In this document: piece by piece, positions 1 to 64,000 of the stretch | Position numbering within the stretch: the stretch's first letter is position 1 | Layout of the letters: each line of letters opens with the position of its first letter | From: Megaustenia siamemsis | Taxonomy: Eukaryota > Mollusca > Gastropoda > Stylommatophora > Ariophantidae | DNA length: 64,000 nt | Assembly: GCA_032433765.1 (NCBI GenBank) | Contig: JAVIAB010000160.1 | Location: 20,468,115 to 20,532,114, forward strand | Direction: 5' to 3' | Translations under genes and position numbers: made by a program | The notes under the pieces: generated by a model | What the model saw: only the letters and a program-made list of their open reading frames with translations | Databases searched by the model: none | Told to the model about the DNA's origin: nothing

Positions 1-282
1 CTTCCAGAACGTTTTCATTACTCTTATTAGCTGTCAATGGTATTCTCAACATTGTTCTGTAAAACCACATTTCTACAGCCTCCAGTGATTTTCTTGTCTG
101 TTGTCCTATTGTCCATGATTCACATCCATATGTTAAAACTGGTTCTACATAACATTTAAGAACTCTTTTTCTTGTTTCTATTGTCAAAAATGGATTGCAT
201 CGTATCTTCCTCATTTTTTGGAAAGCTGCTTTTGCCTGAGCCATTCTGCATCTCACTTCTGTTGCATACCTACCATCTGAAA
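1..282 (-). pseudogene. LINE family A fragment, reverse-transcriptase C-terminal region, cut by window edge
   Basis: The minus strand reads open for about 94 codons through the region after the RT catalytic core of a non-LTR retrotransposon: EVRCRMAQAKAAFQK, then LTYGCESWTIGQQTRKSLEA, then VEMWFYRTMLRIP. The same protein string recurs on the plus strand at 15421, 31086, 47587 and 57619 and on the minus strand near 45447, so it is an interspersed family. The window edge removes the 3' end. The RTE-like assignment rests on the conserved E-W-YRRMLRI pattern and on the GATG-type tails of the other copies. Confidence 0.8.
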
Positions 283-287
283 TTCTC

Positions 288-505
288 GACATATGATGCC
301 TAAAGAAACAACAGATAAAATGGTTTAGCCACGTGATAAGACAGGCAGATCAAAATACAAGTCTTCAATAAATGTTGTGAGAACATCAGACTCAAGGGCC
401 AACCATGAAAAAGATGGATTGATGGAATATTAGAAACACTAGGAAACATAACAGCAGCAGAGGCCAATAGAAGAGCAAGAGACAATTAGGAAGAGAAGAT
501 AGACA
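288..505 (+). pseudogene. LINE family B fragment, C-terminal end
   Basis: The plus strand resembles the end of family B (IKWFSHVIRQ-like text, then a GNITAAEANRR-like tail), also seen intact on the minus strand at 13877-14188. A stop and small indels break the frame. It abuts a family A fragment of opposite orientation at about 285, so the junction is a rearrangement or nested insertion. Confidence 0.65.
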
Positions 506-740
506 TATATGTCAGACATGTGATGAGAAGAGCTAACGAGAGAATTCCAAAACAGGCTCATCTATGGGAAACACTAGGATAGAGAAAAAGAGGAAGACCC
601 AGAGAGACTTTGAAAAGAACACATATAAGAGAGAAAGATAGGATCCAACATTTCGCCAAGAATAAAGAAGGGTGACACTACAATCCCTATGTGACGTATA
701 ATGGAGGGGGAGGGATCAAGATCAAGAATGACATTACTGA
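506..740 (+). pseudogene. LINE family H C-terminal remnant
   Basis: The plus strand reads VRHVMRRANERIPKQA, a stop, then RKRGRPRETLKRT and RERDRIQHFAK. This is the basic 'H-xxR ... RGRPR-xTWRR' end found in many RTE/BovB-type LINE proteins. At least one stop codon is present. No other copy was recognised in the window. Confidence 0.55.
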
Positions 741-1257
741 CATAGTGCTGATCAATCAATCAGTTAATCAATCAGTCATTTAATCAGTAAATCAATCAGT
801 CAAGCAATTAGTTAAAGCTCTTCAAACCCCATTTTAGAGCATAGGCAATGGGCAAGGTCTCTCCATCCATCCCTATTATTGGACACTTTCTCTTCTTCTC
901 TCCAGTCATAGCTAATATTCATGATTTTTCTTTTAATATTACTGGGCCTCTCTGGCTTTTGCTTTCCCTGTGGGTTCCATGACATGACAGTGTTTGTCTT
1001 TGTATGCTGGCATCAGATTGTAGTGCTGATAATGATAATAGCGCTTATTGTGCTGATAACATTGCTCTAAAATGTGCCAATGGAATACAAATATGGGTAT
1101 CAACACCACCTGTCCAATATGCAAGACAGGTATAAGGCGGTTCTTATTTCTCACTCACACAGTATCTTTAGCTTGGTGGAGGCCTATATTATGACAGACC
1201 TTACTTTAAGAAGTTAGTTTAGATCCATAGATTTGCAACACATTAATACAAAAATAT
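741..1257. other. No gene seen; short ATCAGTCA-type simple repeat at the left
   Basis: Positions 745-815 are a degenerate tetranucleotide run (ATCA/GTCA/GTTA). The rest is unique AT-rich sequence with no coding signal that I can support. Confidence 0.6.
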
Positions 1258-1735
1258 TTGTTGAGAACTTCTTCTTCTTCTTCTTTCCTTCCCCATTTGC
1301 CTTTCAGTATCAAGGGGAGATATAATTTGCGGTCTTTTACTCTTCTGTTGCTGTTATGCTTCCTAGTGCTTCAAATATTCCATAGATCCATCTTTTTCGT
1401 GGTCGACCCTTGGGTCTGGTATTCCCACAACATTTATTGAAGGCTTGTGTTGTGTTTTGATCTTTCTGCCTTGTCTCGTGGCCAGACTATTTTATCTATT
1501 GTTTATTTATATATTCTGTGGTGGGTGTTATTTCTAGGTTTTTTTTTGGTCCGTTCTTCATTTCTGATCTTATCTCTCAATCTGTTTCCTGTCATTTGTC
1601 TAACTCATTTTATATCAGTGGTGGTTATTTTTCTTATTTTTCTTGTTTCTGGGGTCCAGGACTGGTATTGGTAGCACAATGTTGGGATGAAGATTGTATT
1701 GTAGAGTGCTCGTTTTGCCTCTAGAGTTGATAACT
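1258..1735 (-). pseudogene. LINE family B fragment, decayed
   Basis: On the minus strand the sequence follows family B: a KRALYNT start, SWTPETRKIRKITTTDIK, a stop, QMTGNRLRDKIRNEERTKKK, then decayed text to DRKLYLPLILKGK at the 3' end. Stops and frameshifts interrupt it. It aligns along its length with 13859-14232 and with the outer parts of 49090-50070. Confidence 0.75.
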
Positions 1736-1739
1736 ATAA

Positions 1740-2460
1740 TATAAACTATGAGAACAGATTCATCTTAAAGGAAACAAATATAACAAATTTTTTATCATAA
1801 TACATTTTAATTGTGTAAGATTGAAAAAAAAGAACAATTGTATGTTGTATTTGTACATGCAATGTAAACAAGAATAATGTTACTGCAACTATCCGTCCAG
1901 TTAACATCTTTCCATTCCACATCATTTTTGTATAACATAATTTAAAAAAAATATTTAGATAAGTGATAATATAAAATATTCAGTATGAAGACACTCCAAG
2001 CCTGGATCTGCTGAAGATCCGCTGTCTAAGCCAAGACCTTAAGTGTCGTATTTATTTGTTATTGTTCTGTGACTCTATGGCTCTCTTCAGTCTTCAAGCA
2101 TTAAATTTATCTATGACAATTTTTCACAGAAAAATATTTTTAAAAAATCCTCAAAGAGAAAGTTCACAAGCATATGGGATAATAACTAGGGAATTGTACA
2201 AGCAGAGAAAAACAGAATACATAATTATCAGCAAACATTGCATGCATTTTTTTTTCAATGTACAACTAGACAGTAAGAAAGAGACCCAGTACTAACACCA
2301 ACCAGCCCCGAGACGATACTTCCCTTCATCCAATCAGTCATTTTTCTCTGTACATGACACACTTGGAATGGCCAACTATTCTCCTTCTTGAGGAATAATG
2401 AATACCGAGATTCTTCTACATCATTCATTGATCATGAAAAAAACCGATGGTTATGGTTAT
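1740..2460. other. No gene seen
   Basis: AT-rich sequence without repeat structure or a convincing reading frame. A short open stretch near 1980-2050 was not recognised. Confidence 0.5.
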
Positions 2461-2880
2461 AGTTATGGTTAATAAAAGGCCCCGGTATAACTGCAAATGA
2501 ATTAAAATCCATAATTGCTCAACCACCCCGTGCCAGTGGAATCATCTTAATTAAAACTCATCTGATTGAATAATCAAAAAAAGAAAGGCAGTTGCAGTCC
2601 CCATCATAGCAGCAACAGTACACGCCAAAAGACATAAGGCCAAGTGGCACTGAAAGTGAATGCAGCTGAACCGTTCTTCGTCATTCGATATCATCATTCC
2701 TCGTTAGTAATTGAAATATCAAAACACGATCAGGATGAAAAACACAGCTCACGGTGTGCACAGAGCACTAACTCAATATTTCCGGCAGCAAGTAGGACTT
2801 TGAATATGAGGAAACTGCACCAAGGAGCACTTTTCAGACAGACCTAAATGGTTCTTGTCGCCTATCCGCCATATTGACCG
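2461..2880 (+). repeat. Interspersed repeat, ~400 bp, copy 1
   Basis: This block matches 14640-15062 over about 400 bp with scattered differences. Shared text includes AAATCCATAATT, CCAGTGGAATCATC, GCAGTCCCCA-CATAGCAG, CACACGCCAAAAGACA and the final CCTATCCGCCATATT-ACCGG. It has no clear reading frame, no tRNA-like A/B boxes and no terminal inverted repeats, so its class is unknown. Confidence 0.7.
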
Positions 2881-3155
2881 GTATTTTAAAAAAAGGACCA
2901 TATTCTACTCTACTTATAAGCAATGATGAAGGAGAATTAAGGCCTCGGTAGCCTTCTTTGGTTCCCCCTGACGTTGTTTTAGTTACAGCTCTGCTTACTT
3001 GGAACCATTCACAATGTTAATCGGACATTCTATACTTGAAAATGTTTAGTAGAAGAATGAATGGATCTTCACAGTTAATGCTTTTCTATGATAAGCTGTG
3101 ACAAATGTTCGTGGATTTTTGTTTCTTCTTTTTAACTGGCTCTAAAGAGGAATCA
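2881..3155. other. Unique sequence between repeats
   Basis: No gene, repeat or regulatory site could be supported here. It leads directly into the 26-bp array. Confidence 0.5.
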
Positions 3156-4240
3156 GGTTATTGTGGTCATGTGAGGACCTCCATTATTGTAGTCATATGA
3201 GGACCTCCATTATTGTAGTCATGTGAGGACCTCCATTATTGTGGTCATGTGAGGACCTCCATTATTGTAGTCATGTGAGGACCTCCATTATTGTAGTCAT
3301 ATGAGGTCCTCCATTATTGTGGTCATGTGAGGACCTCCATTATTGTGGTCATGTGAGGACCTCCATTATTGTGGTCATGTGAGGACCTCCATTATTGTAG
3401 TCATATGAGGACCTCCATTATTGTAGTCATGTGAGGACCTCCATTATTGTGGTCATGTGAGGACCTCCATTATTGTGGTCATGTGAGGACCTCCATTATT
3501 GTGGTCATGTGAGGACCTCCATTATTGTGGTCATGTGAGGACCTCCATTATTGTGGTCATATGAGGACCTCCATTATTGTGGTCATGTGAGGACCTCCAT
3601 TATTGTAGTCATGTGAGGACCTCCATTATTGTGGTCATGTGAGGACCTCCATTATTGTAGTCATGTGAGGACCTCCATTATTGTAGTCATGTGAGGACCT
3701 CCATTATTGTAGTCATATGAGGACCTCCATTATTGTGGTAATGTGAGGACCTCCATTATTGTGGTCATGTGATGTGAGGACCTCCATTATTGTGGTCATG
3801 TGAGAACCTCCATTATTGTAGTCATATGAGGACCTCCATTATTGTAGTCATGTGAGGACCTCCATTATTGTGGTCATGTGAGGACCTCCATTATTGTGGT
3901 CATGTGAGGACCTCCATTATTGTGGTCATGTGAGGACCTCCATTATTGTGGTCATGTGAGGACCTCCATTATTGTGGTCATGTGAGGACCTCCATTATTG
4001 TGGTCATGTGAGGACCTCCATTATTGTCGTCATATGAGGACCTCCATTATTGTGGTCATGTGAGGACCTCCATTATTGTAGTCATGTGAGGACCTCCATT
4101 ATTGTAGTCATGTGAGGACCTCCATTATTGTAGTCATGTGAGGACCTCCATTATTGTAGTCATATGAGGACCTCCATTATTGTGTTCATGTGAGGACCTC
4201 CATTATTGTAGTCATATGAGGACCTCCAATATTGTGGTAT
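3156..4240. repeat. 26-bp minisatellite, about 41 units
   Basis: Unit GTGAGGACCTCCATTATTGT plus GGTCAT, with GTGGTC/GTAGTC and ATGTG/ATATG variants. It is the first module of the 3156-13065 macrosatellite and runs up to the SINE at 4256. Confidence 0.95.
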
Positions 4241-4255
4241 TATGACAGTAATTAG

Positions 4256-4507
4256 GGAGCCGCGCGAGCTCAGTGGTTGGTAAACTGGACTACAAAGGAC
4301 AAGAGGTCAATTTCGATCCTGATCGTTGGCTTCAGGGTTCACACAGCCTTAAATGGTTATCTTATTTTTTTTCTGAGAAATTAAAGCGGCATGGCTGTAA
4401 TACCGACCACATTTTCCCCAAAAATCATGCGTCGAAGGTCTATAAAAATTATGGTCACTAACACCATATTCCCAATACGTCACTTAGGGCTCTTTACTTT
4501 TATTTTT
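4256..4507 (+). mobile_element. tRNA-derived SINE, macrosatellite copy 1
   Basis: It starts GGAGCCGCGCGAGCTCAGTG (RNA polymerase III A-box region) and carries a mutated B box (TTTCGATCCTG). The body then matches the SINE at 47644: ggttcac-cagccttaaatgg, gtaataccgaccacat, and a final cccaatacgtcactt. The 62-codon open frame inside is a by-product of the SINE and not a gene. The five copies share the same B-box damage, so they were amplified with the satellite and did not transpose separately. Confidence 0.85.
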
Positions 4508-5410
4508 ACTTTAATGTGAAGTTATTCTACTGTAGTACTGTGAAGACCTGCATTACTGTGGTATGAAGAAGTAATTCTACTGGAGTACTGTGAGGACCTG
4601 CATTACTGTGGTATGAAGAAGTAATTCTACTGGAGTACAGTGAGGACCTGCATTACTGTGGTATGAAGAAGTAATTCTACTGGAGTACTGTGAGGACCTG
4701 CATTACTGTGGTATGAAGAAGTAATTCTACTTGAGTACTGTGAGGACCTGCATTACTATGGTATGAAGAAGTAATTCTACCGGAGTACTGAGAGGACCTA
4801 CATTACTGTGGTATGAAGAAGTAATTCTACTGGAGTACTGTGAGGACCTGCATTACTGTGGTATGAAGAAGTAATTCTACTGGAGTACTGTGAGGACCTG
4901 CATTACTGTGGTATGAAGAAGTAATTCTACTTGAGTACTGTGAGGACCTGCATTACTATGGTATGAAGAAGTAATTCTACCGGAGTACTGAGAGGACCTA
5001 CATTACTGTGGTATGAAGAAGTAATTCTACTGGAGTACTGTGAGGACCTGCATTACTGTGGTATGAAGAAGTAATTCTACTGGAGTACTGTGAGGACCTG
5101 CATTACTGTGGTATGAAGAAGTAATTCTACTTGAGTACTGTGAGGACCTGCATTACTATGGTATGAAGAAGTAATTCTACCGGAGTACTGAGAGGACCTA
5201 CATTACTGTGGTATGAAGAAGTAATTCTACTGGAGTACTGTGAGGACCTGCATTACTGTGGTATGAAGAAGTAATTCTACTGGAGTACTGTGAGGACCTG
5301 CATTACTGTGGTATGAAGAAGTAATTCTACTGGAGTACTGTGAGGACCTGCATTACTGTGGTATGAAGAAGTAATTCTACTGAAGTACTGTGAGGACCTC
5401 CATTACTGTA
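4508..5410. repeat. 50-bp minisatellite, about 18 units, with 200-bp higher-order period
   Basis: Unit ATTCTACTGGAGTACTGTGA + GGACCTGCATTACTGTGGTA + TGAAGAAGTA. Variant units beginning CTTGAG recur at 4730, 4930 and 5130, giving a four-unit (200-bp) higher-order repeat. Its core GTGAGGACCT-CATTA-TGTGGT is shared with the 26-bp unit. Confidence 0.95.
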
Positions 5411-5730
5411 GTAGTAAGAATTAATTTTGCTGGATTACTGTGAGGACACACTTTGGTGTTGTCATAGGAAGAGTAATTCTATTGAAGTCCTTTGCATATC
5501 CATGTTACTGTGGTGTTATGAGGAGTAATATTATTCAAGTCATTTGAGGACTTGAATATTTGAGAAGATATGATAATTATGAAAATGTTGAAATGCTAAC
5601 ATGTGCCATTGACAATGGAAGTTGATGTGGCATTTGCAGTACCTTTCCTGATTTCCCACGTTCTGCTGGTGACGTTGAAGTTTGTCCAAACTAGAATTAC
5701 CGTAGTACTAGATCTTCTGTATCAGCAACA
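5411..5730. repeat. Unique linker block of the macrosatellite, copy 1
   Basis: About 320 bp that is not internally repeated but recurs at 8225-8545 and 10715-11037. It ends GATCTTCTGTATCAGCAACA directly before the 27-bp array. No coding signal was seen. Confidence 0.9.
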
Positions 5731-5868
5731 GTGGCTCTCTCAGTGGTATCTTCTATAGTGGTTCTCTCAGTGGTATCTTCTATAGTGGTTCTCTCAGTGG
5801 TATCTTCTACAGAGGTTCTCTCAGTGGTATCTTCTACAATAGTTCTCTCAGTGGTATCTTCTACAATA
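5731..5868. repeat. 27-bp minisatellite, 5 units
   Basis: Short version of the array at 11037-13065 (GTTCTCTCAGTGGTATCTTC + TACAATA). It ends at a junction (TAGTAGAAGAGGACCTCC) back into the 26-bp repeat that is the same at 8656-8670. Confidence 0.9.
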
Positions 5869-6080
5869 GTAGAAGAGGACCTCCATTATTGTGTTCATGT
5901 GAGGACCTCCATTATTGTAGTCATATGAGGACCTCCATTATTGTAGTCATGTGAGGACCTCCATTATTGTGGTCATGTGAGGACCTCCATTATTGTAGTC
6001 ATATGAGGACCTCCATTATTGTGTTCATGTGAGGACCTCCATTATTGTAGTCATATGAGGACCTCCATTATTGTGGTATT
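5869..6080. repeat. 26-bp minisatellite, second block
   Basis: About eight units of the same 26-bp repeat as 3156-4240. Confidence 0.9.
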
Positions 6081-6094
6081 ATGACAGTAATTAG

Positions 6095-6346
6095 GGAGCC
6101 GCGAGAGCTCAGTGGTTGGTAAACTGGACTACAAAGGACAAGAGGTCAATTTCGATCCTGATCGTTGGCTTCAGGGTTCACACAGCCTTAAATGGTTATC
6201 TTATTTTTTTTCTGAGAAATTAAAGCGGCATGGCTGTAATACCGACCACATTTTCCCCAAAAATCATGCGTCGAAGGTGTATAAAAATTATGGTCACTAA
6301 CACCATATTCCCAATACGTCACTTAGGGCTCTTTACTTTTATTTTT
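6095..6346 (+). mobile_element. tRNA-derived SINE, macrosatellite copy 2
   Basis: Near-identical to 4256-4507, with GCGAGAGCTCAG in the A-box region. It sits between the 26-bp and 50-bp arrays as in every cycle. Confidence 0.85.
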
Positions 6347-6349
6347 ACT

Positions 6350-7335
6350 TTAATGTGAAGTTATTCTACTGTAGTACTGTGAAGACCTGCATTACTGTGG
6401 TATGAAGAAGTAATTCTACTGGAGTACTGTGAGGACCTGCATTACTGTGGTATGAAGAAGTAATTCTACTGGAGTACCGTGAGGACCTGCATTACTGTGG
6501 TATGAAGAAGTAATTCTACTGGAGTACTGTGAGGACCTGCATTACTGTGGTATGAAGAAGTAATTCTACTTGAGTACTGTGAGGACCTGCATTACTATGG
6601 TATGAAGAAGTAATTCTACCGGAGTACTGAGAGGACCTACATTACTGTGGTATGAAGAAGTAATTCTACTGGAGTACTGTGAGGACCTGCATTACTGTGG
6701 TATGAAGAAGTAATTCTACTGGAGTACTGTGAGGACCTGCATTACTGTGGTATGAAGAAGTAATTCTACTTGAGTACTGTGAGGACCTGCATTACTATGG
6801 TATGAAGAAGTAATTCTACCGGAGTACTGAGAGGACCTACATTACTGTGGTATGAAGAAGTAATTCTACTGGAGTACTGTGAGGACCTGCATTACTGTGG
6901 TATGAAGAAGTAATTCTACTGGAGTACTGTGAGGACCTGCATTACTGTGGTATGAAGAAGTAATTCTACTTGAGTACTGTGAGGACCTGCATTACTATGG
7001 TATGAAGAAGTAATTCTACCGGAGTACTGAGAGGACCTACATTACTGTGGTATGAAGAAGTAATTCTACTGGAGTACTGTGAGGACCTGCATTACTGTGG
7101 TATGAAGAAGTAATTCTACTGGAGTACTGTGAGGACCTGCATTACTGTGGTATGAAGAAGTAATTCTACTGGAGTACTGTGAGGACCTGCATTACTATGG
7201 TATGAAGAAGTAATTCTACCGGAGTACTGAGAGGACCTACATTACTGTGGTATGAAGAAGTTATTCTACTGGAGTACTGTGAGGACCTGCATTACTATGG
7301 TATGAAGAAGTAATTCTACTGGAGTACTGTGAGGA
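6350..7335. repeat. 50-bp minisatellite, second block
   Basis: About 20 units with the same 200-bp higher-order pattern as 4508-5410. It passes directly into 26-bp units at about 7336, skipping the linker and 27-bp modules. Confidence 0.95.
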
Positions 7336-7460
7336 CCTCCATTATTGTGGTCATGTGAGGACCTCCATTATTGTAGTCATATGAGGACCTCCATTATTGT
7401 GTTCATGTGAGGACCTCCATTATTGTAGTCATATGAGGACCTCCATTATTGTGGTATTAT
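7336..7460. repeat. 26-bp minisatellite, third block
   Basis: About five units. The switch from the 50-bp array occurs inside the shared GTGAGGACCT core. Confidence 0.9.
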
Positions 7461-7472
7461 GACAGTAATTAG

Positions 7473-7724
7473 GGAGCCGCGAGAGCTCAGTGGTTGGTAA
7501 ACTGGACTACAAAGGACAAGAGGTCAATTTCGATCCTGATCGTTGGCTTCAGGGTTCACACAGCCTTAAATGGTTATCTTATTTTTTTTCTGAGAAATTA
7601 AAGCGGCATGGCTGTAATACCGACCACATTTTCCCCAAAAATCATGCGTCGAAGGTGTATAAAAATTATGGTCACTAACACCATATTCCCAATACGTCAC
7701 TTAGGGCTCTTTACTTTTATTTTT
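7473..7724 (+). mobile_element. tRNA-derived SINE, macrosatellite copy 3
   Basis: Same sequence as copy 2 apart from isolated changes, and the same position within the cycle. Confidence 0.85.
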
Positions 7725-7727
7725 ACT

Positions 7728-8224
7728 TTAATGTGAAGTTATTCTACTGTAGTACTGTGAAGACCTGCATTACTGTGGTATGAAGAAGTAATTCTACTGG
7801 AGTACTGTGAGGACCTGCATTACTGTGGTATGAAGAAGTAATTCTACTGGAGTACTGTGAGGACCTGCATTACTGTGGTATGAAGAAGTAATTCTACTTG
7901 AGTACTGTGAGGACCTGCATTACTATGGTATGAAGAAGTAATTCTACCGGAGTACTGAGAGGACCTACATTACTGTGGTATGAAGAAGTTATTCTACTGG
8001 AGTACTGTGAGGACCTGCATTACTGTGGTATGAAGAAGTAATTCTACTGGAGTACTGTGAGGACCTGCATTACTGTGATATGAAGAAGTAATTCTACTGG
8101 AGTACTGTGAGGACCTGCATTACTGTGGTATGAAGAAGTAATTCTACTGGAGTACTGTGAGGACCTGCATTACTGTGGTATGAAGAAGTAATTCTACTGA
8201 AGTACTGTGAGGACCTCCATTACT
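7728..8224. repeat. 50-bp minisatellite, third block
   Basis: About ten units leading into the linker block. Confidence 0.95.
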
Positions 8225-8547
8225 GTAGTAGTAAGAATTAATTTTGCTGGATTACTGTGAGGACACACTTTGGTGTTGTCATAGGAAGAGTAATTCTATT
8301 GAAGTCCTTTGCATATCCATGTTACTGTGGTGTTATGAGGAGTAATATTATTCAAGTCATTTGAGGACTTGAATATTTGAGAAGATATGATAATTATGAA
8401 AATGTTGAAATGCTAACATGTGCCATTGACAATGGAAGTTGATGTGGCATTTGCAGTACCTTTCCTGATTTCCCACGTTCTGCTGGTGACGTTGAAGTTT
8501 GTCCAAACTAGAATTACCGTAGTACTAGATCTTCTGTATCAGCAACA
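8225..8547. repeat. Unique linker block of the macrosatellite, copy 2
   Basis: Essentially identical to 5411-5730. Confidence 0.9.
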
Positions 8548-8870
8548 GTGGCTCTCTCAGTGGTATCTTCTATAGTGGTTCTCTCAGTGGTATCTTCTAT
8601 AGTGGTTCTCTCAGTGGTATCTTCTACAGAGGTTCTCTCAGTGGTATCTTCTACAATAGTAGAAGAGGACCTCCATTATTGTGTTCATGTGAGGACCTCC
8701 ATTATTGTAGTCATATGAGGACCTCCATTATTGTAGTCATGTGAGGACCTCCATTATTGTGGTCATGTGAGGACCTCCATTATTGTAGTCATATGAGGAC
8801 CTCCATTATTGTGTTCATGTGAGGACCTCCATTATTGTAGTCATATGAGGACCTCCATTATTGTGGTATT
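8548..8870. repeat. 27-bp array (4 units) then 26-bp array
   Basis: 27-bp units occupy about 8548-8658, followed by 26-bp units to about 8870, with the same junction sequence as at 5868. Confidence 0.9.
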
Positions 8871-8884
8871 ATGACAGTAATTAG

Positions 8885-9136
8885 GGAGCCGCGAGAGCTC
8901 AGTGGTTGGTAAACTGGACTACAAAGGAAAAGAGGTCAATTTCGATCCTGATCGTTGGCTTCAGGGTTCACACAGCCTTAAATGGTTATCTTATTTTTTT
9001 TCTGAGAAATTAAAGCGGCATGGCTGTAATACCGACCACATTTTCCCCAAAAATCATGCGTCGAAGGTGTATAAAAATTATGGTCACTAACACCATATTC
9101 CCAATACGTCACTTAGGGCTCTTTACTTTTATTTTT
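8885..9136 (+). mobile_element. tRNA-derived SINE, macrosatellite copy 4
   Basis: Same element, with GGAAAAGAGG replacing GGACAAGAGG in the head. Confidence 0.85.
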
Positions 9137-9139
9137 ACT

Positions 9140-9945
9140 TTAATGTGAAGTTATTCTACTGTAGTACTGTGAAGACCTGCATTACTGTGGTATGAAGAAG
9201 TAATTCTACTGGAGTACTGTGAGGACCTGCATTACTGTGGTATGAAGAAGTAATTCTACTGGAGTACCGTGAGGACCTGCATTACTGTGGTATGAAGAAG
9301 TAATTCTACTGGAGTACTGTGAGGACCTGCATTACTGTGGTATGAAGAAGTAATTCTACTTGAGTACTGTGAGGACCTGCATTACTATGGTATGAAGAAG
9401 TAATTCTACCGGAGTACTGAGAGGACCTACATTACTGTGGTATGAAGAAGTAATTCTACTGGAGTACTGTGAGGACCTGCATTACTGTGGTATGAAGAAG
9501 TAATTCTACTGGAGTACTGTGAGGACCTGCATTACTGTGGTATGAAGAAGTAATTCTACTTGAGTACTGTGAGGACCTGCATTACTATGGTATGAAGAAG
9601 TAATTCTACCGGAGTACTGAGAGGACCTACATTACTGTGGTATGAAGAAGTAATTCTACTGGAGTACTGTGAGGACCTGCATTACTGTGGTATGAAGAAG
9701 TAATTCTACTGGAGTACTGTGAGGACCTGCATTACTGTGGTATGAAGAAGTAATTCTACTTGAGTACTGTGAGGACCTGCATTACTATGGTATGAAGAAG
9801 TAATTCTACTGGAGTACTGTGAGGACCTCCATTATTGTGGTCATGTGAGGACCTCCATTATTGTAGTCATATGAGGACCTCCATTATTGTGTTCATGTGA
9901 GGACCTCCATTATTGTAGTCATATGAGGACCTCCATTATTGTGGT
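9140..9945. repeat. 50-bp then 26-bp minisatellite blocks
   Basis: 50-bp units run to about 9826 and 26-bp units from there to about 9945, as at 6350-7460. Confidence 0.95.
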
Positions 9946-9962
9946 ATTATGACAGTAATTAG

Positions 9963-10213
9963 GGAGCCGCGAGAGCTCAGTGGTTGGTAAACTGGACTAC
10001 AAAGGACAAGAGGTCAATTTCGATCCTGATCGTTGGCTTCAGGGTTCACACAGCCTTAAATGGTTATCTTATTTTTTTTTCTGAGAAATTAAAGCGGCAT
10101 GGCTGTAATACCGACCACATTTTCCCCAAAATCATGCGTCGAAGGTGTATAAAAATTATGGTCACTAACACCATATTCCCAATACGTCACTTAGGGCTCT
10201 TTACTTTTATTTT
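9963..10213 (+). mobile_element. tRNA-derived SINE, macrosatellite copy 5
   Basis: Same element with two compensating single-base length changes (an extra T at about 10080 and one fewer A at about 10130), which shift the incidental open frame and show that the frame is not under coding constraint. Confidence 0.85.
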
Positions 10214-10216
10214 TAC

Positions 10217-10714
10217 TTTAATGTGAAGTTATTCTACTGTAGTACTGTGAAGACCTGCATTACTGTGGTATGAAGAAGTAATTCTACTGGAGTACTGTGA
10301 GGACCTGCATTACTGTGGTATGAAGAAGTAATTCTACTGGAGTACCGTGAGGACCTGCATTACTGTGGTATGAAGAAGTAATTCTACTGGAGTACTGTGA
10401 GGACCTGCATTACTGTGGTATGAAGAAGTAATTCTACTGGAGTACCGTGAGGACCTGCATTACTGTGGTATGAAGAAGTAATTCTACTGGAGTACTGTGA
10501 GGACCTGCATTACTGTGGTATGAAGAAGTAATTCTACTGGAGTACTGTGAGGACCTGCATTACTGTGATATGAAGAAGTAATTCTACTGGAGTACTGTGA
10601 GGACCTGCATTACTGTGGTATGAAGAAGTAATTCTACTGGAGTACTGTGAGGACCTGCATTACTGTGGTATGAAGAAGTAATTCTACTGAAGTACTGTGA
10701 GGACCTCCATTACT
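10217..10714. repeat. 50-bp minisatellite, fifth block
   Basis: About ten units leading into the third linker copy. Confidence 0.95.
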
Positions 10715-11036
10715 GTAGTAGTAAGAATTAATTTTGCTGGATTACTGTGAGGACACACTTTGGTGTTGTCATAGGAAGAGTAATTCTATTGAAGTCCTTT
10801 GCATATCCATGTTACTGTGGTGTTATGAGGAGTAATATTATTCAAGTCATTTGAGGACTTGAATATTTGAGAAGATATGATAATTATGAAAATGTTGAAA
10901 TGCTAACATGTGCCATTGACAATGGAAGTTGATGTGGCATTTGCAGTACCTTTCCTGATTTCCCACGTTCTGCTGGTGACGTTGAAGTTTGTCCAAACTA
11001 GAATTACCGTAGTACTAGATCTTCTGTATCAGCAAC
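10715..11036. repeat. Unique linker block of the macrosatellite, copy 3
   Basis: Same block as 5411-5730 and 8225-8547, here followed by the fully expanded 27-bp array. Confidence 0.9.
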
Positions 11037-13065
11037 AGTGGCTCTCTCAGTGGTATCTTCTATAGTGGTTCTCTCAGTGGTATCTTCTATAGTGGTTCTC
11101 TCAGTGGTATCTTCTACAGAGGTTCTCTCAGTGATATCTTCTACAATAGTTCTCTCAGTGGTATCTTCTACAATGTTTCTCTCAGTGGTATCTTCTACAG
11201 TGGTTCTCTCAGTGGTATCTTCTACAATAGTTCTCTCAGTGGTATCTTCTACAATGTTTCTCTCAGTGGTATCTTCTACAATAGTTCTCTCAGTGGTATC
11301 TTCTACAATGTTTCTCTCAGTGGTATCTTCTACAATAGTTCTCTCAGTGGTATCTTCTACAATGTTTCTCTCAGTGGTATCTTCTACAATAGTTCTCTCA
11401 GTGGTATCTTCTACAATGTTTCTCTCAGTGGTATCTTCTACAGTGGTTCTCTCAGTGGTATCTTCTACAGTGGTTCTCTCAGTGGTATATTCTACAATAG
11501 TTCTCTCAGTGGTATCTTCTACAATGTTTCTCTCAGTGGTATCTTCTACAATAGTTCTCTCAGTGGTATCTTCTACAATGTTTCTCTCAGTGGTATCTTC
11601 TACAATAGTTCTCTCAGTGGTATCTTCTACAATGTTTCTCTCAGTGGTATCTTCTACATTGGTTCTCTCAGTGGTATCTTCTACAGTGGTTCTCTCAGTG
11701 GTATCTTCTACAATAGTTCTCTCAGTTGTATCTTCTACAATAGTTCTCTCAGTCGTATCTTCTACAGTGGTTCTCTCAGTCGTATCTTCTACAGTGGTTC
11801 TCTCAGTGGTATCTTCTACAGTAGTTCTCTCAGTGGTATCTTCTACAGTGGTTCTCTCAGTGGTATCTTCTACAGTGGTTCTCTCAGTGGTATCTTCTAC
11901 AATAGTTCTCTCAGTGGTATCTTCTACATTGGTTCTCTCAGTGGTATCTTCTACAGTGGTTCTCTCAGTGGTATCTTCTACAACAGTTCTCTCAGTGGTA
12001 TCTTCTGCAATAGTTCTCTCAGTGGTATCTTCTACAGTGGTTCTCTCAGTGGTATCTTCTACATTGGTTCTCTCAGTGGTATCTTCTACAGTGGTTCTCT
12101 CAGTGGTATCTTCTACAATAGTTCTCTCAGTGGTATCTTCTACAGTGGTTCTCTCATTGGTATCTTCTACAATAGTTCTCTCAGTGGTATCTTCTACAGT
12201 GGTTCTCTCAGTGGTATCTTCTACAATAGTTCACTCAGCGGTATCTTCTACAATAGTTCCCTCAGTAGTATCTTCTACAATAGTTCCCTCAGTGGCATCT
12301 TCTACAATAGTTCTCTCAGTAGTATTTTCTACAATAGTTCTCTCAGTAGTATCTTCTACAATAGTTCTCTCAATGGTATCTTCTACAATAGTTCTCTCAG
12401 TAGTATCTTCTACAATAGTTCCCTCAGTGGTATCTTCTACAATAGTTCTCTCAGTAGCATCTTCTACAATAGTTTCCTCAGTGGTATCTGCTGCAGTGGT
12501 TCTCTCAGTAGTATCTTCTACAATAGTTCCCTCTGTGGCATCTTCTACAATAGTTCTCTCAGTGTTATTTTCTACAATGGTTCTTTCAGTGGCATCTTCT
12601 ACAATAGTTTCCCTCAGTGGCATCTTCTACAATAGTTCTCTCAGTAGTATCTTCTACAATAGTTCTCTCAGTAGTATCTTCTACAATAGTTATCTCAGTA
12701 GTATCTTCTACAATAGTTCCCTCAGTGGTATCTTCTACAATAGTTCTCTCAGTAGCATCTTCTACAATAGTTTCCTCAGTGGCATCTTCTACAATAGTTC
12801 TCTCAGTGGTATCTTCTACAATGGTTCTCTCAGTGGTATCTGCTACAGTGGTTCTCTCAGTAGTATCTTCTACAATAGTTCCCTCAGTGGCATCTTCTAC
12901 AATAGTTCTCTCAGTGTTATTTTCTACAATGGTTCTTTCAGTGGTATCTTCTACAATAGTTCTCTCAGTGGTATCTTCTACAATAGTTCTCTCAGTGGTA
13001 TCTTCTACAATGGTATCTTCTACAATAGTTCTCTCAGTGGTATTTTCTACAGTGGTTCTATCCAC
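11037..13065. repeat. 27-bp minisatellite, about 75 units, open on both strands
   Basis: Unit GTTCTCTCAGTGGTATCTTC + TACAATA with T/C/G variants at the last positions. Because 27 is a multiple of three, the plus strand is open for 703 codons (repeat VLSVVSSTI) and the minus strand is open in stretches of 130 and 172 codons (repeat ERTIVEDTT). The plus frame shifts at about 12600 from VLSVVSSTI to SLSGIFYNS and still stays open, and the minus frame is broken near 12600 and at 12231. That is the behaviour of a satellite, not of a constrained gene. A coding exon on the minus strand (TTERTIVED repeats, entering from unique sequence near 13104) cannot be excluded. Confidence 0.9.
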
Positions 13066-13530
13066 GTTAGCTGGTTTTTCTATGACTCCGCCGTCTGTTA
13101 TCAAGGCGCAAGTAGTGTGATGAACCTACACTCCTACAAGGTACGGTAACAGCTTTACAAGAAAATGAACACAACAAAATACTGACGTTTCGACCTACAT
13201 GCGACCTTCCTAAAAAAATGAGAACAACACAAACAAACAACGAAATAACGATAACTCTACTACATCTAGGATGAGCGAGACAGGTAAATCAAGAAGAAAT
13301 AAAAAGAGGGATAAGTGGTGAAACGAAAGAGGGATGTGCTACATATCAGATGATAAAAATAGATAATATGTGAAAATTAGTAAGTTAATATATATATATA
13401 TATATATATATATAATAAAATGAAAGCGAGACTTAACTGATCCAAATCCAAAAAGCTCCAAGCGAGAAGATAACAGAGTCAAATGAGACGCAGGAGGGGA
13501 GAGGGAAGGGGGTGTTAGGAAATCAGTCAC
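13066..13530. other. Unique flank of the 27-bp array; isolated 41-bp-repeat relative at ~13160-13208; (TA)n at ~13390
   Basis: Positions 13160-13208, read on the minus strand, match one unit of the 41-bp minisatellite at 52770-53320 (GCATGTAG-TCGAAA-GTCAGTATT-TGTTGTGTTC). A short (TA)n lies at 13386-13414. No gene was seen. Confidence 0.6.
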
Positions 13531-13847
13531 ATAATTAGACAAAAAGTCATACGAGATAACAAGGTTAGGTGTGAGATGCAGTCAAGCGTGACACAGGTAA
13601 TCACTAGAGATAGGGAAGTGTATATATAAAGCGAGAAAGATGAAACACACCACACCCCATTACTTGCTTCTGTTACTAGCTTTACCGTAGCACTGCAATT
13701 ATTTGCCTGTCCCCTGTTATCATGGATACCAGCTGGGGTGTGAAGTTCTGATCTGTTGTTGCACACTAGCACTACTTTGGAGGCTGCAGGTCGACTAGCT
13801 CCAGCCCCATTGGTGAAAAGAACAACATAGGAATAATACAATACAAT
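13531..13847. other. Unassigned sequence with a 104-codon minus-strand open frame
   Basis: The minus strand is open from about 13841 to 13527. The predicted peptide includes NGAGASRPAASKVVLVCNN and later hydrophobic text. I recognise no domain or motif, and composition changes along the frame, so it is listed as unassigned and not as a gene. Confidence 0.3.
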
Positions 13848-13858
13848 ATATATTTAAC

Positions 13859-14232
13859 GTCTTCTTCTTTCCTTCCTCATCTGTCTTTCAGCGTCGAGGG
13901 GAGATATAATTTGCGGTCTTTTGTTCTTCTGTTCGCCTCTGCTGCTGTTATGTTTCCTAGTGCTTCTAATATTCCATCGATCCATCTTTTTCGTGGTCGA
14001 CCCTTGGGTCTGGTGCTCTCACAACGTTTGCTGAATGCTCGTTGTGTTATGTTTTGATCTTTCTGCCTTGTCATGTCGCCAAACCATTTTATCTGTTGTT
14101 TCTTTATATATTCTATTGCGGGGGCTATCTCTAGCTTTTTTCTCAGTTCTTCATTTCTGATCTTATCGCTCAGACTGTTTCCTGTCATTCGTCAAACACA
14201 TTTAATCTCAGTATAGGTTATTTTTCTTATTG
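13859..14232 (-). mobile_element. LINE family B, 5'-truncated insertion with 11-bp TSD
   Basis: The direct repeat ATATATTTAAC at 13848-13858 and 14233-14243 bounds a minus-strand LINE end. The frame 14188-13877 is intact: NSLSDKIRNEELRKKLEIA, then IKWFGDMTRQ, then KGRPRKRWIDGILEALGNIT, ending STLKDR and a stop. It lacks EN and RT and is therefore a dead-on-arrival 3' copy, recent enough to keep its frame and its target duplication. It lies in the SYDE-like gene region, just downstream of the 14339 exon on the same strand. Confidence 0.9.
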
Positions 14233-14338
14233 ATATATTTAACAAAGAAAGGAAATTAAGTACATTTTTTTCCCTTCAGTGATTCACAACCTGTATTATG
14301 TGTGCGGTTCTCAAATAGTTTGAACGATGGAGTTATAC

Positions 14339-14499
14339 CTGATTAGCAGATGGAAGGCACTCTAAAATACTAAGCATGAGTTTGGCACTGCCCTCAGGAT
14401 CACATGGTAGGCGGACGCTCAGTGCATCTAGTAACATCTGGTACAGGGCATTTGTGAATAAGGGTTCTGGCAGCTCTCTGAGAAAGTCTTTCAAGACAC
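14339..14499 (-). CDS. SYDE: SYDE/syd-1-type RhoGAP gene, internal exon (middle of RhoGAP domain)
   Basis: On the minus strand an acceptor (TTTAATTTGCAG) at 14500 opens a 161-bp exon that ends at a donor (AATCAG|GTATAA) at 14339. It encodes VLKDFLRELPEPLFTNALYQ followed by MLLDALSVRLP, then LMLSILECLPSANQ. VLK-FLRELPEPL is the hallmark central segment of RhoGAP domains, which stimulate GTP hydrolysis by Rho-family GTPases. The exon takes 2 nt to complete a codon begun by 1 nt at the end of the 20045-21148 exon, giving ...IHVIS-G-VLKDF..., and it ends in phase 0. The following RhoGAP exon was not found at lower coordinates. Protein family is clear; assignment to the SYDE/syd-1/RhoGAP100F subfamily comes from the C2 domain in the upstream exon. 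Confidence 0.92.
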
Positions 14500-14526
14500 C
14501 TGCAAATTAAATAAGGTGAATGTTAC

Positions 14527-14629
<103 letters not shown>

Positions 14630-14639
14630 ATGATTATGG

Positions 14640-15062
14640 AAGGTCCCGATATCATTGCAAAGGAAATAAAATCCATAATTACACAACCGCCTGTGCCAGT
14701 GGAATCATCCGAATTAACATCTCATCTCATTGAAGGATCCAAACAAAGAAAGGCAGCTGCAGTCCCCACCATAGCAGTCTCAGCACACGCCAAAAGACAG
14801 GAGGCGAAACTGCATAGAAAGTGGACATAGCCATCTTATCTCATCATTCCCCGTCTTACGATTTCATCAATCATCGTAAGCAATCGGAATATCGAAACAC
14901 GATCAAAATGGATGAAACGCACAACTCACGGCGTGCACAGAGCAGCATTTAACTCAGCTCCAGCAGAAAGTCGACTTGGAATATAAGGAAACTGCAACAA
15001 GAAACACTTTCAGACACAGCCTTTAACAGTTTCCGCCACCTATCCGCCATATTAACCGGAAG
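14640..15062 (+). repeat. Interspersed repeat, ~400 bp, copy 2
   Basis: Homologous to 2461-2880 along its length. The 5' end abuts the (TA)n tract. Class unknown. Confidence 0.7.
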
Positions 15063-15129
15063 TTCTGTGTATAAATATACAAACATGATCCATACACAAA
15101 CTGCACAAGCTGAGTCAACATTTTACTGC

Positions 15130-15300
15130 TCATTGTCTCTATTGCCTTTCAGCGTCGAGGGAAAAATGAAGTATTCGGGTTAATGCTGAGTAATCCAGTA
15201 CTGGTGTTACTCCAACTCACTTCCCTCATCTCTTCATTTCTGATTGTTTGTTCTTGTCACGTTCGATACATTTCTTAGACTTCATCTCTGTAGTGACGAT
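15130..15300 (-). pseudogene. LINE family B tail remnant
   Basis: The minus-strand sequence contains the family B end (CCTTTCAGCGTCGAGGG on the plus strand) and a deleted remainder resembling TTCATTTCTGAT. It is too decayed for a reading frame. Confidence 0.5.
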
Positions 15301-15420
15301 TTTTTTTTTTCCCTTTTGTTATTGATATCAAAGTGTTGGAATCTAATATATCGAACTGATCGTATAATACAATTGATAAGTATACCGATACTAGATAATA
15401 ACGTGGGGTAGATGTTAATA

Positions 15421-16006
15421 CAATAATAACAATAATAATAATAATAATGGATGATGTACAATAGAGGTGAGATGCAAAATGGCTCTGGCAAAAGCAGGTT
15501 TCCAAAAAAAAAAAAAAATGAGGAAGATACTGTGCAATCTATTTAGACAACAGTAACAAGAAAAGGAGTTCTTAAATATTATGCAGAGCCAGTCTTAACA
15601 TATGGATGTGAATTATTGACCGTTGGATAACAGACAAGAACATCACTGGAGGCTGTAGAAATGTGGTTTTACAGAAGAATGTTGAGAATACCATGGGCAG
15701 CTAAGAAGAGTAATGAAACGTTCTGAAAGAGGCCAAAGTAAAAAGATATCTAATTTCCAATATTAGGAAGAAACAATCATCATTTTTAGGCCATATGATG
15801 AGAAGGGAACAGCAGGAATATATTGTAACAACTAGAAAAAGCGAGGGACGAAGAGATAGAGGGAAGCAAAGAGAAAAGATACCAGACAGCTTAAAAGAAT
15901 GGCTTGGCAGAAGGTCAACAACAGAAATGATAAATAACTGTCGAGATCGAAAGTTGTGGAGAGACATGATCACCTACGCCAGCAGGCACGGTATTTGATG
16001 ACGATC
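15421..16006 (+). mobile_element. LINE family A, 5'-truncated insertion with 11-bp TSD
   Basis: The direct repeat AGATGTTAATA at 15410-15420 and 16007-16017 flanks a plus-strand LINE end. The frame 15795-15998 encodes the C-terminus: EYIVTTRKSEGRRDRGKQRE, then DSLKEWLGRRSTTEMINN, ending DMITYASRHGI. Upstream parts (EAVEMWFYRRMLRIPWAAKK) are shifted by a frame error near 15717. A TAA-rich run sits at the 5' junction and a short GATG tail at the 3' end. Confidence 0.9.
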
Positions 16007-16017
16007 AGATGTTAATA

Positions 16018-16430
16018 AAACTTAAATAAGATTGGAATAACTTTGGTCAAACTAAAGAAAAATTGCTTTGACATGGGCCGGGTTCAAATTAATTACTAGA
16101 TTAAGAATATTCGAGAACCGGGTAGTTCCAGTGTTTTGCATGGAGGAAAACAGAACAGAAAACATCAAGACTATCATGCAATCTGTCTAAAGAAAATTCC
16201 CAGAATTCTTTGGCTAAACAAGAGAGATTAAAAAAAAAGAAAGATGAGAAAGAAGAAGAAAGAGGAAATAGAAGAAGAAAAATGAGACAAAAGGAGAAAT
16301 AAATTCGTCACGTCAAGTGACGTTAAGTGAAAATATTTTACAGCTCATATTTGTTTTTGTTTTTTTTACTTTTGGAGCGTAATTTTGGGGTAATATTTAT
16401 TTTCCAGAAATAATTACTGGCTAAACGTAA
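16018..16430. other. A-rich sequence, no gene seen
   Basis: Purine-rich (AGAAGAAG-type) stretch at about 16210-16290. No coding or repeat signal that I can name. Confidence 0.4.
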
Positions 16431-17400
16431 TAGATAATAGAAGATATACTCAAGATATGTAAGATGTAGAAGTTGAACTAATAACAGATAGACGACCAAG
16501 TTGGCTAGATCATGTACTCAGAAGTGACCTACGTACATTGGCAAGAATTGTCATGTTCTCGCAAGTAGTTTAGAAACTATCACAAGAATTGTCATGTTCT
16601 CGCAAGTAGTTTAGAAACTATCACAAGAACTGTCATGTTCTGAGACATGATGCAAAAACGAACACAAGAACTGTCATGTTCTGAGACATGATGCAAAAAC
16701 GAACACAAGAACTGTCATGTTCTGAGACATGATGCAAAAACGAACACAAGAACTGTCATGTTCTGAGACATGATGCAAAAACGAACACAAGAACTGTCAT
16801 GTGTTCAGATGTAGTTTGGAAACATTTACGAGAATTCTCGTGTGCTCAGATGTAGTTTGGAAACATTTACGAGAATTCTCGTGTGCTCAGATGTAGTTTG
16901 GAAACATTCACAAGAATTATCATGTGTTCAGATGTAGTTTGGAAACATTCACAAGAATTCTCATGTGTTCAGATGTAGTTTGGAAACATTCACAAGAATT
17001 ATCATGTGTTCAGATGTAGTTTGGAAACATTCACAAGAATTATCATGTGTTCAGATGTAGTTTGGAAACATTCACAAGAATTATCATGTGTTCAGATGTA
17101 GTTTGGAAACATTCACAAGAATTCTCATGTGTTCAAATGTAGTTTGGAAACATTCACAAGAATTCTCGTGTACTCAGATATAGTTTGGAAACATTCACAA
17201 GAATTCTCATGTGCTCAGATGCAATCCAGAAACACGGGCTGCTATGCAATGGACTACAAATAGAAGACGAAAGAGAGTTATCCCGGGACAATATGTTGGA
17301 GAACAGCAGATGAAGCAAAAATAAATACAATGGTGACCAGTCTTTGGACACCATGTGAAGATTAGCTTCTGGTCGTCCGAAGCGAAGGAACTGTAGCTGC
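16431..17400 (+). pseudogene. LINE family F remnant split by a minisatellite
   Basis: Before the array the plus strand reads ITDRRPSWLDHVLRSD, and after it TRAAMQWTTNRRRKRVIPGQ followed by decayed text near 17300-17390. Together these correspond to the 'HVLRM ... AMxW ... RGRPR' tail of an RTE-like LINE protein. The 41-bp array (16545-17230) is placed exactly between them. Confidence 0.55.
16545..17230. repeat. 41-bp minisatellite (two unit types)
   Basis: Left half: units with CTGTCATGTTCTGAGACATG + ATGCAAAAACGAACACAAGAA. Right half: CATGTGTTCAGATGTAGTTT + GGAAACATTCACAAGAATTCT. Both are 41 bp. The last unit grades into LINE-derived sequence (GTGCTCAGATGCAATCCAGA), suggesting that the array grew from LINE coding sequence. 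Confidence 0.9.
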
Positions 17401-17665
17401 TCTAAAAGAAATTACAAAGTGTTTGCTTTTCGACAATCACCGCATTCTTTGATCATGATAAGAAAGAAGAACAATCTGCTGCCTTGCAGGAAGATTTGGG
17501 ACAATCAAAGGCGAAGGAAAGCAAACCTGAATAAAATGCTGGCTGAAATCGGATGCACTGGGCCACTGGCGCAGAACACAGTGCAACGTTTTAACGGGTG
17601 TTCAATCAGAGTGGATCTGGCGGACTCTAATTGTGATGTTCTGTCTGTGTGGGTGATCAACACAC
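17401..17665. other. No recognised gene
   Basis: Open frames of about 85-90 codons exist on both strands but overlap each other and match nothing that I recognise. Confidence 0.35.
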
Positions 17666-17755
17666 TTAACCTGACAGCTGACTTCATATGACAGTCTGGA
17701 ATCCTACTCTGATTGAGTCCTGATCGCAGAGAGAGAGAGAGAGAGAGAAAGAAGA
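17666..17755 (+). mobile_element. (GA)n-tailed retroposon, 3' end
   Basis: Shares ACAGCTGACTTCAT-GA-AGTCTGGAATCCTACTCTGATTGAGTC (shown in part) and the terminal GATCGCAGAGAGAGAGA with 21666-21911 and 48280-48535. Only the last ~90 bp are recognisable. Confidence 0.65.
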
Positions 17756-17779
17756 ACACCAGTTATAGATAGATTTTCA

Positions 17780-18150
17780 TACCTGACACGGACCTTACCT
17801 ATCACGGATCTTACCTGACACGGATCTTACCTGCCATTGGTCTTCTCTGTCACGGATCTTACCTGCATTGGGTCTTACTTGTCACGAATCTTACCTGCCT
17901 TGGGTCTTATCTGTCACGGATCTTACTTGTCATAGATCTTACCTGCCTTGGGTCTTATCTGTCACGGATCTTACTTGTCACAGATCTTACCTGTCACGGA
18001 TCTTACCTGCCACGGATCTTACCTGCCTTGGGTCTTATCTGTCACGGATCATACCTGCCTTGGATCTTACCTTTCACGGATCTTACATGTCATAGTCCTT
18101 ACCTCACACGGATCTTACCTGTCACGGATCTTACATGTTTTCATATATTT
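17780..18150. repeat. 16-bp minisatellite carrying repeated 5' splice-site consensus on the minus strand
   Basis: Units TCACGGATCTTACCTG and CTTGGGTCTTATCTG/TTACTTG. Read on the minus strand, about nine units contain CAGGTAAG, a perfect animal 5' splice site. The array lies in the 14500-20044 intron, in the transcribed orientation. Confidence 0.9.
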
Positions 18151-18248
18151 GTATCAGTTGTTGTATACTCTATCGGCTCACACGAAATTTACTTGTTATC
18201 TTCATCTACTACGTTTGTCAGACGACAACTTCTCTTTATCGTCCGCCA

Positions 18249-18515
18249 TTAAATGGACGCTAGGTTGGCGTAGATACGTAGTGTCGTTAGTTTACGGTAG
18301 GTCACGACGCAAGAGAAATCGTTCAGACTGACACATCCAGACATTTTTGAATACCATGTTTCCTTGCCTCTTTTGATCATCACCCACTTGGTTAGACTGT
18401 CTGTTTCCAGAGCACTACTGGGAACTGGAGTGAGATCTAGATAAGCTCCCTTGTTCCGCCGATCCCTATGCAAAGATTCAGCTATACGTCTGACTGCTTT
18501 CAATTCGGGAAACAT
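18249..18515 (-). other. Unassigned 88-codon open frame
   Basis: The predicted peptide includes ELKAVRRIAESLHRDRRNKG, then LDLTPVPSSALETDSLTKWV. It is not a low-complexity product and not part of a repeat found elsewhere in the window, but I recognise no domain. It could be an unlisted mobile-element fragment or an alternative exon of the surrounding gene. Confidence 0.3.
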
Positions 18516-18587
18516 AGGGTTTATGTGCCCTCATATTCATTACCGTGAATATTATCATATACCGTGCCTGTTATGTGTCCTTTATAA

Positions 18588-18623
18588 TATACTATCATAT
18601 AACTTGGGTTATATGATAGTATA
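18588..18623. repeat. Perfect 16-bp-stem hairpin at the 5' junction of LINE D
   Basis: TATACTATCATATAAC, loop TTGG, then the exact reverse complement. The left arm contains the LINE target duplication (ATCATATAACTT) and the right arm is the first bases of the inserted LINE. Confidence 0.85.
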
Positions 18624-19335
18624 GGTTATCAGGCAAGCACATGGTTCGACAACAATGTCGTCGGTAGTCGGGTGTGTTCAACCCGTATGTGAAAAGTCTG
18701 CGACGGTGGATGGGGAGGAATAATTTGAAATATTCAACGGCCCAGAAAGCGAAAACAGCAAAATGTGTGGTACACATGAGGCATATTCAGAACACGAAAG
18801 GCGAATGTGGCAGACCACCGTGAAAGAGATTGGAGCCTCATCACGTAACAATCCAAAGAAAGCCATGGAGAGAAATTCTAACTACTGTTTTAGGAACGAA
18901 ATAAAAATAGCTACATGGAATTCCTGTATGGTGCAGAAACATGGACATTAGACAAGAAAACAGAACAGAAAATTGAAGCCTTTGAAATGTGGATTTATAG
19001 AAGAATAGGTAGAATTAGATGGAAACAAAAGATAACAAACGATAAAGTTTTAAAACAACTGAAAATAAAAAGAGAACTACTAAATACAATCAAGACAATA
19101 CAACTGAAATTTTTGGGGCATATTAAAAGACACAACAGCCTACTAAAAGTAATATTGGAAGGAAAAATACAAGGTAAAAGAGGCAGAGGCAGACCAAGAC
19201 TAACATCGACGAGTAACATCAAAAGATGGACAAGTCAATCTATGACAGCCTGCAACATCAAAGCAAGAAACAGAGTAGAATGGCGATCCATGGTAGCCAA
19301 TCTTCGTTGCGGAGAAGGCACACGATGATGATGAT
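18606..19335 (+). mobile_element. LINE family D, internally deleted insertion with 12-bp TSD
   Basis: The direct repeat ATCATATAACTT at 18594-18605 and 19336-19347 bounds the insertion. The 5' part ends in the first residues of an endonuclease domain (NEIKIATWNS). The text then jumps to the post-RT region (YGAETWTLDKKTEQKIEAFE), followed by MWIYRRIGRIRWKQKITND and the basic tail KRGRGRPRLTSTSNIKRW, ending RSMVANLRCGEGTR. The 137-codon frame 18915-19328 is intact. The 3' end is a GATGATGAT tail. Both ends are retained but the EN core and the whole RT are missing, so this is a non-autonomous deletion derivative. Confidence 0.88.
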
Positions 19336-19636
19336 CATATAACTTATATGTTATTATTTATTTTGTCAATTATCGCTTTGATACACGCCCCGCCCCCCGG
19401 TTTCAACAATACAACATTCTTATCTGACTTTCGATAAGTGAGGAGATTAGTTTGTGGGAGACAATCTAAGCGAAATAGAATCCTTCAACTTTTCTCAATT
19501 ATGACAATAAATACCTCTATATTATTATGGTGCCAGTAGCCATGTTTCCTATCATAGCCAAATAGTTCTGCTTGCTATCGTTTGTCTATCTGTATCACAT
19601 AAGCCAACTGTTATAATATGTTCTACTTGCTATTAT

Positions 19637-19639
19637 ATA

Positions 19640-19707
<68 letters not shown>
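19637..19707. repeat. (AT)n microsatellite
   Basis: About 70 bp of AT dinucleotide directly before the 20-bp array. Confidence 0.95.
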
Positions 19708-19708
<1 letters not shown>

Positions 19709-20057
19709 CCTGATGTAACACACTTTATCTGATGTCTATCTGACATGGTCTGCATGAAATTACATGACCTACCTAATATCACAGGCTCAATCTGAAATAA
19801 AATGTCGCATCGTATGCCCAGCCTAACATCAAACCTTGTGCCTGATATCACACGCTTACCTGATATGACACGTCGTATCTGATATCACATTACCTACCTA
19901 ATATCATATGTCCTACCTAATATCGAACCTAGTATCACACATCGTATCTGAAATCACATTACCTACCTGGTATCACACGTTGTATCTGATATCACATTAC
20001 CTACCTGATATCACTATTACCTACCTGATATCACTATTACCTACCTGATATCACATG
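19708..20057. repeat. ~20-bp minisatellite derived from the exon end and donor of the SYDE-type gene
   Basis: Unit CCTACCTGATATCACTATTA and variants. On the minus strand this is GTGATATCAG|GTAGGTAATA, i.e. the last coding bases of the 20045-21148 exon plus its 5' splice site. Units next to the exon are perfect and degrade with distance. Confidence 0.9.
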
Positions 20058-21148
20058 TATGTCCGACACGTTCTCAGCCGATAAGTCCACGGTCTGGGCG
20101 TTGTTTTCAAAAGCCTCTCTTAAGACTGCCTTCCTCCTGGCACTTCCACACAATCTGTAAATTCCGACAGTCTCCAGACCTCTCCGCTCCACCTCAAGCA
20201 CACACTTGTGGACAAGCAATGGAATATTCAGACCGGAATGTTCTCGAAGTATAATAGTTTCCAGATCTACCCCAAACAGAGCGTTTTTCTTCATGGACGG
20301 CAAACGTTGTAAAGATATTGCTGGTTCTTTGTACAGGAGAGTCACAAAGAGAATTCCCTTCGGCTCCAGCTTGATGGCAACGTATCGTTTATGCCCGCTG
20401 TGAACGTAGCCAGGAAGCAAGATAGAACCATGGAAGCAGAGTCTGTGTTTATAGCTGGGGTCCCAGTGGTAAATAAGAAACGATGCTTCTTTAGAATCTT
20501 CAAGGTCAATGTCAAATGCTTCATCCCAGTCGAAGTTGATAGCACCAGTTCGAATCATTGTTCGAGCTTTGTTGAGGGAGTCCACAGCTACAACACAGTA
20601 CAAGTCACGAAGGCTCGTTTTGGATGACTTCAGTCCTTGTCCGGACATGATGTGAATGTTGAGCATTCCATCCAGCCCTCCAGTCCGAGTGATTTCTACT
20701 CGTTTTTTAATATCCGCCTTATAAGGCTCGAACTCGCTGTACGGTATATGTAAAGGCTTACGAGTTAGTTGGAGGTCTCGCAGTCGCGCTGTGGCTGTTC
20801 TGGGTGATATAGCCGATGGGTCTCCATGCTTGGCGAGTTGAATGGAAGTCTGTGAGGTAGATACAGACAGGCCAGCTGCTAACGACAGCGGCATGCCTCC
20901 GCCTATGCTTTCTGACCCTGACAAAGATCTGCCTGACAGATCTGGATGCGATTCGTGCTGATAGGCGCTATACATGAACGGTGGCGTTTCTGCGCTGGGG
21001 TTACGGATGAGGCGAGGCGGAATGACGGGAGTTTGAGTGGACGCTGCCCGTCGAACTGGTCCTGGTGATCCCTGTCGGGAGAGAGACTGACAGCCATACT
21101 CATCACCTGACAGACTTTCAGTCCGAGACAACGGCAATTGTCCGACTC
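20045..21148 (-). CDS. SYDE: SYDE/syd-1-type gene, large internal exon: linker, C2 domain and start of RhoGAP domain
   Basis: A 1,104-bp exon on the minus strand between acceptor TATATTCTAG (21149) and donor CAG|GTAGGTAA (20044), phase 1 at both ends, open for 367 codons. Residues 1-120 are Ser/Pro-rich and look disordered. The segment from about residue 130 (RKPLHIPYSEFEPYKADIKK) leads into a C2 domain at about 156-275 (GGLDGMLNIHIMSGQGL, then FDWDEAFDIDL, then GSILLPGYV). RhoGAP starts at about 290 (FGVDLETIILREHSGLNIP) and includes the catalytic arginine in GIYRLCGSARRK. C2 followed by RhoGAP with this linker is typical of SYDE/syd-1/RhoGAP100F, which act in presynaptic assembly in worms, flies and mammals. 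The next exon is 14339-14499. No frameshift or stop is present. Confidence 0.93.
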
Positions 21149-21300
21149 CTAGAATATACACAATATAAAGCATTAACTATAATGTACTGCGACAAGAGTA
21201 TATGTATAGACAGTGTATTGAATGATCTCTAGTGTGCTGAGATAAGAGTATACGTATCAGTGGCGTATACTGGTTTTGGGGTCTGGGCTACCGCTGATAT

Positions 21301-21561
21301 GGAGCCGCGATAGCTCAGTGGTTAGTGAACTGAACTACAAAGGACAAGGTGTAGGATTTGATCCCAACCGACGGCTTCAGGGTTCACCCAGCCTTAAATG
21401 GGTACCGGATTTTTTTGTGGGAAAGTAAAGCGGTACGGACGTAATACCGACCACTTTACCCCAAAAATCATGTGCTGAAGGTCTGTAAAATTTATGGTCA
21501 CTAACACCATATTCCCTATACGCCACTTGGCGTGACGAGGGCACTTTACTACTTTTTTATA
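21301..21561 (+). mobile_element. tRNA-derived SINE inside the hAT element
   Basis: It begins GGAGCCGCGATAGCTCAGTG with A box TAGCTCAGTGG and a B-box region GGATTTGATCCC. The body has the standard TTAAATGGGTACCGGATTTT, GTAATACCGACCAC and ATACGCCACTTGGCG, with a T-rich end. The flanks CTACCGCTGATAT (21288-21300) and CTACCGTTTATAT (21562-21574) are a 13-bp target duplication with two changes. Confidence 0.9.
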
Positions 21562-21665
21562 CTACCGTTTATATTATAAATAAAAACATACATTATATTC
21601 AGTAGGCTAACATAAAGTAATATTTTCTAATCACATCACTACATTTTAAATTACTTACTTATTTA

Positions 21666-21863
21666 GCCTATGCCACTGTACACTGGACAATATGACTACA
21701 AAACAAGTTCTACACGATTGCCCCAAGTGCACAGGCCTGTTAAGAGCAATGTGGTCCACACCCACCTCACTGGAAGAGAAACTATATGGGGCAATCGAAT
21801 CGCTTAAACAGACAGCTGACTTCATGAGGGAGTCTGGAGTCCTACTCTGATTGAGTCTTGATC

Positions 21864-21911
<48 letters not shown>
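21666..21911 (+). mobile_element. (GA)n-tailed retroposon with 13-bp TSD, inside the hAT element
   Basis: The direct repeat ACTTACTTATTTA at 21653-21665 and 21912-21924 bounds a 246-bp insertion ending in GATCGCAGAGAGAGA(GA)n. The internal text CACACGATTGCCCCAAGTGC to ACTTCATGAGGGAGTCTGGA matches 48280-48535. No A/B boxes were seen. It may be a LINE 3' end or a SINE of another origin. Confidence 0.88.
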
Positions 21912-21919
<8 letters not shown>

Positions 21920-21930
21920 ATTTATGTTAA

Positions 21931-22143
21931 TTATATCCGTCTCGTCTGGGACGAAAATATCTTGATGACTTTGCCATTACTGATGGGTTGGTTTCTAAGT
22001 TTCTGAGGGAATGATTTCTCAATGGGCATTAATGTCAAACCAGATAAGCGTTCTTGTGTCTGAGTTGAGCGACAATAAGATTTGATTCTCTTGACAGCAG
22101 AAAAAGTTCTTTCTACAGATGCTGATGCGCATAGCGTAATTAT
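21931..22143 (-). pseudogene. hAT transposase C-terminal (dimerisation) fragment
   Basis: The minus strand is open for 70 codons plus a stop, reading ASASVERTFSAVKRIKSYCR, then STQTQERLSGLTLMPIEKSF. The S-VER-FS...K-I...R..T..RL..L..L pattern is the conserved hAT C-terminal dimerisation region. Upstream homologous text (toward 22400) is in another frame, so the reading frame is broken. There is no catalytic core in the element. Confidence 0.88.
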
Positions 22144-22593
22144 AAATAGCTAAAGAAGTTCCGGTAATGAGACATAGTTTCAGTTTCACTTTATGACGAT
22201 TTTGATTGGCTAGGGCTAAAAATAACACATGAAACCACATTAGTGTAGAAGTTTCTTTGCCGTATAATTTTGACAGGAATTTTTGAATGTCAGGGTCGTT
22301 AAAACCAGGTTCAGCTAGAGGAAAAATGTACCGCTGGATAATAGAGGTTTCAATGTAGTTTCGGTTTCATTCACAAACGTTATAGTGGCCAGAGGAAAAC
22401 CTTGTTTTAATAAATGCAAATCAAAGTGAATAAATCATATTGGCCTACGAAATGTGTAATAGAATATTCGAAAATTTGTAATATAATTATGAAAAAAATA
22501 TAATAAATTTTCATTTCCTTTTGTATTTTGTTAATATGTTCAGACTACCGGCGGTAGCTGCGGTATCATAGATAATACGCCACTGATACGTAT

Positions 22594-23395
22594 AGACAGT
22601 GATTGAATGATCTCAAGTGTGCTGAAATAAGAGTATACGTATAGACAGTGTATTGCTTGATTTCTAGCGTACTGCCATAAGGGTATATGTATAGACAGTT
22701 TATGAAAGAACTATAATGTAGTGAAATAAAAAAAATATATACATAAATACTGTTATTGACAAGATCTATATTATAAATAAATTTTAGAAAAAAACATAGG
22801 TAGTGTATTACATCCTCCATAAAGCAATTTCGTATAAAAATATGCGTTATAGATAGTTTAATGCATATATTGTACGGAGATAAGAATTTACATTATAGAA
22901 GGTATATTGCATTATCAATAGTAATCTAAACTGTGCTTTCATTATTTACTTTAATTGTCCGCTTTGAAGTCCTTTTCTTTGTAACGGCTATATTTTTTTC
23001 TATTGTCTTTTTTTTATTTTATTTATTTATTTAATTTTTTTGTAACTGAGGCTGAGACTTCTAGTTTCTGCTTTCATCACTAAAATGTAAATTATTTTGT
23101 GTCACTAATTGTCGCTTTTAGCTTTAAAGTCTGTATTGACAGCATACAAGGAACACTGAACCTTCTTGTCTGGAGACCGACGAGTCTACCCCTAAACCAC
23201 TCAGCACTGTAACCTTAACAATTATCACGTGACACCACAAGTTACATTAAAAATCGTAACTATAGAGATAGAAAGCTGGAACGAAACAAAATCACATCCG
23301 CTAACTAGTACGTGATGATGATGATGATATAATGTCTTAGATACAGTCACAGCGTGAGATTCTCAATCCGGGCTTAGGAAGGCTCAAAATAGATG
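22594..23395. other. AT-rich intronic/intergenic sequence, no gene seen
   Basis: Tandem remnants to about 22720, then T-rich sequence (22985-23040) with no repeat or coding signal. Confidence 0.5.
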
Positions 23396-23399
23396 TTTC

Positions 23400-23940
23400 G
23401 TCATCGAATGGTTTAGTCTTTAATTCTGAGTTATTGAGTCAATTGCAGGTCATTACTGCACCCCGAGCATGTTCATAGGTGCTCAGATCCCCTCCTCAGC
23501 AAGTCCCGCAGTGTCTATCAACAGACGACTCCAGTTCTGTGTTGATAAGTCTTCTTACGCGCCCACTAAGTTTCTCGTGTTTGGTTTTTTTTTGTGTGCC
23601 CAACTTAACTCCCATCTCTTTCATCCGAACAAGTGACGTGGACTCATGGTTGTCGAAATCCTGTGCTCTTTCTACATCTCGCAGGGCATTGATGATGTCC
23701 GCTCGATCCATTGGTTGACCGTCCTCAACAATAGCGCAGCTAGCCAACCTGTCCGCTCTTTCATTTCCCCGTACTCCCGCATGTCATGTGACATAGACAA
23801 AGGTGAACTTATGTATTTTCGACTTCTGCAATGACTCTAACCATTGCATACGTACAGAGCTCGGCTCCACTTTTTTATCATACTCATCGAATCACTCAGC
23901 ATGCAGGCGTGGGTTTAGCCTTGTGACTCTAACCAGATGA
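23400..23940 (-). pseudogene. LINE family G: RNase H domain end and 3' UTR
   Basis: The minus strand reads LSDSMSMIKKVEPSS, then after a stop HAGVRGNERADRLASCAIVE, continuing DGQPMDRADIINALRDVERA to about 23496. HAGVxGNExAD is the RNase H motif near the C-terminus of I/Jockey-group LINE polyproteins. The 3' part (GATCTGAGCACCTATGAACATG to CGCAATAACTCA-like text) is the family end, also seen at 27540, 32057, 51744 and 60670. Stops show that it is dead. Confidence 0.8.
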
Positions 23941-24420
23941 ATTCTAATTTGCCATATCGCATTCGGGACATTCCCATATCCGCTCTGCCGCCCGTTCCAG
24001 TAACCATCGAATAGTTCGTCTATTTGTTTGGTCCTGTCCTGCACTGATTGGCCCTGCTGCGTTCTTCACAACTAATGATGCTTTCCCTGCTTACGCCCCT
24101 TTGTGGCGCCATGCTCCGCCATTCTTTTAACGTGTATCCTCTTCATCTTCTTTGTCGCCATCCTGTGAGAGGTGTTCTCTTAAAGCCCTGGCAATGCCAC
24201 ACGTGTCCAATTTTACGGTTTCCTGCATAATGGCAGACACCGCCAACCTGTCAACCTAACCCACTATCACAAACTCCCACGTGTCCGGGGCAAAATATTC
24301 CAGTTAGGTGGTCGACACGCGACATGTCGAGTAGGTGCACCCACTCCCTGCGGAGTGTGTTCTTGTCAATCCGGCAAAGCATGATTTTTATCAATCAGTC
24401 ATTATCACTGCATGTGTTGT
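23930..24420 (-). pseudogene. Second RNase H-type LINE fragment, joined upstream of the first
   Basis: The minus strand shows CPGHVGV, RLAVSAIMQETVKLDTCGIA, and later TNRRTIRWLLERAAERIWEC, a typical post-RNase H LINE C-terminus with a WECPECD end. Several stops interrupt it. It joins the RNase H part of the neighbouring copy at about 23935. Confidence 0.7.
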
Positions 24421-24429
24421 TGCATGTGT

Positions 24430-24640
24430 CATCGAGTGGTTTGCATACATTAAAGCTTCAAAACTTCAGGAATTAGTGTGAATTTGTAGTCTCAAAACAT
24501 GGTGGAGTTTGTAACAATGAAAGAGCGGATGAGCTGGAATCTTGAGGCATTGCTTGGATGCATTTTGGATGATGCTACTGCATTGAATGAGTGATGGTCA
24601 GTGAACTGCGGCAGTCTAAATCTGAGCAACGTTTGAGTGG
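24430..24640 (+). pseudogene. RNase H-type LINE crumb, plus strand
   Basis: The plus strand reads GGVCNNERADELES then a stop. This is a degraded RNase H NERAD motif in the opposite orientation to the preceding two fragments. Confidence 0.5.
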
Positions 24641-24654
24641 GACAATATATACAT

Positions 24655-25355
24655 AAGAGGGAGTTCTAGGTGTAATGTTAAGCTGTAGTGGTTGAGAAAC
24701 TATAGAAAGTTGTAGGTGTAATGTTAAGCTGTAGTGGTTGAGAAACTATAGAAAGTTGTAGGTGTAATGTTAAGCTGTAGTGGTTGAGAAAGTATAGAAA
24801 GTTGTAGGTGTAATGTTAAGCCGTAGTGGTTGAGAAACTATAGAAATTTGTAGGTGTAATGTTAAGCCGTAGTGGTTGAGAAACTATAGAAATTTGTAGG
24901 TGTAATGTTAAGCCGTAGTGGTTGAGAAACTATGGAAAGTTGTAGGTGTAAAGATACGACGCAGTGGTTGAGAAACTATAGAAAGTTGTAGGTGTAATGT
25001 TAAGCCGTAGTGGTTGAGAAACTATAGAAATTTGTAGGTGTAATGTTAAGCCGTAGTGGTTGAGAAACTATAGAAAATTGTAGGTGTAATGTTAAGCCGT
25101 AGTGGTTGAGAAACTATGGAAAGTTGTAGGTGTAATGCTACGACGCAGTGGTTGAGAAACTATAAGTTGTAGGTGTAACGTTAAGCCATAGTGGTTGAGA
25201 AACTATAAAAAGTTGTAGGTGTAATGTTACAACGCAGTGGTTGAGAAACTATAGAAAGTTGTAGGTGTAATGTTACAACGCAGTGGTTGAGAAACTATAG
25301 AAAGTTGTAGGTGTAATGTTACAACGCAGTGGTTGAGAAACTATAGAAAGTTCCA
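24655..25355. repeat. 46-bp minisatellite, about 15 units
   Basis: Unit GTAGGTGTAATGTTAAGCTG + TAGTGGTTGAGAAACTATAG + AAAGTT. Units toward the right carry TTACAACGCAGTGG in place of TTAAGCTGTAGTGG. Confidence 0.95.
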
Positions 25356-25376
25356 GGTGTATGTACAATCTAATAG

Positions 25377-25960
25377 ACTTTAGACTTTAGAACGGCATGG
25401 CGTCACTGCAAGTGAGAGGTGAGACATTTCCATATCTGCTTAGCCTCCTTTCCAGCAACCAACAAAGTGCTCATCCTGTCGTTCATACTGTTCTAGTGAA
25501 CACGTTGCGTTCTGAAAAAAAGCGAGCGGTTCATAATGTACATTTCAGGGTCGCTGTAACAGCCATTGCTTCAGCACGACCTTCATGCGCCTCGCGCCGA
25601 ATCCCTGTAGACTTTATGATGAGTGAGCGTGACCTACGAAATGCTATCCCGACAAATGAAGTGAGGCCACCACTTCGGTAAAACACTTGATTTGAACGTA
25701 GTCCAGTTGGTGACGAATTTGCAGTCGAACATAGATCAGACATCCCTCTCACAGCAAAGCCACGGCATGGTACAGTCCGTTTCACTTCAATCAATGGCCT
25801 ATCGCCTGCGGCACGTTGTCCGCGTACTGGTGCCACACGATGTTGACTTTGTGGTCAGGTTAATGCGACCGGGCTACCGCTTTCTCCGCAAACGAAAATC
25901 CAAACCAGAAAAAATCATTTGAATCACTGCAGCAAAATGCCGCCAGTCTTAAATCTGAAT
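25377..25960 (-). pseudogene. Probable LINE C-terminal fragment (RNase H group), weak
   Basis: Near 25400-25470 the minus strand carries TLCWLLERRLSRYGN-like text in shifted frames, resembling the TNRRTIRWLLERAAERIWEC end at 23930-24250. A 101-codon frame (25836-25531) includes VKRTVPCRGFAVRGMSDL and is otherwise unrecognised. Confidence 0.35.
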
Positions 25961-26039
25961 TAACTAGACGGCCATCTTGGCCCGCGTTACCAATCGGAAG
26001 TCATATACAACTAATACTACAATTAAATTGTTACTAAAT

Positions 26040-26335
26040 ACTAAGTCGCAGTGGCTGTGAAGTTAGTACGCCCGCTACTAACCAACAGACTTGTGGCTCA
26101 GTTCCCGGATGTGATAATTTTTTTCCCGACTCAGCTTTTGAGGTTCACCCAGCATGTGAAGAAAGGTACCAGAGTTAGTTTCTGGAAGGAAAAAAGATGG
26201 AGCGATGTCGCTTGATACTAACCACATAAGCACATGAGCAAGAAAATATGCCGTCGGTCATTGGAAAATTTTGGCACTAATAGCGACACTACTTGAAGCA
26301 ACGAAACAAAACCAAACGGAAATCATTTGAACGGT
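26040..26335 (+). mobile_element. Second SINE family with shared body
   Basis: The head GTCGCAGTGGCTGTGAAGTT...GTGGCTCAGTTCCCGG looks tRNA-like with a B-box-like GGCTCAGTTCC. The body GAGGTTCACCCAGC, GGTACCAGAGTT, TTCTGGAAGG, TCGCTTGATACTAACCACAT follows the order of landmarks in the main SINE (GGTTCACCCAGC, GGTACCGGATT, TTCTGGGAAAG, CGTAATACCGACCACAT) but the head differs. Target duplications were not found. Confidence 0.6.
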
Positions 26336-26499
26336 TTCTACACCTCTTTTTTATCATGAAAGGGACTAGGCACCTATATCTTTGCCTGGAGTGCAGTAAT
26401 GTCGATTCTCCATTATAATGCGAAAAAAAATGAACTTGACTACTACGAGTGTAATCTTATTTCCAAAGTTGTGCACCAATGACAGACCTTGACGCCAGA

Positions 26500-26825
26500 T
26501 TTAACAATAAGAAAAACAATCATTACCGAAATGAAATATGTTAGACGGATGACAGGAGAGCCAGAGATACAAGATAAAGAAAATGAAGAACTGAGAAAGA
26601 AAGTTATGAATTTTTTCCCCATTCAACACATAAAGAAACAAACGAGAAAATTTTTGCCCACGTGAATAAGAAAGTGCAATTAAAACACAACACAAGGAGT
26701 TTTTAATAAACGCTATGAGAACACCATACCCAGGGGCCGGCCACAGAAAATGAAGAATTGATTAGAAGCACTAGAAAACATAGCAGCAAGTGAGGTCAGT
26801 CAGAAAGGAAAAGAGAAACACGTTT
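26500..26825 (+). pseudogene. LINE family B fragment, decayed
   Basis: The plus strand retains TRRMTGEPEIQDKENEELRK, then text aligning with family B through HIKKQTRKFLPT and a final ALENIAASEVSQKGKEK-like tail. Frameshifts are present. Confidence 0.6.
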
Positions 26826-27390
26826 GGTGAATATGTTTTGTTATTGATGTGATTATATTTTTGTTTTTGTTAGCGATAGACGGACCATAACAACAAGGAT
26901 GGCGATTAGATTAGTCATTAACTCAACACAGCGAAAAAAAAAAAAAGCTAAAAAATGTAAAAAGAAAACCAAAACCAATGAAATGATCTAATGGAACAGC
27001 GACTTTAATATAAATTCCTAGAAATAAAGAAGTAACGCAAATAAAGGACACATAACCGAATGGAGAGTACAAAGCAAGAAATATTGACCCCAATGATGTG
27101 TCTCAAACCAACTAGACAGTTCTGACAGTTACCGGGAAATCTCAATTTTTCGATTGGTTGAAGTCACTTATTGCTCTTTGAATCGACTTGTCAATCTGAT
27201 GTTACTGGCACTGGTTGAGTTATATAAGTGGGTTATGTTGGCAAGTTGTGAGATTAAAGACATGGGAGGGGAAAATGCCACCGTTTAGATACGGCTGGTA
27301 CTTTAATCTAGTGTTTCTTTGGGTTAATTCCCATTGATTGTTGTGTAGTTCTGATCATTATCGGGTTGCATGTCCATTGCATTACGTTGC
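26826..27390. other. No gene seen
   Basis: AT-rich sequence with an A-run at 26935-26947. No repeat relation noticed. Confidence 0.45.
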
Positions 27391-27406
27391 TCTCAACATA
27401 GCCTGT

Positions 27407-27526
27407 CTGAGAGAATGTCTCTAGCCAGATATCCCACTTCTGTCGTCAAGTTCAAAGTGTATCTTTTAATGGCTTCAACAACCTTCTTTTTCTGTCCCTG
27501 TTTCATCTTCTTTGAGTCATGCCGTT
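27407..27526 (-). other. Unassigned short open segment interrupted by a LINE
   Basis: Read on the minus strand, the sequence on both sides of the 27540-27726 insertion can be joined conceptually across one copy of the target duplication. The part at 27407-27526 reads MKQGQKKKVVEAIKRYTLNL, then TTEVGYLARDILSDRLC and a stop. I do not recognise it. It could be an old host exon or mobile-element residue. Confidence 0.3.
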
Positions 27527-27539
27527 CATTATTGTTATT

Positions 27540-27726
27540 GAGATATTTGCGGGTCATCATCATTGCACTCCGGACATGTCCATAGGTGCTCAAATCCCTT
27601 CCTCAGACTCCAGTCCTGTGTTGGTTGATAAGTCTTCTTACACGCCCACTAAGTTTTTCATCTCTGGCTGTGCTCTTCTTAACTCCCATCTCTTTCATCC
27701 GAAGGTGTGACGTGGATTTGTGGTTC
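27540..27726 (-). mobile_element. LINE family G, short 3' insertion with 13-bp TSD
   Basis: The direct repeat CATTATTGTTATT at 27527-27539 and 27727-27739 bounds 187 bp of the family G 3' end in minus orientation (complement of TCAAATCCCTTCCTCAGACT and neighbouring text). Confidence 0.9.
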
Positions 27727-27739
27727 CATTATTGTTATT

Positions 27740-28300
27740 TCCAGCCTGCTGTGTTTTTTTTTGTACAAGCAACACTATCAGCGCTGTCCGTGCTCTTTCC
27801 ATGGCCAGGCTTATTTGCCGACGACCCATATTCTTGCAATCACATACATAAACGACAAATTGTCGTCCTATAATGCATAGAGTGATATGGTTATAGACCG
27901 ATGCTCAGTGCGTTTTTCATCAAAGTACACGTTGAGTTGCATTAATCGACTTATTTCCACTAAATTTGAAAACGATGTCAGAACGCACTTCCATTGTAGA
28001 TTTGCGCACATTAAAATTGACGTGTCTGCTCCATTTGACATTCCATTATTTTTTTCTTGAACCGAAGACAGCACGAGTCTGCTTTACACAGCAGTTAAAA
28101 GCACACAGACATAAACATGAACATAACAAAATAGTGCGAAAACAAACTGATAGCGTGATACATGCCGCACCTCAAAGAACTGGTGTAACAGTAGCCGACT
28201 GATCATCGCATGTTTAGATATATTTCTAGAAGGTCATCCTTCTTTCTTGTTTGTTCTACTCTGTATGGGATTCTATGCATCAATTTGCACTTATTTGTAA
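27740..28300. other. No gene seen
   Basis: Unique sequence; the short open frames are unsupported. Confidence 0.4.
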
Positions 28301-28309
28301 AAGTAAAAA

Positions 28310-28518
28310 AAGTAAAGAGCCTCCGTCACGCCAAGTGGCGTATAAGGAATATGGTGTTAATGACCATACATTTGAGACCTTCAGCACATGATTTTTGGGG
28401 TAATGTGGTCGGTATTACACCCGCGTCGCTTTACTTTCCCAGAAAAAAAATCCGGTACCCATTAAAGTCTGAGTGAACCGGAGCCGTCGATTGGGATTGA
28501 ACCCTACCTCTTGTCCTT

Positions 28519-28520
<2 letters not shown>
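28310..28520 (-). mobile_element. tRNA-derived SINE, head replaced by microsatellite
   Basis: The reverse complement contains the SINE from the B box (GGTTCAATCCC) through the body to GCCACTTGGCGTGACGGAGG. The A-box part is missing: immediately after GTCCTTTG the sequence becomes (AT)n at 28521. Confidence 0.88.

Positions 28521-28597
<77 letters not shown>
28521..28597. repeat. (AT)n microsatellite
   Basis: About 77 bp of AT dinucleotide abutting the truncated SINE. Confidence 0.95.
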
Positions 28598-28598
<1 letters not shown>

Positions 28599-28829
28599 AA
28601 CTTATTTTTCCCAGTTCTTCATTCTTAATTATTTTTAATACGCTTGTATCTCATGGATCCTTTGAGCGGAACAACAGCATAAATTACAAATTGTGGAGAT
28701 GAAATATTGTCGTAGTGTTTTGAACATCTTTTACTTGGGTCTTTTCATGAATAAAAAAGTTAGCCATAGGAAACAACAAGGAATCGATGCATGTGGTGAT
28801 CTTTTGACTATTGTGAAGAAACGCATGAT

Positions 28830-29060
28830 GACATTGTTTGGCCAGGTATCTTGATCGTCTGGAGTAAAGACCATTATGCAGCGAAATGAAAGGAGAAAGG
28901 AGTGGTAGATAGGGAAACAGATGGGAAAGAAAGCATGAAAACATTAAAGAATGGATATGCCCTGGATTTGCAGAGAGCCACAGAATGATTACAGATAGAG
29001 ATCAAAGAAGAAGGTTGATGACGTCTGTTGTTATCCAACGACCCTCAGGTTACGCGATGG
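28830..29060 (+). pseudogene. LINE C-terminal remnant, unassigned family
   Basis: The plus strand contains IKEWICPGFAESHRMITDRD followed by QRRRLMTSVVIQRPSGYAM. The 'EW-G-...DRD-WR-LV' arrangement is characteristic of RTE-like LINE ends. Frames before this are broken. Confidence 0.5.
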
Positions 29061-29334
29061 TGGAGGAGGAAGTTCACTGGACATCTGATCATGTCCTTCA
29101 CGTCTCAGAAGGCCTGAGTTTTTTTTTTCTGTTTTTTTTTTTAAATTCTGATTTACACAGGTTACCAGCCTGGTGAAAGTCTTCAGAAAAAGGAAAAAAA
29201 ACACATCCACCATCTTTGATGGTCGTTGTTCGTGTCTGATCCTCCCTAGACCAGACCTTCTCTGGGTGCCAGTAACGATGTCTAAGATTGTTCTGTGTTC
29301 TAGCTGTCCTATTTAGAGAACAGACAATTCAGAT

Positions 29335-30905
29335 GCTGTCTCATGGTTCTGTCACAGATTAACATGCCAATGTATCATGGTTCTGTCACAGATTAATATG
29401 CCAATGTATCATGGTTCTGTCACAGATTAACATGCCAATGTATCATGGTTCTGTCACAGATTAACATGCCAATGTATCATGGTTCTGTCACAGATTAATA
29501 TGCCAATGTATCATGGTTCTGTCACAGATTAACATGCCAATGTATCATGGTTCTGTCACAGATTAACATGCCAATGTATCATGGTTCTGTCACAGATTAA
29601 TATGCCAATGTCTCATGGTTCTGTCACAGATTAACATGCCAATTTCTCATAGTGCTATCAGAGATTAACATGCCACTTTCTCATGGTGCTATCAGAAATT
29701 AACATGCCAATGTCTCATGGTTCTGTCACAGATTAACATGCCAATTTCTCATGGTGCTATCAGAGATTAACATGCCAATGTCTCATGGTTCTGTCACAGA
29801 TTAACATGCCAATGTCTCATAATTATGTCACTGATTAACATGCCAATGTCTCATAATTCTGTCACATATTAACATGCCAATGTCTCATAATTCTGTCACT
29901 GATTAACATGCCAATGTCTCATAATTCTGCCACAGATTAACATGCCAATGTCTTATGGTTCTGTCACAGATTAACATGCCAATGTCTCATAATTCTGTCA
30001 GAGATTAACATGCCAATGTCTTATGGTTCCGTCACAGATTAACATGCCAATGTCTCATAATTCTGTCACAGATTAACATGCCAATGTCTTATGGTTCTGT
30101 CACAGATTAACATGCCAATGTCTCATAATTCTGTCAGAGATTAACATGCCAATGTCTTATGGTTCCGTCACAGATTAACATGCCAATGTCTCATAATTCT
30201 GTCACAGATTAACATGCCAATGTCTTATGGTTCTGTCACAGATTAACATGCCAATGTCTCATAATTCTGTCACAGATTAACATGCCAATGTCTCATAATT
30301 CTGTCACAGATTAACATGCCAATGTCTTATGGTTCTGTCACAGATTAACATGCCAATGTCTCATAATTCTGTCACAGATTAACATGCCAATGTCTTATGG
30401 TTCCGTGACAGATTAACATGCCAATGTCTCATAATTCTGTCACAGATTAACATGCCAATGTCTTATGGTTCCGTCACAGATTAAAATGCCAATGTCTCAT
30501 AATTCTGTCACAGATTAACATGCCAATGTCTTATGGTTCCGTCACAGATTAACATGCCAATGTCTCATAATTCTGTCACAGATTAACATGCCAATGTCTT
30601 ATGGTTCCGTCACAGATTAACATGCCAATGTTTTATGGTTCCGTCACAGATTAACATGCCAATGTCTCATAATTCTGTCACAGATTAACATGCCAATGTC
30701 TTATGGTTCCGTCACAGATTAACATGCCAATGTCTCATAATTCTGTCACAGATTAACATGCCAATGTCTTATGGTTCCGTCACAGATTAACATGCCAATG
30801 TTTTATGGTTCCGTCACAGATTAACACGCCAATGTCTCATAGTTCTGTCACAGATTAACATGCCAATGTCTTATGGTTCCGTCACAGATTAACACGCCAA
30901 TTTCA
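29335..30905. repeat. 34-bp minisatellite, about 46 units
   Basis: Unit TCATGGTTCTGTCACAGATT + AACATGCCAATGTA/TC. Two unit types (CATGGTTCTG and CATAATTCTG) alternate from about 29960, giving a 68-bp higher-order period. Confidence 0.95.
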
Positions 30906-31085
30906 TCATATCAAAGCCGTGGTATCATAATCTATTATATCTTGCTTGAAGTCCTAAAATAGTAAAACCTTTCTTCCCCTTCCTGGTTGGACGATGAGTG
31001 GCGAGAATGTGGAAGATTGTATGCCCTGGTGTGTCTGCTTCTAATATTCTGCATGACGGATTTTAATGTCTCGTATGTGAAATGT

Positions 31086-31425
31086 ACGCAGAAGAATGTT
31101 GAGAATACCATGGACAGCGAAGAAGAGTAATGAAAATGTTCTGAAAGAGGCCAAAGCAAAGAAAGAGAGCTATTATCCAATACTAGGTTGAAACAATCAT
31201 AATTGTTTGGCCATTTAATAAAAGGGAACAGCTGGAATATATTGTAACAAATGGGAAAATTGAGGGAGGAACAGATAGAGGGAAGCAAAGAGAAAAGTTA
31301 CCAGACAGCTTAAGAGAATGGCTTGGCAGAAGGTCGACAACATAAATGATAAATAACTATCGAGAACGAAAGTTGTGCATAGACATGATCACCAAAGCCA
31401 GCAGGCACGGTAATTGATGATGATG
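31086..31425 (+). mobile_element. LINE family A, 3' insertion with 11-bp TSD
   Basis: The direct repeat ATGTGAAATGT at 31075-31085 and 31426-31436. The insert starts at CGCAGAAGAATGTTGAGAAT (RRMLRIPWTAKK) and ends GGCACGGTAATTGATGATG. Several frame errors. Confidence 0.88.
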
Positions 31426-31436
31426 ATGTGAAATGT

Positions 31437-31830
31437 CGTCGCAGCCTGGCAGAATATCACAAAATCAAAGTTATCAGGCACTAATGATGTTACAGAATGA
31501 GACTAACTGATTCTGCTGTTTCAGTTGCTCTCCTCAACCCATTATTGATTGAACAGCAATATAATAAAATATAAACTTGCTTATTTTCTATGAACAAAGG
31601 ACGATCACCACCAGCATCAATTAATTCACAGAAGTGCTGGGGAAATGAACTTGCACAGCTGTACTAACATTGTTACCACCAACAGTGCTCCACTGGATGG
31701 CAACAGTTATTACCAATCTGAGCTAAACAAATGCTTTTGTGTTCACATTTCCTATGTAAATGAGGAAGATTTGATTGTGTTCCTTTGCCCTCCTGATGGC
31801 TTCTCCTGCTGTTATGATTACTAGTGATTC
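31437..31830. other. No gene seen
   Basis: Unique sequence between LINE fragments. Confidence 0.45.
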
Positions 31831-33215
31831 TACATTTTCACCAGTTCACCCTTACCTTGGGCCTTGTGTTCTCGTGAGCGTTTGTTAAGAGTCGTTGTCT
31901 TGTAATCTCATCTTTGTGTCTTATTTCATGGCGAAACCATTTTATTTGGTGTTTCTTGATATATGTTTGGGGTTGTTCATAGCTTTTTTCTCAGCCGTTC
32001 ACGTTCAATATAATCTTTCAGGCTGTTTCCCGATATGCTTCTAATACATTTAGTTTAACGGGGAAATGAAAGAGTGGATAGGCTAGTTAGCTGTGCCGTT
32101 GTTGAAGACAGTTAACTAATGGATCAGTGTGGTGTCATAAGTGTTCTCCGAGAGGCAGGAAGGGCAATGACTTTGGCAAACATACTCCACGTCTCTTATT
32201 TAGATGAAGGGGATGGGAGTAATGATGGGTACATCCAGAAACAAGATGTGTAGTGGGCACATAAGAGGACTTATCAGCCAACACAGTACTGGAATCGTTA
32301 GTCGATGGACGCTGCAGGATTTGTTAAGGAAGAGATCTGAGCACCTCTGAACATGTTCGGAGTGTAATGATGATAATCCACAAATAACTCAGTAACATTT
32401 AATTTCGGTGATGGTTATTATTTTGTCTTTTTGAATAAAAAAAAGAGGTCAGGCATTGGTAGTACAAATCTGGAATAAATATTGTGTTGTAGGTAGTCCG
32501 TTTTGTGTGTATATGATTATTTCCTTGTTGGAAAGTATCAGTGCCATCTGTTCAATTATTTAAAACGCCTTGTTTCATGTTGGGTCTATTTATTTCGGTT
32601 ACTTGTGACTTGTCGTTTGCCACGAAATTTATCAGTTAGGTGAAATCTTCAATCTGTCTTAATTGTCTACCGTCTAGTCTTTATGTTGATATTTAAAAAA
32701 AATTTTATTTTTATTTTTAGTGTAAATGACTTATGATGTCTTGTTGGTGTTGACTTTCATGTTGTGTCGGGTACTTGTGATGTTAAGTCTATTTATATTT
32801 TCTTGTAGGTCTTTTATTTTTCAAAAGAATTAGTGCGCCTGATGGTTTGTGAATAAAAACACGTTAATCACAATTACCCTCAGATGGGTTGACTAACTTA
32901 CATATGTAGTCCATGTAGGTAATAAGCAATAGGGGTGGTATTACACAACCTTCGTTTAACTCCTGTTCTAATTTCAAAGGGATCCGTGTAGCCTGCTGTG
33001 CAGTTACATTTGCTATAGAAGTTTTTTAATAAGTTGATTATATGTTGGTTTACTTCGTATGTTATTGGTACATATGAAAATTGTTTTATCTTTACCCGAT
33101 AGAATGCTTTCTGTTGTCAAGAAAACTACACATAAACTTTGATTATGTTCAGCGTACTTTCTAAGAGCTGTCTTAAAGTGAATGAAGCGTCAATACTTAA
33201 TCTGTTTTATTTTAA
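31830..33215 (-). pseudogene. LINE family B longer fragment including decayed reverse transcriptase, split by family G
   Basis: The minus strand covers the family B tail (31840-32050) and, beyond the family G insert, a decayed RT region (32410-33215). Near 32960-33130 it reads AFYRVKIKQFSYVP, then IRTGVKRRLCNTTPIAYYLH, the remnant of the RT 'G-RQGC-LSP-LF-YL' motif. No catalytic YADD box could be read. Many stops. Confidence 0.65.
32057..32405 (+). mobile_element. LINE family G insertion inside LINE B
   Basis: The plus strand starts GGGAAATGAAAGAGTGGATA (GNERVDRLVSCAVVED, RNase H end) and runs to the family G 3' end ACTCAGTAAC. ACATTTA on both sides (at about 32046 and 32395) may be a 7-bp target duplication. 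Confidence 0.7.
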
Positions 33216-33229
33216 ACTTTTTTGGAATC

Positions 33230-33833
33230 GCTAATCTAATTATTTAGTTAATTTGTTAGTTAATTAGTTAGTTAGTTAGTTAATTAGTTAATCAGTCAGC
33301 TAGTTAGTTAATTAGTTAGTTAGTTAGTCAGTTAGTTAGGTAATTAATTAATTAGTCAGTTAGTTAGCTAATTAGTTTGTTAATTAGTCAATTAGTTTGT
33401 TACTTAGTTAGTTACTTAGTAAGTTAGTTAATTAATTAGTAAGTTAGTCAGTTAGTTTATTAGTCAGTTAGTAAGTTCATTAGTTAGTTAGTTATTTAGT
33501 TAGTCAATTAGTTAGTTAATTAGTTAGCTAGTCAGTTAGTTAGCTAGTTAGTTAGTCAGTCAATCAGTTAGTTAGTTAGTAGTCAGTTAATCAGTCAGTC
33601 AGTTAATCTCTCAGTCAGTTAAATAATTAGTCAGTCAGTCAGTCAGTTAGTTAATTAGTCAGTCAGTAAGTTAGTTAATTAGTTAGTCAGTTAGTTAGTT
33701 AATTAGTTAGCTAGTCAGTTAGTTAGCTAGTTAGTTAGTCAGTCAATCAGTTAGTTAGTTAGTAGTCAGTTAATCAGTCAGTCAGTTAATCTCTCAGTCA
33801 GTTAAATAATTAGTCAGTCAGTCAGTCAGCCTG
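33230..33833. repeat. TTAG/TCAG tetranucleotide array, left half
   Basis: About 600 bp of degenerate (TTAG/TTAA/TCAG)n with a ~180-bp internal duplication (33510-33650 and 33690-33830). It is the target into which the 10.9-kb palindrome inserted; the array resumes at 44769. Confidence 0.9.
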
Positions 33834-33893
33834 AGTAGTATACAAGGGTCCAACTGATTATTATTTGGCCCGTAAATTAACAAAGATATATAG

Positions 33894-33912
33894 TAGGCGC
33901 GCGGCGCGCCTA
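33894..33912. repeat. Subterminal GC-rich hairpin, left
   Basis: TAGGCGCGC-G-GCGCGCCTA, a perfect 9-bp inverted repeat 60 bp inside the terminus, all G/C in an AT-rich setting. The same hairpin is at the right end. Confidence 0.9.
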
Positions 33913-34289
33913 ATGTACTGTAGGCGCAGGGGGAGTTAACCGTGACAGCTGGTCCCAGTGACCCCGGAAGTGACCTGTTTATGTCTGGTGTATGCTGACT
34001 TTGGAGTTCTTTATGTACTTGATCGTTAGTGATAGGTTAGTAGATTATACAACATCAATAAAAAACAATCAATATAAAACAGAAGACAAAGATATATTTT
34101 ATTCTTTTATTATCTCAATAGGTGTATAACATACATTGATATTATATAACATTACAAAAATATTCAGTACACGAAGTAAATATATAGTACAAGGATAGCA
34201 TTTAGTTATACCTAGGTAGTTGGGTGTCTGCTTAGCTAGGGTGAAACTGTTAGAGATTGCTGGGTAGTCTAAACTGGTAGTGTAAAGAG

Positions 34290-34673
34290 TTAAATATCTA
34301 GAGGTGTAGTCGAGACGTTATCATCAGCTACCTTTCTTTTTATATAGAAATAGGAAAGAGCATTTCTTGTTTGACTGTAGGAAAATATGGAATTATTTAA
34401 GACTTTGAAACCTACATTTTTCCCACCCTTGACCTTTTGCGTGGCGAGAACCTCTAAAAACATATATTTATCTAATTTGTTGTGTTGCTTGCTTAGCCCT
34501 TTACAACTGATTTTATCGTAATCCCCACTACAATGGTACGTCTTACTACATAAGCTAACAAGAGCTGTCCCTTCGTACTCTAGTTTAAAAAGCCCGGGCG
34601 TTCGTTTGGTGTATGCTTTAACACCCTTACAGTTTATACAGTCTGTTTTACTAGTATGTTCATCGCAGCAATG
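34290..34673 (-). pseudogene. Polinton protein-primed DNA polymerase B, C-terminal fragment (left arm)
   Basis: 127 codons plus TAA on the minus strand, open without interruption. It begins in a Cys-rich stretch (HCCDEHTSKTDCINCKGVKA) and continues through TPGLFKLEYEG, LCSKTYHCSG and ALSYFYIKRKV, ending TTPLDI. This cysteine-knuckle, TPGLFK and SKTY arrangement is the conserved C-terminal end of Polinton-type PolB proteins. All catalytic motifs (exonuclease, palm) lie upstream in the family and are absent: the frame runs out into the 32-bp minisatellite. The stop is 456 bp from the element end, with transcription pointing outward. The right arm has the same 384 bp. Confidence 0.85.
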
Positions 34674-35690
34674 GGTGTATGGAGGTCGCCTAGTGTGTAA
34701 TAAGGGCTGTATAGGGGTCGGCTAGTATGTCGTGATGGGTGTACGGAGGTCGTCTAGTGTGTCATATTGGGTGTATAGAGGGCGTTTAGTGTGTCATAAT
34801 GGTTGTATAGGGGTCGTCTAGTGTGTCATGATGGTTGTATAGGGGTCGTCTTGTGTGTCATGATGGTTGTATAGGGGTCGTCTAGTGTGCCGTGATGGGT
34901 GTACGGAGGTCGTCTAGTGTGTCATATTGGGTGTATAGAGGGCGTTTAGTGTGTCATGATGGTTGTATAGGGATCGTCTAGTGTGTCATGATGGTTGTAT
35001 AGGGGTCGTCTAGTGTGCCGTGATGGGTCAATGGAGGTCGGCTAGTATGTCGTGATGGGTGTACGGAGGTCGTCTAGTGTGTCATATTGGGTGTATAGAG
35101 GGCGTTTAGTGTGTCATGATGGTTGTATAGGGATCGTCTAGTGTGTCATGATGGTTGTATAGGGGTCGTCTAGTGTGCCGTGATGGGTCAATGGAGGTCG
35201 GCTAGTATGTCGTGATGGGTGTACGGAGGTCGTCTAGTGTGTCATATTGGGTGTATAGAGGGCGTTTAGTGTGTCATGTTGGTTGTATAGGGGTCGTCTA
35301 GTGTGTCATGATGGTTGTATAGGGGTCGTCTAGTGTGCCATGATGGGTACATGGAGGTCGGCTAGTATGTCGTGATGGGTGTACGGAGGTCGTCTAGTGG
35401 GGTATGATGGTTGTATGGAGGTCGTCTAGTGTGTCATATTGGGTGTATAGAGGGCGTTTAGTGTGTCATGATGGTTGTATAGGGGTCGTTTAGTGTATCG
35501 TGAGGGGTGTATGGAGGTCGTCTACTGTGTCGTGAGGGGTGTATGGAGGTCATCTGGTGTGGTATGTAGGGTGTATGGAGGTCATCTAGTGTGATATAAG
35601 GCTGTATGCCGGGCGTCTAGTGTGACATGAGGGCTGTATACCGGGCGCCTAGTGTGGTATGTGTGGTGTATGGCGGTTGTCTGGTATATC
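34674..35690. repeat. 32-bp minisatellite of the palindrome, left arm
   Basis: Unit GTGTGTCATGATGGTTGTAT + AGGGGTCGTCTA with several variant types (GTGTACGGAGG, TATTGGGTGTATAGAGGGCG) in a higher-order pattern. It starts exactly where the PolB frame is lost, and its unit resembles the adjoining PolB-frame sequence. Confidence 0.93.
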
Positions 35691-35739
35691 ATACTTTAAT
35701 CAACCAATAAGAAAAATGAAGGAACATTACATTCAACAT

Positions 35740-35935
35740 TACTTATCTTAACTACTTTACATCAATACAGTTGAATAACGTGTTATCGTTAAGTCTTACC
35801 ATACTTTAAGAGAAAACATTCAACTTACAGCGTAAAATATAGTCTCAATCATCTACACCGAATATAACCTGTTATCGATAAGCCTTAACATACTTTAAGA
35901 GAAAACAAGCCAACTTACGGTGCAAAACTCCGCTA
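35740..35935. repeat. Two ~95-bp direct repeats in the left arm
   Basis: GTTATCGTTAAGTCTTACCA and GTTATCGATAAGCCTTAACA head two related segments, both continuing TACTTTAAGAGAAAACA and CAACTTAC. The mirrored pair is at about 42660-42850. Confidence 0.75.
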
Positions 35936-36020
35936 GTGTGAACAGTAACTTTCCTTGAATCAATCAAACTTATAACGCCGTCTAGTTTAAATATAACCTG
36001 GTAAGAAATGAATAAATTAG

Positions 36021-36136
36021 CCAATCAGCGAGTGAGTACGTCAACATCGCTTGATAGCGGGATTAACCAATCAGAAAAGAGTATTAACATAGGAGGCGGG
36101 GCGAAGAAATGGCTGACAGGTGGATTAACCAATCAG
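36021..36136 (+). promoter_or_regulatory. Three CCAATCAG boxes, left arm
   Basis: CCAATCAG at 36021, 36067 and 36129 on the plus strand, around the start of the small open frame at 36109. CCAAT boxes are NF-Y sites in animal promoters. The complement occurs in the right arm near 42460-42580. Promoter function is inferred. Confidence 0.45.
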
Positions 36137-36324
36137 AAAAGCGCGTTAGCCCAAGCGTAGGTAGTGGCTGTCGGGTCAGCAGTGGGGGAAAAATGCGGGG
36201 TGGTGGGTTACTTGAACTCGTTTTGACCCCTGAGGCAATTCCAGAAGAGTTCTATGATCTCATTTTGACCGCTGAAGGCTTAATACCAATGTTTCCCACT
36301 TCAACGAACGACATACATCATTAA
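36109..36324 (+). CDS. Small open frame in the palindrome arm, unknown function
   Basis: 71 codons starting ATGGCTGACAGG and containing LELVLTPEAIPEEFYDLILT. The text does not look like repeat and I recognise no family. The right-arm counterpart (minus, about 42179-42490) differs by single-base length changes in homopolymers, so its frame leaves this one and instead continues to RMTDNSKDDHFR. In the left arm the corresponding later sequence ends at CAG|GTAAG, a perfect 5' splice site (about 36412). Whether either arm shows the true frame cannot be decided from this sequence. Coding status is uncertain. Confidence 0.4.
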   Translation: MADRWINQSEKRVSPSVGSGCRVSSGGKMRGGGLLELVLTPEAIPEEFYDLILTAEGLIPMFPTSTNDIHH

Positions 36325-36439
36325 AGGTGATTACTTCAGCTCTTAGACTTTGGAGTTCCATATCTTTATCACTTCAACGAATGACAGACAACAGTAAAGA
36401 TGATCATTTCAGGTAAGAAAACTTAGTTCCAAACCCTAA

Positions 36440-37760
36440 AATTTTGGTTCATACTCACAAAGTTGAACACAAACTCTACAAATTTAGGCCCAAAGTTGTA
36501 ATTGTTAGACACGAAAGTCGTAAATGTTATATGCAAAGTCCAAAAGTTTGTCAAAAAGATAACCTAAACTCAAAATAGTTAGACACAAAGCCCAACAATT
36601 TATATGCAAAGTCTAAAAAAGTTACTCTAAAAGACAACTAATGTAATACTTAACCCCAAAATTTCGTCACATAACCAAACAGTTGAACACGAACTCTACA
36701 AATTTAGTCCCAAAGTCGTAATTGTTAGACACGAAAGTCGTAAATGTTATATTCAAATCCAAAAGTTTGTTAAAAAGACAACCCAAACTCAAAATAGTTA
36801 GATGCAAAGCTCAAAAATGTATATGCAAAATCCAAAAAGTTACGCCAAAAGACAACTAATGTAACACTTAACCCCAAAATTTCGGCTCATATGCACAAAG
36901 TTGAACTCGAAAGCCTAAAAATTTAGTCCCAAAGTCGTAATTGTTAGACACGAAAGTCGTAAATGTTATATTCAAATCCAAAAGTTTGTTAAAAAGACAA
37001 CCCAAACTCAAAATAGTTAGACACAAAACCCAACAATTTATAGGCAAAGTCCAAAAAGTTACTCCAAAAGACAACTAATGTAACACTTAACCCAAAAATT
37101 TCGTCTCATAACCAAACAGTTGAACTCAAAACCATAAAAATTTAGTCCCAAAGTGATACTAGTTCGACACAAAAGTCGTAAATATTATATACAAAGTCTA
37201 AAAGTTTGTCAAAAAGACAACCCAAACTCAGAATAGTTAGACACAAAACCCAACAATTTATAGGCAAAGTCCAAAAAGTTACTCCAAAAGACAACTAATG
37301 TAACACTTAACCCAAAATTTCGTCTCATAACCAAACAGTTGAACTCAAAACCCTAAAAATTTAGTCCCAAAGTGATACTAGTTCGACACAAAAGTCGTAA
37401 ATGTTATATACAAAGGCCAAAACTTTGTCAAAAAGACAACCCAAACTCAGAATAGTTAGACACGAAAGTCATAAATGTTATATGCAAAGTCCAAAATTTT
37501 ATCAAAAAGACAACCCAAACTCAGAATATTTAGACACAAAAGACCAAATAGTTACATTCAAAGTCCAAAAGTTTGTCAAAAAGACAACCCAAACTCAAAA
37601 GTTTGTCAAAAAGACAACCCAAACTCAAAATAGTTAGACATGAAAGGTCAAAAAGGTATACTCAAAGTCCAAAATGTTACTTCAAAAGACAACTAATATA
37701 ACAACAAGCCCCAAAACTTCGTCTCATAACCAAAAAGTTGAACTCAAAACCCTAAAAAGT
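36440..37760. repeat. ~220-bp tandem repeat with ~20-bp subrepeats, left arm
   Basis: The landmark GTTGAAC-C-AA-CTCTA/CCTA recurs near 36462, 36681, 36899, 37117 and 37339 (period about 219 bp). Within each unit phrases such as CAAAGTCCAAAAGTTTGT and GACACGAAAGTCGTAAATG give A-tracts at about 20-bp spacing. The mirrored array is at about 40840-42150. Confidence 0.85.
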
Positions 37761-37899
37761 GTCCACTTATCAACCAAAGTCTTTAATACAGCTGAGAAAA
37801 CCCTAATAAATTATTACAATTTACTAAAAAGGTTGCCCTTGATGATAGTTGCGACTGTGTCTAAATCATTATTGAAAATATTCATAGAACTCTAGTAAA

Positions 37900-38265
37900 A
37901 ACCAAACACACTAAAACACCACATTGAAAGAATGAACTTAAAGTTCACGCCCCTGTCACAACTCTGCTAAGAAAAGTACTGCAAAGCATGAAAGTTATGT
38001 CCCCTGCTATAACTCTACTAAACGAAAGTACTACCAAACACGTAGGTTACACTCCTACCATAACCCACTAAGAAAAACAAGATTTTGCTTAAAATACCAC
38101 ATTTATGATTGTTACGCCCCTTGTCCCTTTATGAGGGGACGCCCATGAAACTGTTAGAAATAGTAAATTTAACCTAGTGGCATACCCCAGATGTTATATT
38201 AGACACCCCCATAGCAAAAATTTACTTAAAACTCACTTTTATGGTGGTTACCCCCATACCCATTT
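37900..38265. other. Transition segment of the left arm
   Basis: Includes repeated phrases (ACTCTACTAA / ACTCTGCTAA with AAAGTACT) and the first divergent copy of the 136-bp unit. No gene. Confidence 0.5.
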
Positions 38266-39000
38266 TTGGCGGTTACGCCCATGAAACTGTTAAAAATAGT
38301 CAATTTAACATCTAGACATACCCCAAACTTTATATTAAGCATCCCCATATCAAGAATTTACATAAAAACAACTTTTGAAATTACTACCCCTGTACCCATT
38401 TTGGCGGTTACGCCCATGAAACTGTTAAAAATTGTCAATTTAACATCTAGACATACTCCAAACTTTACATTAGACATCCCCATAGCAAAAATTTGCTTAA
38501 AAACAACTTTTGAAATTACTACCCCTGTACCCATTTTTGGCGGTTACGCCCATGAAACTGTTAAAAATAGTAAATTTAACATATAGACATACCCCAAACT
38601 TCATTTTAGTCATCCCCGTATCAAGAATTTACATAAAAATCACTTTTGAAATTACTACCCCTGTACCCATTTTTGGCGGTTACGCCCATGAAACTATTAA
38701 AAATTGTCAATTTAACATCTAGACATACTCCAAACTTCATTTTAGTCATCCCATATCAAGAATTTACATAAAAACAACTTTTGAAATTACTACCCCTGTA
38801 CCCATTTTTGGCGGTTACGCCCATGAAACTGTTAAAAATAGTAAATTTAACATATAGACATACCCCAAACTTCATTTTAGTCATCCCCGTATCAAGAATT
38901 TACATAAAAATCACTTTTGAAATTACTACCCCTGTACCCATTTTTGGCGGTTACGCCCATGAAATCGATAAAAAATTGAAATTTAACCTATTGGTATACC
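38266..39000. repeat. 136-bp tandem repeat, left arm
   Basis: Unit begins TGGCGGTTACGCCCATGAAA and includes CTAGACATACCCCAAACTT and TTTGAAATTACTACCCCTGT; period 135-136 bp. Because the period is not a multiple of three, the 60-106-codon frames here are by-products. Confidence 0.9.
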
Positions 39001-39083
39001 TCAAACATAACATTTGACACGCCCATGTATCAAATTTACCTGAAAAATCAATCAAAAATTAGTAGTATATATCTAGTGATTGG

Positions 39084-39241
39084 CCGGGTAGACTCTCATA
39101 TAAGGAAAAAAACGGTAGACTCTCATATAAGAAAAAATGAAGACTCTCATATAAGGAAAAACCGCACCAAAAATGTGCGGCCATGTACGGGTAGACTATT
39201 TATATAAGGATTTATGCGCGGCTGGCCGAACTTTTGGGGGT
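39084..39241. other. Apex (non-palindromic spacer) of the 10.9-kb palindrome
   Basis: 158 bp with three copies of AGACTCTCATATAAGG-type sequence and one AGACTATTTATATAAGG, then a small hairpin CCGCAC/GTGCGG. TATATAAGG resembles a TATA box. On each side the arm near the apex contains AGTAGTATATA (39061-39071 and complement 39254-39264), echoing the element terminus. Confidence 0.75.
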
Positions 39242-40500
39242 CCAATCACTGGCTATATACTACTAATTTTTGATTGATTTTTCAGGTAAATTTGATACAT
39301 GGGCGTGTCAAATGTTATGTTTGAGGTATACCAATAGGTTAAATTTCAATTTTTTATCGATTTCATGGGCGTAACCGCCAAAAATGGGTACAGGGGTAGT
39401 AATTTCAAAAGTGATTTTTATGTAAATTCTTGATACGGGGATGACTAAAATGAAGTTTGGGGTATGTCTATATGTTAAATTTACTATTTTTAACAGTTTC
39501 ATGGGCGTAACCGCCAAAAATGGGTACAGGGGTAGTAATTTCAAAAGTTGTTTTTATGTAAATTCTTGATATGGGGATGACTAAAATGAAGTTTGGAGTA
39601 TGTCTAGATGTTAAATTGACAATTTTTAATAGTTTCATGGGCGTAACCGCCAAAAATGGGTACAGGGGTAGTAATTTCAAAAGTGATTTTTATGTAAATT
39701 CTTGATACGGGGATGACTAAAATGAAGTTTGGGGTATGTCTATATGTTAAATTTACTATTTTTAACAGTTTCATGGGCGTAACCGCCAAAAATGGGTACA
39801 GGGGTAGTAATTTCAAAAGTTGTTTTTAAGCAAATTTTTGCTATGGGGATGTCTAATGTAAAGTTTGGAGTATGTCTAGATGTTAAATTGACAATTTTTA
39901 ACAGTTTCATGGGCGTAACCGCCAAAAATGGGTACAGGGGTAGTAATTTCAAAAGTTGTTTTTATGTAAATTCTTGATATGGGGATGCTTAATATAAAGT
40001 TTGGGGTATGTCTAGATGTTAAATTGACTATTTTTAACAGTTTCATGGGCGTAACCGCCAAAAATGGGTATGGGGGTAACCACCATAAAAGTGAGTTTTA
40101 AGTAAATTTTTGCTATGGGGGTGTCTAATATAACATCTGGGGTATGCCACTAGGTTAAATTTACTATTTCTAACAGTTTCATGGGCGTAACCGCCAAAAA
40201 TGGGTACAGGGGTAGTAATTTCAAAAGTTGTTTTTATGTAAATTCTTGATATGGGATGCTTAATATAAAGTTTGGGGTATGTCTAGATGTTAAATTGACT
40301 ATTTTTAACAGTTTCATGGGCGTAACCGCCAAAAATGGGTATGGGGGTAACCACCATAAAAGTGAGTTTTAAGTAAATTTTTGCTATGGGGGTGTCTAAT
40401 ATAACATCTGGGGTATGCCACTAGGTTAAATTTACTATTTCTAACAGTTTCATGGGCGTCCCCTCATAAAGGGACAAGGGGCGTAACAATCATAAATGTG
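39242..40500. repeat. 136-bp tandem repeat, right arm (two extra units)
   Basis: Mirror of 38100-39000. It contains an additional A-B pair of units (text TAACATCTGGGGTATGCCAC occurs at about 40130 and 40405 but only once in the left arm), accounting for the 271-bp excess length of the right arm. Confidence 0.88.
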
Positions 40501-40839
40501 GTATTTTAAGCAAAATCTTGTTTTTCTTAGTGGGTTATGGTAGGAGTGTAACCTACGTGTTTGGTAGTACTTTCGTTTAGTAGAGTTATAGCAGGGGACA
40601 TAACTTTCATGCTTTGCAGTACTTTTCTTAGCAGAGTTGTGACAGGGGCGTGAACTTTAAGTTCATTCTTTCAATGTGGTGTTTTAGTGTGTTTGGTTTT
40701 TACTAGAGTTCTATGAATATTTCAATAATGATTTAGACACAGTCGCAACTATCATCAAGGGCAACCTTTTTAGTAAATTGTAATAATTTATTAGGGTTTT
40801 CTCAGCTGTATTAAAGACTTTGGTTGATAAGTGGACACT

Positions 40840-42150
40840 TTTTAGGGTTTTGAGTTCAACTTTTGGTTATGAGACGAAGTTTTGGGGCTTGTTGTTATAT
40901 TAGTTGTCTTTTGAAGTAACATTTTGGACTTTGAGTATACCTTTTTGACCTTTCATGTCTAACTATTTTGAGTTTGGGTTGTCTTTTTGACAAACTTTTG
41001 AGTTTGGGTTGTCTTTTTGACAAACTTTTGGACTTTGAATGTAACTATTTGGTCTTTTGTGTCTAAATATTCTGAGTTTGGGTTGTCTTTTTGATAAAAT
41101 TTTGGACTTTGCATATAACATTTATGACTTTCGTGTCTAACTATTCTGAGTTTGGGTTGTCTTTTTGACAAAGTTTTGGCCTTTGTATATAACATTTACG
41201 ACTTTTGTGTCGAACTAGTATCACTTTGGGACTAAATTTTTAGGGTTTTGAGTTCAACTGTTTGGTTATGAGACGAAATTTTGGGGTTAAGTGTTACATT
41301 AGTTGTCTTTTGGAGTAACTTTTTGGACTTTGCCTATAAATTGTTGGGTTTTGTGTCTAACTATTCTGAGTTTGGGTTGTCTTTTTGACAAACTTTTAGA
41401 CTTTGTATATAATATTTACGACTTTTGTGTCGAACTAGTATCACTTTGGGACTAAATTTTTATGGTTTTGAGTTCAACTGTTTGGTTATGAGACGAAATT
41501 TTTGGGTTAAGTGTTACATTAGTTGTCTTTTGGAGTAACTTTTTGGACTTTGCCTATAAATTGTTGGGTTTTGTGTCTAACTATTTTGAGTTTGGGTTGT
41601 CTTTTTAACAAACTTTTGGATTTGAATATAACATTTACGACTTTCGTGTCTAACAATTACGACTTTGGGACTAAATTTTTAGGCTTTCGAGTTCAACTTT
41701 GTGCATATGAGCCGAAATTTTGGGTTAAGTGTTACATTAGTTGTCTTTTGGCGTAACTTTTTGGATTTTGCATATACATTTTTGAGCTTTGCATCTAACT
41801 ATTTTGAGTTTGGGTTGTCTTTTTAACAAACTTTTGGATTTGAATATAACATTTACGACTTTCGTGTCTAACAATTACGACTTTGGGACTAAATTTGTAG
41901 AGTTCGTGTTCAACTGTTTGGTTATGTGACGAAATTTTGGGGTTAAGTATTACATTAGTTGTCTTTTAGAGTAACTTTTTTAGACTTTGCATATAAATTG
42001 TTGGGCTTTGTGTCTAACTATTTTGAGTTTAGGTTATCTTTTTGACAAACTTTTGGACTTTGCATATAACATTTACGACTTTCGTGTCTAACAATTACAA
42101 CTTTGGGCCTAAATTTGTAGAGTTTGTGTTCAACTTTGTGAGTATGAACC
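40840..42150. repeat. ~220-bp tandem repeat, right arm
   Basis: Reverse complement of 36440-37760. Confidence 0.85.
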
Positions 42151-42178
42151 AAAATTTTAGGGTTTGGAACTAAGTTTT

Positions 42179-42373
42179 CTACCTGAAATGATCATCTTTA
42201 CTGTTGTCTGTCATTCGTTGAAGTGATAAAGATATGGAACTCCAAAGTCTAAGAGCTGAAGTAATCACCTTTAATGATGTATGTCGTTCGTTGAAGTGGG
42301 AAACATTGGTATTAAAGCCTTCAGCGGTCAAAATGAGATCATAGAACTCTTCTGGAATTGCCTCAGGGGTCAA
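42179..42373 (-). CDS. Right-arm counterpart of the small open frame
   Basis: The minus strand reads TPEAIPEEFYDLILTAEGFN and on to RMTDNSKDDHFR and a stop. It overlaps the 36109 product in its middle part and diverges after single-base homopolymer differences. At the position of the left-arm splice donor this arm has CAGGTAGA. Confidence 0.35.
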   Translation of the reverse strand: MTPEAIPEEFYDLILTAEGFNTNVSHFNERHTSLKVITSALRLWSSISLSLQRMTDNSKDDHFR

Positions 42374-42904
42374 AACGAGTTCAAGTAACCCACCACCCGC
42401 ATTTTTCCCCCACTGCTGACCCGACAGCCACTACCTACGCTTGGGCTAACGCGCTTTTCTGATTGGTTAATCCACCTGTCAGCCATTTCTTCGCCCCGCC
42501 TCCTATGTTAATACTCTTTTCTGATTGGTTAATCCCGCTATCAAGCGATGTTGACGTACTCACTCGCTGATTGGCTAATTTATTCATTTCTTACCAGGTT
42601 ATATTTAAACTAGACGGCGTTATAAGTTTGATTGATTCAAGGAAAGTTACTGTTCACACTAGCGGAGTTTTGCACCGTAAGTTGGCTTGTTTTCTCTTAA
42701 AGTATGTTAAGGCTTATCGATAACAGGTTATATTCGGTGTAGATGATTGAGACTATATTTTACGCTGTAAGTTGAATGTTTTCTCTTAAAGTATGGTAAG
42801 ACTTAACGATAACACGTTATTCAACTGTATTGATGTAAAGTAGTTAAGATAAGTAATGTTGAATGTAATGTTCCTTCATTTTTCTTATTGGTTGATTAAA
42901 GTAT

Positions 42905-43921
42905 GATATACCAGACAACCGCCATACACCACACATACCACACTAGGCGCCCGGTATACAGCCCTCATGTCACACTAGACGCCCGGCATACAGCCTTATA
43001 TCACACTAGATGACCTCCATACACCCTACATACCACACCAGATGACCTCCATACACCCCTCACGACACAGTAGACGACCTCCATACACCCCTCACGATAC
43101 ACTAAACGACCCCTATACAACCATCATGACACACTAAACGCCCTCTATACACCCAATATGACACACTAGACGACCTCCATACAACCATCATACCCCACTA
43201 GACGACCTCCGTACACCCATCACGACATACTAGCCGACCTCCATGTACCCATCATGGCACACTAGACGACCCCTATACAACCATCATGACACACTAGACG
43301 ACCCCTATACAACCAACATGACACACTAAACGCCCTCTATACACCCAATATGACACACTAGACGACCTCCGTACACCCATCACGACATACTAGCCGACCT
43401 CCATTGACCCATCACGGCACACTAGACGACCCCTATACAACCATCATGACACACTAGACGATCCCTATACAACCATCATGACACACTAAACGCCCTCTAT
43501 ACACCCAATATGACACACTAGACGACCTCCGTACACCCATCACGACATACTAGCCGACCTCCATTGACCCATCACGGCACACTAGACGACCCCTATACAA
43601 CCATCATGACACACTAGACGATCCCTATACAACCATCATGACACACTAAACGCCCTCTATACACCCAATATGACACACTAGACGACCTCCGTACACCCAT
43701 CACGGCACACTAGACGACCCCTATACAACCATCATGACACACAAGACGACCCCTATACAACCATCATGACACACTAGACGACCCCTATACAACCATTATG
43801 ACACACTAAACGCCCTCTATACACCCAATATGACACACTAGACGACCTCCGTACACCCATCACGACATACTAGCCGACCCCTATACAGCCCTTATTACAC
43901 ACTAGGCGACCTCCATACACC
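42905..43921. repeat. 32-bp minisatellite of the palindrome, right arm
   Basis: Mirror of 34674-35690 with the same unit order near the PolB fragment (including the single CTTGTGTGTC-type variant) and nearly the same total length. Confidence 0.93.
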
Positions 43922-44305
43922 CATTGCTGCGATGAACATACTAGTAAAACAGACTGTATAAACTGTAAGGGTGTTAAAGCATACACCAAACGAACGCCCG
44001 GGCTTTTTAAACTAGAGTACGAAGGGACAGCTCTTGTTAGCTTATGTAGTAAGACGTACCATTGTAGTGGGGATTACGATAAAATCAGTTGTAAAGGGCT
44101 AAGCAAGCAACACAACAAATTAGATAAATATATGTTTTTAGAGGTTCTCGCCACGCAAAAGGTCAAGGGTGGGAAAAATGTAGGTTTCAAAGTCTTAAAT
44201 AATTCCATATTTTCCTACAGTCAAACAAGAAATGCTCTTTCCTATTTCTATATAAAAAGAAAGGTAGCTGATGATAACGTCTCGACTACACCTCTAGATA
44301 TTTAA
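43922..44305 (+). pseudogene. Polinton protein-primed DNA polymerase B, C-terminal fragment (right arm)
   Basis: Same 127 codons plus TAA as the left arm, on the plus strand; the frame is actually open from 43874, through minisatellite sequence reading RRPPYTHCCDE. The stop lies 457 bp from the terminus. Two oppositely oriented copies of a gene end that normally occurs once per Polinton show that one end of the element was copied onto the other. No start codon or catalytic motif is present, so it cannot act as a polymerase. Confidence 0.85.
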
Positions 44306-44683
44306 CTCTTTACACTACCAGTTTAGACTACCCAGCAATCTCTAACAGTTTCACCCTAGCTAAGCAGACACCCAACTACCTAGGTATAAACTAAATGCTA
44401 TCCTTGTACTATATATTTACTTCGTGTACTGAATATTTTTGTAATGTTATATAATATCAATGTATGTTATACACCTATTGAGATAATAAAAGAATAAAAT
44501 ATATCTTTGTCTTCTGTTTTATATTGATTGTTTTTTATTGATGTTGTATAATCTACTAACCTATCACTAACGATCAAGTACATAAAGAACTCCAAAGTCA
44601 GCATACACCAGACATAAACAGGTCACTTCCGGGGTCACTGGGACCAGCTGTCACGGTTAACTCCCCCTGCGCCTACAGTACAT

Positions 44684-44702
44684 TAGGCGCGCCGCGCGCC
44701 TA
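44684..44702. repeat. Subterminal GC-rich hairpin, right
   Basis: TAGGCGCGC-C-GCGCGCCTA, mirror of 33894-33912. Confidence 0.9.
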
Positions 44703-44762
44703 CTATATATCTTTGTTAATTTACGGGCCAAATAATAATCAGTTGGACCCTTGTATACTACT

Positions 44763-44900
44763 AGCCTGTTAGTTGATTAGTCAGTCAGTCAGTTAGTTAA
44801 TTAGTTAGTCAGTTAGTTAGTCAGTCAGTCAGCCAGTCAGTTAGTTAATTTGTCAGTCAGTCAGTCAGTTAGCTAGTTAGTTAGTTGGTTAGTCAGTCGA
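44763..44900. repeat. TTAG/TCAG array, right remainder
   Basis: Continues the array of 33230-33833 after the AGCCTG duplication. Confidence 0.88.
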
Positions 44901-44929
44901 CAGTTCATTCTCACTGTATATTGGACAAC

Positions 44930-45430
44930 TCCATAAGGACTTGGATCCCCGTTTCACTATGTACCTCCATGTGTAGCAACTGACAACCCAGTTTTGTCTT
45001 CATTTACCAGTCTTCTTTGGCTCTCCGTTCTTGTCTGGTGGTATCATCTCTTCTCACATGATGCTGTTGTAATCCATTCATGGCTGCAGATTCGCATTCA
45101 TTGCCGAATCACTGCCTGCCTCCGTGAGGTACTAACTAACTAACTACACCTTTTCTATTCACCACAACGTCTAACCTAGGGAGTCTGTCTGCTACTTCAT
45201 TCCCTATTACACGCGAATGTCCACAAAAATGAAGCAGATTTCAATCAGCTTTGACCCCTTCAGTCAATCCAACTACAGCCTCCGAGCCAATTACTATCTT
45301 CCTGAGCATACTCATTGAGTCACTTAGAAAGCAAACACGGGTAGAAGTTTATGTCTCAAGGCAAGCTATTGACCAAGTTGCGACCATGGCCTAAGTTCTG
45401 GCCAGGACCTACGTCGACAAACTACTTGTC
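44930..45430 (-). pseudogene. RNase H-type LINE fragment
   Basis: The minus strand reads LSDSMSMLRKIVIGSEAVVG, then after a stop LLHFCGHSRVIGNEVADRLP. DSMS and GHSxVxGNExAD are RNase H motifs. Further text toward 44940 is decayed. Confidence 0.72.
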
Positions 45431-45446
45431 ATTGTTACCATCAAGT

Positions 45447-45803
45447 GCCATGCCTGCCGGAGTAGGTGATCATGTCTCTCCACAACTTTCGATCTCGACA
45501 GTTATTTATCATTTCTGTTGTTGACCTTCTGCAAAGCTATTCTCTTAAGCTGTCTGGTATCTTTTCTCTTTGCTTCCCTCTATCTCTTTGCCCTTCAATT
45601 TCCCAGTTGTCACATTATATTCCAGCTGTTCTATTTATATTACATAGCCAAAGAATAATGATTGTTTCTCCCTAATATTGGAAACTAGCTCTCTTTTTGC
45701 TTTGACTTCTTTCAGAATGTTTTCATTACTCTTCCTAGCTGTCCATGGTATTCTCGACATTCTTCTGTAAAACCACATTTCTACAGCCTCCAGTACTATT
45801 TGA
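45447..45803 (-). pseudogene. LINE family A 3' fragment
   Basis: The minus strand: VLEAVEMWFYRRMSRIPWTA, RKSNENILKEVKAKRELVSN, a frame break, and the end DMITYSGRHGT-like text near 45450. Confidence 0.8.
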
Positions 45804-45832
45804 GTCCAAGGCAAACGCACCCTTGTCTTATT

Positions 45833-45955
45833 GGACAATTCTTCCTGTGACCTCCGTTGTCTCCTATGACAATCCTTCCTGTGACATCCGTTGTCTTCTG
45901 TGACAATTCTTCCTGTGACCTTCGTTGTTTTCTATGACAATTCTTCCTGTGATCT
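45833..45955. repeat. ~34-bp tandem repeat, 4 units
   Basis: Unit GACAATTCTTCCTGTGACCT + CCGTTGTCTCCTAT with small changes. Confidence 0.85.
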
Positions 45956-45959
45956 GAGC

Positions 45960-46224
45960 CGTGAGTGACCATGATCCCGATCTGTGTCGAACAAAAGATC
46001 CACCCGTGGCAGTTGTTTATCATTGATACTTTGGTTCATTCGTTCATGTCTTTCCAGCAACATAAAATACATACGCTTCTTCTATTATACAGTGACTATA
46101 AGAATCGTAAAATAAAAAAAATAAAAAAGAAACACATTTTTAAATTGAATATTCCATTCTCCGAAACACGCAAACTTGCCAAGCATTTTTTTTTTTTATT
46201 ATGAACATTCTTCTTGTACCTTTC
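45960..46224. other. No gene seen
   Basis: Short unique AT-rich sequence. Confidence 0.4.
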
Positions 46225-46640
46225 AGCTCCCTGTGGAGTATAGGTCTTCAACAAACACTTTCAAAATCGTTCTGTTTATTGCCATTCTTTTAAGATCATT
46301 CCATGTCTTCCCATCATCTTCATCTCTGCTTCTATCTGTCTTATCCAAGAATTCCTTGGTCTTCCTCTTTGTCTTTTCTCCTGGGGATTCCAAAAAAGGG
46401 CATGTTGTGTAATACTCTCAGTTGGCTTCCGCAGTGTGTGTCCTATCCAGCGTCATCGTCTTCGCTGTCACTCTTTATCCACTGGTATTTGACTGGTACA
46501 TTTCCATAATTCTATGTTAGTGATTTTGTCCTGCCATTTCCATCCTTTTATTCTGCGTAAGCATCCATTAATGAAGGTCTGTATCTTCATGATTGTCATT
46601 TTTATTGTTCTCCAAGTGTCACAGCCATATAATAGGACTG
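46225..46640 (-). pseudogene. LINE family E, C-terminal region
   Basis: The minus strand: VLLYGCDTWRTIKMTIMKIQ, TFINGCLRRIKGWKWQDKIT, RWIGHTLRKPTESITQHALF, WNPQEKRQRGRPRNSWIRQI. This is the RTE/BovB-like LINE C-terminus (the LLYG-ETWR...GHTLRK...RGRPR series). At least two stops lie in the middle (near residues DKE* and RRR*). Confidence 0.82.
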
Positions 46641-47030
46641 ACTTAACATATTACGAACATTAAGCACTAAAATATCATTTACAAACAAAAATGTTTACTT
46701 GAGCTAGAAATGTGACATTTTGTGTGCCGTGTCACAAATTAAAACCACTTTAACCAAATATCAGTTTTAAGGATACATAGAATGTTCTCGGCATGTGACA
46801 TCTTCCAACATAAATGCTGAACAATTTCCAAGATTTGAACTAAAATGCAACTTTAGAATGAAAACAAACAACTGTGCTGTGTATGTGATTGCTTCAGAAG
46901 AATTATAAAAAAAATAAAAGCTTGTATTTCTGCTCCCACGGTCACTGGGAGTTATTATTTGAGTTCCATTCACTGTTCAGTTTGATGCATAGGTAGAAAG
47001 ATGTACAACACTCCGGAAGCATTCGTGCTC
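46641..47030. other. No gene seen
   Basis: AT-rich unique sequence before the array. Confidence 0.45.
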
Positions 47031-47586
47031 ATTCTTCACTAGATTCTGTATTCTAACATTCTGTATTCTAACATTCTGTATTCTAATTCTAACATTCTGT
47101 ATTCTAACATTCGAACATTCTGTATTCTATCATTCTGTATTCTAACATTCTATCATTCAGTATTCTAACATTCTGTATTCTAACATTCTGTATTCTAACA
47201 TTCTAACATTCTGTATTCTAGCATTCTAACATTCTGTATTCTAATATTATATCATTCTGTATTCTAAAATTCTAACATTCTGTATTCTAACATTCTATCA
47301 TTCAGTATTCTAGCATTCTGTATTCTAATATTATATCATTCTGTATTCTAACATTCTGTATTCTAACTTTCTGTATTCTAACATTCGAATATTCTGTATT
47401 CTAACATTATAACATTCTGTATTCTAACATTCGAACATTCTGTATTCTAACATTCTGTATTCTAACATTCGAACATTCTGTATTCTAACATTCGAACATT
47501 CTGTATTCTAACAGTCGAACATTCTGTATTCTAACATTCTGTATTCTAACATTCGAACATTCTGTATTCTAACATTCTGTATTCTA
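47031..47586. repeat. 15-bp minisatellite (ATTCTGTATTCTAAC) with 8-9-bp variants
   Basis: ATTCTGTATTCTAAC units interspersed with ATTCTAAC, ATTCGAAC and ATTATATC variants. The end is duplicated by a LINE A insertion (TGTATTCTA). Confidence 0.93.
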
Positions 47587-47643
47587 GATTGGAATAATAA
47601 ATGGAGGTCACAACATAAATAATCTAAAGTATGCTGGTGATAC

Positions 47644-47903
47644 TGGAGCCGCGATAGCTCAGTGGTTAGTGAACTGGACTACAAAGGACAAGAGGTAGGG
47701 TTCGATCCCAACCGACGGCTTCCGGTTCACTCATCCTTAAATGGGTACCGGATTTTTTTTCTGGGAAAGTAACGCGACACGGGGGTAATACCGACCACAT
47801 TACCCCAAAATCATGTGCTGAAAGTCTGTAAAATTTATGGTCACTAACACAATATTCCCCATACGCCACTTGGCGGGATAGGGTTCTTTACTTTTTTTTT
47901 TAA
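47644..47903 (+). mobile_element. tRNA-derived SINE, full length, 14-bp TSD, inserted in LINE A RT motif
   Basis: TATGCTGGTGATAC at 47630-47643 and 47904-47917. A box TAGCTCAGTGG and B box GGTTCGATCCC are both intact. The body and the T-rich end CTTTACTTTTTTTTTT are complete. This is the best reference copy of the family in the window. Confidence 0.95.
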
Positions 47904-48279
47904 TATGCTGGTGATACAGCCTTAATCGCTAAGAGCGAAAATGAGTTACAAGAATTATTAGACATTATAGTGAAAGAAAGCAAAAATAAAGGACTCAGCC
48001 TTAACAGCAAAAACACAGAAGAATGGTAGTAACAAAGAAAAAGACATCACCTCAGTGAACAATGAAGGAAAGTGAAACAATATTAAAACAGGTAAATGAA
48101 TTTAAATATTTGAGAACAATGTTAACCTCAGATGGTAGATGTACAACAGAAGTGAGACGCAGAATGACTCAGTCAAAAGCAGCTTTCCAAAAATTGAGGC
48201 AGATACTGTGCAATCCATTTTTGACAATAGAAACAAGAAAAGAGCTCTAAAATAATATGTAAAGCCAGCCTTAACATAT

Positions 48280-48498
48280 GGATTTGAATTATATACTTTT
48301 GCACAATGAAGGAAATCTGATGTGCAAATGCTACAAAATATGTTTTACAGGATTGCCCCCAGTACACAGACCTGAGAAGAGCAATGTGGTCCACGCCCAC
48401 CTCCCTGGAAGAGAAAATATATGGGGCAATCGATTCTTAAACAGACAGCTGACTTCATGAGAGAGTCTGGAATCCTACTCTGATTGAGTCTTGATCGC

Positions 48499-48531
<33 letters not shown>

Positions 48532-48535
48532 TAAA
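48280..48535 (+). mobile_element. (GA)n-tailed retroposon inside LINE A
   Basis: Matches 21666-21911 from GATTGCCCCCAGTACACAGA through GACTTCATGAGAGAGTCTGG to GATCGCAGAGAAAGAGAGAG. Flanking LINE text stops at about 48285 (ATATGGATTTGAATTAT) and resumes at about 48553 (GAACAACAGATGAGAAAATC). Confidence 0.82.
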
Positions 48536-49089
48536 GAATCATATATAATAGAACAACAGATGAGAAAATCACTGGAGGCTGTAGAAATGTTGTTTTATTA
48601 CAGAAGAATGTTGAGAATACCATGGACAGCTAAGAAAAGTAATGAAAACGTTCTGAAAGAGGCCAAAACAAAAAGAGAGCTTATTTCCAATATTAGGAAG
48701 GAACCACCATCATTGTTTGGCCATGTAATGAGAAGAGAAAAGCTGGGATATATTGTGACAACTGGGAAAATTGAGGGGCAAAGAGATAGAGGGAAGCAAA
48801 GAGAAAAGACACCATACAGCTTAAAAGAATAGCAGTAGGTAAACAACAGAAATGATATATAACTGTCGAGATCGAAAGTTGTGGAGAGACATGATCACCT
48901 ACGCCAGCATGCATGATACATGATGATGTATTCTAACACATCTGTTAACAATGATCGTAAATTTGTAGCTCTATAATTAGCTTTAGCATTTTTTCTAGAA
49001 TTGTTATGCATAACTTTCCTACATTACTGATTATGGAGATACACCTATATTGGTTGCATTCTCTCCACTACCTTTGTTGTTCTATAATA

Positions 49090-50070
49090 GTACGACAATT
49101 AAAAAATAGCAGAAATAGACTCAAGGTACAAAAAAGTTTGTCAAGTCATTGGACATCTATCGCCACTATTGCCTAACAAGGAAATAACACTAGAGGCAAA
49201 ACGGGCACTCTACAAAACAACAATCCCAACGTTGTGCTTCCAATGCCAGTCCTGGACCCTAGAAACAAGAACAATAAGACAAATAACCACCACCGAGATG
49301 AAATGAGATAGACAAATAACAGGAAACAGATTGAGAGATAAGATCAGAAATGAAGAACGGACAAAAAAAAAGCTAGTAATAACCCCCACCATAAAATATA
49401 TAAAGAAACCACAAATAAAATGGTTTGGCCACGTGATAAGACAGAAAGATCAAAACACAACGCAAGGAGCCTTCAATAAATGTTGCGATATACCAGACCC
49501 AAGGGCCGACCACAAAACATGGATTTGCGGAATATTTGAAACACTAGGAAACAGAAATTCTAACCTATGGAAGCGAATCATGGACAGTGGACAAACAAAT
49601 GAAAAACGATTGGAGGCCACAGAGATGGGATTTCTCAGAAGAATGTTGAAAGTTCCTTGGACAGCTAAAAAGACCAATGAGGAAGTTCTCAAAGAGGCCA
49701 ACACAAAAAGGGAGCTCTTAAAAAACATCAGAAAGAAGCAATCAACATTTTTCGGGCACATCATGAGAAGAGGAAAGTTGGAATACTTGGTTACAACTGG
49801 AAAAATAAAAGGAAAGAGAGATCGTGGGCGACAAAAAGAGAGAAAATACTGGATAGCCTGGTGTTATGGCATGGAAACAGTCAACAACAGAACTGATACG
49901 ATGCACTGTAGATAGAAGATTGTGGAGGGACATGATCGCCTACGCCACCCGGTATGGCACATGATGATGAGGAAACAGAAAAGGCGAACAGAAGACTAAA
50001 AGACCGCAAATTATATCTCCCCTCGACGCTGAAAGACAAATGAGAAAGGAAAGAAGAATATGAAGAACAA
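49090..50070 (+). pseudogene. LINE family B, C-terminal region, split by LINE C
   Basis: The plus strand: EITLEAKRALYKTTIPTLCF, a stop near 49310, then NRLRDKIRNEERTKKKLVIT, IKWFGHVIRQKDQNTTQGAF, then after the LINE C insert AEANRR-like text and DRKLYLPSTLKDK. The open frame 49331-49915 is a chimera of family B and inserted family C and is not a real protein. Confidence 0.85.
49558..49969 (+). mobile_element. LINE family C, 412-bp insertion in LINE B, 12-bp TSD
   Basis: AGGAAACAGAAA at 49546-49557 and 49970-49981. The insert reads NLWKRIMDSGQTNEKRLEAT, EMGFLRRMLKVPWTAKKTNE, QSTFFGHIMRRGKLEYLVTT and ends GGCACATGATGATG. RT is absent (5'-truncated). Confidence 0.93.
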
Positions 50071-50515
50071 AAAAACAGAAGTAAAAGAATAGTAGCTTGT
50101 TCCAGTCTTCTAAGGCTTTATGTTGTTTTATTGTCTCGTTGCCGCTTTGTGTCGAATATTCTGTGCAGTCATATATAACTCATTTTTCTCTTGCGGCTGC
50201 TATTATTTTTTACCGGTATCATGTCTATTCTAGGCGTTTTTATTTCACACTCGACAGACACAAATTCCTCACGATCCTGACATGAATCGAAGTGACGTTT
50301 GCCTACTTGGAAACAGGCCAACGTAATTCTCACGGACAAACGAACACAATCACAACAAAACAATAATGGTGTATGTTGACAAAGTGTGATGAATAATTTA
50401 AAATGTCAATAGTATTATTGTTTGTGTGCTGCATGCATTTAATTGTCCTTGTGTTGCTTCTATTTAAAGACTATGTATGTGTTGCATGAATGTGTTAATA
50501 ATGTGTTTGCACGTA
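50071..50515. other. No gene seen
   Basis: Unique sequence; open frames up to 64 codons are not supported. Confidence 0.4.
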
Positions 50516-50705
50516 TTTAGTGTCTATATGTTGCATGTATTTGTTGCATGTATGTAGTGTCTATATGTTGCATGTATGTAGTGTCTATACGTTGCATGTA
50601 TGTAGTGTCTATATATTGCATGTATGTAGTGTCTACATGTTGCATGTATGTAGTGTCTATATGTTGCATGCATATGTTGCATGCATTTGTTGCATGTATT
50701 TATGT
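50516..50705. repeat. ~24-bp minisatellite, about 7 units
   Basis: Unit GTATGTAGTGTCTATATGTT + GCAT. Confidence 0.9.
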
Positions 50706-51140
50706 CTTAGAAATGCTCTTCTTCTACTTAATGTTCACCTTGTATAAGATGTGTAATCGTTGTGTTGCTAGTTTACGGAAAAGCCAAAGCCCTGATATCT
50801 GTACCTTTAAGCCCGACACATCCGTCATCGGTATGTGAGTAGATTTGCTTAATAACTTTCATTGGCAGCGATCCTTTTGCCCTACCCTTTTCGACTTTTA
50901 ACAATCAAGGGTTCTTTACCGTGCGCAAGTGCATTATTTTCTGTTTTTCCGCCGCAATCCGAGAGAACCAGACCTCGGATATCTCTACCTCGAGACCTGG
51001 GGGAGGGTAAAGCCACGAAAAGAAACCACGAATTCTAAGTTGAAAATTACCACCTTCCGTGGTGGCATTCGAATCAGAAACCGTCCTGTTCATAGACCAG
51101 TATCCTACCTCTGCACCACAGAGTCCATCGCTTTCGCTCT
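50706..51140. other. Unassigned sequence with overlapping opposite open frames
   Basis: A 113-codon plus frame (50929-51270) contains FRGGIRIRNRPVHRPVSYLC, and a 62-codon minus frame overlaps it. I think this is a repeat element fragment, but I cannot name it. Confidence 0.3.
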
Positions 51141-51144
51141 GTAT

Positions 51145-51255
51145 GACATATATTTATGTCCATGCTCTGCTTACACTTATATCTATGTCCATGCGCTGCT
51201 TAGACTTATGTCTATGTCTATGTGCTGCTTACACTTATGTCTATGTTTTATATGC
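51145..51255. repeat. Short tandem repeat of CTTATGTCTATGTC type
   Basis: Four degenerate units of about 30 bp (TATGTCCATGC-CTGCTTA-ACT). Confidence 0.75.
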
Positions 51256-51314
51256 TACAACTTAAGTTGAACAAACTAGAAACCGACAAGTACTGACGAT
51301 ACTAAAACTCACAT

Positions 51315-51731
51315 CGACTCCACATTCATTTCCTATATACAAATATGTCCACAAGGGACTTCACATGCATTTCCTATATACAAATATGTCCACTTTACAA
51401 GGGACTCCACATGCATTTCCTATATACAAATATGTCCACTTTACAAGGGACTCCACATGCATTTCCTATATACAATATTGGTACACTTTACAAGGGACGC
51501 CACGTTAATTTTCCATATACAAATATGTACACTTTACAAGGGACTCCACGTTAATTTTGCTATATACAAATATGTACACTTTACAAGGGACTCCACGTTA
51601 ATTTTGCTATATACAAATATGTACACTTTACAAGGGACTCCACGTTAATTTTGCTATATACAAATATGTACACTTTACAAGGGACTCCACGTTAATTTTG
51701 CTATATACAAATATGTACACTTTACAAAGGA
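51315..51731. repeat. ~47-bp minisatellite, about 9 units
   Basis: Unit TCCACGTTAATTTTGCTATA + TACAAATATGTACACTTTAC + AAGGGAC. The left units have CACATGCATTTCCTATA instead. Confidence 0.93.
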
Positions 51732-51743
51732 CCTAACATATAT

Positions 51744-51946
51744 CAGATCCACGTCACTTCTTCGGATGAAGAGATGGGAGTTAAGATGGGCACAGCCAGA
51801 AATGAGAAACTTAGTGGCCGTGTAAAAGACTTATCAACCAACACAGAACTGGAGTCGTCAGTCGCTGGACACTGAGGTAATTGCTGAGGAGGGATCTGAG
51901 CACCATGTTCGGAGTGCAATGATGATGACCCGCAAATAACCAATAA
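51744..51946 (+). mobile_element. LINE family G, 203-bp 3' insertion, 12-bp TSD
   Basis: CCTAACATATAT at 51732-51743 and 51947-51958. The insert runs from the RMKRWELRWAQPEMRNLVAV-like region to the 3' end GTGCAATGATGATGACCCGC. Confidence 0.9.
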
Positions 51947-51959
51947 CCTAACATATATA

Positions 51960-52770
51960 TAAATATTACATTGTCTGAACTGGAAAAAATAAATAGCTCA
52001 CAAATGATGTAATCCTTAGCTACCATTTGATCATAGAGGCAATTCATTATATAATTTAGTGAACAAATTAAACCGACCACAGAGGCAATTCATTATATAA
52101 TTTAGTGAACAAATTAACCGACCACAGACGATGGAGAAGTAGCAGAAGTAGAATAAAGATTAAATTTTTCTAAAAACAAATTCTACACTGGAATTAATCT
52201 GTAGATCGGTACAGTTTGGCCAGGTAAGGACACAACATATTTCCAGAATCCAAACGTTGTCAAGTATGGAGTAGTTACCTCAATGTTAAAGATAGCCATT
52301 TTACCATCCTTATTATGGAAATCCATGAACATGCATCTTCTGAGCAGCTGTGCCAGGTTGGATGTCATAAATAGATATTTGTTATAATCAAGCGGCTGGT
52401 TTCAGCAAAAACATTGTTAATTCATCGCGATCAACTTTAGACTGACTGAAGAAAGATGGCGAATCCGGTCAGAAAGAATGTCAAACGAAAGCGGATGTGC
52501 TGGATATATAGATACAAGTTTTGGTAACACGTTGTAAATTGCAATACAAAACAGACAATGTTTTTTTTTTTTTTTTTTTTTTTAACTGGAATGAGACACA
52601 CAAAAATATTTGAAGATCTTTCAACGTTGATTCAGTGACATATGCAGGAATTCTGAGACAACTTGAAAACTCGGAATTAATTTTTCTTTAATATGTAAAC
52701 AAACATGATATTAGCTCGAATTTATTTCTATATATCGAATGCACTCTTAATTTTTTTTTAAGTAGGAACG
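51960..52770. other. AT-rich sequence, no gene; 43-bp direct duplication and a poly-T run
   Basis: CACAGAGGCAATTCATTATA and the following ~20 bp occur twice in tandem at about 52030-52115. A T-run of 20 or more lies at 52561-52583. No coding signal. Confidence 0.6.
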
Positions 52771-53320
52771 GGCAAATAAATGCCGCATGTAGACCGAAAA
52801 GTCAGTATTCTGTTGTGTTCCTGCCGCATGTAGACCGAAAATTCAGTATTCTGTTGTGTTTTCTGCCGCATGTAGACCGAAAAGTCAGTATTCTGTTGTG
52901 TTCCTGCCGCATGTAGGCCGAAAAGTCAGTATTCTGTTGTGTTCCTGCCGCATGTAGACCGAAAAGTCAGTATTCTGTTGTGTTCCTGCCGCATGTAGAC
53001 CGAAAAGTCAGTATTCTGTTGTGTTCCTGCCGCATGTAGGCCGAAAAGTCAGTATTCTGTTGTGTTCCTGCCGCATGTAGACCGAAAAGTCAGTATTCTG
53101 TTGTGTTCCTGCCGCATGTAGACCGAAAAGTCAGTATTCTGTTGTGTTCCTGCCGCATGTAGGCCGAAAAGTCAGTATTCTGTTGTGTTCCTGCCGCATG
53201 TAGACCGAAAAGTCAGTATTCTGTTGTGTTTCTGCCGCATGTAGGCCGAAAAGTCAGTATTCTGTTGTGTTCCTGCCGCATGTAGACCGAAAAGTCAGTA
53301 TTCTGTTGTGTTCCTGCAGC
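52771..53320. repeat. 41-bp minisatellite, about 13 units
   Basis: Unit CTGCCGCATGTAGACCGAAA + AGTCAGTATTCTGTTGTGTT + C, very homogeneous (GACC/GGCC variants). An isolated relative is at 13160-13208 on the minus strand. Confidence 0.95.
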
Positions 53321-53845
53321 AGACTTCAATCAACGCAAACAATCCACACATATACACGTTTCCAGTGATACATCTGCAAATTACAACACACAGACAAAAA
53401 ACGATGTCTGGTCTATTACGTTGTTTTCTAGTATTCTTTATTTCTTATTTATTGTTCTGTAAAATCCTGGTTCAGGGACATAAATTAAAGTGGTCTCTCC
53501 TTAGTTGACTTCACAATAAAGCTACAGTGGTTTTCAAATACTAAAAATTATCTATATGTTCATCACTAAAGCTGTTTATTTTATTTTTGGGCTAATGATA
53601 GTTTTTTTTTTAGGTTAGGGTTTGGGTCTAATGATAGAACAGAGAAACACCGAATAAAGTGCTGTGTCACTCAAGGGGATGCCACTCTTCTTAATTGAAA
53701 TAATTTATGTACCTGAACTATGACTTTACCCATTGTCTTTTATTTAAGCATCAAGTATTAGTTGTATGCGTGTTTATGTATAATGTGTTGTCAGTGCAGT
53801 GTGCGGTGGAATTGTGCACGTGTAAGCTCTGAATTTGCTGACCGC
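53321..53845. other. No gene seen
   Basis: Unique AT-rich sequence. Confidence 0.45.
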
Positions 53846-54117
53846 AATTGTGAAGTATTACCTTAAACATAACTAATAAATCACCATCTATTTTGAAGTA
53901 TTACCTTAAACATGACTAATAAATCACTATCTATTTTGAAGTATTACCTTAAACATGACTAATAAATCACCATCTATTTTGAAGTATTACCTTAAACATG
54001 ACTAATAAATCACCATCTATTTTGAAGTATTACCTTAAACATGACTAATAAATCACCATCTATTTTGAAGAATTACCTTAAACATGACTAATAAATCACC
54101 ATCTATTTTGAAGTATT
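53846..54117. repeat. 43-bp minisatellite, about 6 units
   Basis: Unit GAAGTATTACCTTAAACATG + ACTAATAAATCACCATCTAT + TTT. One further partial unit lies at 54725-54748, beyond a LINE C insertion. Confidence 0.92.
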
Positions 54118-54690
54118 CATCATCATGTGCCATACCAGTTGGCGTAGCCGATCATTTCCTTCCACAACCTTTTATCTACAGTGCATCGTATCAGTTCTGT
54201 TGTTGACTGTTTTCCATGACACGACACCAAGCTATCCAGTATTTTCTCTCTTTGTCGTCCGCGATCTCTCTTTCCTTTTATTTTGTCAGTTTTAACCAAG
54301 TATTCCAACTTTCCTCTTCTAATGATGTGCCCAAAAAATGTCGATTGTTTCTTTCTGATGTTTTTTAGGAGTTCCCTTTTTTGTGTTGGCCTCTTTGAGA
54401 ATTTCTTCATTGGTCCTTTTAGCTGTCCAGGGAACTTTTAACATTCTTCTGAGAAATCCCATCTTTGTGGCCTCTAATCGTCTTTTCATTTGTTTGTCTA
54501 CTCTACTGTCCATGATTCGTTTCCATAGGTCAGAATTGGTTCTATATGGCACCGATGAACTCTCTTTCTCATTTCTATTGACATAGATTTGTTGCATAAG
54601 ATATTTTTCATTTTCTGAAATGCTATATTTGGCCTGAGCTATTCTGCTTTTTATTTCTGTGGTGCATCTTCCATCTGATGTTATTATTGT
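54118..54690 (-). mobile_element. LINE family C inserted in the 43-bp array
   Basis: The minus strand: NEKESSSVPYRTNSDLWKRI, RLEATKMGFLRRMLKVPWTA, then QSTFFGHIIRRGKLEYLVKT, KGKRDRGRQREKILDSLVS and MIGYANWYGT. The CATCATCAT at the low-coordinate end is the complement of the GATG-type tail. One frameshift lies near 54380. Confidence 0.88.
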
Positions 54691-54749
54691 GTTGTAATAT
54701 TATTATTATCTGATCTAATTATTATAAATCACCACCTATTTTGAAGTAT

Positions 54750-55116
54750 CGGCAATGTCGTTATCAGTAGAAATATCTTACTTAAAGGTGATGTCCATTT
54801 TTTTTTATATTTCAGTAATTTTTCATTAGAACATAACACGAATTACCAATGTTCTCACAATATTCACCACATCTCGTCAATTTGCACAAAAAGTATCGTA
54901 CAACATATTAATATTTTCTCACAATAAAACCTACAAATACAATAATCAAGATCATAAACACAAAAACTACCAGCAATTATCTCACCTCTTTAAAAAAAAT
55001 ATTGTTAATCTACTGTACAACCGGTATGTTTTACACGCACTCAAAGGACTGAAATGAGTCATCTCTGGAAAATCTGCAGCTGAGAAGCTATGAACGCAGC
55101 GCTTATTAGTGACGTT
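54750..55116. other. No gene seen
   Basis: AT-rich unique sequence. Confidence 0.45.
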
Positions 55117-55128
55117 ATCCAGTCATGA

Positions 55129-55617
55129 TATTCTCAATTCTTATGCAACAAATTTAAATCAATTGAAGTGAGAAAGAGGGTTCATCGGTGCTATAGAGAG
55201 CCAAATCTGACCTATGGAAGCGAATCATGGACAGTAGACAAATAAATGAAAATACGATTAGAGGCAAGAGATTGGATTTCTCAAAAGAATGTTGATAGTT
55301 CCCTGGACAGCTAAAAAGACCAATGAGGAAATTCTCAAAGTGGCCAACACAAAAAGGGAACTCCTAAAAAACATCAGAAAGAAACAATCAACATTTTTCG
55401 GGCACATCATAAGAAGAGGAAAGTTGGAATACTGGGTTAAAAGTGGCAAAATGCAAAGAAAGGGAGATCGCGGGCGACAAACATAGAAGATTCTAGATAG
55501 TTTGGTGTCATGTTATGGAAAACAGTCAACAACAGAATTAATGTGATGTACTGTGGATATAAGATTATGGAAGAACATAATCGTCTACGCCAACCGGTAT
55601 GGAACATGATGATGATG
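55129..55617 (+). mobile_element. LINE family C, 489-bp insertion, 12-bp TSD
   Basis: ATCCAGTCATGA at 55117-55128 and 55618-55629. The insert carries KAKSDLWKRIMDSRQINENT-like text, RMLIVPWTAKKTNEEILKVA, QSTFFGHIIRRGKLEYWV and a (GAT)n tail. Multiple small indels. Confidence 0.9.
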
Positions 55618-55629
55618 ATCCAGTCATGA

Positions 55630-56078
55630 AACACAATGGAATTGCCCATGACCTTTGCTATTCGCGCATGGACCGGCCAAGCTAATTGTTGTGACCTGTA
55701 GCCAAGCAATACAATCGGAACTTTCGGAGCGGTCAATAGAGCATGTATCATAAGACAAGTTTTCTTGACAAGTTTTGATAAGTTGCCAGAAATGGAAAAC
55801 AGACATTTAAATTTGACTTGTGATGTGTGTTAGGTTAGCTTGCCCTGAATGCAACGCCACTGATAGTTCACTGCAGCTTCCTTTCAGAAGAAAAAAAATT
55901 ACTGATGGAGGATGGGTATTTTTCTAATCACGGGGGGTCAAATAAATTATGGATATTTTAAAGAGAGTCTTGCTTGCTTGGGTTCGCCCGATGACTAAAG
56001 AAGTACACATCTTCATCATCCGCCCTTAAAAAGCACGTTAAGTGGGCGTGTCTGCGTTGTGTTGTAGTTTACAGTGTA
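55630..56078. other. No gene seen
   Basis: Unique sequence; a 104-codon minus frame spanning the LINE junction is unsupported. Confidence 0.4.
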
Positions 56079-56092
56079 ACTGTGATATTTGC

Positions 56093-56339
56093 AACTGCGA
56101 TAGCTCAGTGGTTAGTGAACTGGACTAAAAAAGGACAAGAGGTAGGGTTCGATTACGACTGACGACTACCGGTTCACCCAGCCTTTAATGGGTCCGGATT
56201 TTTTTTCTGGGAAAGTAAAGCGGCACGGGCGTAATACCGACCACATTACCCCAAAAATCATGTGCCGATGGTCTGTAAAATTTATGGTCACTAACACCAT
56301 ATTCCCTATACGCGACTTACGTTGCGGGAGTACTTTTTT
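56093..56339 (+). mobile_element. tRNA-derived SINE with 14-bp TSD
   Basis: ACTGTGATATTTGC at 56079-56092 and 56340-56353. A box TAGCTCAGTGG; B box GGTTCGATTAC (degraded). The body and T-rich end are as in 47644-47903. Confidence 0.93.
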
Positions 56340-56359
56340 ACTGTGATATTTGCGCCTTT

Positions 56360-57600
56360 CGGCCCAACACATCAGACTTCAGTTTTATATTTTTGAGCAC
56401 CGGGTTGTCTTCCCTCTTCAATCCCTACTCGCTTGGCCACACTAGGCTAGTCTGTTACTAGAGGCACCACGGAGAGGTGGAGCAGGGTCTGGATAGTTCT
56501 GATTCCCCGATCCTGGCGCAAGCCATCAGCTGTGGGTCGCTGACAACTTCCAGTTCTGGTGTTGTTAGGCGCCCCTTCGCATCCATTTTAAAAGAAGTCT
56601 TAAACGTTATAGCCCTGATTTGGATCTATTATCTCAATTCTGTATTTTTCTTACTTCAAACTTTCTATAATATTATTTTCTGTCCATGTTCTAGACTAAG
56701 CCCTGAAAGAAACCCTAGTGTGTTGTGTCGATGAGTACGTGTATTACCCTACAACGGGATGTCTTTTGTTCTCTGTATTTTCTGTTGTTTATTTTGTGAT
56801 AAACACACCTATCCCCCAAATGTACTGCTTATCTTCCCGATTCCTGACTCTTCTGTGTCCTTCGTTCACAAAGGTAGTAAAAACGAGGAAGTGCCATAAT
56901 CACCCGTCCTCACAATCCTATGTTTAAGAAAGATGAATTGCAACATTTCAATCATCTACGATATTTTATATTCTTTACCTTTGATTTATTTATTAGGAAA
57001 CTTTAAGCTTTATATTTTCCTTTTTTGATGTGCCATGCCTTTAGATTTTGATCGTTACATCTATCTTTCGACTTCTTCCTCTCTTTCTCTCGCTCTCATT
57101 CTTTCTCTTTATTATCTTGCTGAATGTATTTTCCTATACTCCCCATCGAACATCTCTCTCATCCAATCGACTCTTCGCTCCCCTCCCCACATCAATCACG
57201 CCCCTACCAGAGATCCGGCATCCATTAATTTATTTTATTGCCAGCCATCTTAATCAGAGAACCCGGATCAAGCAACAGTCATCGACTCACCCCGCGCTCC
57301 ACACTTTCTCCCTCCCTTCTGTCTTTGGGTATTTAGGTTTCAAATCAAAAGCCACTTTGAACAACTGATCCAATCCCTCCTATTTCCTGCCCTTTTGGAC
57401 TGTCGCTGGGGCTTTCCCATTTTAGACGGTAGATTTCATCATCATACATCCCGGAAGTTCATTCATTTCTTGCGGATCTTTTCGGTGATTTGAGGGGGAT
57501 GCACATAGTTCCGAGTAAAACTATGTCGCTATGCTTCGTCTTTTGGAAACACTTTCTTGGATCGTTCGTTGAATTAACGTTTTTTTTTCTAGATATTATG
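56360..57600. other. No recognised gene; pyrimidine-rich tract near 57060-57330
   Basis: Overlapping open frames of 72 and 106 codons at 57035-57368 come from C/T-rich sequence. A frame at 56477-56734 (start MEQGLDSSDSPILAQAISCG) is unrecognised. Confidence 0.4.
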
Positions 57601-57618
57601 AACAAGTAGTTCAGTAGT

Positions 57619-58214
57619 AATGAATTTAAATATTTGGCAACTTTGTTAACCTCAGACGGAAGATGTGCAAAAGAGGTGAGATGCAGAATGGCTCAGGCAA
57701 ATGCAGCTTTCCAAAAAAAGTTGAAGATACTATGCAATCCATTTTTGACAATAGAAACTGGAAAAAGAATTCTTAAATGTTATGTAGAGCCAGTCTTAAC
57801 ATATGGATATGAATCATGGACAATAGGACAACAGACAAGAAAATCACTGGAGTCTGTAGAAATGTGGTTTTACAGAAGAATATTGAGAATACCATGGACA
57901 GCTAAGAAGAGTAATGAAAGCGTTCTGAAAGAGGCCAAAGCAAAAAGAGAGCTAATTTCCAATATTAGGAATAAACAATCATCATTTTTTTGGGCTATAT
58001 ATTGAGAAGGGAACAGCTGGAATATATTGTAACAACTGGGAAAATTTAGGGACGAAGAGATAGAGGGAAGCAAAGAGAAAAGATACCAACGAGACAGCTT
58101 AAGTGAATGGCTTGGCAGAAGGTCAACAAAAGAAATGATAAATTACTGTCGTGATCGAGAGTTGTGGAGTGACATGATCACCTACGCCAGCAGGCCCGGT
58201 ACTTGATGATGATG
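57619..58214 (+). mobile_element. LINE family A, 596-bp insertion, 11-bp TSD
   Basis: AGTTCAGTAGT at 57608-57618 and 58215-58225. The frame is intact from EFKYLATLLTSDGRCAKEVR through SLESVEMWFYRRILRIPWTA to NIRNKQSSFFWAIY, where a one-base insertion in a T-run breaks it. The end is TTGATGATGATG. 5'-truncated after the RT active site. Confidence 0.92.
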
Positions 58215-58246
58215 AGTTCAGTAGTGGTAGTCCAGAAGTAGTAAGT

Positions 58247-58435
58247 AAAAAAAAAAAGTAAAGAGTGCCGTCATGCCAAGTGGCGTATAGGGAATATGGT
58301 GTTAGTAGATGACCATAGTTTTTAGAGACCTTTGGCACATGATTTGTAGAGTTATGTGGTCGGTATTACGCCCGTACTGCTTTAATTTCCCAGAAAAATA
58401 TCCGGTACCCATTTAAGGCTGGGTGAACCAGGAAA
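58247..58435 (-). mobile_element. tRNA-derived SINE body, headless
   Basis: The reverse complement covers GGTTCACCCAGCCTTAAATG to CGCCACTTGGCATGACGGCA. The tRNA-like head is missing. Confidence 0.85.
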
Positions 58436-58679
58436 TTCACATGTGTTACCGGGGCCTCATTATGAGGGAAGTAAAGAATAGTGACACTGTGACCTCCCAG
58501 ACATGTCGTAAGAGGCGACTAAGGAGATTGATCGATGGCTTGACAAGCTGTCATTGTAAAAACTATTGTTACGGAAACAGACCATAGATTTTAGAAGCAG
58601 TGATCTTCGCAATATGTGCCATTTTGGCACGCAAGGTTTCTGTTTTTGAGATTGTGGTTCTATCTTTGGCTCGAAAGGA
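58436..58679. other. No gene seen
   Basis: Unique sequence with GTCGTAAGAGGCGACTAAGG, a phrase of possible repeat origin that I could not assign. Confidence 0.4.
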
Positions 58680-59082
<403 letters not shown>

Positions 59083-59166
59083 TAGAACCATGAAACCGTC
59101 GATCAAAATCGAAATTCTTGTCCTTTTGTTGTCAAGTTCACGAACCATTGAGCTATCGCGGCTCCC
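59083..59166 (-). mobile_element. tRNA-derived SINE head only
   Basis: The reverse complement reads GGGAGCCGCGATAGCTCAAT with an A box, then the B-box region TTTCGATTTTGA, and stops where the GATA tract begins. Confidence 0.8.
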
Positions 59167-59199
59167 TTAAGTAGTAGTAGTATATTATTAATAATAGCC

Positions 59200-60660
59200 C
59201 AATTGTAGTGACCCAGTAGTAGTGACCCAGTAGTAGTGACCCAGTAGTAGTCCAGTAGTAGTGACCCAGTAGTAGTGACCCAGTAATAGTCCAGTAGTAG
59301 TGATCCAGTAGTAGTGACCCAGTAGTAGTATATTATTAATAATAGCCCAATTGTAGTGACCCAGTAGTAGTCCAGTAGTAGTGACCCAGTAGTAGTGACC
59401 CAGTAATAGTCCAGTAGTAGTGATCCAGTAGTAGTGACCCAGAAGTAGTCCAGTAGTAGTGATCCAGTAGTAGTCCAGGAGTAGTGATCCAGTAGTAGTC
59501 CAGGAGTAGTGATCCAGTAGTAGTGACCCAGTAATAGTCCAGCAGTAGTGATCCAGTAGTAGTGACCCAGTAGTAGTCCAGTAGTAGTGATCCAGTAGTA
59601 GTCCAGGAGTAGTGATCCAGTAGTAGTGACCCAGTAATAGTCCAGCAGTAGTGATCCAGTAGTAGTGACCCAGTAGTAGTCCAGTAGTAGTGATCCAGTA
59701 GTAGTCCAGTAGTAGTGATCCAGTAGTAGTCCAGTAGTAGTGATCCAGTAGTAGTCCAGGAGTAGTGATCCAGTAGTAGTCCAGGAGTAGTGATCCAGTA
59801 GTAGTGACCCAGTAATAGTCCAGCAGTAGTGATCCAGTAGTAGTGACCCAGTAGTAGTCCAGTAGTAGTGATCCAGTAGTAGTCCAGGAGTAGTGATCCA
59901 GTAGTAGTGACCCAGTAATAGTCCAGCAGTAGTGATGCAGTAGTAGTGACCCAGTAGTAGTCCAGTAGTAGTGATCCAGTAGTAGTCCAGTAGTAGTGAT
60001 CCAGTAGTAGTCCAGTAGTAGTGATCCAGTAGTAGTCCAGGAGTAGTGATCCAGTAGTAGTCCAGGAGTAGTGATCCAGTAGTAGTGACCCAGTAATAGT
60101 CCAGCAGTAGTGATCCAGTAGTAGTGACCCAGTAGTAGTGATCCAGTAGTAGTCCAGGAGTAGTGATCCAGTAGTAGTGACCCAGTAATAGTCCAGCAGT
60201 AGTGATTCAGTAGTAGTGACCCAGTAGTAGTCCAGTAGTAGTGATCCAGTAGTAGTGACCCAGTAGTAGTCCAGTAGCAGTGACCCAGTAGTAGTCCAGT
60301 AGTGACCCAGTAATAGTCCAGTAGTAGTGACCCAGTAGTAGTCCAGTAGTAGTGATCCAGTAGTAGTGACCCAGTAGTAGTCCAGTAGTAGTGATCCAGT
60401 AGTAGTGACCCAGTAGTAGTCCAGTAGTAGTGACCCAGTAGTAGTCCAGTAGTAGTGATCCAGTAGTAGTGACCCAGTAGTAGTCCAGTAGTAGTCCAGT
60501 AGTAGTCCAGTAGTAGTGATCCAGTAGTAGTGACCCAGTAGTAGTCCAGTAGCAGTGACCCAGTAGTAGTCCAGTAGTGACCCAGTAATAGCCCAGTAGT
60601 AGTCCAGTAGCAGTAGTTAAGTAGTATTAGTAGTCAAGTAATAGTAGTACATTATTAATA
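59200..60660. repeat. AGTCCAGTAGTAGTGA(T/C)CC-type minisatellite
   Basis: Variable 12- to 30-bp units built from AGTAGT, AGTCC and GA(T/C)CC blocks, with higher-order duplications of about 140-200 bp. Confidence 0.92.
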
Positions 60661-60669
60661 ATAGTCCAG

Positions 60670-60803
60670 TATTGAGTTATTGAGTTATTAGCGGGTCATC
60701 ATCATTGCACTCCGAATATGTCCATAGGTGCTAAGATCCCCTCCTCAGCAAGTCTCGTAGTGTCCAGCGACTAACGCCTCCAGTTCTGTGTTGGTTGATT
60801 TAT
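60670..60803 (-). mobile_element. LINE family G, short 3' insertion in the AGT-rich array
   Basis: The complement of the family G end (GCGGGTCATCATCATTGCAC, TGTCCATAGGTGCTAAGATC). ATAGTCCAGT occurs on both sides and may be the target duplication, although it is also array sequence. Confidence 0.82.
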
Positions 60804-61020
60804 AGTCCAGTAGCAGTAGTCCAGTAGAAGTAGTAGTCCAGCAGTTGTCCAGTAGTAGTAGTTACGTAGTAATAGTGGTCCATTAGTAGTATCTCTTTGG
60901 TAGTTGTAGTATCTGTTAAGTAGTAGTTGTATTAGACCTGTAGTAGTAGTTCAGTAGTAGCAGTATTAGTCCAGTAGTAGTAGTCCATAAGCAGCAGCCC
61001 AGTAGTAGTCGTAATTCAGT
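60804..61020. repeat. Degenerate AGT-rich array
   Basis: Continuation of the AGTAGTCCAGTAG-type repeats with more variation. Confidence 0.8.
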
Positions 61021-62275
61021 AGCAGTAGTCCAGTATTAGTAGTAGTAGTTGTAGTCCATGTAGTCCATGTAGTCCATGTAGTCCTGTAGTAGTAGTATTA
61101 TACCAGTAATAGTACTCCAGAAGTAGTAGTCCAGTAGTAGTCCAATTTTACTAGTAGTCCATATAGTCCAGTAGTAGTGAAAGTCCATGTAGTCCAATAG
61201 TCGATGTAGTCTAGTAGTAGTAGTCCATGTAGTCCAGTAGTAGTGGTTGTCCATGTAGTCCAACAGTTCATGTAGTCCAGTAGTCCATGTAGTCCAGTAG
61301 TCCATGTAGTCCAGTAGTAGTGGTAGTCCAGTAGTAGTGGTAGTCCAGTAGTAGTGGTAGTCCAGTAGTCCATGTAGTCCAGTAGTAGTGGTAGTCCAGT
61401 AGTCCATGTAGTCCAGTAGTAGTGGTAGTCCAGTAGTCCATGTAGTCCAGTAGTAGTGGTAGTCCAGTAGTAGTGGTAATCCAGTAGTAGTGGTAGCCCA
61501 GTAGCCCATGTAGTCCAGTAGTAGTGGTAGTTCAGTAGTAGTGGTAGCCCTGTAGTATTGGTAGCCCAGTAGTAGTGGTAGTCCAGTAGTAGTGGTAGTC
61601 CAGTAGTAGTGGTAGTCCAGTAGTCCATGTAGTCCAGTAGTAGTGGTAGTCCACTAGTAGTGGTAGTCCAGTAGTAGTGGTACTCCAGTAGTAGTGGTAG
61701 TCCAGTAGTAGTGGTAGTCCAGTAGTAGTGGTAGTCCAGTAGTAGTGGAAATCCAGTAGTCCATGTAGTCCAGTAGTAGTGGTAGTCCATGTAGTCCAGT
61801 AGTAGTGGTAGTCCAGTAGTAGTGGTAGTCCAGTAGTCCATGTAGTCCAGTAGTAGTGGTAGTCCAGTAGTAGTGGTAGTCCAGTAGTAGTGGTAGTCCA
61901 GTAGTAGTGGTAGTCCAGTAGTACTGGTAGTCCAGTAGTAGTGGTAGTCCAGTAGTAGTGGTAGTCCAGTAGTAGTGGTAATCCAGTAGTAGTGGTAGTC
62001 CAGTAGTAGTGGTAGCCCAGTCGTAGTGGTAGTCCAGTAGTAGTGGTAGTCCAGCAGTAGTGGTAGTCCAGTAGTACTGGTAGTCCAGTAGTAGTGGTAG
62101 TCCAGCAGTAGTGGTAGTCCAGTAGTACTGGTAGTCCAGTAGTAGTGGTAGTCCAGTAGTAGTGGTAGTCCAGTAGTAGTGGTAATCCAGTAGTAGTGGT
62201 AGCCTAGTCGTAGTGGTAGTCCAGTAGTAGTGGTAGTCCAGCAGTAGTGGTAGTCCAGTAGTAGTAGTCAAGTAG
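61021..62275. repeat. 17-bp minisatellite (GTAGTCCAGTAGTAGTG)
   Basis: About 70 units. Three units make 51 bp, which cycles all frames and yields the long minus-strand LLLDYHYYWTTTT frames of 157-247 codons; these overlap one another in different frames and are products of the repeat. Confidence 0.95.
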
Positions 62276-62645
62276 TGCATGTGTTTTAGAACTCTTTTCA
62301 AACATAGAAATACAAGAAACTATAATTTTTAAAACAAAGTAGTGGTCCTAACTGATTGGAAATATCCTATTTGGTTCAAACAAAAGTATTTTCTTAGCAT
62401 CTCTTGCCACGAGCTAACAATGCAACCCTATATGCCTTTTTATATGATAATATGCCTTGAAGTGCCTTGAAAGCAACAATGACGTTCCTCAAATTGGCAC
62501 ACTTCATGACAATCTTTCGCAGAACGCTCCAATTCAGGCCCTCATTTTTAGATCTATTGTCATGTGGCATTTCTCGTTCTACACCCCCCCCCCCACCACA
62601 GCAACTCACAGTTTTAGTGACTGTTTTGGATTTCTTTTGAGCATC
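62276..62645. other. No gene seen
   Basis: Unique sequence with a C-run at 62583-62592. Confidence 0.45.
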
Positions 62646-62649
62646 CTAT

Positions 62650-63845
62650 CAGCACTCAATAAAAATGTTAAAAAACCCACAGAAGGTGGATGCATTGCAG
62701 ACAAAAAAGGAAAAATGCTAACAGACAATAGAGATATTATAGATAGATGGCAGGAATATATAACATAACTATTTCATGATCAAAGGGACAAGAAACCAGT
62801 TATAAAATGTACATAAGGCTATAAAATCTTAAAATCTGAGGTGGAAAAAGCTATAAAAACAATGAAAAAAGGGAAAAGCAGCAGGACCTGACAGCATACA
62901 GATAGAGATGATACAGACACTAGAAGATTTTGGCATTGAAGTGATTACAGACAAATGCAACAACATATACCACACAGGATACACACCAAATGAACTAAAA
63001 ACATCAACTTTCATTGTATTGCCTAAAAAGAATGGTGCAGTTGAATGCAGTGACTTTAGAACAATAAGCCTAATGAGCCATGTTACAAAAATCTTGCTAA
63101 AAGTTATACAAGGAAGGATTCAGAATAAAATCAATACTGAATTAGATGAGCAGCAATTTGGATTTAGGAAAAATAGCGGGACAAAAGAAGACATATTCTG
63201 CATGAGAACATTAATCGAAAAGTACACAGAAGTAAACAAACCAATATATGCCTGCTTCATAGACTACACCAAAGCTTTTGATAGAGTAGACCACAACCAA
63301 CTTATAGAATGCCTAAAAGAGATACATCTAGATGATATGGACATATGACTAATATGTAATCTATACTGGGAGCAAACAGGAATAATAAAATATAACAAAG
63401 AGAACTCTACGCCCAACACCAATTGATATAAAAAGATGAGTAAGACAGGGATGCATCCTATCACCAAGATTGAAAACAGAACAGAAAATTGAAGCCTTTG
63501 AAATGTGGATGTATATAGAATAGGTAGAATTGGATGGAAGGAAAAGAAAACAAACGACGAAGTCTTAAAACAACTAAAAATGAAAAGTGAACTACTAAAC
63601 ACAATTCAAACAAGACAAATGCTATTTTTGGGTCATGTTAAAAGACACAACAGCCTACTAAAAATAATCCTGGAGGGGAAAATACAAGGTAAAAGAGGCA
63701 GACCAAAACTAACATGGACAAGTAACATCAAAAGATGGACAAATCAGCTTATGACAACCTGCACCATCAAAGCAAGAGACAGAGCAGAATGGCGCTCCAT
63801 GGTAGCCAACCTTCGTTGCGGAGACGACACTCGATGATGATGATG
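62650..63845 (+). pseudogene. LINE family D with reverse transcriptase, internally deleted
   Basis: The plus strand: linker PTEGGCIADKKGKMLTDNRD, IIDRWQEYI; RT fingers and palm ELKTSTFIVLPKKNGAVECS, DFRTISLMSHVTKILLKVIQ, QQFGFRKNSGTKEDIF, and motif A CFIDYTKAFDRVDH. After two frame changes VRQGCILSPRL (motif B region) joins directly to KTEQKIEAFEMWMY, so the catalytic YADD box and the thumb are gone. The 3' part KRGRPKLTWTSNIKRWTNQL ends RSMVANLRCGDDTR with a (GAT)n tail at 63832-63852. Inactive. Confidence 0.88.
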
Positions 63846-63852
63846 ATGATGA

Positions 63853-64000
63853 CCAGCACTCTACCTGTCCAGCTACAGCGTCTGTCTGTCCTCCTTGAGT
63901 GCATTTCTCCAAGATTGCACAGTTTTACCATATTGTTATTTTATTCCGCTTGAACGTCCTTATTTTCGCAAACATCAGTCGCAGGTAGCACTATCTTCTA
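63853..64000. other. Unique sequence at window end
   Basis: No feature seen in 150 bp. Confidence 0.4.

What the first reader, a model, noticed from the sequence alone, without database searches (positions are those of the whole stretch)
33834..44762. A 10.9-kb Polinton derivative that is almost entirely one giant palindrome
The sequence shows inverted arms of 5,250 and 5,521 bp around a 158-bp apex, ends starting AGTAGTATACAAGGG, and a perfect 6-bp duplication AGCCTG outside the ends. Known Polintons have 5'-AG ends, 6-bp duplications and a polB gene, but much shorter inverted repeats and about ten genes. Here both ends carry the same polB terminus and no other Polinton gene was seen. I infer a snap-back or panhandle genome, made when a protein-primed replication fork switched to its own displaced strand, like defective genomes of protein-primed viruses, then integrated in trans. 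That the palindrome stops exactly at the target duplication argues against a simple assembly fold-back, which would extend into the flanks.
Basis: partly seen in the sequence, partly recalled or inferred. Interest (0 to 1): 0.92.

Follow-up and report, generated by a model that had tools for sequence, protein, structure and literature searches.

The report
Transposon family built as giant palindromes
In a snail-like genome, this 10.9-kb mirror-image insertion belongs to a family of jumping DNAs related to Polintons that are copied as near-perfect palindromes, which suggests that they multiply as a folded hairpin.

Summary
In detail: 33834-44762 is a near-perfect palindrome (arms 5,250 and 5,521 bp, apex 158 bp) with a perfect 6-bp duplication. 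It is not a one-off. In the same 2.59-Gb, gastropod-like genome its terminus gave 40 scored hits at 27 places. I delimited 17 independent insertions of 10.1-13.5 kb: 16 have perfect 6-bp duplications, one matches 5 of 6. Fourteen were compared along both arms and all are palindromes. Fifteen apexes are homologous (about 175-225 bp, bounded by AGTAGT...ACTACT like the outer ends), so the palindrome arose once and was propagated. Four palindromes carry, in each arm, a roughly 1,450-codon protein-primed polB gene, open or interrupted; the window copy is a derivative with its last ~128 codons and tandem arrays. Arms of one element share substitutions, large replacements and terminus variants where elements differ. 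One hybrid insertion has unlike arms. Best reading: a Polinton-derived 'hairpin' transposon whose second arm is regenerated from the first when it is copied, integrated by an enzyme supplied in trans. The hairpin intermediate and the integrase are inferred. Genome-wide counting and the helper search did not complete.

The parts
33828..33833 (.). left 6-bp target-site duplication AGCCTG
33834..39083 (+). left arm of the palindrome (5,250 bp)
33834..33872 (+). outer terminus AGTAGTATACAAGGG...; the 9-mer AGTAGTATA is at both ends of all 14 pairs compared
34293..34676 (-). C-terminal remnant (about 128 codons) of a protein-primed polB, left copy
34671..35682 (.). 32-bp tandem array (stands where the polB body lies in the other class), left arm
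36432..37514 (.). 219-bp tandem array, left arm
38139..39006 (.). 136-bp tandem array, left arm (shared with the polB-bearing class)
39061..39083 (+). internal terminal-repeat-like motif AGTAGTATATA..., left side of apex
39084..39241 (.). apex between the arms, with TATAAGG repeats and two small hairpins
39242..39264 (-). internal terminal-repeat-like motif, right side of apex
39242..44762 (-). right arm of the palindrome (5,521 bp)
39319..40459 (.). 136-bp tandem array, right arm (271 bp longer)
41082..42164 (.). 219-bp tandem array, right arm
42913..43924 (.). 32-bp tandem array, right arm
43919..44302 (+). C-terminal remnant of polB, right copy
44763..44768 (.). right 6-bp target-site duplication AGCCTG

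Best explanation
The window element is a gene-poor member of a mobile family of fully palindromic, Polinton-derived transposons. [quoted passage not shown] the window copy keeps only its last ~128 codons and presumably rides on theirs. Shown: many independent insertions with 6-bp duplications at exact ends, one shared apex, and arms that differ between lineages but match within an element. Inferred: the single-stranded or displaced strand folds end to end into a 5-6.7 kb duplex with a structured tip of about 200 nt; the polymerase starts by protein priming at the outer AGTAGTATA, copies one arm, goes round the tip and copies back. The arms are thereby made from one another, or their mismatches are exposed and repaired, when the element is copied. 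Finally an integrase supplied in trans inserts the duplex with a 6-bp stagger.
Against: No hairpin or extrachromosomal DNA was observed. No integrase and no helper was found. One of 17 delimited insertions (C155:48348074-48360117) has a polB left arm and an array right arm, so arm copying is not absolute. One element has a deletion of about 970 bp in one arm only, and arm lengths differ by 116-529 bp in 7 of 13 pairs. The permutation test counts related elements as independent: the 14 fall into about five terminus lineages, and eight of them differ by only 0-4 in the outer segment. Among L015, L017 and L021 elements, polB differs between elements by 1-6, no more clearly than between arms (2-4), so there the test says nothing. 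Arm-to-arm gene conversion in the chromosome could also give like arms. All copies come from the hits most like the window copy, so old copies are under-sampled.
Confidence: 0.6

Rival explanations
1. An ordinary foldback (long-inverted-repeat) cut-and-paste transposon family whose arms are kept alike after insertion by gene conversion between arms; polB is a passenger.
For: Long inverted repeats full of tandem arrays resemble foldback elements (recalled); arm conversion would explain. Replacement changes are not scarce in one polB comparison (14 silent, 27 replacement, L019 v L015).
Against: A one-arm deletion, arm-length differences and an unhomogenised hybrid persist, so conversion in place is not fast; silent changes exceed replacement changes in another comparison (26 to 19, L036 v L015); ends and 6-bp duplication are Polinton-like.
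Confidence: 0.2
2. Palindromic satellites of a conventional full-length Polinton in the same genome that supplies integrase and the working polymerase; the polB-bearing palindromes are not self-replicating.
For: No integrase-sized frame in the 13 fetched pairs; polB frames are interrupted in most fetched arms.
Against: No such Polinton was seen, but the searches that would show it did not complete. The one PF03175 hit of this polB family (L047) lies in a stretch too short to judge. The frame is open from end to end in L015 and L022.
Confidence: 0.13
3. A one-off snap-back defective genome of an ordinary Polinton that integrated once.
For: Symmetry, polB terminus at both ends, 6-bp duplication.
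Against: At least 17 independent insertions share the ends, and the 15 compared share the apex.
Confidence: 0.03
4. Assembly or long-read fold-back artefact.
For: Such artefacts exist (PMC12870357, listing and start of abstract); the ten single-base arm differences lie in homopolymers.
Against: Palindromes stop at exact ends with 14 different 6-bp duplications in 14 of 14 pairs; the apexes are not themselves symmetric and arm lengths often differ.
Confidence: 0.04

Closest known systems
Polinton/Maverick transposons (polintoviruses)
   Different: Whole element is the inverted repeat; polB present twice; 10.1-13.5 kb against 15-20 kb (PMC4028283 passage); no other long frame seen, no integrase.
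Foldback elements (Drosophila FB, sea-urchin TU; recalled)
   Same: Very long inverted repeats made largely of tandem arrays around a short centre.
   Different: 6-bp duplication and AG ends; polB in each arm in part of the family.
Hairpin derivative of the kalilo linear plasmid (Vierula and Bertrand 1992; only its title seen, in the reference list of PMC11071308)
   Same: A protein-primed PolB replicon with a hairpin derivative.
   Different: A plasmid deletion derivative, not a dispersed family with target duplications.
Snapback genomes of adeno-associated virus (PMC8235507, start of abstract); symmetric adenovirus recombinants (recalled)
   Same: Self-complementary genomes; in the recalled adenovirus case one end occurs twice.
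   Different: Described as defective or subgenomic products, not a self-propagating insertion family.
Bidnaviruses and adintoviruses
   Same: Best viral matches of the modelled relative are PolBs of viruses named densovirus, adintovirus and bidensovirus; bidnaviruses are thought to have taken PolB and inverted repeats from Polintons (PMC4061559 passages).
   Different: Viruses with capsid genes; whole-genome palindromes are not described in the passages seen.
Teratorn
   Different: piggyBac-herpesvirus fusion of 41-182 kb; unrelated enzymes.

Membership tests
[quoted passage not shown]
   Polymerase-bearing class: long frame in L015, L018, L022; PF03175 in 6 of 9 aligned relatives; phi29-like fold of relative P0027. 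The window copy keeps only the C-terminus; the family's own pieces gave no Pfam polymerase hit.
Polinton/Maverick | retrovirus-like (RVE) integrase in the element | tested here: not met
   In the 13 fetched pairs L009-L034 no frame of 140 codons or more except polB frames, frames overlapping polB, and two that run over an element's edge (L014, L027). A gene in smaller exons was not tested and no integrase profile was run.
Polinton/Maverick | packaging ATPase, protease, capsid genes | tested here: not met
   Same frame listing, no profiles run; the ATPase family search of the genome did not complete.
Polinton/Maverick | 6-bp target-site duplication and AG...CT ends | tested here: met
   16 of 17 independent delimited insertions perfect, 1 with 5 of 6; that this defines Polintons is recalled.
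Polinton/Maverick | length 15-20 kb with a multigene body | tested here: not met
   10.1-13.5 kb, palindromic; size range from PMC4028283 (passage).
Foldback (FB/TU) elements | long inverted repeats with internal tandem arrays | tested here: met
Foldback (FB/TU) elements | 8- or 9-bp target duplication (recalled) | tested here: not met
   6 bp
Casposons | Cas1 endonuclease as integrase | not tested
   No second long frame seen; no Cas1 profile was run.

The most novel reading that the evidence does not exclude
A new kind of eukaryotic mobile DNA with a hairpin genome: the unit of inheritance is one arm plus a structured tip (polB as its only gene), the integrated palindrome is its duplex replication form, internal terminal repeats at the tip take part in turning the fork, and the Vsr-like nuclease region inside its polymerase replaces the missing integrase or repairs arm mismatches.
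Probability: 0.2. Interest if true: 0.93.

Novelty: new variant of a known kind. Interest (0 to 1): 0.78.

Why it matters
Self-complementary genomes of protein-primed replicons are known to me as defective by-products. A dispersed family that stays palindromic over many insertions, with arms matching where lineages differ, would show that such a form can be a stable life style, and offers natural copies for testing the proposed panhandle replication of Polintons. It would also be a source of dispersed 10-kb palindromes in an animal genome.

Tried and rejected
Relatives of the 128-aa polB terminus and of the 801-aa polB alignment were sought in IMG/VR viral contigs: 3 and 17 pattern matches, none confirmed. 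PF03175 across the genome gave 12 matches at about six loci (C100, C137, C154, C125, C87, C124); L047 (C124) is this polB family at 78-93% amino-acid identity and matches the terminus over 209 bp, L040 (C137) is distant (30%), the other loci gave no match to it. Solved structures: none for the 143-aa terminus; for the nine-member alignment a weak Vsr-endonuclease match, E 0.03. I first guessed a cephalopod host (note); the RhoGAP gene corrected this to a gastropod. Considered and rejected: that the apex is a fused terminus (its 9-mers point the wrong way) or a simple nested insertion (no 6-bp direct repeat beside it; sequences).

Rows dropped: C105:58276132-58289217 (L038, L056, L057) repeats the right flank of L017/L018 and lacks 151 bp of its left end, so it was not counted as independent. 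Nine of the 27 places were never delimited. The window's own right end is missing from the 40 scored hits, so that list is incomplete. L036's right arm was seen over its outer ~1.4 kb only, the hybrid's apex and middle not at all. My first guess for L035's far end missed it; it was found later.

Papers: searches (Polinton + palindrom, 25 of 44 listed; octopus, cephalopod; long terminal inverted repeats; foldback + Maverick; none found; 12 of 16 listed; 20 of 199 listed) showed no title or abstract start describing palindromic Polintons; only open-licence PMC papers were searched, and lists were partly cut.
Full report
Observation. The stretch 33834-44762 is a near-perfect palindrome. Arms 33834-39083 and 39242-44762 flank a 158-bp apex. 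The only substitutions between the arms are two, 9 and 11 bp from the apex edge; ten single-base indels lie in runs of 2-5 like bases and one array differs by 271 bp, about two units of 136 bp. AGCCTG stands directly outside both ends. The flanks are (TTAG/CAGT)-type arrays and are not mirror images.

Genome context. The window lies in a 2.59-Gb genome of 155 contigs, C155:20468115-20532114. A RhoGAP100F/SYDE-like frame at 20037-21176 is 80% identical to the snail Bulinus truncatus, 62% to Pomacea, 65% to Littorina and 54% to Octopus, so the host is probably a heterobranch-like gastropod.

A family, not a single event. The outer 840 bp found 4,509 first-look candidates, of which 40 were scored; all 40 matched at 98-100% identity over 831 bases or more. 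They lie at 27 places: the window copy, 13 inverted pairs 10.1-13.5 kb apart and 13 unpaired hits. I fetched the 13 pairs as separate halves. With the window copy, 14 of 14 have perfect, all different 6-bp duplications and arms that align along their length. Of the unpaired hits, four were followed. C59:20671952-20684723 has a perfect duplication; only the outer part of its right arm was seen. C59:7984699-7995144 has 5 of 6 and a deletion of about 970 bp in one arm, which is why it looked unpaired. C155:48348074-48360117 has a perfect duplication and unlike arms. The fourth repeats the flank of another element and is not counted. Nine were not followed. So 17 independent insertions are delimited, 16 with perfect duplications.

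Arms change together. In three array-free segments the summed arm-to-arm substitutions are 3 (14 elements, ~837 bp), 9 (10 elements, ~741 bp) and 4 (10 elements, ~439 bp); mean differences between elements are 8.9, 10.8 and 4.7. Random re-pairing of arms gave values as low in 0, 1 and 0 of 20,000 trials. The elements are related: about five terminus lineages carry this signal (window, L009, L011, L013, L015, L017, L019, L021; L023; L025, L031, L033; L027; L029), and within the first the differences are only 0-4. In polB the arms of four elements differ by 3, 2, 5 and 4 of about 4,415 positions; L019/L020 differ from the other three elements by 38-44, but those three differ from one another by only 1-6. 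Class, terminus subfamily and the L031 insertion are each found on both arms. Window and L033 share the 741-bp segment without a substitution yet differ by 14 in the terminus, on both arms of L033; I read this as exchange between lineages that was mirrored. By innermost shared 18-mer, arm lengths match within 6 bp in 6 of 13 pairs (L015, L017, L019, L027, L031, L033) and differ by 116-529 bp in 7.

Apex. Fifteen apexes (window, 13 pairs, L035) align. Fourteen rows begin AGTAGT and all 15 end ACTACT; the L014 row is cut short. Eleven have the full terminal 9-mer on both sides, L014 on one, and L022, L023 and L033 differ after AGTAGT. The internal repeats occur in several variants that remain paired: 13 of 20 pairs have changes on both sides, 97.5% of cells are paired; over the whole structure covariation is 0.370 against a shuffled mean of 0.118 (0 of 500), and at most 0.090 when slid. 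Related sequences can exceed shuffles without structure, as the tool notes; here it shows mainly that the arms mirror each other to the tip. Of two small hairpins one has compensatory pairs in 4 of 7 positions with 85.7% of cells paired; the other varies mostly without compensation. The window apex folds as single-stranded DNA far better than shuffles (z -7.0), mostly through its palindromic stem.

Mechanism. Shared apex and shared ends mean one origin of the palindrome and then propagation. Matching substitutions, classes and terminus types on both arms mean that one arm is the template of the other, or that the arms are repaired against each other, often enough that lineages stay symmetric. 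The published model for Polintons and casposons has a single strand whose terminal repeats pair as a panhandle and serve as origin (PMC4046053 passage). In this family the whole strand would be the panhandle. The hybrid, polB arm on one side and array arm (95.7% to L035) on the other, inside one 6-bp duplication, fits a template switch between two elements; conversion after insertion or an assembly error are alternatives, and its duplication lies in a GTCC-rich repeat. Integration: no integrase-sized frame was found, so trans supply is inferred. A region inside the polymerase resembles Vsr endonuclease only weakly (E 0.03); a role for it is speculation. Homing-endonuclease insertions in Polinton PolB are reported (PMC11071308 passage).

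Membership. It has a Polinton-type polymerase, ends and duplication, but no integrase or other Polinton gene was seen and it is shorter, so I call it Polinton-derived, not a Polinton. It would work like a snap-back genome, as described for AAV (PMC8235507, abstract start) and, by title only, for kalilo.

Limits. No copy count, no helper search, no reads, no second individual. The sampled copies are those most like the window copy.

Noticed in passing
L015:759-5177 (polB frame), inside the polymerase: Weak match of the polymerase alignment to Vsr mismatch endonuclease structures (E 0.03), suggesting a nuclease domain inside the polymerase.
   Followed up: partly
L040:544-3621 (G000:C137:9135591-9137120): A different, distantly related PolB with an open frame of 1,025 codons; its surroundings were not examined.
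   Followed up: no
L038, L056, L057 (G000:C105:58276132-58289217): Second copy of the L017/L018 element with the same right flank about 31 kb away and a truncated left end: segmental duplication or false duplication in the assembly.
   Followed up: partly
window 11002-13149, 17773-18252, 59103-60633, 61036-62319: Long open repetitive frames that look like minisatellite arrays.
   Followed up: no
window 20037-21176 (-): Frame of a synaptic RhoGAP (SYDE/RhoGAP100F-like) gene; used to place the host among gastropods.
   Followed up: yes
window 18894-19328, 48488-49915, 57610-58005, 62866-63837: Fragments that look like non-LTR retrotransposon reverse transcriptase (recalled motif, no profile run).
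   Followed up: no
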